Positions 1 to 64,000 of a DNA stretch of 64,000 nucleotides are shown here, in pieces; position 1 is the stretch's first letter, and every line of letters starts with the position of its first letter. Below the pieces are notes generated by a model, which ran no database searches, was not told the origin of the DNA, and worked only from the letters and a program-made list of their open reading frames with translations. This DNA is from Bryoerythrophyllum caledonicum (lineage: Eukaryota; Streptophyta; Bryopsida; Pottiales; Pottiaceae), in the NCBI GenBank assembly GCA_963971425.1, contig OZ020525.1, positions 5,005,560 to 5,069,559 on the forward strand, read 5' to 3'. A program made the translations under genes and the position numbers.

Positions 1-530
1 TTTTTGCAAGGTGAACCCCTAAAATTCTGAGTATTTGTCATTAAAATGCACGTTTACTTTAGAATGTACATTTACTTTGTGCAAAAAGAAATGAGGGGAA
101 AAAAATCTTGAAGCTCTACTTTAATCCTCACATTTAGAATAACATGCTTTCAAAATTTCATGAAAGTTGATGGTATGGATTGAGAGATTATATATTTTGA
201 AGCAAAAAACAAGGTTCTTTTTCACTTCCATGTATTTTAAGGATCATCTCCTTTTGAATTCTTGTGATGTAAATTTCATGCTTTAGATTAGAATCAAATT
301 TTGTGCAAAAATTTGATATACAATGTTAGGTCCTTGCAAGAAAAATCAAAGTGAAATATAAAGGGTGCAAAATATTCAAAAACATTGTGGAAGGGATTGG
401 GGTTCAAATACTATTATGATATATATATTTGTTTATTTTTGTGGTGTACATAATTTGCCATAAACTGAGAATCCCAACAGTAAAAAGGATGACATATAAC
501 GCATCATATAGTAAAATAAAACCGTAGAGC
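1..530. other. AT-rich sequence, no gene seen
   Basis: This stretch is AT-rich with short homopolymers and no open frame of note. I see no RNA gene or recognisable element. It adjoins a diverged repeat beginning near 531 and may belong to the same element. Confidence 0.5.
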
Positions 531-1780
531 CGAACCATTAAAAATAGCTCTTTTCAAAATTTTAAGTATTATAAGGGTTGTGTATATATTCAAAAATTAG
601 TAATTAGTGTTAAAAGTTCATATCTATTGGTTAAAATAGCTAAAATACATATTAAGCCAAGAGTTCATTAAAAGTAAGTTAAGATTTGAAGAGATGCATC
701 CATTTAATGAACAGTTGTAGAAGTTAAAGTACTTATAATACACACCTCTTTTCAAGAGGTGTCTTCCCTAAAATTTAAATTATACATAGCATTGGAAAGA
801 CAATAATTCCACCACTACCATGTTAAAGATTGGAGTGTGTCCTACCTTTGAAAGCTAGTTTTTTTGTGAAACTCTTGAGTTTGTAAGAGTAATTCTTGCT
901 ATATGTATTGGATTTATGATTGATATATGTGATTATTCATTGTGTAATTATTGTCTTGATTTTGTGAATTGAGTCATTTGTAATACATTGAATATTAGTA
1001 CTTCATTATAAATTAGAGAAATACTCTAATTTGTCTAACTAATACAATTTTGTGTGTATGAAGATTAATTATAAACATTGTGATGAGATGTGAGTGTGAT
1101 TGAATTAAATTAATGTAAAACTTGAGTGCAAGTAAGAGTATGATTTGATTGAAGCTTTAAGTGGCATTGTAGATGTTTAAGGAATGATTTCATGAATGAG
1201 ATATTCATGTGTGTGTGTTAATGTGTAATTAGTGACCTAATGCAATACTTCCAGGAATGCATGGGCACTTGCCACTTTATAAAGATTTAAGTTTGAGTGT
1301 TGAAAATTAAAAATGCTTAAGAGTAAGAGTAATTTTTAATACTAATGATAAAAAAAATTATCAAGAGAGATGCATTTCTTGATGCATAGCATGTTAAGAG
1401 TGTTATGTGCATGATAATAACTTGAATTAAGTCTAACCTAGAAAGGAGAGACTCCTTAAGGTAGATCAATCGCATTTGTGTTTTATGACAAGTGTAAAGA
1501 CAAATGAATTTACAATTTCCATTACACTCAATTCCTCAAGGTGGATTAATCGCATTTCGTTTTGATTTCTAAGAAGAACATAATTAATGATTTGTATTGA
1601 AATTCAATGGAATCTTCCATCGGCCTATCTAGGCATGGATTATGAGTCTTCACAGTTGACCACATGCACAATTGATAAAGGAATAATGTTCCTTCTAGGC
1701 ACTTAGTCCTTGGGTTTAATGAATACTTTGTTCCTTTAGAGGGATGCATAACAACCTTAAATTCTTAAGAGTTTGGGTTA
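531..1780 (+). repeat. Diverged non-coding repeat, copy 1
   Basis: This AT-rich block is colinear with 40575-42110. Shared landmarks in the same order are the ttaaaaatagctctttt/aaattagctttttt start, an aagaggtgt box near 755 (40850), an atactctaat box near 1022 (41140), the tggaatcttcca block near 1610 (41938), and a ccttgggttt block near 1710 (42030). At 40575 the repeat lies directly downstream of a gag-like ORF, so it is probably the 3' untranslated or LTR part of that family. Here the coding part is missing or lies outside the window. No ORF is supported. Confidence 0.65.
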
Positions 1781-2619
1781 AAACTTAAGTTTTGTTGATG
1801 GAAGAGAGTTTTTGTATAGAAATTAGAGTTAATTAAAAATACAATAGACGCTAGATTATCCGAGAAATGAGTTTAGAATCAAAAGGAGAATATGTGTGAG
1901 TCTTGGTGTTTCGTGAGTTGACCCGTTTTAAACCTTACAAAAATCTAAACCCAAAGATGTAAAAATGTCCAAAATTATTAGTGGTTCTCTTTACACTACC
2001 CAGAAATGTGTGGACATTTTTGACTTTGCTTGAAAATTAGATCTTTCATTGAAGGCATGAAATATTTATTGACGTTTTTAAGAAACCTAGGTACGATCTA
2101 GTAATACAAAGACTCTTAAAATCGATGGAAGCTTCTAGCAAAATGTTTGGAGTTGCGCGGAGTCAAAGTATGTGTGATTAGAAGAGCATTGCTTTTTCTT
2201 TAGGAATCCAAGTGGGACAAAATTAATGTTTCCACTAGGCTTGCATTATGGGAATCTATGTTTAACATTCCGCAATATTCCAATTAAAATCACAATCATA
2301 GTAACGTGCACCAAGTGAAAAGTTTCTCCCCGGGGGTGATTTGTTCCTTCAAGGATTAGACCAAGGTCTTGCATGATCAATACATCTCAATAAAAGAAAG
2401 ATCCATTAGTCAAAGGAATTTTTTTGAACCATTACAAATTTGTCTTTGTCATTCACATGGGATTCCATAATTTTAATGCTTTACGCTCTGGACATTATGC
2501 TGCCAACTCCAAAATGGTGTGGCAACTGACAATCCGACAAAGGACAAAGCGCTTATGAACGGATGAAGTATTCCGCCGGAAATGTTCATCCACTCATAAC
2601 TCATGCAATTTTCATCCGA
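1781..2619. other. No gene seen
   Basis: No supported coding sequence. Around 2540-2640 there are several ggatgaa / ttcatcc half-sites, resembling the iterated motif in the foldback at 35460-36140. They may mark the far end of the inverted kinase-element fragment that follows. Confidence 0.4.
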
Positions 2620-3092
2620 TGAGCGATTGCCACACCAACTTAGAATCAGCAGGTCATAGAGAAGAGTGTGATGTGCAAAAAATGGCGGGCCGTCCGCCGA
2701 TCGGACGGCCAATCCGTCAATGGGCGGTCCGCCGATCGGACGGCCAGTCCGTCCGCCGGTGGGCCGTCCGCCGATCGGACGGCCGGGCGGTCGTTGACCT
2801 GATCGGACGGCCATCGCGAGCCCGCGCGATTAAATCGCGGCCGTCCGATCAGGCGGACGGCCGAGGTGCCGTCTGATCTCTCTGATGGCAGGGACCGATC
2901 GGATGACTTGTCGCATTTCGACGGCTGAGATCTCGCCGCGTGGCACTTCGTCGAATCTGACGGTCCTGAAAACTTACCAGGCCTTCCGTAAATGCATTTT
3001 ACCCCCCCCGGACGCTACGTCCGACGTGACGTCAGGACGTCCTCGTCCTAGTATGCTCTCAGACCTCCAAGGACGTCGGATTGGTAACCCTG
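2620..3092 (-). mobile_element. 5' fragment of the kinase-carrying element, inverted
   Basis: The reverse complement from 3092 down to about 2870 matches 31294-31520 closely. It starts CAGGGTTACCAATCCGACG and continues through the gacgtc-rich block, the GGGGGGG run, atgcatttacg, and the cgacgaagtgccacgcgg box. From 2880 to 2680 it holds several copies of a CCGATCGGACGGCC palindrome. The copy lacks the kinase ORF seen at 32049-33386. It interrupts the gypsy reading frame at about 3093, so it inserted after the retroelement. No target-site duplication could be identified. Confidence 0.7.
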
Positions 3093-6000
3093 CCCCGAAC
3101 CACTAGCTAGTATACCGGTGGATGTCCTACGGAAGTGGAGCGATGGGTTGAGAGGGCCTTCATCCCCCAAAACCTCCAATTCGTCCCCTTGTGTGCCATC
3201 AACATCCAGTCCAAATACCGCCGCGGGTTCTAGGTCATCGAGGAGGGGAACTAGGCTAAGTCCCAACCCGGGTTCCTCCTCAATAAGCTCACTCTCGATG
3301 AAATGCACGGACATGGCTTCATCCGCGCTCGAAGTGGGGTGCTCCCTCAACCAGTCTACAAATTCCCCGGTGGGAACCCATTCATAAAGGTCCGGTCCCA
3401 TGCTCTTGAATGGCATCACGTTGGCCCTCGAGGGTTGGGCTCTATCCACCGCCTTGTGTGGTGCGAACCTCACTCTCTTGGGGGGCTCTTTTGTCAACAC
3501 CTCTTACGACTCATCCTCCGAAGAGCCCGTACAACCATGGCATAGTCCTAGCCTACTCGGTTGGATATGGACCGTAGTAGAATTCTCAGGGGGCCCGTAG
3601 GTGATGTTTGGTTGCGGTCCTCCCCATTCTACCGTGGCATTGGCAATTCGCAACCAAAGTCTTCCTAGTAGCAAGGGATATGCCTCCTTGTTGGAGTGCA
3701 TTCGGATGACTTGGAAGGTGAGGGAATACTCTACACCCCCCGTGGTAACTTTACAACCACTAATTTGGCCTAACGGGGCCTCCGAGCTTTGATTAGCCAT
3801 GTTGATGATGTATGGTGATGGTTCCGTGATGTCTAAACCCAATTTCTCCATAGTTGAGAGGGGCATGATGTTCAAACCACTACCACTGTCGACTAGTACG
3901 TTGGGTACCACCTTATCCACGATTGAAACCTCAATTTGAACCGCCTTGACTTCGATATTGGGGTGTGCGGATTTTGCACGAGCCGCCAACCTAACCCTTG
4001 CCTTAGGCCTCCGCTTCATCGGGGTGCCCGACCTAAGGACCTTCCTCATGGGTGGAGATACCTCCAGTAGTTGGGCTATGGTGATGTCTGCCTTGAGACG
4101 ACTCAAATCCACCCATAAATCGTAAGGCCCTTCTCCCACGTGTTCCTCGACTCGTGGGAATGTGTTCACTTCGGGACTAGGGGCCGGTGGACCTTCCCAT
4201 GGTTCTTGGGAAGTGGACAATGGTGTTCGGGATCTCCGTGTCCCATGGGTCGACTTTAGATTGGCCCGTTTAGTGCCTTCTACCGCCTCCTTGGTGGTGT
4301 CGTTTAGGTCAGAGAAGTGAGGTGAATCTTCCTCTGAGGTCTCACCCTCTTCTGGTATGGGTGGAGGGGGGCTCGAGTACCTAGGCTCCCGTCGGTTAGA
4401 CCGAGTCTGGACTGCCAATGCAGGTAACTCATAAGTTTTTGCTTCCTTGGTTGTGCTAACTTCGTGGAAAACTACATTGAGCTCAGTGAGGGAAAGGCCG
4501 TGTGTGGACACGATTTCACTTGACATGGTGGCATAGCGAACATCCTGTGGACCTTGGTTTTGTTGGCCCCCGTGGTTTTGTTGGCCCCCATGGTTTTGTT
4601 GGCCCCCATGGTTTGGTCCTTGGTTTATAGGGATGCAACCGTCCTTGGTATTAACCCCCATTGGGGGAGTTTGACTTTGGCGGTTGTTGTTGTAGTCATA
4701 GTAGAGGCTAGGTGGCCTAAGCGTATTAGCGGTGGTAGGGTTACGTGCACCTCTCAAATGGTCTTGAGCTTGCTGAGGGTAGTTCCCTGGTGGGAAAGGC
4801 ATGGGGATTACCTTATCCGGCCTTCGACACACTTGGGTAGGGTGATTACCCCCACAGTTACCGCATACTACGCGACTTTCGACCCAACACTGCCCAGGTG
4901 CGTGTCTCTTGCCACAAATGTGGTGGATTTCATACCGGGGTCGTGGAGGTCCCCCATAACCTTGGTTTGGTGGGGTATAGCCTTGTGGGCCATAGTTAGG
5001 TTCGACCGGTGGTTGATTCCTATAGGGAGGTATATACGGGGGTTGAGCGGCCTGGTACTGCGGTGTTGCTGCTGGGGTGGTGCAGAAGGGACTAGTGTGC
5101 CCCGGTTGGCCACATTGAGTGCACCATAAGCCTGAAGCATATCTACTAGACTCTATGGGTGGGGGTGTGGGGTTAGGGACTTGGTTTTTAATTAACAAGG
5201 CCATTTGGTCTTGCATGGCCTTGATTTGTTGAGCTAATTGGTCCTAGAAGCCTTGTTGGCCTTGGAGGATTTCGTTCTTCATTTCCTCTTTCCATGTGCC
5301 CCGCTCTTCGTGATAGGTGAGCTCGGAGAGAGCTAATGGTGGCCTAAAGTTCAAGGGTGGAGCATAGTAGTTCCACATGGGAACTTGTGCACCCGGAGCT
5401 CCTGGGTTAGGTTCCAGGGCTGGTCCCTTGCCCTTGGCATGGATGGGTATGAAACTAGGGATGTGGTGCTCTTCCTTCCTCCACATACGCTCTTGGTCTC
5501 GATCGACTTGCTCTATTAGCCTAGCTTGTGCCTTGGCAGCGTCTAACGATGTGGGGCGGACCTTCAAAATCTCCCTAATGGTTCCCTCACTGTTGAACCC
5601 TTGGATAAAGAATTGGGTTAAGGTGTCATTGGTGAGGAGATTACCCACAAATCTTGTAACCACTAACTCGAATCTCCTGATGTAGGTCGTGATATCCTCC
5701 CCTGGACCTTGGCGTAGCGTGGCTAGGGCTGTGAAGGCATTACTTTGACCTACTTCGGGTCTAAAGTGCTCCAAGAAGGCCCTCATGAGGCTATCCCAAA
5801 ACACCATATTCATTATATTGGGAGATTTCCATGATTTCGATCTAGTGCACATTCAGCTCGACTCGAGCTGAATGTGCATAGTGGATATATTTTAGAGCTC
5901 AAGAGCAACATACGTATTAAATTGGGAGTCTCACAATCTCCCAATATAATGAATATGGTGTTCAATCCTCAAAGGTTCCGGGGGGGTGATTCCTATACCA

Positions 6001-6401
6001 CTCGTAAGCGGCATCCTTCAAGGTACACGAGAACCACACTAGGAAATAACCGGTGTTGGTGATGAGGCACGTCATGAGGAGCTCTAGAAAACGTTCCACA
6101 TGTGCGGAAGGGTCTTCATCCTTGGTTCCTCTAAAAGTGGGCAAGTTCCCCGGCATGGGCACCGCTTGCAAGCCCTCGAGTACTAAGATTGATAAACCCT
6201 TGGCTGAACGAAGGGATTAATGGGAGGCCGGACCGGGGGTGGTCCTCCAGAGGCCATGGTAGGGGCTGAGGTGGTGCCTCATGGACTAGTGATGTTGGTG
6301 GTGTTCGCCGGATCAAATGAAGTGGAAGGAAAAGATGGGGGAAAAGGAAGGAAATGAGTTGGGAGAGCCTCTAGCTGTACCTCTAAAAATCCTTCCGCCA
6401 T
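3093..6401 (-). pseudogene. Gypsy-like retrotransposon gag-protease, decayed
   Basis: The minus-strand frame probably starts at ATG 6399-6401. It encodes a gag region whose first part (6171-5963) runs to the tryptophan motif at the foldback insertion. The capsid-like part is at 5799-5244. A region with CxxCGQxGH, CxxC and CGNCGGNHPTQ-C zinc-knuckle residues lies near 5130-4830, and a histidine/glutamine tandem repeat near 4550-4610. A retropepsin-like domain with the LVDSGSG active site and a YPLLLGR motif follows near 3900-3680. Breaks are a TGA near 6280, a frameshift near 6180, the MITE at 5800-5962, a TAG near 5240, a TAA near 3502, and truncation at 3093. No reverse transcriptase, RNase H or integrase is present. 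It is non-functional. Confidence 0.85.
5800..5962. mobile_element. 163-bp foldback MITE with 28-bp perfect TIRs
   Basis: The ends 5800-5827 and 5935-5962 are exact reverse complements (28 bp, beginning AACACCATATTC). Flanks carry a CAA target duplication (5797-5799 and 5963-5965). Removing the element and one CAA rejoins the gag frame around a tryptophan. The centre (about 5850-5882) is a second perfect palindrome around tgcacattcagctcga. The element has no coding capacity. The 3-bp duplication fits PIF/Harbinger- or CACTA-like mobilisation, but the terminal sequence matches neither clearly. Confidence 0.9.
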
Positions 6402-8000
6402 GTCCTCGGTGAGTTCCCTAGACCTACTCCTTCATTCACTCGCCGGTTTCCACGGTGGTGTGAGGGAAGGTCTTTCGGACCTTGTGGCACGGGACATCTA
6501 CTCTAGGGTCCAAGGGTAGGGTCCAATGGGTTGGTGATGGTAGTCATGTCCTCCAAAAGGCTTCCCGTCCAAGTTTTCGAGGCCGTGGGTGGATCTACAC
6601 GAAGCACGGCCTAATTCGATCGGTGAGTGGGTGTTTCCAACACTCCTACTCCCAATTCTATCAGGAGGATGGACTGACTCAAGACCAAGACTCAATTTTT
6701 AATGGTGGAGTTTTAACTCGATGAAGCCGCCAAAGAATCCTATAAAGGACTATCCCTCAAGGACAAATGACAAAAAGCTAATCGAATTGAGGGATGTCTC
6801 CACGAGCATCACCCCGTTGGAAAGTTGTCCCTCAACTGGCGCCACACGGTACAAATCCTTACTATGGGGCTGACCTAGGCGTCAACTTGATAAAAGGTGG
6901 GGTTCCTTGGTATCCTTGGTATCCCCCTTCCACCTTTTACCACTTTAAGCTAGGCATCACCCACTAGGAGGAAAACAACACAATCACGGAACGACATGCA
7001 ACAATGTGTGTATACAATGTTATCACCATGAAGAAGACATACCTTGATGCATCTCCAGCCACCCTGTCACCATTAGTTGAAGTCGACCGTGGACCTAATC
7101 GCACTCTAACGATTCTAAGGCCAACCCATGGGTCGCATACAATATTTTAGAGGGGGATGACTTACCTTTAAGCAACTCCAGCCAACCCACTTGTTAGCAC
7201 AAGATTCGTTGCATGTAATTTCGTGGTTGGCCCATCCTAGCGGTTCTAAGGCAAGTGTTCCACACGGCTCAAGTGGGAAATCAGGGTTTCCTAGCCCTAG
7301 TGCGGTCACCACATTCAAGTTGATCCTATATACTACTCGCGGTCCTAAAAGAGGGTGTAGTGCACATACCGTACGCAGCGCTCCTTCCAATCAGCGCCCC
7401 TACGTCTTAGATGCGTCCACGACTCCAACTCCCCTCCAAGGTGGCTCAATTGGTCACGCACACCGTTACTTGCAACACATGATCCAGACACCTCATTCCC
7501 TTCCAAGTTGTACTCACCTTGGTGGTTAGTCAAGCGCGCGGGGAAAGAAGGGGCGCCCTTGTCCCATACCCGGGCTCATGCACCCTTCCCCTTTGTCCTA
7601 GGGGCTCACAGGAAATCCTTGTGGATTTCCGTGGGAGGGCCTCAACCTTTCACCCCTAGGCCCTTTGCTCAACTCAAGCCACAAGCCTAGAAGGGGATCC
7701 CTCCAGCACAATGTGTTTTGTGCTTTGGAGGGTCGGGAAATCCACACTCCCTTCTAGACCCCCACCTTTAAACACAACTTGGCATTCATGCATTCACCAT
7801 ATTTCAAGACGTTCACAAAACATTCATTCTTAACAATTACTCACCCAATCATGAGCAAGTTGGGCACTTACCTCGAGCTATCCAATGCTACTCCATACTC
7901 CATAAAGCTATTAGCGTTTGTACCTACATCCAACGGTGAAGTGATTAACACAATCAAGCCATGAACACGCCTCCTACCGGCAGATGCACCAAAATGTGAG
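6402..8000 (-). other. Probable leader of the gypsy-like element, no gene
   Basis: This 1.6-kb stretch lies upstream of gag in the minus orientation. It has moderate GC, scattered short frames that look like chance, and no conserved protein motif. By position it is the untranslated leader between a primer-binding site (candidate near 7975-7991) and the gag ATG. Confidence 0.45.
7975..7991 (-). other. Candidate tRNA primer-binding site
   Basis: On the minus strand the sequence ...CTCACA TTT TGGTGCATCTGCCGG... places a TGG-starting stretch just inside a CA dinucleotide, as at the end of a 5' LTR. The complement ends ...GCACCA, as a mature tRNA would. Gypsy elements of the Athila/Tat type have a comparable TTGGCGCC-type site, but the base sequence differs and I could not match it to a tRNA with confidence. 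Confidence 0.3.
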
Positions 8001-8004
8001 CCAA

Positions 8005-9715
8005 ATAAACCGCCCCTGAAGGGTGGCTTATCTTGAACACAAGATCCTAATGCGGGGTCTAGTCCCTCATGCAACCAATCTTCAACCCCTTCATATACAC
8101 CTTATACAAGCATGGTAATACGTCTCACGCTTACTTAGGTTCCTTGTGGTTGATTAGTAAAGTGGTGACTTAATCCCGCCTTTAATCGGACCCACCTTTG
8201 AACGAGTGTAACTTTTGCTCTAGGGCTCCGAATCCAACATTTTAAACTCCTGGGAGTTCAATTCAGCATCACGAACTTGTTTAGACCCTTCATGATCAGT
8301 TCCAGGCTTAGGTGTGACCCTGTAAACAGTCGGCAGCAGACAGGCTTCCCTAGTTTCTGCAGAATTTCTAATCACAATTGCTCATTGGTTACAACTCCGT
8401 TTTTTATGGTTGTTTTTTGAATCCTTATTAGTTTTTTGTGCTTAATGTGATGGCAGCCTCCGATTAATCCATTGACTCAACCCTCGACCTCACAGCCGCC
8501 GACCAGCAGTGCACACTTAACGTATATGTTTTACTCAAAATTGTGACCACACATTCACGTGCACTCACACGATTAAGCCATCCTTAACACTAAGCTACGC
8601 ATGGGCATCCAGCTACGTCCTCTTGTTATTATAGATTGACCAATTGGTTGGGTTTGAGTTGATAGCAACCCTAATCCTAGTAAAAATTTGACAGCGCTTC
8701 CGCGTGATGTGTTATAACTAGAAATTTAGGGTTTCCCTTATGCACAACAAATTGACTACTAGCCGGGAAAGAGGAGAGGCTCCCTGATTTAATTCGATTC
8801 ACCCTCCTTCCTTCAGTGTCGTGCTCCAGCTCGTTCGTGATCCTCGCCCTCTTGCTCTTCGTGTTCTGGTGATCTTCTCTTTGTGCTCCAGCTCGTTCGT
8901 GATCCTCGCCCTCTTGCTCTTCGTGTTCTGGTGATCTTCTCTTCGTGCTCCAGCTCGTTCGTGATCCTCGCCCTCTTGCTCTTCGTGTTCTGGTGATCTT
9001 CTCTTCGTGCCTAATTCACACCTTTCAGTGGCCGGGGCTTCCGGCTCTCATTCTCTCTGTTCTCCCTCTCCCACATTCTTTCTCTCGTGAATAATGAGAG
9101 TCTCCCAGGGTAACCCCCCAGCCTTGCTCTCCTTCGTTCCCAAGGGTGTTCCCCGCCGCCTTTGGCCCTTCCATTAATGACTCTTCTCAATAAAAAACTA
9201 TTCACCTATCACACTAACTCCGTGCCACCCTTGCTTTTAACACAAATGGGTGTCCCACTAACCAAGAAAGTCTAAATTCCCTACTTTAATCCCATGCCAC
9301 ATGTGTGTGCATGACCTCCAATAAGTGAGCTTTTAATCTAATTTCGAAGATGCGATAACTAATTAATTGATCAAGACTGAATTCCCTTTGCCTTGGGTTA
9401 TGGCTAATTTGCCAAGTGATGGTGAGGGTTTTGCCCAAGCCTTTTGGCTTCTTTAACTATTTTTTATTTCTCTTTTCTTTCAGGGCTCTTTAAATCTCCT
9501 TCTTTTTCCCTTCTTCTCACCATCCTTCTTCTTCCTCATTTTTTCCCTAGATTCCTCGCCGAGGCCAATGATGGTTCCGACGCGGTAGGAGGTAGTTTTT
9601 TTTCCTCCAACGATCTAATTCTTCTTCTTTTCTATTGTTTTTGGTTTTTCCAATCTTTTCTTTATTTTCTCTTTCCATTTATTATTTTTTTTTTTGGTTA
9701 ACCTCATAAAATTCT
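8005..9715. other. Possible LTR and flank, no gene
   Basis: No supported gene. If the primer-binding site is right, the 5' LTR of the minus-strand gypsy element starts near 7995 and extends rightwards. A matching 3' LTR is absent, so limits cannot be set. It contains the 62-bp triplication at 8821-9006 and a T/C-rich tract at 9440-9700 whose open frame is low-complexity. Confidence 0.35.
8821..9006 (+). repeat. 62-bp tandem repeat, three copies
   Basis: Copies at 8821-8882, 8883-8944 and 8945-9006 start gtgctccagctcgttcgtga and differ at only one or two bases. Near-identity means recent expansion. There is no coding role. Confidence 0.95.
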
Positions 9716-9976
9716 TGGTTACCACAATGTGGCTCCCAATAAAAGATTTAGTGCACGGAAAGGCTATTTGGCCAATTTAATCGAAAACCATGAACTAGCC
9801 AATGGGATAACCCATTTTCACTACTCATTAACCTTAATGGACTCAATGTGAGGTCCATTCATCACCATGAGCCATTTTTGCGGCTCACAGGCCCACAACG
9901 TGCGCGCCCGGCTACATTGAGCATGCGCTCGGCCTCCCTTGTCCGCGCCGGGCCCTAGATACTCCTGCTCCAACAC

Positions 9977-9984
9977 TATATAAG
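9977..9984 (+). promoter_or_regulatory. Candidate TATA box of the hAT transposase gene
   Basis: TATATAAG lies about 190 bp upstream of the ATG at 10174, in an otherwise GC-moderate stretch. Position and sequence suit a core promoter; there is no independent support. Confidence 0.4.
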
Positions 9985-10173
9985 AACCATATGCGATGTG
10001 CTTGACTCACCTCACATCCTTGGCTTCGTGTCCTGGAACTCTTTATTGGGCTCCTTGCATGAATCTACAAGTTTGTGAGTGACCTTTGGATCTTTATTTT
10101 CTATGCACACACAATTTCCTATTACTTTTGGTGAATTCTCTTTGGCACAACATTGCGCGCTGATTTTATTGTG

Positions 10174-10318
10174 ATGTCGTCTCAACAAAGGGCTCAAACG
10201 AAGGAGTGGGCTCCATGGTACACATTTAACAAGAAGGATCAAGTGACATGTGTTTGGTGCAATTACACGTTCGCATACAAACGTGGGAGGTGCATGCCAC
10301 ACTATGGGTATCCACAAT
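10174..10318 (+). pseudogene. hAT transposase, N-terminal BED zinc-finger part
   Basis: ATG 10174 opens a frame with W-A-P-W-Y-T-F, then CVWC, then M-P-H-Y: the layout of a BED zinc finger. The frame runs exactly to the AAT target site at 10316-10318, where the 19.3-kb CACTA-ended insertion begins. It continues in phase at 29641 after that insertion (codon TGG across the junction). The two parts are one gene split by the insertion. See the entry at 29638-31293. Confidence 0.8.
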
Positions 10319-10559
10319 CACTACGGAAAATCGGCCTATAAATGACTTCAGCACAAATGACTAGCCAGAAAACAATTACTATAGAATTACTCAGGATCTG
10401 CAGACGCTGCCCGGATCTAGCTAGTTAACTGCCCTAGTCATTTTACAGTAATTTAAGTTTTTGCGGGCAGAGAGGTGATGAAAACCATGTGACGGCCAAC
10501 ATCGTTCATATCGTCATCCCAGTGTTTTCATCCATGCTTCATCTGGTAGTGTTGACGTG

Positions 10560-11460
10560 GCAAGAAGGTGACTGACTAGGGTTGTGCCTTAGTGATTCAT
10601 TAGTGATACGTTTGAAAAGAATTATTCTCTCACTAGAAAATAACTAGCCACAGTAATATATGTTAGAACTCAGAAATGACTCATGGGTATTTTTAGAAAA
10701 TTGCTGAAGTAGATGGATGTCTACTTCTCTTGGACATTACTGATGTGGCAAATAGGTGATGACTTGGATTGTATTCCAATAATTCCTTAGTAATACATTC
10801 GGCACAGATCACTACATCACTAAAATATTACTTGGTGCAGTAATATATTTTATAACTAAAAAATAACTCGGGGATACTTTTTAGAAAGTTGCTGACATAG
10901 ATGGATGTCTACTTCTGTTTGACATTGTTGATGTGGCAAGTAGGCGGTGACTTGGATTCTGTTTCAGTAAATCTTTAGTGATACCCTTCAGACAAATTAC
11001 TGCATCACCGGGAAATAACTCGGTAGAGTAATATATTCTATAACTGAAAAATGACTAATGGATAATTTTTTATAACTTGCAATCAGATCGTTGGCACTTT
11101 GGATAATTTGCTGACGTGGATGGATGTAGGGTTTTGTCAGATACTGCTGACTTGGATTATGTCTATGTCATTCATTAGTGATACGTTTGAAAAGAATTAT
11201 TGTCTTACTAGAAAATAACTAGCTAAAGTAAAATATGTTAGAACTCAAAAATAACTTATGGATATTTTTAGAAAATTGCTGATGTAGATGGTATTTACTT
11301 CCGTCGGACATTGTTGATGTGGAAAATAGGTGATGACTTGGGTTGTATTCTAGTAATTCCTTAGTAATATATTTGGCACAAATCTCCGTGTCACTAAAAA
11401 ATTATTTGGTGCAGTAATATATTTATAACTCAAAAATAGTTCATGGCTATTTGTAGAAAA
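10560..11460 (+). repeat. About 190-bp imperfect tandem repeat in CACTA left arm
   Basis: About five diverged units each contain a taactag/agtaatatat block (near 10633, 10826, 11011, 11211, 11396), then a tgacg/atgtagatgg block and a gatgtggcaaataggtgatgac block. This fits the subterminal repeat arrays of CACTA elements, the usual transposase-binding zones. No coding potential. Confidence 0.65.
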
Positions 11461-13375
11461 TATTATAGTGTCAAATTTCAATTAAATATTTGAATGTTTG
11501 CCCACAAAATTGAATTAGTAAACTTTGAAGAAGCAATCAATGAAAAATGTATGCCAAAGAATGGCAAGAGGAAAATATCCATACTATATTATGATTATTA
11601 AAAGATTTCAAGTAGAAAAATAGAAATAGGGAGAATTAAAGGATTAAGTAAGAGTTAGACTATAGAGAAATACAAGTGAAATATGAAATAGGTAGAAAAG
11701 TAGATAAAAATGAATAGGAGTATGCAACTAGGTAGAAAGAAGAAGACCGGGATGGGAAATGCTCAACCGGATGAATGTTAGACTTAGGGTGACAAAAGGT
11801 GGTGGCTAGGGTTTGAGGGAGTGGCTTGCAAGGGCTGCCCTCCTCCCTCTCTCTCTCTCTTCCAAGGTGTGTGTGTGTGTGGAGTATGTGAAAGAGTGTA
11901 GTAAGTTAGGATTAGAGTGAGATAGGAGAAGGCCGTGGCTAGATCTACAACTACGGTTGGAGTAAGCAAGAGGTGGTAGTGAGATTTAAAGAAGATCAAG
12001 CTTATCAAGCTGACTTTCCAAAAAGCCTAGGCTCAAAGAATTTGGAGCATTTTCAAGGGAGATATGGCCGCCAAAGCGAGAAGGGGTCCGCCGTCAACAC
12101 AGACCTTGAGCAGTGACTTTGGAAGACAATATCTTTGAGGTGAAGACGATTCAAGATTTGAAATTTACGGAGTTTTTGGCTTGTTAAGTTAGCTTTCCAA
12201 TAAGTCTAAAATCAAAGAATTTGGAGCAATAACAACAAAGTTATGGCCAACCAATTGCAAGAGGATTGACTGCCGCAAGATTTGGGAAGCCCGTACTTTG
12301 GAGGCTTGTGACTTTTGATTGGTAAGGTTTTTTTCAGTGATTTTTTCACGAGCTGAAGTGTATTTCAGCCAACCTTCATTAAAAGTTTATTTTGTTGAAT
12401 TTGGAGTCTTTGGTAGGAAATGGCGTATGTTTTAGTGCCAAAGGGTGTGCTGCCCCTTTTTTGGTGTTGATTTTCCACTTGCAAGTATTGTTTTCAATGT
12501 CCTTGCTATTATCTACATGTATGATCTTAGCTTGTGTGGTGAATGTAAGTGAATGATACATGCACGTGCATGTGTATGTTGTCATGGATGTGAAGTGCAT
12601 AGGTTATGTACGTGACGTACATGTGAATGTGGAAGTCAAATTCTTGGTTAGAAGTCCATTGCTTGGAGGCACTTAGGTCACATACACTCTCCACCGGCCC
12701 AAAATTATTAGCCATTTCATGTACTATTTATGCTTTCTCTAGTAATTCTGTAGTTGTATTAAAGTCATTGTTCAATAACTATTGATCACTTGTTTAGTCA
12801 TTGTACAGAAATCTTGTTGTTTAATAAATTTGTATGGATGTGGCCTTGCAGTTCCAAAAGGGGGTATTGGTGGATTTGTTGAACCCCAAAAATAAGCGAC
12901 AGAAAGGCGCTTGGGGAAGAGTGAGTGGTATTGTAGGGGACAAATGGCAACTTTGTTTTATGTTTGGTTTTTATTGAGCATGCATCACACTGGATGCTAG
13001 TAGATGGTTTTAACTAGGCGTTGTATTTGAGGGGCTTTTGTAGTCATTGCCCTAGTCACCATTTTGTTTATTTTAAAGTATTTCATGACCGAGACATCTT
13101 TGATATTATTTATGGTATTATAAAAGTGTTATGTAATTGTACAGGGGTTATTCACATAATTGTGGTAACCATATACTCTCTATGAAATAACTAATACATC
13201 TCTGAAATAATGACCAAGCATAACAACTTAATAACCACCACAATATCTGAGAAATTACTAAATAACACTGCGCAATGACTAATCAATGACTAGATAGTAT
13301 ACATAAATAGCTACAGAATAACTACACACAAACCTCACAGCAACCGAATAATGACTAGAGTAGAAGTAGAATTAG
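11461..13375. other. CACTA left arm, no gene
   Basis: AT-rich, with a ct/gt microsatellite near 11842-11881 and a block of tgacta/taactac motifs at 13190-13350 that mirrors 29010-29310 in the right arm. No supported ORF. Confidence 0.5.
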
Positions 13376-13389
13376 TGCTTGCAATCTTA

Positions 13390-13450
13390 GGATTGCTAGT
13401 TTGTGAGCGGTGAGCAATGCTCACTGAGCGGTGGGACGTGAGCGGTGGAA
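13390..13450 (+). repeat. Left terminal inverted repeat of the 15.6-kb element
   Basis: The left end starts GGATTGCTAGTTTGTGAGC. It continues with GGTGAGC, GAGCGGTGGGACGTGAGCGG-type direct iterations. The left end of the second element at 54541 is nearly the same (GGAATGCTATCTTGTGAGC), which fixes the boundary. Confidence 0.75.
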
Positions 13451-15500
13451 ATTTGAGCATTGAATTGTCGGAAATTCGAGGATGATATTTTGTAGAAATT
13501 GGATGATTAACCGTGGAGATGTGGCAATAGTGTACCCAATTCCCGTGGAAAATTTGGAGTATCTTTGCCTATTTCTGTGGAACTTTTGCAGTAGTAGAGC
13601 CTGCAATATCCACATTTGAAACCTGGATTATGTTCTCTTGTTTTTGAAAATGCATTAAGATTTCATTTTTCTACTGAAATAAATTTTTGCATAAATCACA
13701 TTTTCGTAACATTTCAGTAGTTTATATTCTATGATTCATTTGTTTACTACATATTAATGCCTCGTGAGAAGTGTTTAAGCCTTAGGATTACAATCCTTAG
13801 AAGTTTAGAGGAGAAAATGATTAAAAAAAGAACCACCCAATATATTTTGAACATCATTCATCAACCTAAAAGTGTTTTAGCTATTTATAATTTAAGGTTT
13901 AGCTTATACTTAATGATAAATTGTATTAGGATTGAAGATATATCTACAAATTTTGAACTAGATTCAAAATTGGAGACATCAAAGAGCACCTCCTTTTGTA
14001 TTGTTGAAAGTTTAGTTTTTATGAAGGGGCTAGTTTTTAAGTTGTATGTAAGATTTATTCCACGGTACACCAATTATTTGCCACCTGAATGCCACGTGCA
14101 AGTTGTTTCAATGAATTAATTTCAAACATTGATAGGTTTGTAATTAACTTCCTCAAGAAACTGGGACCATTACAAACAATGGAACATGTGAAAATCTCCA
14201 AAACTAGAATTCAAACTCATCCTGCCATTGCTGCCCCATATTGTTCTAGGATTTAAACGGGAGATCGCAAATAACTGCGTGAGAGGACCTGTTGAAATTG
14301 TAGTTTCTGTGAAGGTCTTTAGGGTCTTTCAATTTTTATGTATGAATGATGCTATATTACCATCAATTTTTTCCTTTATAAAATTGAATTCACAATGTCA
14401 AGAACTATAATTTGTACCTTGCTTTGGATGGATGAATTTTGGGTGGCACCAATTTTCATGTACATCGACAAAAAAATCTTCCAACAATGGCGGGGTTTGA
14501 ACTGTTGATTTTGATCAACATTTGTTGCTCGTGAAACATAAATACATGCTAATAGTGGCAAATGAGGTGGCTCGGTGAGAACGCTGAAGACGTGGTGGGA
14601 TTTTTTGGCCACCATTTAATGTTTTGTTCATTTGAGTTGTAAGATCCAACAAATGATTTGTCATGCCAATTCAGGTAGTGCACAATATACTTTCTTAAGT
14701 TTTTTTTTCCAATTCATGGCATTTGCTAAAATGTTTAAGAAATAAATTTGTAGAAATTGGAGAAATTTTATACTATATCATGTTTATTCAATTACCATTA
14801 TAACCACGGAGAATATCGAGTTTTGCTCATGTTAGAGAATGGATTAAATCTACAAAGAGGATGAAATGTTAGACGGAGGATATAGAAGAGAAGTATAGAA
14901 AATAGGAGAGAAGTATATTAAAAACTAAGGAAATAGGAAACTAAGTTAAGAAGACAAATCAATGTGGAGAGAGAAAGGTTTTTTTGAAAATTAGAGGGAA
15001 GAAGAGTAGAATAGTGAAGGGAATAGAATAAGTACATGGAGGAAAGAGAAGAAATATATACAATGGAGAAAGAAGAGGAAGATGGAAAGAGAAAGAAAAT
15101 AAAATTTAAGAGGAAATAAGTAGGCTACAAATGAAAAAAGTTTTAAAAAATAAAATAGAACGAAGGAAAGTGAACAGTAGGAGAAAAATGAGTCACGAAT
15201 GGAAAAAACAAATACCGTTAATGGAAGAGTGAGTAATCGAGAACCGTTATACAAGGATGTGAATATTACATGGAGAACTTGGTTCAATGCCAAGAAAGCA
15301 TCTAGTCCTGTAGATGGTTGAGGTTGTCGGATCCAACAACTGTCACAAGAATTGGAAGTTTGAAATTTCTATATATTTGACAATCACACAAGACCAAAGC
15401 ATTATCACCAAAGCATATTAAGATAGCTGGGATCATTTTAACTTAAACAAGAGAATCGTAACACAACAAACGTAGTGAGTACGACCAGAGAATAACAACA

Positions 15501-18500
15501 CTACTGAAATGACGATGTAGATGCTTCTGAGAATTCAAGATCTACCTCAGCGTCAACATCAAGATACATAAAGACATCGGAGTTGTACTTAGGACGTGAT
15601 ATAGACGAGGAAGGCGGCGAGAACTGCAAAGCTTGAAGCCTCGCAATGTCTTCCGCATACGACGGAAGAACCCAAGTCTTCGAGGGGGAAACATACTCCC
15701 AGCAAGAATCAATATACATCAAACACAAACTTAGTAGAAGCTTCTTGATGAAAGAAAGGTAGTGAAGAGGAATGTTAGTGTACTCACTTACTCAAGATCT
15801 TCAAGTCTTGGCCTCTTCACCGCTGGAGGATGCATGGTCTTGGAAGTAGTTGGTGCCAAGGTTTTTTTTGCAATTGGAAGAGTTGCCACAGGTAATGCTA
15901 GGGTCTGCATTGAAGAAAGGACTGCTTCATACAACTCCTTCTCGCTTTCTAGCGAAAAGTTGTGTCTACCAGTAGCGTTGCAGGCACGAATGCTATTACC
16001 TAAAAAGAGTTCAATGTGTAATTAAAATAAATCCAGAGTAATGGAAAGAGAGAAATCAAAAATTCCTTACAACAATGAAGAGACAATAGATAGTATTGGA
16101 ATTACCTGTAGCAACTGAAACGTCAACCACCACATCGCCAGGGCGTGTCAGAGACAATATGAGAGAGGAAAAAAAGTACTCATCCTTCTCCCTTGGACCT
16201 CGCCAAGCGCGTTCTCCGTTCTTCAAAGGAGTTGTGCAATAATTGATAATGGTGTCATTGACACTAAGATCGTATCCCATGGCTAAGAGCTCTGGCACAT
16301 CTTGGAAAGAGAACTTGGACTTCCAGATGGTGGAATCTGCGGGCCGACGGACCCGTTTGAGAAGCAAGACCTTGAAAAGGTTGGTCGTAGTAAACTGAGT
16401 CTTTGCCGAAGATATAGGCAAGTGATTAACTCTCGTCCAATCCTTCAGTGCCTCAAAACCAAAAGCCCCATAAAATGAAGATATTTCATCAAGCAATTCT
16501 CCATTATCAGAGGGAAAAAATAGAAGCATTGCTCCGTCATCATGCAATACCTCATCAGCAAAATCAAAAAGTTCATCGAAGTACTGCTCATCACGAATGT
16601 TCCAGAATGGAACATCTGAAGAAGGATTTGACACATTGGGGACAGGGAAGCCTTCAGGGACATCTGTGATCACAAGATCAGCAGCGCCTTTCATCCATGG
16701 TTTCCCGCCACGTGTGCAAGACCGATTTGGATTGCACTCCAGAGCAAACCGACATGCATTATGAATGAAATCCCATTGTTTCAAAATAGAGGTGTTGAGA
16801 ATACGCACTTGGCAGGCCAAAGTCGACATAGTGATATTGGGCACTAGATTTGGCTTCTTCAAAACGGCAGAGATAAGGGTAACCGGGGAGCTCGTTGCTT
16901 CAGTCATGGTGGTGTCCTCTTCAGCTCCAGAATTCACAACGGAGGCCACCTTCGAAGCCCCAGCTGAGGATTTAGTCGGCTTTGCACCTTTTGCATTGCC
17001 CTTCTTTGTGGTAACCTCTGTCACAGATGCCCCCGTAGTAGGGCCCTTCTTCTTCTTTCCTGAGGATTTGTCGGCTTCAAGCAATGCCTCTTTCACCAAC
17101 CATGTATCTTCATCATTGTCTGATACCTCTGTAGATTGAGTTAGTAGACACTTTACTTCCTCCTCTACATCTGGACAGAAGTTCTTAGGACACTCCAGAT
17201 ACCAGCAGCATTCGCGGAAATGCTCCCTGGTATAGTTCTTCTTCTGTAGAGGATTGAAGATAAATGTCTCTATTGAAGAGGCGGGGTCGCACCAACTATG
17301 AACCATTGGTGGCAGCTTCTTGATAGCCCCAGCAGGTAAGAGTTCCCGCTTCATATACCTTTAAAACTCACGGAAATTGGTGTTAGAATTCAAAGAAGCC
17401 AAATTTGCAAATACAATGGAATTTGAACTCTAGCTCAATGGTGTGGGTAATGTAGAAGTACCTGAGGCAAAGCCGTTTCACTACTTTGTTGGCATCCTTG
17501 ACACTCTCAAAAGGTTTTCCCTTTTGATGCACCATGTCCCCTGTGAAATACCCGAAGAAAGCTTTGTCCCAAAGCGTAATCCGCCATGTCTCAACATAGT
17601 CTTCGAAGGACATGAAATCCTTTGAATTATCCACCCCACCACAAAGATCTAAGTATGGAATAAGCTCCTTCTTGGCCATCTCCTCAAGACCGGCCCAAAA
17701 TGACGCGCGAATAAGAAACTTCTTTAAATGGTCCTCACTAGCAGGGGGCTTTGGAAAGCGAAGGTCTTGTCTGACGCTTAATGAACTATTCCACCATTTG
17801 AGCCAGCGAACCTTATACTGTGGCTCAACCGATGAGGTTGCAATGAGTTGCAATTTTTCCAGGGTCATCTCAACCTTGGATGCAACATGGACGCTGTAGT
17901 GGAATATAACCTACAAAATCAAGACATAAAGTTTGTGAATGCTGCAATCACTTTCTTTCCCTAAGTAAATTTGGTAAGTATAATATCAATCTAAATATTC
18001 ATTGATTGAAGCATCAAAGACTCATCTTCCAAGAAACATTATTTGAAAAGTATAGCCATTCAAAGTTTTCAATACATCAGAGAATACATTGATTCAAGCA
18101 TGGCAAAAACTAAAGACAAGGGTGACTACTTTCAAGATCAGTCAAGCATGCCCAAAACTCATGAAATAGAGCAATCATAATTTAAATGGAACGGTATACT
18201 TTGAATGGATCATCAAATAGACTATAATTGTTCTTATGAGCCATACACATGTCCACAACATATATGTGTCTATACATAGGAGTTTGTGGGTAAATTATTG
18301 AGACAAGCAAATGCTTACCGGCCACCAATTCCACTACGTATAATTCCAAAGTGAATCAGATGTCTTGTTCAGACCTTCATCAATGGTTATTGGATCCAAC
18401 AACTCAAAATTCATACCATTGACAGAAGCTACTAATCATCTCCAAACATGAAGTCAAATCCAGCAACTGAGAATTATACAAATTAAGCTCTCAAAACTCT

Positions 18501-21500
18501 AACACAATCACGACGTGCTTAATATCTTCGAACTGGTTGTAGGATCCAACAACTAGGAACAACACCGATTCAACACAAAGAATCCTAACTATTTCATTGG
18601 CTACTTTTCATCTCAAAATCGATAGTTGGATCCAACAACTAACAAATATATTAACTTGGCACTCGTGAACTCTAACAGTGTCACCACATAGTCATCAACT
18701 CGAAACGGGTTGTCGGATCCAACAACCCTGAAAAAAATTTATCAAGTACTGCTCTTCTAAACCATGGCGAGAAATGTAATGTGCAATTTTATAGCATTGA
18801 CTACTGCTTGGCTAAAGAGTCCTTCTTGAAATATTGATTTTCTCGTTATTTTACCATCTCAAATCGATTGTCCGATCCAACAACATATAATTATATTGAT
18901 TTAGTACTCGGGAACTCTAACATTGTCACCACTGAGTCATCAACTGAAAACAAGTTGTTGGATCCGACAATTCTATTAAAAAGTTCCAAGTACTGCTCTT
19001 CTAACCCAAGATGATAAATCTTATGTGCTATTTCATAACATTGATTACTGCGTGGCTATATATTCCACCATGAAATATCGAAATAGTCGTTCTTTTATAC
19101 CAATTCCAGCTACTTTTACTACTAATTACAGATAACAGCCTCTTTAACTCCCTAAAATCTATCCATAAGCAAAATCACATACACTCTCCCCTGTTTATGA
19201 TGCTTGGTATGTAAATGTTCCCTCCTGTTGTCGGAACGGACATCTACTCATTCTGTAAATATTGCATGGTGCTCAAACTTTGAATTTAACTAAACGAATT
19301 TCACCATGAAGAAATGCACCATACTTTAATCACAAGGATCTAGGTTGTTGGATCCAACATCAAACATAGTCCAATATTTCCCAATGGTTCGATTCTAGAT
19401 TTGTTAACCCTAAGTCCAAGATCCTTCATATGATGCTTGATATGTAAATGTTCCCTCCAGTTGACGGATCCGACAAATACTCATTCTTAAAATATTGCTT
19501 GGTGATCAAACTTTGAATATAATTAAACAAATATCACCTTAAGGAAATGCACTGTACTTTATTCTCAAGGATCTAGGTTGTAGGATCCTACATCATATAG
19601 AGTCTAAAAAAGACCAAAGATAATCCAATTTTCATTAAAGCCTAGGTGATCAGAGTACTACAACAAATGAATCCAACCATGGATAAAGATGCCAAGCATT
19701 CAAACGACAAATAAATTTACCATGAGCACACAAGTAGATTAAAAATATAATCTTGAACTTAAGAATTTTGCAAGGAAACTTACTTGTTCCAATAATCCTT
19801 TGTATGCCGGATTTGCAATAGAGCTGCACTTGTTGAATAGATTGGCCAGCTCATCTCGTTTTTTAGTAACCACCTTCTCCACGTATTTGTGAAATCCTTC
19901 TTCACTTTGGTCAGCTTCCTCAACATCTTCGAAGTATGTTTGTCCGGCCTCTTGTGAGGCTTGGACAATTTCATCCTGATCCAATGTAATCCCGTTAGAA
20001 CCAAATAATAAGTACGACGCCAATATAAATATTGATATTGAACGTGTAGTTAACTTACTTGAAAAATAAAATTAACCATGAGATTCTTGGTTAAGGGATA
20101 CCAAGTTTTGATGGTCTTCGTTACACATGCTTTATATTGATCTTCTGTTAGCATTGGTTTATAATACTCCAGCTTGTGACTTCCGTACAGTTGAATACGA
20201 TGAAGCGTGTGCACCAATGTAGTTTTGACGTGAGCATTCTGGTTTGCCCTACACATTCAAGTATATAGATTAGATTCTCTGCACCAGGATTCAAAACATG
20301 AACAATAAATGAAAATATGAATTATGGCTTACTTGTTTATGTCGTGCAAGGCCTCTAGAATATCACCTTGACCACCGGATGTGTCCAAAACAACGCAATC
20401 CGGATTCCCATGCCTAGAGTGCCAATTAACATCCTCCGCATGCAATGTATCAATAACTTCTTTCCAAGCAAGCAATCGGTGATTGCCATCATAGACAAAA
20501 AACATGCTACCTGATAAATCTTCCAAATCTAGGTCTGCCAAGAGCCTTTTCTCAAATGCAGAATTTTCCTCAATCCACAAAGCACTCCAAGACTTCATGT
20601 CGTCAGTAGTAACCACCCGCTTCTGACCATTTTCATTGTATTCTGATACATACATGGCTGCTGCATGCGGTTGATAGCCAAATCGAAATGCACCCATTAA
20701 TTTGAGAATGTCAGATCGTAGGGTGGGTCTCACCAAAGGCATCGGGATCAGCCGACAGAGTGGAATCTTTATCAAAGACTTAGAGCTCGGAATCCGGCGC
20801 ATATTCTCGATCACCTGGAATAAGTTACCTTGAATTAGACCCTCCTGGAGTTTAAGTTCAGCATTTCGTAGATTCACGACTTGACGGCGAGCACGTTCCT
20901 CTATCCTCATGGGACTTCTCTGGATCTCCATAGGGGGGTTGGTTGGAGAAGGCTCCTCGCCTGCTAATGCTCCTCCTTCGTTTGAATGGATGCTAGTAGG
21001 TGTGTCGGTCTCAGGAGGGGTCCCCAAATGGGTTTGAAGTAACGGTCTTGAACGTTTTCGAATTAACAGCTCACCTGAAGACTCTTGCTCCTCTTCATCA
21101 AGATTTCCAGCGTCCTTGTCGATCAGAGAGTCCATCACGGCATCCACCATGTCATTCGTTGGAATTGAAGCTTCACTCAGCTGCTCAGCTTCTTCATATG
21201 AAGCCATCTACGCACACCAAATCATGTTGAAACCATATGAAGGCAAAGTACTTGTGCAATGACCAATTCTAGCGCCCTAGACTAGCTTTCAGATCTTCTG
21301 GTAATTATTGAGTTCACACAACTCACACTACGCATTGAAAGCACAAGTTATGCATGAACATAAATGATTGTTTGTGATCTCATTTAGAACACTCAAAATA
21401 TGATTCATCAAAATTATCGAAAATCAACACCAGTTTAAATACTGTTTCACATTTCATCACAGATTTTTGTCACACATGCATTTCGGTTCGCAGTGTTCAA

Positions 21501-23337
21501 TGATCAATGATCTGAAATGCAGTGTTTAATGATCCGATTCAAAGATCACTGAACACGACACATCGTGCATCCCTGTGATCAATGATCCGTGATTCAAAGA
21601 TTCGAGCATTGATCTAGGGTCATGAATCGTGGAGTCTTTGATTCCAGCATGGATTCCAGCAATGATCCGAAATAAACCTGGAGCAGTGATCAATGATCCA
21701 AATGCAGTGTTCATACGATCCGAAATGTAGTGTTCAGTGAACATCACACGATCAATGAACATTGATCACTGAACATCACACAATGAACATCACAGACTTA
21801 ATTAACATGAATCACTAAACATTAAATCATTCAACTTGGAGTTGGAATATCATTAGATCAATGAACTTTATCCAACTACAAAGGCAATTTCACGTCACTG
21901 GTTTTGCATACACATGCATTGCAACGCGAATCAAGTCTAATATCGACACAATGAATTCCAGGATTCAAAGACTCCACGATGTGATTGTCAGATCCTACAA
22001 CCTGAATTTAGAATTCCCAAAATCACGTTGGTTCACTGACAGCTACGACTTTTACATGAGTATCGACAAGTATCACATGAGTTACTACATGATTAAGTCG
22101 TAACTCAGCCATTACAACATGAATCATTACGCAATGAATCATTACGATAGGAACCATGTCGACCGAATCGTAAGTCAGCTACAACAAGAATCACATGAGT
22201 TCTAATGAACATTGAACTCCAGATATGGTGCTCTAATGATATTCCAGGTTCAGTATTCTCATGAACACTGATACTCGTATGTGCTACGACATGTATCACA
22301 TGAGTTCGGATCAGCACTACTCGTGCACCAGCAAGATCAACATTTTATGCAACACAAAATCCATGTACAAGTTCACGGTTTCACAGTTATCGGATCCTAC
22401 AACCTGAATGTACATGCACAAGTTCATATCAGTTTCAAATCCGGTCCGCAAGTCTGGACACAACACACAGTTTCGATGGTCCCTGTCGAGGATGGAGAGC
22501 TGCTCCTAGAGTAACGGTGACTCTGTCCTACGTTTTTTTATTAATTATCTTGCTTACAACCTGTCATTAGTGTTAGGTATAAGTAAGAAAAGCAAAAAGT
22601 TGAATGTTTTCATCATCCCAAACTATGTTTTCAGATCTTCTGGTTAGTTGCAATGGCAACACTGATTTTTTTTGAAACTGATGTAGGTAGATTCGTATTC
22701 TGCTTTCAAGCATGACTAGATTTCAGAATTGCTACTCGCTTGGCTAACGGACGCTCAGCACCTTAGCAGTTGCCGCAGATAATTCTCACTTGAGTGCTTA
22801 GATACACTCTAATATCGACACTCAATGATCTCACTGTTGGAGCCGACAACGGCAATTGTCACTATTTAAAGACCGTAGAATTCCTTCTTGATACATATTA
22901 TCTCACTAAGAACTTGTTAAGTACTAAACACTTCAGCTGTAGAGTTCCAGGTTTCATGTGATCTGCAGGTATACGGCGTCTAAAATCGGGAAGACGATGA
23001 AGCACTTCAGCCACTACAATTTAATATTCAAGCAAACTTCATATTGAACCCTAAGTGCAATATCATCTTTAAGCAAACCAGAAACTTGAACCCTAAGAAA
23101 TCATTTCTCGGACTTCACTTAAGAAGCATACAGATCTGGATTTCATGCTTACCAGAACGGCTCTTGGCTCTTCCGCGGTTCCACTAGCCTCACCTCCACA
23201 ACTGCCACCGCTCAAGATCACCTGCATCAACGTCTATCAACAAATTAGACTCTACACTCCACAAGTCACACGGTACACCACAAAGCTGACCTAAGTTCCA
23301 AAAAGCAGACGCTTACGGCGTTCTGAACCGGCGGCAT
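15501..23337 (-). CDS. ParB/Srx-like domain fused to beta-class DNA methyltransferase
   Basis: Core exons, in order: 21207-20333, 20248-20059, 19975-19784, 17910-17462, 17358-16106, 15999-15792, 15729-15501. All introns are GT-AG, and the phases sum to 1131 codons plus TGA with no internal stop. Two probable 5' exons (23337-23317 with an ATG, 23221-23153) also join in phase and would give 1161 aa. Numbering from ATG 21207: an acidic/charged N-terminus, then a ParB/sulfiredoxin-like domain at about 147-292 with VYDGNHRLLAW; a helical middle (355-700); methyltransferase motif IV at about 801 (DLVITDVPEG); motif I at about 976 (GDVVVDVSVATGNS), then a GRH and an acidic residue. The IV-before-I order is the beta-class arrangement of bacterial and phage N6-adenine/N4-cytosine enzymes. 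The DPPY motif is altered, so activity is uncertain. The gene is divergent from the transposase gene. Confidence 0.8.
21420..21830. repeat. Short GATC-containing interspersed repeats
   Basis: This stretch is upstream of the core ParB-methyltransferase ATG, inside the proposed first long intron. It is dense in atgatccg, tgatcaatg and cagtgttca units in both orientations. Open frames across it are by-products of the repetition. GATC recurs far above chance by eye. Confidence 0.6.
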
Positions 23338-25075
23338 AGAAATTGTGAAGACGCAGGGGAGTTTGACGACCAAGCGACGATAGACTATGAGGAGCACCGG
23401 CTCAACCCAGAGTTCGAGGAATCTTCGTTCTTGGTGAGATGGATGAGAAAAGTCGACAGGAGTACCAGGTCATGTAAGTACCATTTCCTCAACCCTCGGG
23501 TTGCTCCACATTAAATCTAAGTGCATGACTCCACAAAATCCCAAGAAAATGCATCCATTCAGTGGTATAGCACCTTGGATTTCGATGACTATTTCAAATT
23601 CAAATCTACATAAGATGTCATTACTCTACATATACAACTGAACTTACTAGTCTAGACTATAAATTTATTGCTTAACCATCCTAATTATTATCTTATGGTT
23701 CTGATATTTTAAATGAATGCATGAGTTCTAAAAAGGATTTTTATCTTTTAAATATCAATCACTGTCACCGGGGGGCATAATATTCAACATGTATGGTGCC
23801 GTATACTGATATTACAACTGGTACTGAAACTGAAATGACCACCTCATTAAAGATGTAAGGTGAAGAACCTTCAATCTAGAGGTGTTAACCCTAAATCCAT
23901 ACGTTTTCGTCCAAAGTACTTCATTGTTTTTATCCCCAAACGTTATGCAGGAATTGAATGTATAGGCCCCAAAATAAAATTAATGAAATACTTGAAATGA
24001 ATTCTCTACTTTAGCAAATACAACGTGTTAATTCATGTAATGTTAACAACAACTCAAAGGCAAATAAGATAACCAAATCTTGCCTGTGCTTTGGTTGACT
24101 TCGTGTTTCCAACATCTGGGTCTTCTAGCTCCGATCTTCCACCATTTCTTCCACTTGTTCCACGTCTATCTCTCCCACGACCTCTCCCCCCCCAATGAAA
24201 CTTGTACTCCTTCAAATCCTAAAGAGTCGACAAGTGAAGGCTCTACTTCTTGATTAAAATCTATCGCTCGAACTGTATCAGATATACCCTCAAACCTCTT
24301 GCTTGCAAGCCTCATCCTAGACCTCTTCAACTCCCTCCGCGAGGAAAAAACAGCCCGACGCCTCCCTCTCTTTCAACGGGGTTCGCCCACTCTAGATGAA
24401 TACTCTTGCATTTGTCTTAGAAATGAAATGATCTAACCAGAACCCCATTTTCTATGATATACTCTCCCATTTCATTCACCATCATGTACAAAAAGCAACA
24501 ATTGGAACAACATCAACCACGGGACAAGATGTACCAGTGGACCAATAAAAAAATCGTGTCGCTAATACGGCGATCTGTTTTAGAGCTACCACGTTTTGTT
24601 AGCAACCAACTATTTATTGCATACAAAGAAACACCATACACTCTGACATATCTAGTAAAATCTATACTGGAGTATTACAATAAATCATAGCACTTTCCAT
24701 TACATTACTCATTCTTTCATTAGATCATTTTCAAATCTTGAATCTTCTTGTCTAATTAGGGACTTCTAACCTTCATCCCAACTCTATAATGGAGACTTTT
24801 ATTACTCTTTGAACCGATACACCTAAAATCATTTTTGAAGGAACAACTGTCAGCAGCTGTCATTGCATCGTGCATCATCTAATAGTAGATACAACGTATA
24901 GTGCGTTTACTATCTACTAAATCTAGATTTTTTGTCCGTCTAACGTCACGCCGTTCCATGATGTGCCCCTTTTCTCAACTTCAAGTCTTCAAGAAATACA
25001 ACTGCTCCACAACACTTGACACTCTCTTTAGGCTTCCTCCCCACCTTTTGACTCTTCTCAAAGTTTGGCTATTCA
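23338..25075. promoter_or_regulatory. Divergent intergenic region between the two element genes
   Basis: The ParB-methyltransferase gene leaves leftwards from about 23337 and the transposase gene starts rightwards at 25076. This 1.7-kb gap should hold both promoters. I see no clear TATA box, no 18-bp palindrome and no supported ORF. The second element has the same divergent layout (61290-62541). Confidence 0.45.
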
Positions 25076-28000
25076 ATGGCAACACTTAGAACTGATGATC
25101 ATTTCATTCCAATCCGAATCCCTTTAGGAGTTGATGGGCTTGCCTTGGTTACTTCATCGCTCCTTGCACTTCGTTTTGGCTACCGTGTAGATACTATCCA
25201 TATAGAGGAAGAGGTTTTAGATGATGCTGGAAATATCAGCTACACCATGCTTCAACTCAGTATACTTGTGGATGACCAAAAGACTTGGTTTTTGAACGAG
25301 GGTACTTACAAAGTGATCGGTTTGACTGACTTGCAGATGCAGGCATCTACGGAGATCTTGACGCCTGGGAAATCCACCACTTCCAGTGTCAACCCGGTGT
25401 TTAACACTCCACAGAGGGGCGCACCAGATTCACCCCCGGCTTTCGTACATCTTACTCCTGCTTCTCCCATTCATATCTCGGACAACGAAGATGACTTCCC
25501 TGAAGAAGATATCGGAGCGCGTACTCCTTCAACCCACAACCCGCCATTGGCGTCCATGCACTCCCAACATCAACTTCATCCGACTCCATCTTCCACATCA
25601 CGGCCCCCTCTGCATCTCCAAACCCTAGAACGCACTAGTGTTGTGGCGTGTTTGAAGAGTCTGGCCTCTAGGCCGGGGATGAAGAACGCGTTGAAGACCA
25701 TCAACTATGCTACAGCGCCCCACAGGAAAGTGGACTTCCTCTCCTCCACGTACAACGGTGATGTCATCTTCGAGTTGCCTCCTACTTCTATGGACGCCAG
25801 CACCTCCAAAGCTAAAAACATGCAAGGTATGGATAAAAAATACGACGGCCATTGTTGGTGCCTTACAAAGACTTCAAACATTTCGAATGGAATGGGTCTC
25901 ACTTTTAGGAGATCCTCTTGTTCTGGACATCTTCGTTGCGATAACATGGAATGCGATTATTTAAAGTGCCCCAATAGAGAAGAGCCTTTCAACGAGAAGG
26001 AGTGGGTGGGGAACAACCCTATGCCAGTTGGGCCTGGGGCTCAAGCTCCCAAAGGTTCAACTCTAGTATGTAAGGTATGCAAAACCCCGCCTACCGTTAT
26101 TGCTACATGTAATGCCATTATCTACTACGTCCAAGGACCTGCATGGATGACTCGTGCTTGTGTGCATATTGGCACCCATGACCACCCTGTTGCGTTTGGA
26201 ACATGTCGAGAGTCCGAGGCAAAGATCAAGATGTTATTGGGTGAACACGTGGAGCGAAACCCATTAGCTACGAATTCAGCTATTGCGATGGCAGCAAGCA
26301 AAGAGTTCCTTGCTGAACATCTCATTCGTCCCCTAGAATCAGAGAAGACCATGACAGTAGAAGATATGAAGGACGTCATGGAAAAGTATGCCAACCTCGC
26401 CTCTCCAAACGTCAAGAATGCCATCTCATCGTTCAAGCAGGTTGGACGCACTGGAGCAATGGATGGCATCCGTCAGATGAGGGGGTGTACAACATGGCCC
26501 TTTGTCCAGCGAAATATGTTTCCCGGTCAAGGAGGTGACAAGGATAAAGTCTTTGTATTTAAAATGAGTGAGATAGGACCCGGCTCAGGCGTTGATCTTG
26601 TGACAAGGATGCAAGCCGGCGGAGACTTGCAAGATGCGTGGCTCATGTTTGATCATGTCAAACGCGTCAAACAGTGGACCACTATGGCCTGCCATGTGTA
26701 CGATTCCCAGTACTGTAGAGTGATGACGATCGCCGTGTGTGACATGCAATCTGAAGATACGGAGGCCCAATGTCTCATGTGGAAGGGAATCAACGAAGTA
26801 ATGGCCAGAAATGGGCTCAATTCAATCAACTTCAAAGGATTCATGGCAGATAGCGCTGGTGCAAACTGGAATGCTGTGAGGAAGATCTACGGTTCTGGTG
26901 ATCCGCAAGAGGTGATGGCCGATCGTGAGCGCACTTGCCTCCTTCATTGGACTACCTCCATGAATCGCCACACGGACAAGTACATCAAGAATGAGTTCCA
27001 GAATCAGCATCGTCTTCTATGCAAGCAGTACAAGGATTCTAAGACTTCAGCCGAATCCGAAGTTCGATACCTTGCAATTCGGGCATGGTGGCAATCCTGT
27101 GGAGCTCCAAACGATGAAGCTCTTAAACAGCTTGGACAATGGCTCGCATTTTGGCACTACCGCTACCGGCAATGGGGTGCCTCCATGCAAATGGTAAGAG
27201 TCCTTTGAGAATCTGAAGTATTTTAGTCGTATTGGTTGTTGGATCCACCAACCTAAATCCTTGTTGTTGACATGTATTCCACAGGACCTCACCGATGAAG
27301 AACGGGCTGAAATGCCATCTTGTAATTTGGCGGAGTCAATTCATAACCGTTGGCTTCAACAGTCCGGAAACAAGGGGAACGACTTGTACGATGCAACAGT
27401 GGACGACTTCGTACGTGCATTCATGCAATGCACTAACTATTTTCAGTTCTTGAAGGGAGGGCGCTCCGGTAGTGGACCCTCCAAGCAGAAGTTGCGACTA
27501 CGCCATGCCTAGAGAATGGGAAAGCCCGAGAAAGTTGTTGAAGCTCTTCATTGCATGTCTGGAGCTAAGGAGTGGTGCACCCGTATGCCTCATTTTGAAG
27601 GAGAGGAAGTCTTTGGGTCTAGCAAGTGGAAGCTTGACCTTCCACTTGGATCCGAGTTTGACAGCCACCGCCCGGACAAGATGAACTTCTCCCATCCCAA
27701 AGTCCCTACGAGATCCACTAGAGCACGCCGGGAGAGTGCGCCTTCAGCCCTTGATGTATCTCTCCCTTCTTCTCCTACTTCCTCAGACGACGTCCAAATC
27801 ATGTCCCCATCGGCATCAGCACCTATGGTGTCTTTAAGGGTTACGCATGTCATGAGCGTCCATGAGTCTGAGTGCGATTTGAAGAAATGGCACATTGCTC
27901 GACTCCCTAAAAATTCAGGGAAGAGTTGCTTTGCTAAGCAGGCCCGGACAGGAAGGACGTGCAAGGAGAAGATTGTGCGCCTGGGTAAAAGTACTCCTAC

Positions 28001-28733
28001 TCCTACTTATTCTGGAATTCTACACGTTCGAAGGACATTGAAGGACCAGGTCATGGAGTTCTTCCACTGTGCGGACGACATCGAACGTTGTGTAAAGGGA
28101 ACGAAGAGGAAGTGGGTGAACCACCGACCTCCTGTCCCCACAGTATGGCCTGTGCTGAAGGGCACTAATCTCACGAAGGCTGAGATTCTTAGACTGGAGG
28201 AAGCTGGATTCCAGCTTGAAGAACACCGAGAAGTTTCACCAAGGCGTCTCTTTGGAGACGTATCCAATCGAGCAGCACATCCTAGTGCTATTCCACTACC
28301 TTCCGAACCCAATGCACATCCAACGACTCGCGATTGTCGCCACATTCGCCGTCTCCCAAACGCCAAGGTCTCGGTGAAGCAGAGAAATCGTTGGGAGTCA
28401 GCTGGTATTCTCGATGCTCGCATCTCGCAGATTATTCCAATTCCGTATCCGGCTAATGGATGCATCATCTTACTTCACTCAAAAAAGGCGCAGACTACAG
28501 CCGAGTATCGGTTGACAATCGGCCCTCTCCCCGATTGTTCTTGTGCAGATTTCAAGGACATGTTGGCACGGACCAAAAAGAGAGGCGCTTGGTACCACTG
28601 CAAGCACCTCTACTACATCTTCCGTGTGGTGTGCAATTTCGATCACGAGGATGACCATTTTGTCCATGCCCCCACTTTCAGCTTCAACGAGATCAAGAAA
28701 GTCATGGACAAGGGAGTCAATCGTTTCCTGTAG
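25076..28733 (+). CDS. MULE-like DDE transposase with SWIM finger, one internal TAG
   Basis: Exon 1 is 25076-27193 and exon 2 is 27285-28733, joined by a GT-AG intron in phase 0 (about 1188 aa). Exon 2 has one in-frame TAG at 27510-27512, after which the frame stays open to TAG 28731. From the N-terminus: a variable acidic and proline/serine-rich region; a GCM/WRKY-like zinc region at about 250-350 (SSCSGHLRC, CDYLKC, VCKVC); a catalytic RNase H-fold region with WLMFD at about 522, FMADSAGAN at about 590 and the CLLHW (CxxH) motif at about 620; and a SWIM finger at about 1124-1146 (CSCADF ... CKHLYY). These features are typical of Mutator-like transposases. The ATG matches the start in the homologue at 62542. 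The lone stop may inactivate it or be read through. Confidence 0.8.
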
Positions 28734-28917
28734 AGGATACCAAAAGCACATACACTACTATAGGTCAAATTGACAGTCCTTATGTTTTGCAAATGAAGGC
28801 CTCAAAAATCCGACAACCCACGGTTATAGGCAGAATTTTATTTTTAATAATAGAAATATTTGAAAAAATATTCGAATATATTTTTATTTTTAGTAAAAAT
28901 TATTAATTTTTAGTAAC
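28734..28917. other. Transposase 3' flank, no gene
   Basis: A short AT-rich stretch from the transposase stop to the right terminal inverted repeat. It holds a palindrome half-site (atccgacaac) near 28807. Confidence 0.4.
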
Positions 28918-28977
28918 TTTCTGCTCACCGCTCATGAAATCACCGCTCACCGCTCATTGCTCACAAACTAGCGTCGT
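28918..28977 (-). repeat. Right terminal inverted repeat of the 15.6-kb element
   Basis: Read inward on the minus strand it starts ACGACGCTAGTTTGTGAGC and continues AATGAGCGGTGAGCGGTGA. It pairs with the left end through GCTAGTTTGTGAGC and the shared GAGCGGTGA iterations. The first five outer bases differ between ends. Confidence 0.75.
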
Positions 28978-28991
28978 TGCTTGCAATCTTA

Positions 28992-29637
28992 TTATAGGCA
29001 ATTTATTACTACCACAATAACTAAGAAATTACTAAACTAACACTGTATAATGACTCAAAATAAACTACATAATGACTGAAAATTAACTGCATAATGACTA
29101 AATAATAAGTAGACAGTGTACAAAAAGTCTATCAAATAACTGTAGAATGACTGCATTCAAACCATATGGTTCCCAAACAATAACTAGAACAAAACTAAAA
29201 TTAGTACATGCATATCTACTATGGGTAAATTTACACTACAAGAATAATTAAAAAATTACTAAACTAACACTGCACAATGACTAAACAATAACTAGGCAGT
29301 TCACAAAAAAACTATCATTGTCCACATCATTGTCCACGTCAACTGCCACGTTTAATTCCACGTCACTCAAAAATCCACATCATCATCCACCATAAATTCC
29401 ATGTCACACTCAAATCCACGTCAGTAGCCAACTCATCAATGTTCGAGGATGATGGGCCACATAGGCAGATGGATGAGAAGTCCACGTGGCAAAAAGAATG
29501 ACTACAGAAATCTATTACTCAAAACTATTACTGTGCCCGAACAAAAAAAATTTTAGTCATTCCTTAGTAATACAGGTCATCTATGACTTAACAATGACTA
29601 AAATCGCTAGTCATTGATGCCTCGATTTCCCGTAGTG
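28992..29637. other. CACTA right arm, no gene
   Basis: The right subterminal region of the CACTA-ended element holds many taactac/aatgactaaa motifs. A block around 29010-29110 is partly repeated at 29240-29300. No ORF is supported. Confidence 0.55.
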
Positions 29638-31293
29638 AATGGACGAAGACTTCGTGCACTAAGGCCCCAGCAGCTCTAAAGGCCCGTTTTAAAAGATGCG
29701 GGAATATTATTCCTACTAGGATGACCGAGGCGGAGATCGTTGGCCTTCCTAGCGCACCAGCAACATATTCCACTGAACCTTGTTCTAGCCAATCCATCCA
29801 ACAAGGTAGTTTCTTGGAAACTCGAAATGAGGAGAACACGCAGTCTACAAATCCTCTAAGCCAAGCAGCATCATCAACACCAAGATCTGTACGACAACGA
29901 AGCTTTCCAGAGGCTTACCAAATAGAAAAACGAAAAGAGTTGGACGAATTATGGGCACATTTTTTTTATGAAGAAAATGTTGCATTCGACGTGGTTAGAC
30001 ATCCGGCCTTCATCAAGGCCACCCTCGCAACATCCAAGGCGGATTTCAATTATACACCGCCATCGTACAATGCCATGAGGACGACATACATTGAGCCTCT
30101 AAAAAAAAGTGAAAAACCTTGTGGACAAGAAGACCGGCGTAGATATTGCCAAGTATGGGGCAACAATATGCTCGGATGGGTGGGGCAATGTTACACGTCG
30201 CCCTCTCATGAATATCATGCCCGTATGTCCAATGGGTGATATCTTCTTGGGGTCTATAGACACCACGGGTATGAAGAAATCTATGGCATATATAGGGAAC
30301 CAATTGAAAAGTTTTATCCGTAAGGTTGGACCATTGAATGTGGTCCAAGTGTGCACCAATAATGCTTCAAACATGTTGGGGGCAATGAAGAAGGTCAACG
30401 ATGAGTACCCGCACATATATATTCAAGGGTGTTGTGTACATATTTTGGACCTCCTCCTTGAGGACTGGGGGAATGAAGACATATTTGCAGACCTCGTCCA
30501 GAAGGCGAAACAGATTGCATTATATATCCGGAACCACCATGTGCCCATGGCCCTTTTTCGTCGATTTTCGCCAAAATTGTCTCTGTTGTGGCCAGCAGCA
30601 ATAAGGTTTGCATGCAATTACATAATGATCCATTGTCTGTTGGAAGTGAAGAATGCCCTAAAGATGGTTGTGATAGACCCAACATGGATATCCTACGTAT
30701 CCTCTCTTTTCGATAGGCAAAACGGGCACCGTGCCCATGCGAAGGCATCGTAGGTGCGAGCCACTGTTCTAGACGAGACTTTCTGGCATCGGTGCACTAA
30801 CTTTGAATTTGTAGTGGCACCAGTACTAAAGACATTGCGGACTTTTGATGGTGACACTCCGGCAATGGGAATTGCTTGGGTGACCATGAACAAGCTAAAG
30901 GAGCACGTGTTGAAGCTACGCAATGCGCCGTTCAACATGCGTGACGGAATTGCAACTCGCCTCAAAGGATTATTCCTTGCCCGTTGGAGATGATGACAAC
31001 AGATCTCCATTATGCAGGGGCTTTATTGAATCCTTATCTAGCCACTAACTTGCAAATTCAAAACAATGGTGAGGCCAAAAGGGCCCTAAACAAGGTTGTT
31101 ATGACGCTCTGTGGTCCACTTGGAGTGTCTTTTTTGGCAGTACTGCTCGAAATCACGGAGTATGAAGAATTGCGAGGCCCATATTCACCATTGGAAGCTG
31201 GAGAAATTGAAAACAACAACATGTTGCCACACCAATGGTGAAACCGCGTGGGCGGGCAATCATTGTCTATCATTGCGAAGCGTATACTAGCAC
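29638..31293 (+). pseudogene. hAT transposase, main part (DUF659 and hAT C-terminal regions)
   Basis: This continues the BED exon at 10174-10318. The frame runs on through a Ser/Gln-rich linker to about 30110. A frameshift at an A-run near 30100 leads into a DUF659-like core (ATICSDGWGN, NIMPVCPMGDIFLGSID, NNASNM, CVHILDLLLEDWG). A TAG at 30751-30753, a 1-base loss near 30985, then RW..MTTDLHYAGALLNPYL and the start of the hAT dimerisation region (stop after HQW at 31241, then NRVGGQSLSIIAKRILAP) follow. The 3' end is cut by the element at 31294. Two frameshifts, two nonsense codons and two insertions make it dead. Confidence 0.85.
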
Positions 31294-31730
31294 CAGGGTT
31301 ACCAATCCGACGTCCTTGGGGGTTTGAGAGCGTTTTAGGACGTCCTGGGACGAGGACGTCCAGACGTCACGTCGCACGCAGCGTCCGGGGGGGGTAAATG
31401 CATTTACGGGAGGCCCTGGTAAGTTTCTGGACCGTCAGATTCGACGAAGTGCCACGCGGCGAGATCGCAGCCGTGAAAATGCGACATGTCGTCCGATCGG
31501 TCCCTGCCGTCGGAGCAATCGGACGGCACTTCGGTCGTCCGCCTGATTGAATGGCCGGTGGGCGGTGGACTGATCGTACGGCCGCGATTTGATTGCGCGG
31601 GCGCAGGACGGTCGTCCCATCAGGCCGACGGCTTTAGGGCCGTCCAATCGGGCGGCCGTCGAATCCGCGGACGAATGATTGGAGGACGGACGGCCGTGGT
31701 GGCGGTCGGCTTCATGGCCGTCCGCCACCC

Positions 31731-31737
31731 TATAAAA
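31731..31737 (+). promoter_or_regulatory. TATA box of the kinase-like gene
   Basis: TATAAAA sits between two ggccgtccgcc blocks, with a pyrimidine-rich cttctctcact initiator-like stretch about 25-30 bp downstream. The layout is that of a plant core promoter for the ORF at 32049. Confidence 0.6.
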
Positions 31738-32048
31738 GGCCGTCCGCCGCCCTCTTCTCTCACTTTTTCTTTCCCCTCTCAAAATATATTTTTGAGTGGA
31801 TGCAGAGTGGCTTTGGCTGGCATTTTTCTATCCATTGGCTTTTCATCTTTGGGAGGGAAAAAGTGATTCATATTGGGGGGGAGGTTTTGCGGTTTTTTTT
31901 AAGTTTTTTTAAAAACTTGTTCGAAACAGTTTTTCCTAAAAGTATTTTTAAGAACTTGTTCCAAACTAGTTTTTTCCTTAAAGTTTTGTTTAAAACTAAT
32001 TCTAAAGAGTTTTTTTTTAAAACTTCGAACGGCGGCGGGTTTAAGAAG

Positions 32049-33386
32049 ATGCCAAAAGACAAGAAGAAGTAGAAGGTGGCGGACTTCGAAGTAAAGCTTC
32101 ATCCAATCCACAACGTTCCATCTGAGGCTTGCAAGAGTTTCTTTATAGAACTGGCCGTCAGATTCTATGAGGAAAATTCTATTCGATCAGAGGAGAGCAA
32201 GTACGTCAAATATAGAGATGAAGGCCCCGAGAAGTTTCGGACGGACATGCGACAGCACATGATGGACGCGCTTCGAGCCCCGATGTGGAATACAGAGACC
32301 CAGAAGCGCGGGTTTTTGAAGTTCTTGAATGTCAAAGTGCACGATTCACTCTGGAATGCCAAGAACTTGTTGACCAACTTTGGGAGGTTCAATTGCACGA
32401 CAGATGAAGTTTTTAACGACGTGCTGTTGAAGGCGGATTTGTTCGTGGCCCAGATGAAGCCATTCGCCAAGAATCGAAACCGGCGTGGCTCCGTAAGATG
32501 GTGGAACTCGATAGAGAGACACCAAGAAGACCTATTGCATAAAGCCCATCTCATTGCCATTCCGCCAACAGCCGCGATTATACGAATGGACAATACAAAC
32601 AGGAGAGGTGGATACGCTACCATTCGCAAAGTCCGCATTGAAGGCATTCGGGGCATTGAACCATTCTGGGAATTTGCCGCCAAATTGTCCAACCAATCGG
32701 AGACACCACCGGATTTGGCAAAAGTGGAGCATCAGAACGAGTCGATGGCGGTGAGAATTCCGCATCCGGGTGTCATCCGTTTCGTGGCCATTCATTCGGA
32801 CAAGTACGAAGGATATGCGTATTGATGGAATGGCGGGACAATTCGAGAGATGTTGAACCGGGATATCAAGTTTGGTGACGATGTCATCACACATTTGAAC
32901 TATGGGAGATTTCCTAATGATGAGATTATTCGAGTTCAATAGTTGGTTCGTTTTCGCAAAAAACGGACCGAGCTTGCGTGGGCGTTGTTGCGCATCATGA
33001 ACGAGGTCCACAAGAGCAACAATCTCCACAATGACTTGTCTCCGGACAATATCCTCCTCCACTTCCCTCCAGATGAATCGCGAGTATATATTGGAGTATG
33101 CAATTGGGGCATGACCATGAAAGTTAACGAACCAATGCAGTCTCTTTACACGTTCACAAAGCGTGAAGACATGGCAGAGACTCTGCAAAAGCGATGGTGG
33201 GTGGATCCGCGGGTTGCGTACTTGCACAAACCAGATGCGGATGTGCAAATGATTCCGAAGTTATCGATGGCTTCGGAGGAGTTCGCTACAACCCGAATAG
33301 CGCAACGAATCAAGGTGCGGACAATGTCCATAGACTACGAGAATCTGCAATGGGAATCTCGGAGTTCCATAGTATTCTCAAATTAA
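32049..33386 (+). pseudogene. Protein-kinase-like ORF, element-borne
   Basis: One frame from ATG 32049 to TAA 33384-33386 (446 codons) has three internal stops and no frameshift: TAG 32070, TGA 32823 and TAG 32940. The C-terminal half has a recognisable kinase catalytic loop (HNDLSPDNILLHF: catalytic Asp and Asn present). It is followed by VCNWG in place of DFG, so the metal-binding Asp is Asn here, compatible with a pseudokinase or simple decay. The N-terminal half (32076-32540) is not recognised. A two-copy repeat lies upstream, so this is a captured or element-encoded kinase, not a host gene. Confidence 0.7.
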
Positions 33387-33590
33387 GAATTTGCGGATAC
33401 ATTTCATATATACATGGAGAGAGTCTGCAACGAAAACCGAGAAAGCGCTGGAGGGTTGTTTCATATCATTACACGCTTCAGCGACACATACAACTGGTCC
33501 ACGCCTCATGAGCATTATCGGTCAACGTATTAGTAGTACAAAGGTTTTACTTTATTCCTTTCGGCATTATTAGACTATACTAGATAGCAT

Positions 33591-35459
33591 GCACATTTTG
33601 AAGTGACTATAGCAATAGTCTTAGATTAATATGTACTGCATGCCTTTAAAATTTGGGCACAAGAAGTAAAAAAACCTTATTTCATATAGCCGTGCAAAGA
33701 CCGACATTTTTTGAATTTTATATGGTTTAGGTTGTGGCATAGTTCCGATTTTTTAACTTATCAATGAGTTCTATTTCAAAATTCTTGTACTTCAGAATTT
33801 TTTTTGAAAATTACCTCAAAATATCCAAATCCAACCTTATGATGATATTTCCCTACACACCAATTTTTAGAGGTAGAAAAGAATTGTAGCATATTCAAAT
33901 CAAGTGCGCAAATACTGGAGTTTAAAAATTGCCATTCCAAGTTTTATTTTTTTGTAAACTAAATTAGATTTCAAATGATAATCCAAAGTTCCAAACCTAG
34001 GTTTGTGAAGGTTTTCAATGTTCAGTACATGTTGAAAAAGAAAAATGTGTAGAATATGATGATCTCTAGGTTTTATGTAGAGAAGACGTATATCAAATTT
34101 TACGAGTTTGGGTTCGAATTTTTGGGATAGATCATAGTGCCCATGGCACTAAATCATACATAACCTCAATCGTTTTATGTTTCTTGAATATAATTTAGCA
34201 TTTATAGAAATTACCCCCATTTGAAACGCCTCCTCAGGCCCGACTCCCTACTCATACAACATGTCTCCTATATCCCCAAAAATATCGTGACAGTTTTGCA
34301 CCGAAAACACTTCAAAGTTGTTGGATTCTAGTGCAATGACCATAGAACAAAACCAAAAGTTTGATTTCTAGTTGTGACCGTTGGATCTCAATTAAGACTT
34401 ATTAAAAAATATGTTTACAAAATTTCAAAAACTTTGACCGCACAGATTGAAAGATTGTAGTGTGTGAAGTGAAGCAAATGGTTCATTTACTTCACTGCGT
34501 TTAGTGGATCCGCAGACTTTGACTTTACCTGGTGTCAAAATTTTGAACTACACAAGGTCTAAATCCACTACCTTAAGCATGATGTTAGTTCCTTCGACAA
34601 CAATTTTTTGAGGTAGAGGACAGGTGTAGCGTCTTCAAAACAACTGTGGAAGTAGTGGAGGGTCAAACTTTGCCAATTCAAACTTTTTTTTCTTGTGAAC
34701 TTAATGTGTTTTGGGATACTAATCCGAATGGTCAATAAGAAGGTTTACACCACATATTAATGTGGAGAAAATAAAATGTAACAAATACAAAGATATGTAG
34801 GTTTTATGTGAAAATTAATAAGATCTTTTGGTACCTCGCCCGATAATGAGTGACAATGTGTGAAAATGTTTAACTTCGGTTGGTATGCTATTTTTAAAAA
34901 TATCAATAAAGAGAAGACTTGTTTTTTCAAGGGAACGGTGAAAAACATCGTTTCTCATGAGGTTTTTCATGACATTGTCATGTACATTCTTCTAAATATT
35001 TACATCTGAATGAGGTGCATTGAAAAGTTACAAGTTTGATTCAAACTTTGCATGTTTAGGGTTCGTGCACGCTTTGGCGACGTCCCCTTCCATCCAATTG
35101 TATTCTTTCCGTGTACATCATCATATTATTGTTTGAAATGAGATTTGAAATGAGACACCTTACATGTCTTGTAAATGAATATTGCCATATATAACAAATT
35201 TGAGAACACAACCAACACTAACACACAAAAAACATGCATGAGATCAAATGTGATGAACATATTCTCTAGCCATAATCTACATCCAAAGTTTAGTCCCTAA
35301 AATGTTATTTTTAAATACACTCCAAAATGTCAAATTTTCAAAACTTTTGTAACAATTTTTTTGCTAACCTACTTGATGAAAACGCACCTAAAAAGCCCAA
35401 TTCCGAAGTTGGAATTCCAAAAAAATGAATATTTTGGAAGTTATTAACTCGCTGTTAAG
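33591..35459. other. AT-rich sequence, no gene seen
   Basis: 1.9 kb of AT-rich DNA with no supported ORF, RNA gene or clear repeat boundary. Confidence 0.5.
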
Positions 35460-36140
35460 TTAATTCTTCCAAAAAAACAGTTTCATCCACTGTGGATGAA
35501 ATTCTATGCGGCGGAAGAAAAATCTCGCAGCGGATGAAAATTTCCGCAACGGATGAAAAACAACGCAACAAATTAAAAACAGGCTGCGGATGAAAAAAAA
35601 CTGCGGATGAAAAATCAGAATGCGGATGAAAATCAGACTGCGGTTTAAATGTTTGCAGCGGATGAAAACATTTGTAGCGGATGAAAACATTCGCAGCGGA
35701 TGAAAATTAGACTGCAGATGAAATTTTGAAAAACTAATTATAATATTAAACTTCATTACAATGGTTGGACTAATGCGTTGCAAAGCAAGCGCCAACCGCT
35801 AGTTTGCATCTATAGAAGTTTAGTAGTGGTTCGCGCTTGTTTTGCAACGCATTATAACAACTACTTTAATGAATTTTCTATATTATTTAATATTAAGAAA
35901 AAGATTCATTTCAAAATTACTTTAAAAAAATTGGAAGACTAGAGAAGGAGCGGGTTACAAACATTAAGTGTTTCTTAATAGAGTTCGTGATGATTCTGAA
36001 CACTTAGCATTAGTCATTCGCAGACGATTTTTCTTCTGGAGACTGTTTTTCGTCCAGAGACTGTTTTTTCAATAACGGACTGCTTTTCCATCCTCTGACT
36101 ATTTTCATCCGCAGTGGATGAAATTGTAATTTGGCCAGAT
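35460..36140. repeat. Foldback with GCGGATGAAAA iterations and central hairpin
   Basis: The left part (35480-35720) repeats gcggatgaaaa about ten times. The right part (36020-36130) has the complementary ttttcatccgc / ttttcgtcc type. Ends near 35482 and 36105 are inverted (tttcatccactgtggatgaaa, ttcatccgcagtggatgaaat). The centre has arms at about 35773-35799 and 35825-35851 (tgcgttgcaaagcaagcg against its near complement) extending into AT-rich flanks. No ORF. It is probably a MITE-like foldback element. Confidence 0.65.
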
Positions 36141-37129
36141 TATATTAATAGTGGATATCGGCTCTCTAAGTAGGGTTTTGATTTAGTAGAAAAAATAAAT
36201 TGTGTGAAAGGTTTTCCAAAAACCACATTCTTGTGAGTGTTTATAAAGCATTTTAAGGAAGTTCAATGCCTAACTCCGTAGGTAGATTGCTACAACATAT
36301 TTACTCGGACATCTAGAACCATAACAATTTAAAGCAATGAAGTATATGCAATCATTAATACAAACATGCATACATTAAATTGTAGAGGCATTCAAATATG
36401 AATAGCAAAAATGCTTATAGGAAGATTTTGTTGTATTCATTGATATTGTATAATGTATTTGGTATACCATTTCTTGTACTCTATAGAGTAATTTCCACAC
36501 ACTAAAATATCCTTAGAGCAGAACTTATGGCCAAAACATGACAAATCATCACAACACAATACAACAACAAACCCGCACACATATTCACTGACTGTATCAA
36601 TGCACTTTATTTCCTAAACATCCAAATAACAAACCCTATCCTCTACAATAGCCATCTCGACCAAACTATTTTAATGTCGTTGGTCCACATGTTACAAAAC
36701 TGAACACATATAACAATCCTTCACAAAGTTCTGCTCAAGCAAATATCGATGGAAACGAATGTCGTACCTCCAAATTTTAAATTTTTTGTAATTAGTTACT
36801 TAGGAAGGGTATCACCGTACCACCTTATAAAGTTTAGAGGTAAGTAGCCTCCTGGTAGTGGCTCTTAGGAAGAATTAGAATAGGAAAGAAATAGGACCCT
36901 AGGGAAATACTAAAGTAGACAAGTAGTGGTTTAACACCCGGTACTAACACCCTAGCCTAGAGAGTAATTGAAAGGCTGGGAAGAGGAGGCTCGGCCATGT
37001 AAAGCTTGCAAGGCCACGAGGGTTGGGAAACCTCATCCTAAGGAGGTCCTACCGGCAACGGGAAGGAAGCTCCACCGGCACCGGCAAGGAAGGTCACCTA
37101 GGCCCTAGTATAAGGAGCCGGACATTAGA
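36141..37129. other. No gene seen; upstream of gag-like locus A
   Basis: AT-rich until about 36830, then more GC. It may be the 5' untranslated or LTR part of locus A. No supported feature. Confidence 0.4.
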
Positions 37130-38270
37130 GAACTCCACATCACACAACAAGGCGGCCACGAGTAGCTCCGAGCAGGATAGGTCCGAGTTGGAGTAGCTCC
37201 GAGCTAGATAGGTCCGAGCAGGGAGGGAGCTACTGAGCCCGAGTACACAACACTGTTTCCCCACGCTGGGCAGCCGACAGTGGAGCAAAGGAACGTATTG
37301 TCACCAACGGCCAAGTTGTGCACGAGCTGTTGCAGGTCCAAGCAAGGCTGGTGTAGCTCCGAGCACGAGCAGTGCAGGTCCAAGCACGAAGGAGGCGACC
37401 CCGAGCACGAGCTATGTAGGTCCGAGCACGAGTTGTACAGGTCCGAGCAAGGCTGGTGGCGACTCCGAGCACGAGCTGTGCACGTCCGAGCAAGGCTAGT
37501 GGTAAGTCCGAGCACGAGCTGTGTGGCTCTGAGCACGAGCTGTGTAGGTCCGAGCACGAGTTGTGCAGGTCCGAGCAAGGTTGGTGGCGACTCCGAGCAC
37601 GAGCTGTGCACGTCCGAGCAAGGCTAGTGGTAAGTCCGAGCACGAGCTGTGTGGCTCCGAGCACGAGCAGTGTAGGTCCAAGCACGAAGGAGGTGACCCC
37701 GAGCACGAGTTGTGTAGGTCCGAGCACGAGTTGTGCACGAGCTGTGTAGGTCTGAGCACGAGTTGTGCAGATCCGAGCAAAGCTGGTGTAGCTCTGAGCA
37801 CGAGCAGTGCAGGTCCAAGCACGAAGGAGGCGACTCCGAAGCACGAGCTGTGTAGGTCCGAGCACGAGTTGTGCAGGTCCGAGCAAGGCTGGTGGCGACT
37901 CCGAGCACGAGCTGTGCACGTCCGAGTAAGGCTGGTGGTAAGTCCGAGCGGGATAGGTCTGAGCTGGAGAAGAGCCTGGTAGGTCCGAGCGGGGAAAGAG
38001 CCACCGAGCCGAGTACACCGCACTGCCCTCACACAGGCAACCAATAGTCGAACAGGAGAACGTATCGTCACCAACAGGAGGTCCGAGCCAGGCTGGGGGC
38101 GACTCCGAGCACGAGCTGTGTAGGTCTGAGTACGAGTTGTGCAGGCCCGAGCAAGGCTGGTGGTGACTTCGAGCACAAAGGAGGTAATCTCCCACGACAT
38201 GCAAGTACGAGCACGAGCTCTGTTCTAGGTCTGAGCCTGGTGCATAACCAAGCCAGGGGTCGTATCACAG
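37130..38270 (+). repeat. Minisatellite built on gtccgagcacgag units
   Basis: About 1.1 kb of imperfect repeats of a roughly 12-24 bp core (tccgagcacgagctgtg, tccgagcaaggctggtgg) arranged in higher-order blocks. For example, 37500-37625 recurs as 37620-37760 and 37850-37945. Because the unit lacks stops, long frames are open on both strands (up to 324 codons on the minus strand); these are artefacts of repetition. It lies directly 5' of gag-like locus A and may be transcribed as its leader. Confidence 0.85.
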
Positions 38271-38395
38271 CCAACGACAAGAATGGTGCGGGGAATCCAA
38301 ATGTAAGTGAGGTCCGGGCTGAGAGTACCTCTCTCTAACGAGGAGTACGACCTGGAGCAGGAGAGAAGAGGACCGAGAGAGGAAGTCTTGACAAA

Positions 38396-40366
38396 ATGAC
38401 CTCCATTACCAAGGAGGTCTCTCCCACGATCCCAAGAGACTTGCTCGAGCTCACTGAATTGAAGGAAGACCTCCTTCGAATGGGTTGCCTCTCGCTCCTA
38501 GACTTCTGCTGGAGTTTTTGTGTAGACTCCACGGTGCAGGAGCTACGACAAGATCCGCTACCTGAGCCCGAGGAGAGTAGCATCCGAGCTTGCCCAGATC
38601 GTTGGACCATGGGAAGATGGCAGGAGGTGTACAGATTCCCGCGATAGGGGGCGGGCTTCACGAGTTTGAAGAAAGAGGAGTACGCCAAGGGGCTCTTTGG
38701 TACCAAGGATGCCAAGAATGGCTATGCACTGCAAGATTGTCAAGATCCTCGGGCGAAGAGGGTTTTCGCTTTTCTCGTGCCAATCTTGCACCCGGATAAA
38801 CCTACCCGAGTCACGATCACTCTAGCTAACACCCTCTATGGTGCCTATCTTGGAGAGCGAATGGTGAATTGGGCGCTTATCATGAAGGAGGTAGTGATGA
38901 GGTTGATGAAGAGTGTCAATAGCACTAGGGGCTCCCCCATTTGCCCATACCTCATCCACCTCTATCACCACTTCAAGGAAACCACTCCGGAGTAGGCCAT
39001 GGCGTACGGCACGTAGCTGATGATGAAGAAGTTTGAAGGGACAGAATCGGAGCCCGAGCCTGGATTAGAAGGAGGGAGTAGCTCGTCGTAGTCCGAGGAA
39101 GAAGCCCTTCCACCTCCCAAGCGCCAACGACCGAGACAAGGAGGAGCACCTTCAACCCGGACTAGAGCTACTGCACGGGCAGCCGCTACGGGACTAGCAC
39201 AACTCGGGGGGAAGACTTACCGTGCCTCCGAGTTGGTAGAGGCTCTTTAGGTGTATATGGACGATGTAGACAAGACCTTGGGCCAGTTGGGTAGCGTGCT
39301 CGGCATTACCTCTTACCAAGGATTAGTCGCGGCGGCCAAGGAGAAGATAGGAGGAGCCGGTGACCTCCGCCTTATGGAACAAAAGGTGAACCGACTCACT
39401 TTAGACATGACCAAGATGAAGAGCCGGGCCTTGGAGGCAGAGCGGAGTTGCAAAGAGGCCCTTTTCCAAACCAATGCATCGACCTCGGTGTTGGAGCAGG
39501 TGGAGGAGGCGTTGCACGTTCCGGCGGAGGTAGTGATGAAAGCAAAGATGTTCGATGCAAGGTTGGAGAGGGATGGCCACATTTTGAGTAAGAAGGTAAT
39601 TGCTTTCATGATGGAACAAACCGTGAAGATTGAAGCGGCGTATGCTAACATGAGGTTGTTGGTAAGCAACCTCACCCACATCCTGCCCAAGTTCGGGAAG
39701 GATTCGGAGGGTTCGGACACGGAGGGCGACTCGGGTTCGGATGCGGATTCGGAGAAGCAGGACTCGGGTGACCAAGGACTTCCACCGGGTAAGGGAGTGA
39801 TTGACCTCGATAGCCCTGTTCCCCCTTCTTGAATTCCCCCTGTGGAAGTTACCATTTGTCCTTCCCCTTCAGATCTAACCACACAGGTGCAAAGTGGAAG
39901 GAAGGATAACTTGGGTGCTACGATGGAGCCTCCACGCGCGACCCTCCTTCGTCAGTTATCCCTTGGAGACCCCGTCTGCGCAACACCGACGGATACTCCT
40001 TTGCCGGGTATGTCTCCTTTTGGGAAGACCACGAGTGAGAGTTCGGCCTACTTACACCTTCCAGTACGGCCGGAGGTCTTCACTGGGACTCCGATTCTCA
40101 CACCGACCCTTCCGCCCCGAACCGAGCCCCACCGAAGCACAACTTCCGTGCTACTCACTCCGGGTGGTCCGGATGCCTCCGTGACTTCGATGGAGGCCTT
40201 AGCTCGGTCAACCATGGCCGGATCGGCGCCCTCTTCATCTGTGGATCTGTTATCACCACTTGTGACACTCGCGAAGGCTGCGGCGCACCCGACTTCCAGC
40301 AAGAGTTTGAAGAAGCGGACGAGGAGGGAAGAGAAGAGAAGACTTGAGGAGTTGGCCCGGAAGTAG
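38396..40366 (+). pseudogene. Gag-like ORF, locus A
   Basis: One frame of 657 codons from ATG 38396 to TAG 40364. It is broken only by nonsense codons: TAG at 38645, 38993, 39014, 39089 and 39248, and TGA at 39830. The N-terminal domain (to about 38995) has PILHPDKPTRVTITLANTL and a VNWALIMKEV segment. It is homologous to 44053-44460 and 45101-45770, and reminiscent of the plant transposon ORF1/gag-like proteins of Tat/Ogre-type elements. An acidic/basic linker, a coiled-coil region (39251-39680), an Asp/Ser-rich tract and a Pro/Ser/Thr-rich tail with a terminal KKRTRREEKRR stretch follow. No polymerase region. Family identity is an inference from fold-like pattern, not a firm match. Confidence 0.6.
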
Positions 40367-40574
40367 GGTCAGAATCTTAGTTGATAGGTCACTATTCATA
40401 CGCGGACTAGGCCCCGCGTTGACTTTGGGTTTTGACTTGGTTTTGCCTTGGGTTTTGTGTAATAAGTGACCTCTGACGGTGCACGTCGTGTGGAGTGGCA
40501 GCCACCGCCGCCAAGAGTAGTTAATGTCACTGTTAGAAGGTATCTTAAAGTTTGGACTCTTGTGTGAGCCCTTG

Positions 40575-42110
40575 TAGAGCCAAAATGACAAAATTAGCTT
40601 TTTTCCGAAAATTGAGTGTAAAAAGGGCTGTAGATATATGAAGAATTAAAAAAATAATGATTATGTCTACACAAAGTAGTTAATTAAGTGGAAAATACCT
40701 ATTCATATCCAAGAAATAGGAAATAATGGGAAAAGGGTTGAACTCACATCCTTTGGGTAGGATGTACCTTTTCATGAATAGATATGAAGAGATGTGAAGA
40801 TTTAGTGGAATTAATCTTAATGGTTAATACTAGGGAAAACCTCTTTCCAAGAGGTGTACCTCTTGGATGTTGAGTAGAATGACTAGCTTGAATTTTTAGC
40901 ATTCTTGGCCATTACCTCGAGAAAAGATGGAGTGAGCCCTAGCTTGTGAATGGAAGCTAGTATGAGAGATCTTATGGTTGTTAGACTCTTTTTTATTAAC
41001 CAAGTATTGTTAATTACTTGTGTTGTGTTGGATTGTGATTGTAATTATGTGTGATTGCATCATAATAAGTCTTGATAGTGAATCAAATACTATGCATAAA
41101 TGCAATACATTTGAACTTCATATAATAGATTAGAGCAATACTCTAATCATTGTTAATTGATTATGTGACATATTGTACTTTATAATTAAATCATAATTAA
41201 ATATGTGGAATTAATGTATCATTGAATTGTACAATGTGATTGAATGAACCATGCATAAATACCTTTAAGTTGATGTGATAGTAATTAGAGGTATGCATGG
41301 AAATGATGGAGAGTCATCATGAGAATTGGAATGTTATTTAAACCATTGGACGTGAAATCTTAAGTTGGAGTCTTAAGACAGGAAGTGTTGATTTAGTCTA
41401 AAATGCAAGTATTAGATAAATCTTTATAAAAGTGTGAGTTTAGCATGTATTGCTACGGCCTTAAGGAATTGGACATTTTAAGTGATGTAGATCTTAAGTC
41501 TTTAAGCATTCCTTAAGCGGACGTAGATACAATCAGTATTCTTAAGACAAAGTGTGAATCTTCAAGAAGAGGATTTCTTAAGGAATTGATACCTTTAAGG
41601 AGCGTCCTTAAGTATTTAGAGTCTATAGAGATAGGACAATCCAGTGGTAGTCAGTTTTCTTACAGCTGAGTGTTAAAACTTAAGGAAGACGAGCATGAGT
41701 GTAAATGTCGTCTTAAGACCTTAAAAAATAAGAGGTAGTTCTTAAGAATAGAGCGCGGGAAGTGCCTATCTTAAGATTACTCGTAACGTGTGCTTGTTTT
41801 GTGAAACTAACACTTGTTTTAAGAACGTATCCGCACGGGCCGAGTGGACGGACGTGTAAAGAGGAGCGTTTATTGCATGAGGTAATAATTGATTTATAAA
41901 AGAACTTAATTAAGGAACCAATGCATTGAGTTTAATGGAATCTTCCATTAGCCTAGCGTGGCATAGGTCTAGGAGTTGGGACACAAGCACAATCTTAAAA
42001 GGACTAATGTACCTTCATTAGGTACGAGAGATCCTTGGGTTTTAACTTTATAATACCCCCTAAGAGTGATGCTAACAACCCTACTCCCCTTAAAAATGAC
42101 ACTTAAACCT
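40575..42110 (+). repeat. Diverged non-coding repeat, copy 2, 3' of locus A
   Basis: Colinear with 531-1780 (landmarks listed there). This copy is about 300 bp longer because of extra cttaag-rich sequence at 41340-41760, where CTTAAG/TTAAG recurs many times. Its place just after the gag-like stop suggests a 3' UTR or LTR. Confidence 0.65.
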
Positions 42111-42459
42111 TAAATATTCAATTAAAAGACAACTTAACCAACCATTTAGAGTCATATTACTTAAAACTAGGCGTATGATCATCCCCTAGTGCGAATCCTA
42201 ATGACATTTGTGTGTAAATGTGTAAGCCTGGGTGTTTTCTTAAAGTGGTAAATTTCCGCATTACAGTCCTTCGCGGTATAAGAGAGGAGTCCCGTGGCCT
42301 CTCTCTGGACTGCTTGATGTGTGTATTTGCTTTCAGTTTAATTCTAAACCTACGCTCTGAGAAGACCTTCGATGGTTGGAGAGCTCGAATTGCATACATG
42401 ACTATGAGTGCCATTTCAAGTAGTCCACTCCTCAAGACTATACTAACTGTCTAATCATT

Positions 42460-42617
42460 GTTTCCTTGTTCCATCAAGTAGGTTAGTCGGGGTGGATGGG
42501 AATAACAGGTGAGGTGAGAAGATAGTTAGTAGGGACGTGACTCCAACTCTAACCGTACAGTTGTTTCCTTCTTCCATCAAGTAGATTAGTAGGGGTGGAT
42601 GGGAATAACATGTGAGA
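42460..42617 (+). repeat. Duplicated ttccatcaagtag block
   Basis: A block starting gtttcctt and containing ttccatcaagtag, gggtggatgggaataaca and gtgag occurs at about 42460-42515 and again at 42563-42617. No coding role. The flanking 42618-43095 shows no gene. Confidence 0.7.
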
Positions 42618-43095
42618 TTGTATGTGTCTAGAAGAGGACGAGGGGGGAGTGACGGATGTGAAAAGGGTCCTAGCGAGTCTTGAGTGACCTTCCGACGTAC
42701 CGATTGGTGTCGGTTGTGAAGGCTCGTACCAATCCCTGAAATATCCTACCTCCAGCCGCATCGGAAAAGGAGGGAGACTGAGAGGAGGATGGATAGTGGG
42801 CGGGTAGGCCCCTTGCTCACTTATATTACGCCGCTCGCAGCCTCGGAAACACGGGTCTAACATCCCTTCGGGGGGATCTCAGTGACACCATAACCATCCA
42901 AGTGAGTGAGTAGAGTTAGAAGGAGAGAATGGGAAGTAGAATAGCTGTTACTTGTGTCCAACGCTAAAATCTGTATGAGTCCACGGAGTACGTCCGGGGT
43001 GATATAATCCTTATCCGGGTACTCGTGTACTCCGAATGTCTATAGTGTGCATAGTTGTAAAGATAACCCCCCCCATTAACCGGGGCTAAGTCAAA

Positions 43096-43290
43096 GTAGG
43101 CTCCTACCCGAAGGTCCCTACCTCCAAGCGAAGTAGGCTCCTACTCGAAGGTCCCTACCTCCGAGCGAAGTAGGCTCCTACCCAAAGGTCCCTACCTCCG
43201 AGCGAAGTAGGCTCCTACCCGAAGGTCCCTACCTCCGAGCGAAGTAGGCTCCTATCCGAAGGTCCCTACCTCCGAGCGAAGTAGGCTCCT
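43096..43290 (+). repeat. 37-bp minisatellite, five units
   Basis: Units start at 43096, 43133, 43170, 43207 and 43244, with a partial unit at 43281. The unit begins gtaggctcctacccgaaggt and ends ctccgagcgaa. The same unit recurs at 50970-51128, on the other side of the gag-like gene cluster. The unit shares a tccgagc core with the 37130-38270 minisatellite. Confidence 0.95.
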
Positions 43291-43770
43291 CTGGGAAGCC
43301 GTTCCTACTTACTTCCGGAATTTAATACCAAATCCGGAAGAAAATAAAAGAAAATTAAAAAAATTAGCTAGTTAGTCAGCCATAAGAGCATAAGTAGTTC
43401 ATAGAACGGAATAAGATTTTAGTGCTGCGCCGGAATCCCTAATGGAGGTAGTTACAACACCCTTCCCGGAAGTTGCAAAACCGGAGGATGGTTACAGCCG
43501 GACCCGGAAATGCCATCATGACGCATAACGGTTTTCCGTACAAGTGCGTCAGATACAAAATGCGACTGGCAGCCCTGTGCGCCAATCTTTTAGGGTTTCC
43601 AGCAGGCTCCTTTTCTTTCCGCTCCTCGCATTCTCTTAGGGTTTCAAATCCGGTCTTTGTGAAGGACGGTAGCGCAAAATTAGGTTAGCACGAGAGACTT
43701 GGTGAGGTCAGTGCGTGTAGGATTTCTAAACACCATTGCGAGGCACAAGTTCACGGAGAGGTGGGCACGG

Positions 43771-44622
43771 ATGGCGGGCAAGAAGGGCAAGGCTCCGGCT
43801 ACTGAAACCTTGGTGCTGTAGAAGGTGACTCCGGAGATTCCGAAGCCGGTCAAGACCTGCCGGGTTTTAGAGAGCTTCCTCGAGATCATGGGTTGTGAAG
43901 GTCTTCTAGCGACACCATGGGCCTTCCAAAGCAAAACGATGATGACGGAGCTCCTGGGAGAGCCACCAAGCCAGTACGCGCAGAAGATCAGGGCGCATCC
44001 GGAGGTCTGGACCACGGCACTCTGGTGAGACACCTACGAGTTCCGGGCAGGGATGATGAAGGTGGCGGAACGTGACGACGCCATCCTGAAGGGCGAGTTC
44101 CGCGCGAAGGCTAATCCTAAAGACGGGTATGTCCTCAGCGACCTCACCGATCCGGACGCCAGGTTAGTAATGGCATTCTTCAACCCTATTTTCCATCCCG
44201 AGAAGCCGAAACGGATAGTGGCCAAGCTAGCGACACTAATCCTGGGCTCGATGAGAGGAAAGCTGTCCGTCGACTGGGCGGCCATCATGGACGAGCAGAT
44301 CGATAGGATGGTGAAGAACCTGCCAAAAGCCCGGAAAACCCCATCCTCCCTTTCCACCTACCTGGCTCACATGTACGCCAAGCAGAAGATGTTGAGTCCG
44401 GATGAGCAGGCCGAGTACGATAGCCTGCTCACCATCCAGTCATACGGAGGGATGGAAACAGATGAGGAACTGGATGAATCGACGGACTCTGACACGGAGA
44501 AGTTGTCATCCCCCCTCATACTTCGAAGACCGAACCGGAAGCGGAGTCGTTCGGTGCAGAGGACTCCGAAAACCCCCGAAGCATGCTGTGGGAATCTGTT
44601 CCCCCAAGGTTCCGGAAGTTAA
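43771..44622 (+). pseudogene. Gag-like ORF, locus B copy I (N-terminal domain only)
   Basis: ATG 43771 to TAA 44620, one frame with two internal stops (TAG 43819, TGA near 44026). The conserved domain contains FFNPIFHPEKPKR and VDWAAIMDEQIDRMVK and matches copy II and locus A. The acidic linker follows, then a short unrelated tail. The coiled-coil half present in copy II is absent. The 5' leader shares gaggtcagtgcgtg with copy II (43704 and 45049), so the two arose by duplication with about 1.34 kb offset. Confidence 0.65.
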
Positions 44623-45100
44623 CCTAAAAATCCGGCACAAACAAAAAAAAATTAGTGTTAGAACATTAGAATCATAAGTTTGAACTATAGAATAGACAAA
44701 TAAGAAATAAGACAACCTAGGGGTACCAATGATCCTTAAAACCGTTTAGGAATTACCATAAATCCAAGGGATTTGGAACCGGAGAGACCGCTCACGTCCG
44801 GAACCTGCCGGAAGCATCCGGAACCGGAAGTAAATCGGATCCGGAGGGAATCCGGATCCGGAATTGATCCGGAGCCGGAACCGCTATTATAACCGTAACG
44901 GCCGTCCGTACACCGCAGAAGGTATTTAAGCAAGAAGTTAGGTTTCACTTCCCACACTTCTTGGCTTACTCTTTTTCCTTCGCCCGTGCATTTTATCTCC
45001 TTAATCCCCCTAGAACGGAAGTGTTTCCATTAGAGAGAGTGTGTGGCGAGGTCAGTGCGTGCAGGTGATACCGGAGAGATTGTGAGGAACCTCTGCAGAA
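44623..45100 (+). other. 5' region of gag-like copy II, no gene
   Basis: Non-coding. Dense ccgga motifs at 44770-44890, then a possible TATA-like tatttaag near 44922 and a pyrimidine-rich leader to the ATG at 45101. Confidence 0.45.
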
Positions 45101-47101
45101 ATGGCGGAAGGAGAACCTTCCCGGACTACTCGTGGTACGACGACGCAACCGGCGGTTCAACGGGTGGTCCCGATCATACCGACAGACCCGGAGGAGAAAG
45201 CCGTCCTCGAACACTACCTCACCAACATGGGCTGTCGAGGGCTTCTCGACATAGCGTGGGGCGCGAAGGATCCGAAACTGGTGGCGGAACTGTTCGGGAC
45301 ACCGGACAATCAGTACGATGGCACAATCCGAGCTCACCCCAAAACCTGGGGTATTCCGGAGTGGCAGCCTACTTACTCCTTCAGCAGCGGAACCGTTAAG
45401 ACAGCGGAGCGGTGCGAAGACATACTTGGGGACGAATTCACAAGGCAAGCCGACCCCAAAGAAGGCTACAGCACCGACGACCTCCGGCATCAAGACGCGC
45501 AAATTGTGGTAAGATTCTTGAACCCAATCTTTCACCCGGAGAAACCTAAACGGGTGGTGTCTAAATGGGCCACCACCATATTAGGTTCGATGAGAGAGAA
45601 ATTTAGTGTAGATTGGGCCTCGCTTATGAGCGAGATGATCAACCGGATGGTTAAGGGGCTCCAGAAGTCGAAGAGGGCCGGCACCCCTCTCCCCTCGTAC
45701 CTCACTCACCTCTACGCACAACACGATGTGCTTATCCCGGACGAGCAAGACGCATACGAGCTGCTGCTGGAGATCTAGAACTATGGAGGTCCAGAACCAG
45801 GAGACGATAACGAGGAACCGGAGGACGTGGAGACTTCCTTGCTCGAGACAGTTCCCCAAAACTGGAAGCGGAGCAGATCTGTACCGCGGGAGTCAATACC
45901 GGGACCATCTACATCAATTCAGCCAACGGGTGAGCAACCTCCGTAAGGCCCCAAGTCCGCACCACGTGAAGGTCGCATTCCTCCGGCGGAGCCCCCGCAC
46001 CTTGTTGGACTTGACGGGCCCGACCTATTGGAGCTCATCCAGCATGCAGGATGGCGTGCGGCGATCGTGTGCCAATCCGAAGCGCGATTACGAGAAGTCT
46101 TGGACGGCATCAGAAGGGAGTTGGAGGTAGAGAGGGTCGTGGAGATACCGACAGCGATCCAAGAACTACAGAAGAACACACTCCGACTCCAAGCCTTAGA
46201 GATCCAGCAGGCTGCCATCATCCGGAGTCGAGACAAGTTTGCTGCGACGTGCGACGAAACGTTTACGGCGTTGACGGAGTCCCGAAAGAAGCTGAAGGAA
46301 GCGGAAGATCGAGCAGACGCTTCCGCACAGGCTTTGACAGAGGTACGCGCCGCGTTAGCCTTTCCGGTTGACACGGTCAACCGGAGTCTTCTCTTCACAG
46401 ATCAGCTAGAGAAGGAAGGAAGACTGAACCGGATCCAGATCATACGGTTCTTGCACGACCACGGCAAGAAGATGGAGAAGACATGGACTCGAATGCAGGA
46501 ACTGGTGGCCAACCTACCCACTCAAGGACCGGAGAACCGAAGCACTCAAGCACCGAAGGACATTGCAGTTCGAGTCCGTATCCGGACGTCTCCGGACGAA
46601 TCCGGACCCCCAAGCGTACACCCGGAGGTTTCCGGGAAGCAGACGGATATCCCAACTCCGGCGGAGCCTGCTGCACCCATGACCGGCAGTCCTTCCGGCA
46701 ACCCAAGCCCCGGTGCTGGAAAGCACTGGACGGAGTTACTACCGGAGTTACTACCGGAGGTAAGTCAGGGTGAAACCCCTTCTCCCCTCCGGCCTGCACC
46801 TACTCCTCCCTCATCAGGTCGCCGGAAGTCTACTCCACCACTCGCTAGGCGTTTGGCGACGGATCCTCTTAGTCCCGGAGCTGAATTCCAAGGCTTTGCT
46901 GAAGCTCCGGAGACCATTGTGGTGGATTCCACCTCCGAACCCCCTCCACCGGCAGCATCACAGCCTCCAACTTCCGGAGCCGGATTACAAGACCTTCCGG
47001 CATCTTCTACTCCCCAGCAAAGGAGGGCCGGCAAGGCGAAAGCAGAGGCATCTACGAGACGTACCAGTCCAAGATTCAAGAACGTTGGATCACCCCCTTA
47101 G
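45101..47101 (+). pseudogene. Gag-like ORF, locus B copy II (fullest copy)
   Basis: ATG 45101 to TAG 47099, a single frame of 667 codons with two internal stops (TAG 45776, TAA 45944) and no frameshift. N-terminal gag-like domain (FLNPIFHPEKPKR, VDWASLMSEMINRMVKG, LPSYLTHLYAQ). It has an acidic linker and a coiled coil of about 100 residues near 46075-46440. It ends in a long Pro/Ser/Thr-rich tail with a basic end (RRAGKAKAEAS). At TAG 45776 copy I has a Gln codon. It is unrecognised beyond its resemblance to ORF1/gag-like proteins of plant retroelements. Confidence 0.65.
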
Positions 47102-48390
47102 ATAGGTTAGATTTAGGAGTAGTAGTAGCTTAGGGATCGGAATTAGGTAGCGATTAACGATGGGGCCCAGAGTTGCACCCGGCTACTCAATCCGGAAACT
47201 AAGCCTTCTGGAAACTTAGGACCTTTCCGGAATTTTGCGTACTTTTCGGATGTCCGGAATCCGGACCCGGGAAAATAGGATCTGAGATTCTCTTTTCCGG
47301 ATTTTTCGGGATAAGATCCTTAACTTTAGAGATAAGATCCTCCGAATTTCTTGCAGATAGGATAAGCCTTAATTTAGGAACTATTCTGGTACTTAGTAGA
47401 TGGGTTTGAAAAACTCAGGACCTTGTTTTCTTTTCCTCTACGTTGAATATATTTCAGAGCTTTTCTAGAATTGCTACCTAGTATTTGTGAAGAGAGTATT
47501 TTACGTGTGAGGTTCAAGGTCCGTTGCGGTAGTAAGTTTTGTGCAAGTTTCTTCAAAGAGAAGGATGTGTTGTTGTGCTAAGGAGTGAACCGGTTTGGAT
47601 ATTCAGCAGGGGAGTGTCCGGAACAACTGGAGGAGGTTGCAGAGGTGTTCCTGGTCACCTTCAGAGTCCGGAAGAACCAGGAGGGGAAGAGATATATTGC
47701 AGAGGTATTCCTGGTAGTCTCTAGGGCACGGAACAGTCCGTGTGAACCCGAATTCCGGTCCAAAACCGGAGTTTACCCCCACGATAGGAAAAACCTGCTA
47801 TGTGATTCTAGAAGGAGTCCTCCCAAGTAGAACTCTATCCCTATCTTCGTAGAGCTACAACATTGCTACCGGAACGTCGTTGTAGTCCGGCTGTACCTTT
47901 GTGTGACCGCATCCGGAAGGCCTTCCGGGTGTTGTGAGAGTTACGTCTAGGACCAACACCCTATCACAGGTTAGTAGATTAGAAGAAGAGTGATTGTCCG
48001 GTCACTATAAACTTCGAGGCAGTGGGTGTCTAGCCACTTAAAGTTACAAGGCAGTGGGGAATCCGGCCACTTACACAAAATAGGATCAGTGGTCTTCCGG
48101 TCACTCGTTTAAACCTTCCGGAATCCACTCTGAGGGGGAATAGAGGTAAAACAAACTACCCTCCACGTTTCCGGAAATCCTTTCCGGAAATAACTATGAA
48201 ACCTTCCGGAATTCAGATCCGGAAAGTTTTGCTTGGGTCTTGGAATCCGGAAAGATCCGGACCATCACTGACTAGATTGACTAACCTAGGTGATGAATAA
48301 ACTAGTGATTTTGGGGCTAATTTGAAAGGATAACTAGATCTCTGTAGGAACGAAACCGGAGTGGTTTACTTTGGAAGCAATTAGTGACGA
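47102..48390 (+). repeat. Non-coding half of a 2.58-kb tandem duplication, unit 1
   Basis: Matches 49705-50969 at a constant offset of about 2.58 kb. Shared blocks are tagcgattaacgatgggg (47149/49731), gtgtgaacccg (47740/50318), the ccggaaggccttccgg palindrome (47913/50489), gtgtctagccacttaaa (48027/50604) and agatctctgt (48338/50873). It is extremely rich in TCCGGA / TTCCGGAA. No ORF is supported. Confidence 0.8.
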
Positions 48391-49704
48391 TTGAGTGCAT
48401 TCCGGAGGAATACTGACTCTGCAAACTACGACACATGCCGGCCTTTGTCAACAAATCCGGCTCAGAGCCCACCCGCAGCACCACCAACCGCAGCACCGCC
48501 AACTGCACCGGAAACAGCGCCGGAAGACGACCGATTCACGACCGGATCCGAGCGAGGACCCACATTTGTTCCGGCCATCACTGGTGACATACCGATGGAC
48601 GTTCACAAGCTCTGCAGACACATTGTCTGGCGGACCAGAATTCAGGAAGGAGAAATCCGGGAGAAGCACGCCATGATCATGGCCGTCCTAGAGGCAGTAG
48701 GACTGGAGGACACCACTCACCTCATTGCCCAGCTCAGAGAGATGAAGGAGAAGCACGGTTCTGTCACAAGACTGGAGCAGGAGAACGCCACCATAACCAA
48801 CATCAACACCCGGCTCTGGGGTCAGGTCCGGCAGGCGGAAGCTGCACGGGATACAGCACAGCATGCCCGAGTGGTGGCAGAAACGAAGGTCCGGGCAGCT
48901 TCATAGACACTGACCGATATCCGCATAGCGTTGGATTTCCCGGTGGATATGGTCAACCGGGCGTTGCTCTACACGGAGAGCTTAGAGAAGAACGAGAAGC
49001 TCAACAGGAGGCAGGTTATCCGGTTCCTGGTGGATCACAGCCGGAAAATGGAGAGCACCTGGTCCAAGATGCAAGAGCTAGCGAGGGATCTCGTGGCGGC
49101 CACCTCAACAGTACCAGAACCTCCACCTCCATTTTCGGCACCACCTACTCCAGACGCGGCTGGACCGTTCGGAACCACGGCAGATCCATCCGGATCCCCA
49201 TCCGGACCGGCAGCTGCTTCCCCATGCCAACCTCCGGCCGGCTCTTCACCCAGACCTGTAGCTGGAACACCAAAGTCGCTCACCGGACAGTTCAATGACC
49301 TCGTGGGAACGCCGGATTTCAACTCTCCTATGAGTTGGAATGGGGTGGCCTTCCCAAGCACGGAGAGTATGCAGAAGTGGGAACAGGTGCCAGGGAGTCA
49401 TACAATACCGCCCTTGCCCTTCCGAATTCCCTCAGAGTCTCCCTCTCCGGGGCCACCAGTGACGGACCCTTTACCCGGAAGCTCGGCAGCGACACCCATG
49501 GTGGTCAGCCCCAGTGGTAGCTCCCGGGACCTTCCGGACGTCGTAGACCGCGCAGATGCACCATCCGGACCAGGGATGCCGACGCCGACCACCTTACCGG
49601 AGCCACCAGCAGCCATTCCGACGCAATCCGAGGCCGGCACCGCAGCAGTAGAGGTTACCCCTTCACGCCGTAGCAGTAAGAGGCGGAACCAAGTAACTCC
49701 GTAG
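48391..49704 (+). pseudogene. Gag-like ORF, locus B copy III (C-terminal half)
   Basis: An open frame with one TAG at 48904, where copy II has Gln. No clear start codon: the first in-frame ATG is near 48595, and the N-terminal gag-like domain is missing. Coiled coil (48600-48900), FPVDMVNRALLYTESLEKN (cf. FPVDTVNRSLLFTDQLEKE in copy II), then a Pro/Ser-rich tail ending SRRSSKRRNQ. It arose with the downstream non-coding unit as a 2.58-kb tandem duplication. Confidence 0.65.
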
Positions 49705-50969
49705 ATTAGAATCTTTAGGGCTAAAGTATGATAGCGATTAACGATGGGGCTCAAGTTTGCACCCGGCTATCATACGGTAAGACTAAAGAAAACCCTACTT
49801 TAAGTTTTGAGTTAGATCCGTAAAAACCGGATCTCAGATCCGAAATTTTCGGATCTGAGTTTGAATTCCGGATTTCTAAGGATAAGATCCCTTCCACTTT
49901 TAGGATAGGATTTTCCGGATTTTTAGCTTCTTAGATCCGTTTTTAGATCAGTGGTAGCGGTTTCTTAATACTTGAGCCTTAGCCGGCTCGGGGTTTTTTT
50001 TCCTTCTTCCTCCCGAATGATATTTTCTGTTAGTATATTTTCTCTCCTTGAAATTATGTTGATGGTGTATTGTTTCGTGAATGAAGGATGGGGCCCATTG
50101 TGGTTGATGATTAGTGGAATAGTTGTTGAAACTGAAGTGGTTCACGGATAAGCATCTAGTCTAACCGGTTGGGACTTGCTGTGTGAGAGCGCCCGGAACA
50201 GCTGAAGGAGAGGTTAGATAGAGTCTGACGATCCTTGGTGACCGGAGGGAGCCTGGAGGGGGAATGAGGGTACTTTAGGTGGTGGGCCTGGTAGCTCCTA
50301 GGGCACGGAGAATCCGTGTGAACCCGGATTCTGGTTGCGACAAGAATTTCCCCTTACGATAGATGGAAAAGCCTGTGGTGTATGTCTAGAAGGAAGTCCA
50401 AATGCAGATCTACCCTTCACACCTCACCGAACCACTGATCATCAACCAGAATGTCATTGTAGTCCGGGTGAGCCTCTGAGTGACCGTATCCGGAAGGCCT
50501 TCCGGATGATGTGAGAGAGTGAATCCGGATACAACAAACCAACGACCAATTAGCAATATAGGGAGAGTGGGTGTCCAGCCACTATAAGTTTCGGGGCAGT
50601 GAGTGTCTAGCCACTTAAAATTACGAGGCAGTGGGGAATCCGGCCACTTACACAAAATAGGATCAGTGGTACCCGGCCACTTGCTTAAAAACTCCAGAAG
50701 AAAAACTCCACCTGACCTTCCGGAAGTTGGAAGGATCCGGAGGTTAGTAGGGAACCACATTGGACGTCCGGAAGGATCCGGATTAATAGATAAGGCGTAG
50801 AATAGGAATGCTAACTAGTGCGTGGTAGAAGGATAGCGATTAGTTTACTTATCATTCAAAGAAGAAACAATAGATCTCTGTGGGAATGAATTTAGAGCGA
50901 TCATTCCGGACACATTTAGCTCCAACTAAGTACTATCCGAAGGAATACTTACTCTACATACTGCTACAG
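49705..50969 (+). repeat. Non-coding half of the 2.58-kb tandem duplication, unit 2
   Basis: Diverged copy of 47102-48390 (landmarks given there). It ends at the second array of 37-bp minisatellite units. No gene. Confidence 0.8.
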
Positions 50970-51128
50970 CTCCTACTCGAAGGTCCCTACCTCCGAGCGA
51001 AGTAGGCTCCTACCCGAAGGTCCCTACCTCCAAGCGAAGTAGGCTCCTACTCGAAGGTCCCTACCTCCGAGAAAAGTAGGCTCCTACTCGAAGGTCCCTA
51101 CCTCCGAACGAAGTAGGCTCCTACCCGA
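50970..51128 (+). repeat. 37-bp minisatellite, second array
   Basis: A partial unit at 50970, full units at 51002, 51039 and 51076, and a partial one at 51113. Sequence matches the 43096-43290 array. The two arrays bracket the 7.7-kb cluster of copies I-III, as direct repeats would. Confidence 0.95.
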
Positions 51129-51349
51129 GGGAAAACACTCGTACGGAGAGCGGGCCGGTGGATGTAGATAACGCTCAGGCGTTGTAATCTAACCCTTTTT
51201 CCTTCTTTCCTTGGATGTAACTATTGTGATATAGGTAACATTGTGTAAATATAAGCTGGTTGTTAGTCATTGTAGTTCACGGTGATTCTCTGTGGGAACG
51301 ATTACCTTAAGGGTATCTTTGTGTTAAGATGTGAATAGTTGCCAACACG

Positions 51350-52445
51350 TACTACGACAACGAACAAGAAAATAAACTTGGAAAAGAGGTCCGCAATAAA
51401 ACGCATGAAAATGCCAAAGACTTGTACTAACATCCACATGCTACCCCATATTACTTCCAAAAAGAAGATTGGCCTCCTAAAGAGGATACCCCCGTTAAGG
51501 TTCCGATTTTATTCTTGAACAAATATCTCAAGGAACAAGACCTCTATAACAACCTTGACACAATCAAAGAAAACTTCCCTAATAAAGAATAATGGGTTGG
51601 CAACAACAAAATAGACTATGAACTCTCTACGAATTCTTGGAAAGATCCCATCATCCCGAACTCACAAATAACATGCGTCATCAAATTCCGTAATAGTCGA
51701 TATTTGGGAAACGCCCGAAAACAACTCTTATTTGGAATAGAAAAATTCCCATATGTAACATGCCCCATATGCACTTTCTCAGACCCCGACAAATCACTCC
51801 ATGTTCTACTGAAAATGCCAAAACCATCACACACACTCCTTAATTGTCGCAAGACATAACAAAGCAGTATGGGAAATTCGAAAACTATTTACCTCCCATA
51901 AAAAATCACGATGATTTATCCTCATGAATGCCGGCACCTTTTAATAACAAGTTACAACCCACAAGGAAATACGGTCCCCCTTTGGCTACTCCCGAGTCCC
52001 ATGTACATGCGCAACTTCGCGCTGTCCCTGTAACGCTAGACTCAAAGCCGACATACTTTGCATTCGAGGCCTACCATACAATGACCCTGCACCCGACCAC
52101 ATTAACCAAGAATATACCATTCAAATTCATCGAATTCACATATTGTAATGATAGATTCTCCCCGGAAACAATTGAAAACAAAAGAAATGAATACCAACCC
52201 AACAACCCCTTATTAATGACATCGTTGCCCTCGGATGGAAAATGGACCCGCTTATTGTAATCATTGCCGATGCTCGTGCCACCACCTTTATCCCATGTAT
52301 AAATATCCTTTTGCGATACCTTTAAAATCTCCATCGAAACAATTTCACACACTTTAAATAATATTATTAACACCGTTGCCATTCAGCAAGCCATGTCCAT
52401 TCTACTCCACCAACGCAAAATTGAAAAGAAACCAAGCCCTCCCCG
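51350..52445 (+). pseudogene. LINE-type reverse transcriptase, C-terminal tail
   Basis: From 51350 a long frame reads through two TAA codons (near 51427 and 51590). It reaches a zinc motif CPIC near 51757 with a downstream His, then loses phase at ctgaaaatgcc. Further blocks in another frame include IEFTYCNDRF near 52128 and AMSILLHQRKIE near 52390. Such CxxC...H...C tails are usual at the end of LINE ORF2. There are no polymerase YxDD motifs in the window and no poly-A tail. It is a 5'-truncated, decayed copy. Confidence 0.5.
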
Positions 52446-52937
52446 ACACGGTGTCTGGTGGGCATGGTCTTAGTGATGGAACGAACAGATTCTTTATTCA
52501 CGCCGGCCCCTATGCGGACCGGCATTTCTCTTCTTGCTTTAACTTCTAGGTGAGAAATACTCAAGGAACTTTAAGGGTACATGTTGTAAAAGAAAATTTG
52601 TTTAACATTTAATGATATGAAATACTCTTTAACTTTCATGAGGTGAATGAAAAGTTGGAATGTATAAAAATTTCTCATTCCACACATCCACTTATACTAA
52701 AAAATTATCAATAAAAATCATTTGGAAACTCGTAGCATGCATTGTACATTCATCATCCACATTGACATGGCCGTAGCGTAGAAATATTTAATAAACATCA
52801 ATTTGAAGGTCTTAAAGAATGACCTTCTAAATTTACAAAATAGTCAACATTTTTCTCGCATGAAGACATTATCCACATGGATTACATTACATAAAGACCA
52901 TGTCTGATTAATCGGAATTTGAGTCAGTATCACGTCT
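52446..52937. other. No gene seen
   Basis: AT-rich sequence between the LINE fragment and the repeat-protein pseudogene. No supported feature. Confidence 0.5.
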
Positions 52938-54272
52938 TTAACTTAGCCCAGCGCCACTCGAGTACGGCCCGCTTGAATAAACATCATAGAAGTTATTGTA
53001 TTGCCTGTTCATGTAGCGAGATTTGTCTTCGAGCCTGCGGATGTACTCGTTTTGGCTTTTTATTGTGGCTTCATGCATTTGCCTTTCAAACTCGGCATCT
53101 TCATTCTGACGAGGTGGAAACGTTGATGGAGGTGTGTTGTCTCTCCCATCTAAGCTCCGGCCATATCCATCGTAAGCATGGCCATATCCGTCATAATAGA
53201 CGTGTCCAAGATTTGGAGTGTCGTGTTCTTCCTCTTTTCCGGGGGAATTACGACCAGACTCGTACATATCCCTTGGATGCGTTCGCGTATAGCTCTGAGG
53301 GGTGTTGGTCCCTGTACCACATTGGCCGCCATCCAAAGAACGGCCATATCCATGGTAAGAACCGCCATATCCGTCGTAATAGACAGGTGCAGAGTTTGAG
53401 GTGTTGTGTTCTTCCTCTTTTCTGGGGGAATTACGACCAGACTCATACATACCCCTTGGATGCGTTGGCGTATAGCTCTAAGGGGTATTGGTCCCTGTAC
53501 CACATTGGCCGCCTTCGTAGTAATGGCTGCCACTCCCCCCACCAAATGATACGGGCGCGGAATTACGACCAGACTCATACGTACCCCTTGGATGCGTTGG
53601 AATCTCGCTCTAAGGGGTGTTGGTCCCTGTACCACATTGGCCGCCTTCGTAGTAATGGCTGCCACTTCCCCCACCAAATGTTACAGGTTCAGAACCCATA
53701 TCATTGCCACGGTTGTAGTCGTTGTAGTTATGTCCCCCGTACTCTTCTGGAGGTGTCCACCGTTGTTGGTGGGCATCGGAATCGTCTCCGGATCTTCGGT
53801 TTGACCAACGTGGCCAACAATCACTCGGTTGATTCCAGGTGGTTGGTATAAAATAGGCGGTTTGATCCATTAGGCTGACATTGCGGCCCGCCACGGTGCG
53901 TCAGTCCACATCCTTGTGTAGGACAATTTCCGCCCAAACCATTGCCATATTCGAATACAACATGATCTCCGGCCTCGAGTTGCGCACACCCACCGCAGCA
54001 GTGACCTCATGATATTGATGGTGGAAATGGTCGCTCAGACAATTGCTCGCTAGACCTTCGCGTCGCAGCCCTGATCTCCTTGCTTGTGCCCTGGGCCACA
54101 ACTTCATGAGGTGCTTCATCTTCACGTACCTCTTGCACATGGTGCAAGTCCACAGCCTCTCTTCCTCATCCTGCCATCCGTACTCCGCAACAACATCTGG
54201 ATCGTCCGTTGCGTCCCAATCCATCTCAGGGGCTTTCCCCTTTGGAGCAACGGGCCGGTTGGACCTTGGCAT
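52938..54272 (-). pseudogene. Gly/Tyr-rich repeat protein with CxxC motif
   Basis: One frame from ATG 54272 to the stop at 52938, with internal TGA (53901) and two TAGs (near 53610 and 53478). The N-terminal part has WTCTMCKRYVKMKH, a possible zinc-binding or BED-like segment. The middle and C-terminus hold four imperfect 30-60-residue repeats (GGQCGTGTNTP, SYTPTHPRGMYESGRNS, YYDGYGxxYxGYGRSLDG), then a charged helix (QMHEATIKSQNEYIRRLEDK). At both TAGs the equivalent position in the intact repeat is CAG (Gln). Function unknown; probably element-associated. Confidence 0.5.
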
Positions 54273-54540
54273 CTTCCCTAACTAGAACAAACAATTAAAT
54301 GAATGGATGGGAATTAACCCCTAAAGTGCCTTGACAATTTCCCTCAAAAACTATAAGTGATACTAACTTTCAAACCACAAATCGAAAAAATAAAATAAAA
54401 ATGTGTCCACAAAGCTCTTATCAAAGGCAATCTAGAATAAAAATTTAAGAGAAAATTGATTTGTTTTCGAATTTTAGGAACGTGCCCAAAAATCAAGGAA
54501 TCCCCCCGAAGGAGACTCTGGTCGTTTAGGGGTTAAATGG
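54273..54540. other. Short spacer before the second large element
   Basis: No gene. AT-rich. It ends at the GGAATGCTATCTTGTGAGC terminus of the second ParB-methyltransferase element. Confidence 0.5.
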
Positions 54541-54600
54541 GGAATGCTATCTTGTGAGCGGTGAGCGGTGAGACGTGAGCGGTGAGCGTTGAGGGGTAAC
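54541..54600 (+). repeat. Left terminus of the second large element
   Basis: Starts GGAATGCTATCTTGTGAGC, then GGTGAGCGGTGAGACGTGAGCGGTGAGC-type iterations, closely matching 13390-13450. Confidence 0.75.
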
Positions 54601-57600
54601 TTTTTGAAGTGCATCCACTTCAAAAATGTTACTATTAGTAAATTGGAAGGAACCTCAAATTCTATAATATAGTAATGATTTTGATATCATGATGAGAAAT
54701 TTAATAAATTTTTTGTTAGGACTCAAGAAGAAGAGGTCAGAGGAAACCCTATATCTGCAGACGCTGTCTATTGTGGAAGGTTAAAAAAACTGGCCTAGGA
54801 ACTAGAGTAAACGACGACACCCGGCAAAACCCCTATAATATCCGTTAAAAGTACAGGGTATCGTAGTGAAAGTAAAGGTCCCTAGTGGGTAGAGTATCAG
54901 AAAAGAGAAGGGAAATTAGTAATATTTCATTCGAATAAAGAACGGGAACGAATTTGGGGGTTCTGGGTAGAGCAGAAAATATAACAAAATATATTGGAAA
55001 TTCTTGTGATGTTTGGAATTGAAAGGATAATAACACAGTGAGTTGAAGCTGTGGCGGTGGATTTGGCAAAGATTTAAAGTGAAGTAGAAAGTTCAAGAAA
55101 TGAGAATACAACCGTAATAGAATTGTTCACGAGATTGAAGGAAGAGTGTTCGTGGGAAGAATATTGTAGTGGAATGGGAGAAAACCACAACGAAGGAAGA
55201 GAAGCAAAGAATACAAAGAACAAAGATAACAGTTGAGAGAAAATGCTAGGATAGCCGTGTCACCAATAAAATTGTTGCGATGAAATACGGGTCGCACGAA
55301 AAGCATCTAGGATGATGAGTTACAAATACTATTCGACAATGAGAGGCCATTGTCCGAGTCCTCTAAAGCCTCAAGATCAAGAAAGTCATTAGATGGAAAA
55401 CGAGAACTAGTGGAAGTTGAAGCTGATGATGGAGAAAGCACGTCTGCCATCTCGTTTGCAGCTTGGCCGGCATACGATGGAAGGAAGAAATCACGATCCG
55501 GTGAAGCAGCCAACGACATCAAACTGAAGACAAAAAACGACATCAAATTAATAAAACTGAATGAAAAATCAAGAGAAGTTGAATACAAAACAAGACTTAC
55601 TTACTCAATCGATTTCTCTTTGTGATCTTCCAGATTGGGGGATCTTCATCAATGGTGAGGTCCACGGTGGCCGGAATAGCGGAACTAGATCACGGCGGCT
55701 TGGGCATGAAAAGAGGCTTCAACAACGCCTCAAAAACCAGCTTATCGGATTCGAAGCCAACGAAATGCTGACCAGTAGCGCGACACGCACGAAGGGAGTT
55801 CCTTGGAAGAGAAGAAATGCTTAGAACTGTTCATAGGGATTACGTGATAAACAAATGTGGGAATGAAAGATAAACATGAAAATCACAAGATGATAGATGA
55901 TGAGATACCTGTAGAAGCAAATGCATCAAAAATTGCACCACCCGGCTTTGTGAGAGCCTCGAAAAGCATCTGAAAAAAAATAACGCCTTTCTCTCTTCCA
56001 GCCCTCCATGGAACAGCACCTCGCATAGACTGGGTACTGAAGTCGTTGTGATTGAGAAGGACGTCCGTCTCTTCGACTCCCCAACCTGTCTTTGAAAGCT
56101 CACTATTCACAATGAATGTGAAGGACTCCAATGGTAATGCAATTCTCACGTAGAGAAGGATCCGAAAACGGTGGGTCTGAAAAAAATATGAAATTACAGA
56201 ATATCGTTAGTAGGTGAAACAAACTAGAAATCGGAGTCAGGCAATGATAAATTAAGACTAACCTTCTTGGTTGGATCAGTGGGCAACGCCAATGGTAATT
56301 CGTTCACACCCCACCAATTACGGAGTAGCTTGAAATCGTATGCAGCAGCATATGACCTCACGTCGGTGTGGAGCTGCACAGACTTTGGAATGATAACGAG
56401 AATGCAGCCTTGCTCATGAAGGAACGACTCAGCGAACTCAAAGAGTGCCTCAACAGCTTGCTCCGAATACACATTCCATGGTGGGATGTCCATTGCGTCT
56501 CGCGAAATTGATGGAACCCGCAACCCCTGTGGGATGTCTGTGAGAACGAGATCAAAACCTTGGTGGGGACATGTTCCGCTTCGTGCCTGGTTCGACGTCA
56601 GAGGTAACACCTGCAAGAAGAAATCATGAATAGTAATTTTAGTAATGAGAGAGCTAAAACAGATGAATTCATTCATTGGCAAAAGCTAACCAAATACCTA
56701 TTCTGAGGTCGGGGACTAAAATAATACTGAGTCAGGAATGAAGACACCGAGGTACTGAATTCCAGCGCGGCCAACGGCACTCCATGAAGATCCAAAATAA
56801 AACCAAAAGAAGTAACAAAACATGAAGAACATTAGAGTGTAGGAGAGAAGATGGAGAACACTCACCTTAAGCATGAATTCGTTCAGTCGAATCATGCAAG
56901 GATGGTCCTTCCCACCATTCATCATATCCTGCAGAGTCGAAAGCTCCACTCTGATACCCATCTTTGGAGCTGACGCGCTCGGTAGAGAGAAGGCGTCATG
57001 AAACGCCTTCCGTTTCACCACATTAGCCGGCTGACGCGGGGGGGAGTCAGGTACATCGGGAGACGGATGATCATCTTGAAAGCTCTCACCCGCAGCAGGA
57101 ATTGTGACGGCCGTGGTGACTGATGGTGGAACAAGAACCTCAACATCAGGGTCGCGAGACGATGATCCCCGGGCCTTCTTCAAGGCAGCTTTGCCCTTAC
57201 CCTTAGCTTTGGTAGCCATGGCAGCCCCATCGACAGTGGACTCCACCCCAATCAGCTCGGGCTGAAGGCCATCACGCAGTGAGATGTCGAAGTGAGGAGG
57301 TTTCTAAATGGGGCAGTCGAGATACCAACCGCAGCGCTCCCAGTACTGTGGTCCCCAATCCTTCTTGATTCCCTCAGATAACATGGTGGATGTGCTCTTG
57401 GAATCAAGGTTCGATGCGAAGAAGGGAGGGTTGCGGGTCACAACTCTGGCCGGCATCAGAATGAACTTAAAGTACCTGAATAAGGTATGTCGCAACGCAG
57501 AGGGGAACCCGCACTGATCCGATGATTCATAGTTCTTGTGCACGCCTTTGTCCACATTAAACTCATGAAAAAAGGCGGTCTCCCACAGTTGAATGCGCAT

Positions 57601-58447
57601 CTCCTCAATGTAGTCGGCAATCCTTGTGATTGGCTCTCCACCATCGGGGTCATAATTCACATCAACGTCAATATCCAACAGAGAGCCTTCCAAAAGCTTC
57701 TCTCCTTCGAAAGACAACTGCGAAGAAATGAAACGAATTAGAATGTAAACTGGAACTATTTAGTTGGGAAGTTTCAGAAATTCACACTGAAATTACCTGA
57801 GCCCACCAAGTAGCGCGGTGAAGCCACTCATGGAAATCACTGCCGGGAAACTTCGACTTCGGAAACCTAACAGATTCTCTCAGATTACCATCCCCGTTCC
57901 AATGCTGTAGCCATTTAACCTTCATTAACGGATCCATGGCAGAGGTTGCGAGCATGCTGAGCTTCTCTTGGTTCATCTCAGCGTCGTCATCATGAGCTTC
58001 GTAATGGAGCTTCACTTGACTGAGGAACGCTGGGGTGTGCTTGGGATGAGCGATTGGAAGCTGCTTCCGAAGCTCTGAGAGTGTGGACAACTTCATCTTC
58101 TCTACAGACTTTCTGACAAAATTCTGCGCATTCGTTGAGGTCCATTCCTTGGGATCAGGAAACCTCTCCACAAACTTTCGTTGCGCCACGGAAGCAGCTT
58201 CACCAATCTCTTGCTGTGACAGACTTAAAGTCAATTGAATGAGTCAAAACAGATACGAAAACACGACGTCCGGAAGTGCATAATCCGTAAACGATCAGGA
58301 TTCCGGATACTAGCTCTAATACTATGGATACGTAGTGGGTCAGATCTAATCCAGGAAATCTTCATACAACCAAGAAATTGGATGTGAATAAATGGATGGG
58401 TCCCGGTTTTGAGAGCAGGAAAGTTGTCAGCAAAATGTGATCCAAGG

Positions 58448-58897
58448 GGTGTGCCGTTGGCGGCACACCTTTGGGAGCACAATCCACGTTTTAAAAAAGG
58501 ATTTGTGGATTGTGCTCCCAGGGGTGTGCCGTTGGCGGCACACCCTCTGTGAGTAGAGCTTCTCTTTCGAAGCTCTACTCACAGAGGGTGTGCCGCCAAC
58601 GGCACACCCCTGGGAGCTCACTCCTGGTCCTAAAGAGGGATCAATAGAGTTGGCTCCCAGGGGTGTGCCGCCAACGGCACACCCCTGAGAGCTCACTCCC
58701 GGTCTTAAAGAGGGATCAATAGAGTGGGCTCCCGGGGGTGTGTCGCTGGCGGTACACCCCTGAGAGCTCACTCCTGGTCCTAAAGAGGGATCAGTCGAGT
58801 GGGCTCCCGGGGGTGTGCCGCTGGCGGCACACCCTTAGTGAGTAGAGCTTCGAAAGAGAAGCTCCACTCACAGAGGGTATGCCACCAGCGGCACACC
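58448..58897. repeat. Intronic array of a 22-bp palindrome
   Basis: Seven copies of GGTGTGCCG, four bases (TTGG, CCAA, CTGG or CCAG), CGGCACACC start at 58448, 58523, 58587, 58662, 58737, 58812 and 58876. Spacing is 75 or 64 bp. The central bases alternate in orientation. Two 42-bp hairpins (ctctgtgagtagagctt with its complement) lie at 58545-58586 and 58834-58875. The array fills the intron between the exons at 59044 and 58213. Two diverged copies (GGACTGCCG...CGGCACTCC type) are at 60389-60410 and 60451-60472. Confidence 0.9.
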
Positions 58898-60560
58898 CCT
58901 GGGAGCTCACTCCGAGTCCTAAAGAAGGATAAGTAGAGCTCACTAAGAGCAGTCCTTTCACTGAGATGCCGATTTCATATATCCAATTCAATCAGTTGTC
59001 ATAGATTGAAATATACCAGAAGCAAATATGTCTGAAGACTAACCTGATACAAGACACTGTTTAAGGATTTAAGTGTCAACGTGTACCACATTCGCTTGAC
59101 AGAATTTTGCTTCGCTTCAGCTGCCATGATTTCGGCTTTCGAAACAAGTCTTTCGAAGTAATTGAGAGGCTGCTCCGCCATCCCTTGAATGCGGTATAGC
59201 TTGTGGACAAGATTCGTTGTAACGAACGACTTCTAGTTATGCCTGTAGACAAAGATCAATGGCCATTACAAAACCGTCAATAAAATTCAATAGCGTATAC
59301 AGCTGAATCAGCAGAAATCCTCACCAGTTGACTTGATGAAGCGCAGATAGGAGGACTGGAACGTATCCATTCACATTCAGCACAATAGACTCCACCGCAT
59401 AATGCCAACGTCGATCATCCCCATGATCTCGGTTGATGATCGGCAACCATGCCTGGAGCCGGTGATTTCCATTCCAGACATGAAACATCTTCCTTGAAAA
59501 TACTCTTAAGTCTGGATCCAAATTCAGTCTCTACTCGAACGCCTCGTTCGCTTCAGTCCAGGCTGGACTCCAATTCTTCATGATTTCCTCTGAGACATCG
59601 ATCGACTTCCCCTCATGGTTCTCTTTCGCCACATAGAAAACACCAGAGCCTTCCATGTACCCGTTCTTTAGAAAGTGAGATCCTAGCCCCTGGACATCGT
59701 TCTTCAAGTATGGCCGAACGATTGGCAGCCCAATCATTCTGCATAAGGGGATGTCAAGCTTAGATTTCTCCTTTGGCTGAAATCGGAGTCCATCAAGCAG
59801 CGCCGTGGTGTTGACTGTCTCTTGAAGAACAAGATCATCCATTTGTTTCTCTAGCTCCGCAGCAGAGAGTGGTTCAGCTCATCTTCTCTCCGACCTTGAG
59901 ACTTCAACCCCCTCACTATCTGCACCATCATCATTCAACCTCTCCAAGGAAGAATTCCATGTCCAAACATTGATGTTAGCGGTGAATTTATTAGTCAAAT
60001 GATATTTTCAGCAGATTACCTAATTGGTGCATAGCTGAGTTGTGAGTGTCTAATTCTGTCTCGGACTAGCTTTGAATCTCTGCAATGCACCGACACAGAA
60101 TATTAGATGCCTTGCTGGAGAGAGAAATTAGAATGAAGTGGAAAAAAGGGAATTTGACATCAAAATCCTAGCAAGTAGAACAGGAATCAGCAAGCAATTC
60201 GCCAATTCCAATCCCTACATGCTTACAGAATGTCAAAGAATTAAGGTCGTTACTTTTGATTGATGGAATTCGGTAGCTACTGATCTGCAATGTAGGTGCG
60301 CTCATTGGCAGCAATCTACATGCTAATTTTCCTTAGACCCAACTTCCGCCTCGAGCCTTCTAATGTCTCAAAATATACCTGCGCGATAGGACTGCCGCTG
60401 CCGGCACTCCACCCGGCGAAACCCCCTAATGTAGACAGGACTTTGCGAATGGAGTGCCGGCAACGGTAGTCTATTCGAGCACGCTTCTCCACTATCACTA
60501 CGAAGATAAAGTTATTCAGTCTTATGATTAACTTATTCATCACAAAAATTTGGCAAGCTT

Positions 60561-61220
60561 CTCACCTGTGGATCTTGCCGCCGAATCAATTTGAGCGCAA
60601 TCCATCTTCGATAAGGAGCCGCCACCACCATCAACTACGTCTCGCTCTCCTGCACCTCCAACTCCTAGGTCAGCATACACCTTCCTGCAGGTCCATTTAG
60701 TTTGCTACGCGAAACAAGTAGCCCCACCACGAATAAACCCACATGCAAACTTGCTAACATTTGCGATCAACACATTCGCAGCCATATCCGTGAAACCCTT
60801 AGGACCTAAGCTCTCACAAAACCCCTGCGATTATCACCTGTTGATCGCCCCGCAGAATCCGCCTGGGCGCCGTCCATCCTCAATAAGGTGCCGACCCCGC
60901 CCTCAATCACTTCGATCGCCTCTGCTATGCCAGCTTCCAGTTCAAATCAAAGATTCCAGCGGGACATCTAAATTCGCTACGCGGATCGCCATGAACAATC
61001 CATGAAACCCCAATGCAGTCTTGAACGCAAAAGACTTTATGAACATCACATATGGACCGCCAGTAAATTCATAACCTACTCAAACGCGCACAAAATATAC
61101 AGGAACCCTAATGCAGTCCTCACGTAAACCTTATAAACAGTACCTGTGTAACGAGCCGCCGATTCCGCTTCGCCGCCGTCCTTCAACGACCTGCTCGGTC
61201 CAACCTGAATCTCTTCCCTC
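60561..61220 (-). repeat. Triplicated short exon-like unit
   Basis: Three minus-strand segments end at donor sites 60566, 60838 and 61144. Each encodes a similar peptide (MDCAQIDSAARSTG, MDGAQADSAGRSTG and EAESAARYTG) and is followed by GTGAG, GTGAT or GTACT. They lie where copy 1 has its 5' exons (23153-23221). Spacing is 272 and 306 bp. They may be alternative or duplicated first exons. Confidence 0.5.
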
Positions 61221-61289
61221 TCTCCTACAAAAGCAGTTGTGATCAGGTCAGAGAGCAACAACAGAGTGCGACTTTCATCTAATCGCATT

Positions 61290-62541
61290 GTCCATATTGC
61301 TTAGTCAAGAATTAGGTCAGTCGCCGGTTAATCAATCCATGTTCACGAAGAGATGTTCTACTGTTCCTAAGACGTCGTCCTCAGTGAATGACATGGTTTG
61401 AAATACCAAAAGAGATTATGAACTTCAAACGATAGATCCAAAATCAAGCTCTCCTCTTACACTGACTCTCAATGAAGTTCAACTATTTCAAACCTCTCAA
61501 GTCAAAACTAAGCACTCAAATCTCTTGTCCATCACGATGTTCGCTCATACAATCCAGTCACTCAAGTACCTGTACGACCTTTCAGTTCCCTCACTTCAGG
61601 ATCTAATTGGGTCCACTCACTCATTTCTGCTTTTGCAAGTTCCTTGGCATCCTCCGGCAAATGGCGGCTCCCAACAAAACATTCGGGAATTACACTAAGA
61701 GCAATCCTCTCTCTATTATCTCTAATCTAAACTTCTTCAAAGTCTAATTTCTTTGAAGTTTCGCCGAAGGAATCCTTGGACTTCCCCATCGCAATACCTC
61801 TCCCTACTCTACTTCTCATCAATGTCTTTCGATCACTAAAATAGAGCTTCTGCTTTCGTCTTTTCATAATAGCAAGAGGCACATCGGCAAAGATAGCTCT
61901 CATAAGTCCATGTGGAATGGATTCAGATATTCTCCCTCGCTTAAAAAGACGTCAGCTATGCCCTTACTGGCAAACTCTCTTTACACCTTAAACTAATAGT
62001 GTTGCGCAATATTCTGTGCCCCCACCTTTAGGCGCCAGCTCCTGCCAGCATGAATGAATCGGGCCGGCATTGCCAAACTAGTTTTCATTAAGTTCACCAT
62101 AATGTGATCTAACCGCCAGATTCACTTTATTGCAGTGCCCCCATACTTCTTAACGTCGTCCTATTCATTTTGTATTCCACTATCATAAATTTAGTGTACC
62201 AAACCACGACTTCAATAAAAATCATTTCTGTTTAACGAACAACTCATATCCTGTAATGTGGAACGACCTTAAAACATAATTCCTAAATTGTCCGGACTTC
62301 AATTTATTACAATGAGATCTGCTACTCATAAATACCTATCTTCGCCACCAAATTTGTTGCAAGGGAAGTCGCTCTTGACGGCAAGAGATATGTTTAAATT
62401 TAATCAACCGTAAATCTAGCTAGTGCATTAATTTTTAGCTGGAGCATATGACCGTGCCGTGCTTCACCTCCGATTCAATACAAGAAGTTGCACTTGTTCC
62501 GTCCACCCTGTTTTCATTTGCAGCTTTGTTGATTGCACAGA
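61290..62541. promoter_or_regulatory. Divergent intergenic region of the second element
   Basis: The gap between the two divergent genes has no supported ORF and should contain both promoters. No TATA box is convincing. Confidence 0.4.
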
Positions 62542-64000
62542 ATGGCTTCTTTGGCGGATTATGAGGCGGCATCCGTCGTAATCCGAGGGGATACTGCATG
62601 CGTCCCGCTCTGTTTCACTACTGATTCCGAGGGATTAGCGACTGTTAGTTCTCTTCACTTAAGTCAGCGTTTCAATATCATTGAGGGGTCCTTGAATGTT
62701 GAGAAAGAGGAATTTGACGAGGTTACAGGAGAGCTCACACACACGATAGCTCAGTCATCTAGTAATCGATTCAACGTTGTAGTCTGGTCACTTCGGTGTC
62801 GGAAGTACAGAGTGAATGGACCAAGGGAGGTGCCTGACGATTCCCCTTCAATTTCCTTAACTCCAAAGTTGTCTACCACAGCAACCCAGGTGACGCCTTT
62901 GATGCAGAAAGTGAAACTAGAACCAATGGAGAATTCGATTCACATCCTTAGCCATGATTCCGACAGTGACAGTCTCAGGTTTAGTCCATTTGGGTTCGAA
63001 AAAACATCGTCACTTTCGGCCAGGCCTCAGGCAACGGCTGGCACCTCCTCTCTACCTCCTAAGTCCAAACCCCCATTGGTTTCTACTCCTGTTCATTCAC
63101 CCAATACTATCGATTGTCTACGTAATCTTCGGTCTAGATCCAGATCAAAGTCAGTTTTAACGAAGATAGATTATGATTCTATTAGAGTTGAGAAGGTAGA
63201 CTTTCTTCCAGTAGCTTTTAATGGAGATGTTCTCTTCGAGCTTCCACCCCTTGGAAAGGGAATTGCTTCATCACAGGCTGGGTCGCTCTTGGGAATGGAT
63301 AAGAAACATGACAGCCATAGTTGGACAAGATCCGTGACCACTCACATTGCCAATGATTCTAACCTCACCTTTAGGACATCTTCTTGTTTGGAGCATTTGC
63401 AATGTCTCAATCCTCATTGCGAATACTTAGAGCGGAAAAATAGAGTGTCGAACATTAATGAGACCGAATGGGAGGGCACGTCCTCATCAGTTTTCGGGGT
63501 CGGTGGATCTTCTCCTCCTGGTTCGACAGTGGTCTGCAAACTTTGACGAATTCAGCCTATTTGCCTAAAAACCTGCAAAGCCAAAATATACTATGTGCTT
63601 GGAACGGACACCATGTCCCGTTTATGTGTCCATATTGGAACACATGAGCATCCGGTAAAAATAGGCAACTGTCGAGATTCTTCTTCAAAGCTTAAGACTC
63701 TCATTTCTGAGCAAGTAGAGCGGACCCCATCTGCAACAAACTCTGCTATTATTTTAGAAGCAAGCAAGGAGTTTCTCGGTCAGTTCTGCTATATCCAGAG
63801 GGAGTTTCACAGAAGCCACTAGTCTTAGACGAACTAGTTCCGGTCCTGGAGAAATTTAAGCAAATGACGTCTCCTAGTATCCGAAACGAGGTAACAAACT
63901 TTAGATATTTGCGACACTTTGGTGTAATGGATAGCATCACTAGACTTCGGGGATCAATCAACTGGGCTTTTGTTCAGGAGAATAGATTTCCGGGGCAAGG
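62542..64000 (+). pseudogene. MULE-like transposase, decayed and cut by window edge
   Basis: ATG 62542 aligns with the transposase start at 25076. Conserved stretches include VDFLPVAFNGDVLFELPP, GMDKKHDSHSW, SSCLEHLQC, CEYLERKNR (the GCM/WRKY-like zinc region), CVHIGTHEHPV and SATNSAIILEASKEFL. It has an in-frame TGA at 63544 and a frameshift near 63785, after which homology resumes (MDSITRLRGSINWAFVQ). The catalytic and SWIM parts lie beyond the window. Confidence 0.8.

Follow-up and report, generated by a model that had tools for sequence, protein, structure and literature searches.

Results

The element and its genes

The window, a stretch of 64,000 nucleotides of contig OZ020525.1 of the moss Bryoerythrophyllum caledonicum, contains a transposon of about 15.6 kb (element 1) with two divergent genes, a transposase-like gene A and a multi-exon gene B. 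The following features were assigned to it:

13376..13389, unstranded: 14-bp direct repeat, left copy (candidate target-site duplication)
13390..13415, +: left terminal inverted repeat, GGATTGCTAGTTTGTGAGCGGTGAGC
15501..15729, −: gene B exon 7, encoding the C-terminal tail
15792..15999, −: gene B exon 6, in which methyltransferase motif I ends, with the motif II region (motifs named by eye)
16106..17358, −: gene B exon 5, encoding the linker and the greater part of the beta-class methyltransferase domain
17462..17910, −: gene B exon 4
19784..19975, −: gene B exon 3, with a homologue in sister element L078
20059..20248, −: gene B exon 2, portion following the ParB-like core, with a homologue in L078
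20333..21207, −: gene B exon 1, with the start ATG, encoding the ParB/sulfiredoxin-like domain (core at about 20335-20823)
25076..27193, +: gene A exon 1, transposase-like; by eye, a Cys/His cluster at the N terminus and a portion of a putative DDE domain
27285..28733, +: gene A exon 2; by eye, the putative remainder of the DDE domain and a SWIM-like motif, CxC...CKH
28952..28977, −: right terminal inverted repeat
28978..28991, unstranded: 14-bp direct repeat, right copy

The bounds 13390..28977 given in a preliminary description were borne out by both kinds of repeat. The terminal inverted repeat CTAGTTTGTGAGCGGTGAGC occurs in the window at 13396 (+), 28952 (−, 2 mismatches) and 54547 (+, 2 mismatches), with a mean of 0.00 occurrences in 100 shuffles, and the flanking 14-bp direct repeat is perfect and abuts 13390 and 28977 exactly; in a chance control with 2000 random pairs of 50-base stretches from the window, 4 pairs had a 13-mer in common. 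With respect to MULE-type termini, inverted repeats are present and the flanking repeat, a single case, measures 14 bp as against the 8–11 bp of MULE target-site duplications (PMC6446971, cited here from excerpts, as are PMC12477816 and PMC12704722).

For the DDE/SWIM transposase described before, DDE-like and SWIM-like CxC...CKH motifs were found by eye; Pfam did not recognise the transposase, the search of gene A yielding no match to a MULE DDE domain. The gene A copy of element 1 carries an in-frame TAG at 27510-27512. For gene B, the seven exons joined in phase without a stop, as had been claimed, and with GT-AG borders, resulting in a product of 1131 aa.

A second element with the same two genes in the same order had been reported from 54541 onward, and homologues of both genes were indeed located there in the same divergent order, both of them damaged:

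54547..54592, +: left terminal repeat of element 2
55720..59908, −: gene B homologue, motif IV T-D-I-P-Q-G, stop-damaged
62533..64000, +: gene A homologue, truncated by the window end, in-frame stop at 63544-63546

Depending on the piece, gene B of element 2 shares 27-47% amino acid identity with that of element 1; a stop interrupts its reading frame directly ahead of the ParB motif, and its stop-to-stop frame starts at 59530, inside the alignment to element 1. The gene A homologue, aligned from 62575, is 38% identical to gene A of element 1.

Coupling of the two genes in the genome

For element 1 the coupling analysis covered 63 of 73 transposase matches and 130 of 137 ParB matches, leaving out ten secondary transposase pieces, among them a 42-residue piece at 88%. 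At 85% identity or above there are 29 transposase matches (including the window's own); a divergent ParB exon accompanies 28 of these, in 26 cases at a distance of 3.6-4.9 kb, and one match at 87% has no ParB partner among the matches listed. Below 85%, 33 of 34 have no partner among the matches listed and the remaining one has a ParB exon 13 kb off; conversely, 14 of the 42 top ParB matches are without a transposase among the matches listed. For the element-2 transposase, 119 of 120 matches were compared with 88 further, lower ParB matches, and 13 pairs are separated by no more than 15 kb, 11 of these being divergent, where 0.7 would be expected by chance in any orientation; 108 of the 119 have no divergent partner among the ParB matches listed. 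Since the ParB matches listed are a capped set and miss true partners (that of element 2 and that of one sister), the absences are uninformative and do not speak for coupling either. All copy numbers are lower bounds, with 100 of 3121 candidates scored for exon 5, 134 of 1757 for exon 1, 63 of 3240 for gene A and 119 of 2009 for the element-2 gene A.

The possibility that sister transposases at 70-84% lack gene B was dropped for the one sister that was read: in the 73% sister element (L078), exons 2 and 3 of gene B match expectation in place, strand and order (E 9e-10, and E 1e-6 with a best control of 0.25).

Within gene B the two domains travel together. The 32 best ParB matches, which were unselected, were all accompanied by a methyltransferase exon (32/32). 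When 50 of the 137 ParB matches were used, 49 were paired, the last eight having been chosen for a nearby methyltransferase match; the methyltransferase side comprised most, though not all, exon-5 matches and eight stretches that pass the Pfam PF01555 cut-off (see below). Altogether, the coupling of gene B with the transposase recurs across many copies and four subfamilies.

Selection on gene B

That the fusion gene is kept under selection, as previously proposed, is corroborated by the decrease of pN/pS in both parts, from 0.75 to 0.12-0.18 in the ParB core (29 exon-1 loci) and from 0.73 to 0.20 in the methyltransferase part (30 exon-5 loci). Purifying selection shows in comparisons between lineages and not in those of the closest copies. 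The exon-1 sample consisted of 29 of the 30 best of 137 matches, one of differing length being dropped, and the exon-5 sample of the 30 best of 103 matches; stop codons, which occur in several of these copies, were left out of the counts.

Large transposons frequently carry unrelated genes, and gene B might accordingly be a passenger, a piece of a host or foreign gene that does nothing for the element. The recurrence of the same gene in the same divergent position in four subfamilies and the purifying selection between older lineages argue against a passenger, which we disfavour as highly improbable.

The ParB-like domain

The claim of a ParB/sulfiredoxin (ParB-CTPase) fold is supported by structural comparison of the predicted exon-1 model. 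In the structural re-alignment, 29 of 31 rows are ParB, Noc, KorB, PadC, Spo0J, SerK, SbnI or sulfiredoxin, and the other two are uncharacterised proteins. The exon contains the following motif:

20473..20490, −: D-G-N-H-R-L, with G-N-H-R invariant among the aligned rows

GNHR is invariant in 11/11 rows of alignment A1 and in 29/29 exon-1 copies examined, and, placed on the P motif by eye, it supplies the conserved P-motif arginine of the ParB fold, whose mutation abolished NTP binding in ParB-fold proteins (PMC12704722). Pfam did not recognise the ParB exon of the window copy, and over 11 ParB-exon rows Pfam and PHROGs gave no clear ParB call, with DUF1015 in 2/11 (best 0.0072) and a ParB-like phrog in 1/11 (at 0.2). 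With Foldseek the exon had no hit reaching E 0.001, and unrelated chains appeared from rank 25 down.

The methyltransferase-fold domain

A beta-class methyltransferase fold was found, with motif IV ahead of motif I as described before, in the predicted model, whose mean pLDDT is low (46.9) with block means of 62-84 across residues 221-310. All 50 structural neighbours listed are DNA or RNA amino-methyltransferases, with CcrM and MboIIA as the nearest solved relatives and with MTA1 and METTL3-METTL14 among them. By sequence, a profile search matched the methyltransferase part weakly to CcrM (E 0.0055), the one match on which the motif IV alignment rests, and a PDB search with single gene-B exons gave CcrM at E 1.7 and otherwise nothing of note. 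The whole window protein scores 20.8 bits against Pfam PF01555, below the curated cut-off of 26.7 bits, which is passed by eight L001-type stretches of the same genome (28.4-30.6 bits); PF01555 was also found in 3 of the 14 members of alignment A2 (best 3.6e-7).

One may ask whether motif reading and models of low confidence have produced both domain assignments spuriously, given the silence of Pfam on the window's ParB exon, the Foldseek result and the low mean pLDDT. Against this stand the 29 named ParB-fold or sulfiredoxin rows, the uniform set of amino-methyltransferase neighbours and the profile match to CcrM, and of all explanations considered we judge this one the least probable.

Motif IV

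The catalytic motif IV of beta-class DNA amino-methyltransferases reads (D/N/S)PP(Y/F/W). The window gene B departs from it, with TDVPEG at this position:

16650..16667, −: motif IV in degenerate form, encoding T-D-V-P-E-G (CcrM: A-D-P-P-Y)

Motif IV is degenerate in four of the five subfamilies read (DVPE, DIPQ, AEIPD and AQVPD, where CcrM has DPPY): the aromatic residue and the first proline are lost, and even the Asp is not constant. The fifth subfamily, seen in L001, L002, L003 and L006-L008, has IDQPF; since this retains the Asp and an aromatic residue, some gene-B members may be active.

These data bear on the view that gene B encodes a working N6-adenine or N4-cytosine DNA methyltransferase, guided to the element by its ParB-like domain and marking it for shielding or for control of transposition. 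The beta-class fold with CcrM and MboIIA as nearest solved relatives, the PF01555 matches in A2, the selection on this domain and the IDQPF subfamily are consistent with it, and the authors of the Ectocarpus study proposed something close for their protein (PMC12477816). However, the degenerate motif IV of the window and of three further subfamilies and the sub-threshold Pfam score of the window protein weigh against it, and we consider active methylation doubtful; the DNA modification suggested by the preliminary description was not borne out. A variant would have active and inactive subfamilies pair, the IDQPF type being the catalyst and the DVPE and AQVPD types its non-catalytic partners, by analogy with METTL3-METTL14 and MTA1-MTA9. 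Several motif IV states do coexist within one genome, and the structural neighbours include MTA1 and METTL3-METTL14; even so, such pairing seems quite improbable to us.

Discussion

We favour, with a probability of roughly 0.6, the reading that large DNA transposons of one superfamily have since ancient times possessed gene B as a selected accessory gene, whose product combines a ParB-like domain with a methyltransferase-fold domain that is mainly pseudoenzyme-like. The captured prokaryote-type modification module envisaged before stands as to both folds, the coupling to the transposase and the selection, but not as to active DNA modification. The capture is not a recent one, because the gene pair is common to elements with transposases only 38-55% identical.

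As to mechanism, the ParB-like domain may bind nucleotide and load on, or recognise, element DNA. With the aromatic residue and first proline of motif IV lost, the methyltransferase-fold domain of the window family would mainly be a SAM- and/or DNA-binding, pseudoenzyme-like module. The protein might act with the transposase on the element ends or guard element promoters against host silencing, roles modelled by analogy on mudrB or VANC of MULEs. More tentatively, and as a possibility only, a ParB-type nucleotide-dependent DNA clamp joined to a non-methylating module that recognises or flips bases on element DNA could make up a selfish ParB system in a eukaryote, serving as an element-specific factor for transposition or against silencing and diversified into many subfamilies in one genome.

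The gene architecture has precedent in the excerpts of PMC12477816, in the Sola1 element of Ectocarpus and in red and green algal cases. Sola1-1_Ec32 carries an accessory protein with ParB and DNA methyltransferase domains, and similar green and red algal transposon proteins are cited there (Iyer et al. 2011; Petroll et al. 2025, Bostrychia). Compared by description, both are large DNA transposons (21.5 kb versus 15.6 kb here) with the accessory gene on the strand opposite the transposase, and the proteins, with ParB-like and N4C/N6A-type methyltransferase domains, measure 1104 aa and 1131 aa. Like the algal accessory proteins, the gene-B product unites the two domains, and its gene lies opposite the transposase gene of a DNA transposon. 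Sola1-1_Ec32 differs in being called Sola1; the transposase of the element described here has SWIM-like and DDE-like motifs, seen by eye. A degenerate motif IV across several subfamilies is a feature of the present elements, and the Sola1-1_Ec32 passages are silent on motif IV.

Phages and prophages likewise possess fusions of a ParB-CTPase fold with an N6_N4 methyltransferase (PMC12704722), the same two domain types joined on mobile DNA, although prokaryotic. In MULEs, second genes beside the transposase (mudrB, MutB and VANC) have roles in integration, DNA binding or anti-silencing (PMC6446971); they differ in that the excerpts mention neither a ParB nor a methyltransferase domain for them. 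Our literature search found the ParB-methyltransferase architecture in a transposon described only in PMC12477816, as far as its excerpts and those of the other papers go. The whole gene-B product, compared with 5.8 billion proteins, had no match at E 1e-3 among the best 7994 candidates by shared words, and a search of viral contigs with the ParB alignment gave five pattern matches, none of them a relative; the methyltransferase alignment offered no conserved stretch for such a search.

What had been the report of a single element becomes a testable two-gene transposon system with many close copies, several deep subfamilies and an accessory gene under selection, and the motif IV data make it questionable to assume that proteins of this kind modify the DNA that encodes them. 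Should gene B turn out to be a ParB-like clamp or an anti-silencing factor, parts of prokaryote-type partition and modification systems would be working tools of eukaryotic transposons.

Bounds and gene content of the element

The preliminary description had placed a transposon at 13390-28977 of the window, and this element (element 1) is borne out with exact ends, each marked by an inverted repeat and an abutting direct repeat. The inverted repeat, CTAGTTTGTGAGCGGTGAGC, is found at both ends of element 1 and again at 54547, where a damaged relative (element 2) starts, as compared to a mean of 0.00 in shuffled sequence; the direct repeat adjoining both ends of element 1 is perfect over 14 bp. 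Two genes were modelled in element 1:

25076-28733, plus strand: gene A, two exons, transposase-like
21207-15501, minus strand: gene B, ParB-like and methyltransferase fusion, seven exons, 1131 aa

All seven exons of gene B could be joined in phase with GT-AG borders, as had been proposed for its core. Gene A had been described as a DDE/SWIM transposase; it is indeed transposase-like, with motifs resembling these recognizable by eye, but a Pfam search of gene A recognized neither MULE nor SWIM. Since these Pfam matches are missing and the single flanking repeat measures 14 bp, membership of the element among the MULEs is unproven. The element 1 copy of gene A contains an in-frame TAG. In element 2 homologues of both genes are present in the same divergent order, as previously claimed, with 27-47% identity, and stops were found in the gene A homologue as well as in the gene B homologue.

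Several copies of a GGTTGT(C/T)GGATCCAACAACC-like palindrome lie in the introns and the spacer of element 1 (window 15318-22404 and 27232-27264); these could be candidate protein binding sites of the element.

The remainder of the window contains the following features:

3048-5852, minus strand: Ty3-type retrotransposon pieces (Pfam Retrotrans_gag 1.1e-8, aspartyl protease 1.3e-6)
29598-30753, plus strand: hAT-type transposase fragment (Pfam DUF659 1.1e-30), immediately adjoining element 1
32073-33386, plus strand: open frames, the first without Pfam match, the second with a weak protein-kinase match (4.4e-4)
39251-39832, 44029-47101 and 48388-49704, plus strand: long open frames, mutually similar by eye

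The DUF659 match is what we take to be a hAT-type transposase of the plant type. The three mutually similar frames, one of which gave no match in Pfam, are perhaps gag-like parts of a repeat.

Copies and coupling of the two genes

The search of the moss's own genome (437 Mb, 894 contigs) yielded copy counts which represent lower bounds: at least 73 matches for gene A exon 1, at least 137 for gene B exon 1 (the ParB exon), at least 103 for gene B exon 5 (linker and most of the methyltransferase domain) and at least 120 for gene A of element 2.

Among the matches listed, a divergent ParB exon was found beside 28 of the 29 transposase rows with at least 85% identity, the window's own included. 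The gap between the two was 3.6-4.9 kb in 26 of those 28 rows and 16.6 and 20.4 kb in the other two. For transposase rows below 85% identity a ParB partner was listed in only 1 of 34, located 13 kb off, and for 14 of the 42 top ParB rows no transposase row was among the matches listed. In one of the partnerless rows below 85%, the 801 bases at the expected place hold gene B exons 2 and 3 in the expected order and strand (E 9e-10; in a second comparison, 1e-6 versus 0.25 for the best match in an unrelated 25-kb control), indicating that gene B is present in this sister element too, in a more diverged form which the ParB search had missed.

For the element-2 type, 119 transposase rows were compared with 88 further ParB rows, and 13 pairs were located within 15 kb of each other, where 0.7 would be expected by chance. 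Eleven of these pairs are divergent, and ten of the eleven belong to one class of transposases sharing 53-55% identity with the element 2 transposase. The other 108 of the 119 rows lack a divergent ParB partner among the matches listed. In both comparisons the listed ParB matches were obtained with gene B exon 1 of element 1 as query and do not include element 2's own gene B.

Selection on gene B

For exon 5 (30 copies) the median pN/pS was 0.83 among the youngest pairs and had dropped to about 0.25 among older ones. By region, the methyltransferase part decreased from 0.73 to 0.20, with the linker never falling below 0.42. In exon 1 the ParB core went from 0.75 to 0.12 and the N-terminal tail from 0.76 to 0.27; at the greatest divergence the values were 0.18 and 0.44, respectively. 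In all of these comparisons the pair counts are not independent because pairs have copies in common. The drop with divergence in the ParB core and the methyltransferase part corroborates the earlier proposal that the fusion gene is kept under selection. Judged from these sequence comparisons, pN/pS falls as it should for a gene on which propagation depends, i.e. with constraint along the transposing lineages and relaxation after insertion.

Possible function of gene B and relation to known systems

Motif IV of the predicted methyltransferase domain is degenerate in four of the five gene B subfamilies read (e.g. DVPE). Six own-genome loci (L001-L003 and L006-L008) constitute a subfamily in which it reads IDQPF. 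The motif I frame of this subfamily is uninterrupted, whereas the others have an intron there. It is possible that gene B encodes an active methylase, above all in the IDQPF subfamily, where enzymatic activity has its strongest candidate.

The kind of system, a transposon with a ParB and methyltransferase protein, is already known, as in the Ectocarpus Sola1 element (PMC12477816, which also cites red and green algal cases). Relative to the literature searched, in which the cited algal relatives are represented through the citing paper, the SWIM/DDE-like carrier, with its motifs assigned by eye, appears new. The same applies to the coexistence of several subfamilies within a single genome, to the constraint measured here and to the degeneracy of motif IV.

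The two genes occur together in four subfamilies, two folds are predicted and constraint is evident. Most likely, the gene B protein would combine a ParB-like nucleotide-binding DNA module with a SAM-fold module and work on the DNA of the element. In ParB-fold proteins NTP binding requires the arginine of the P-motif (PMC12704722), and this residue appears to be retained in the predicted ParB-like domain of gene B. By analogy with mudrB, which has a role in transposition, and VANC, which acts against silencing (both from PMC6446971), the task of gene B may be either transposition itself or the countering of silencing.
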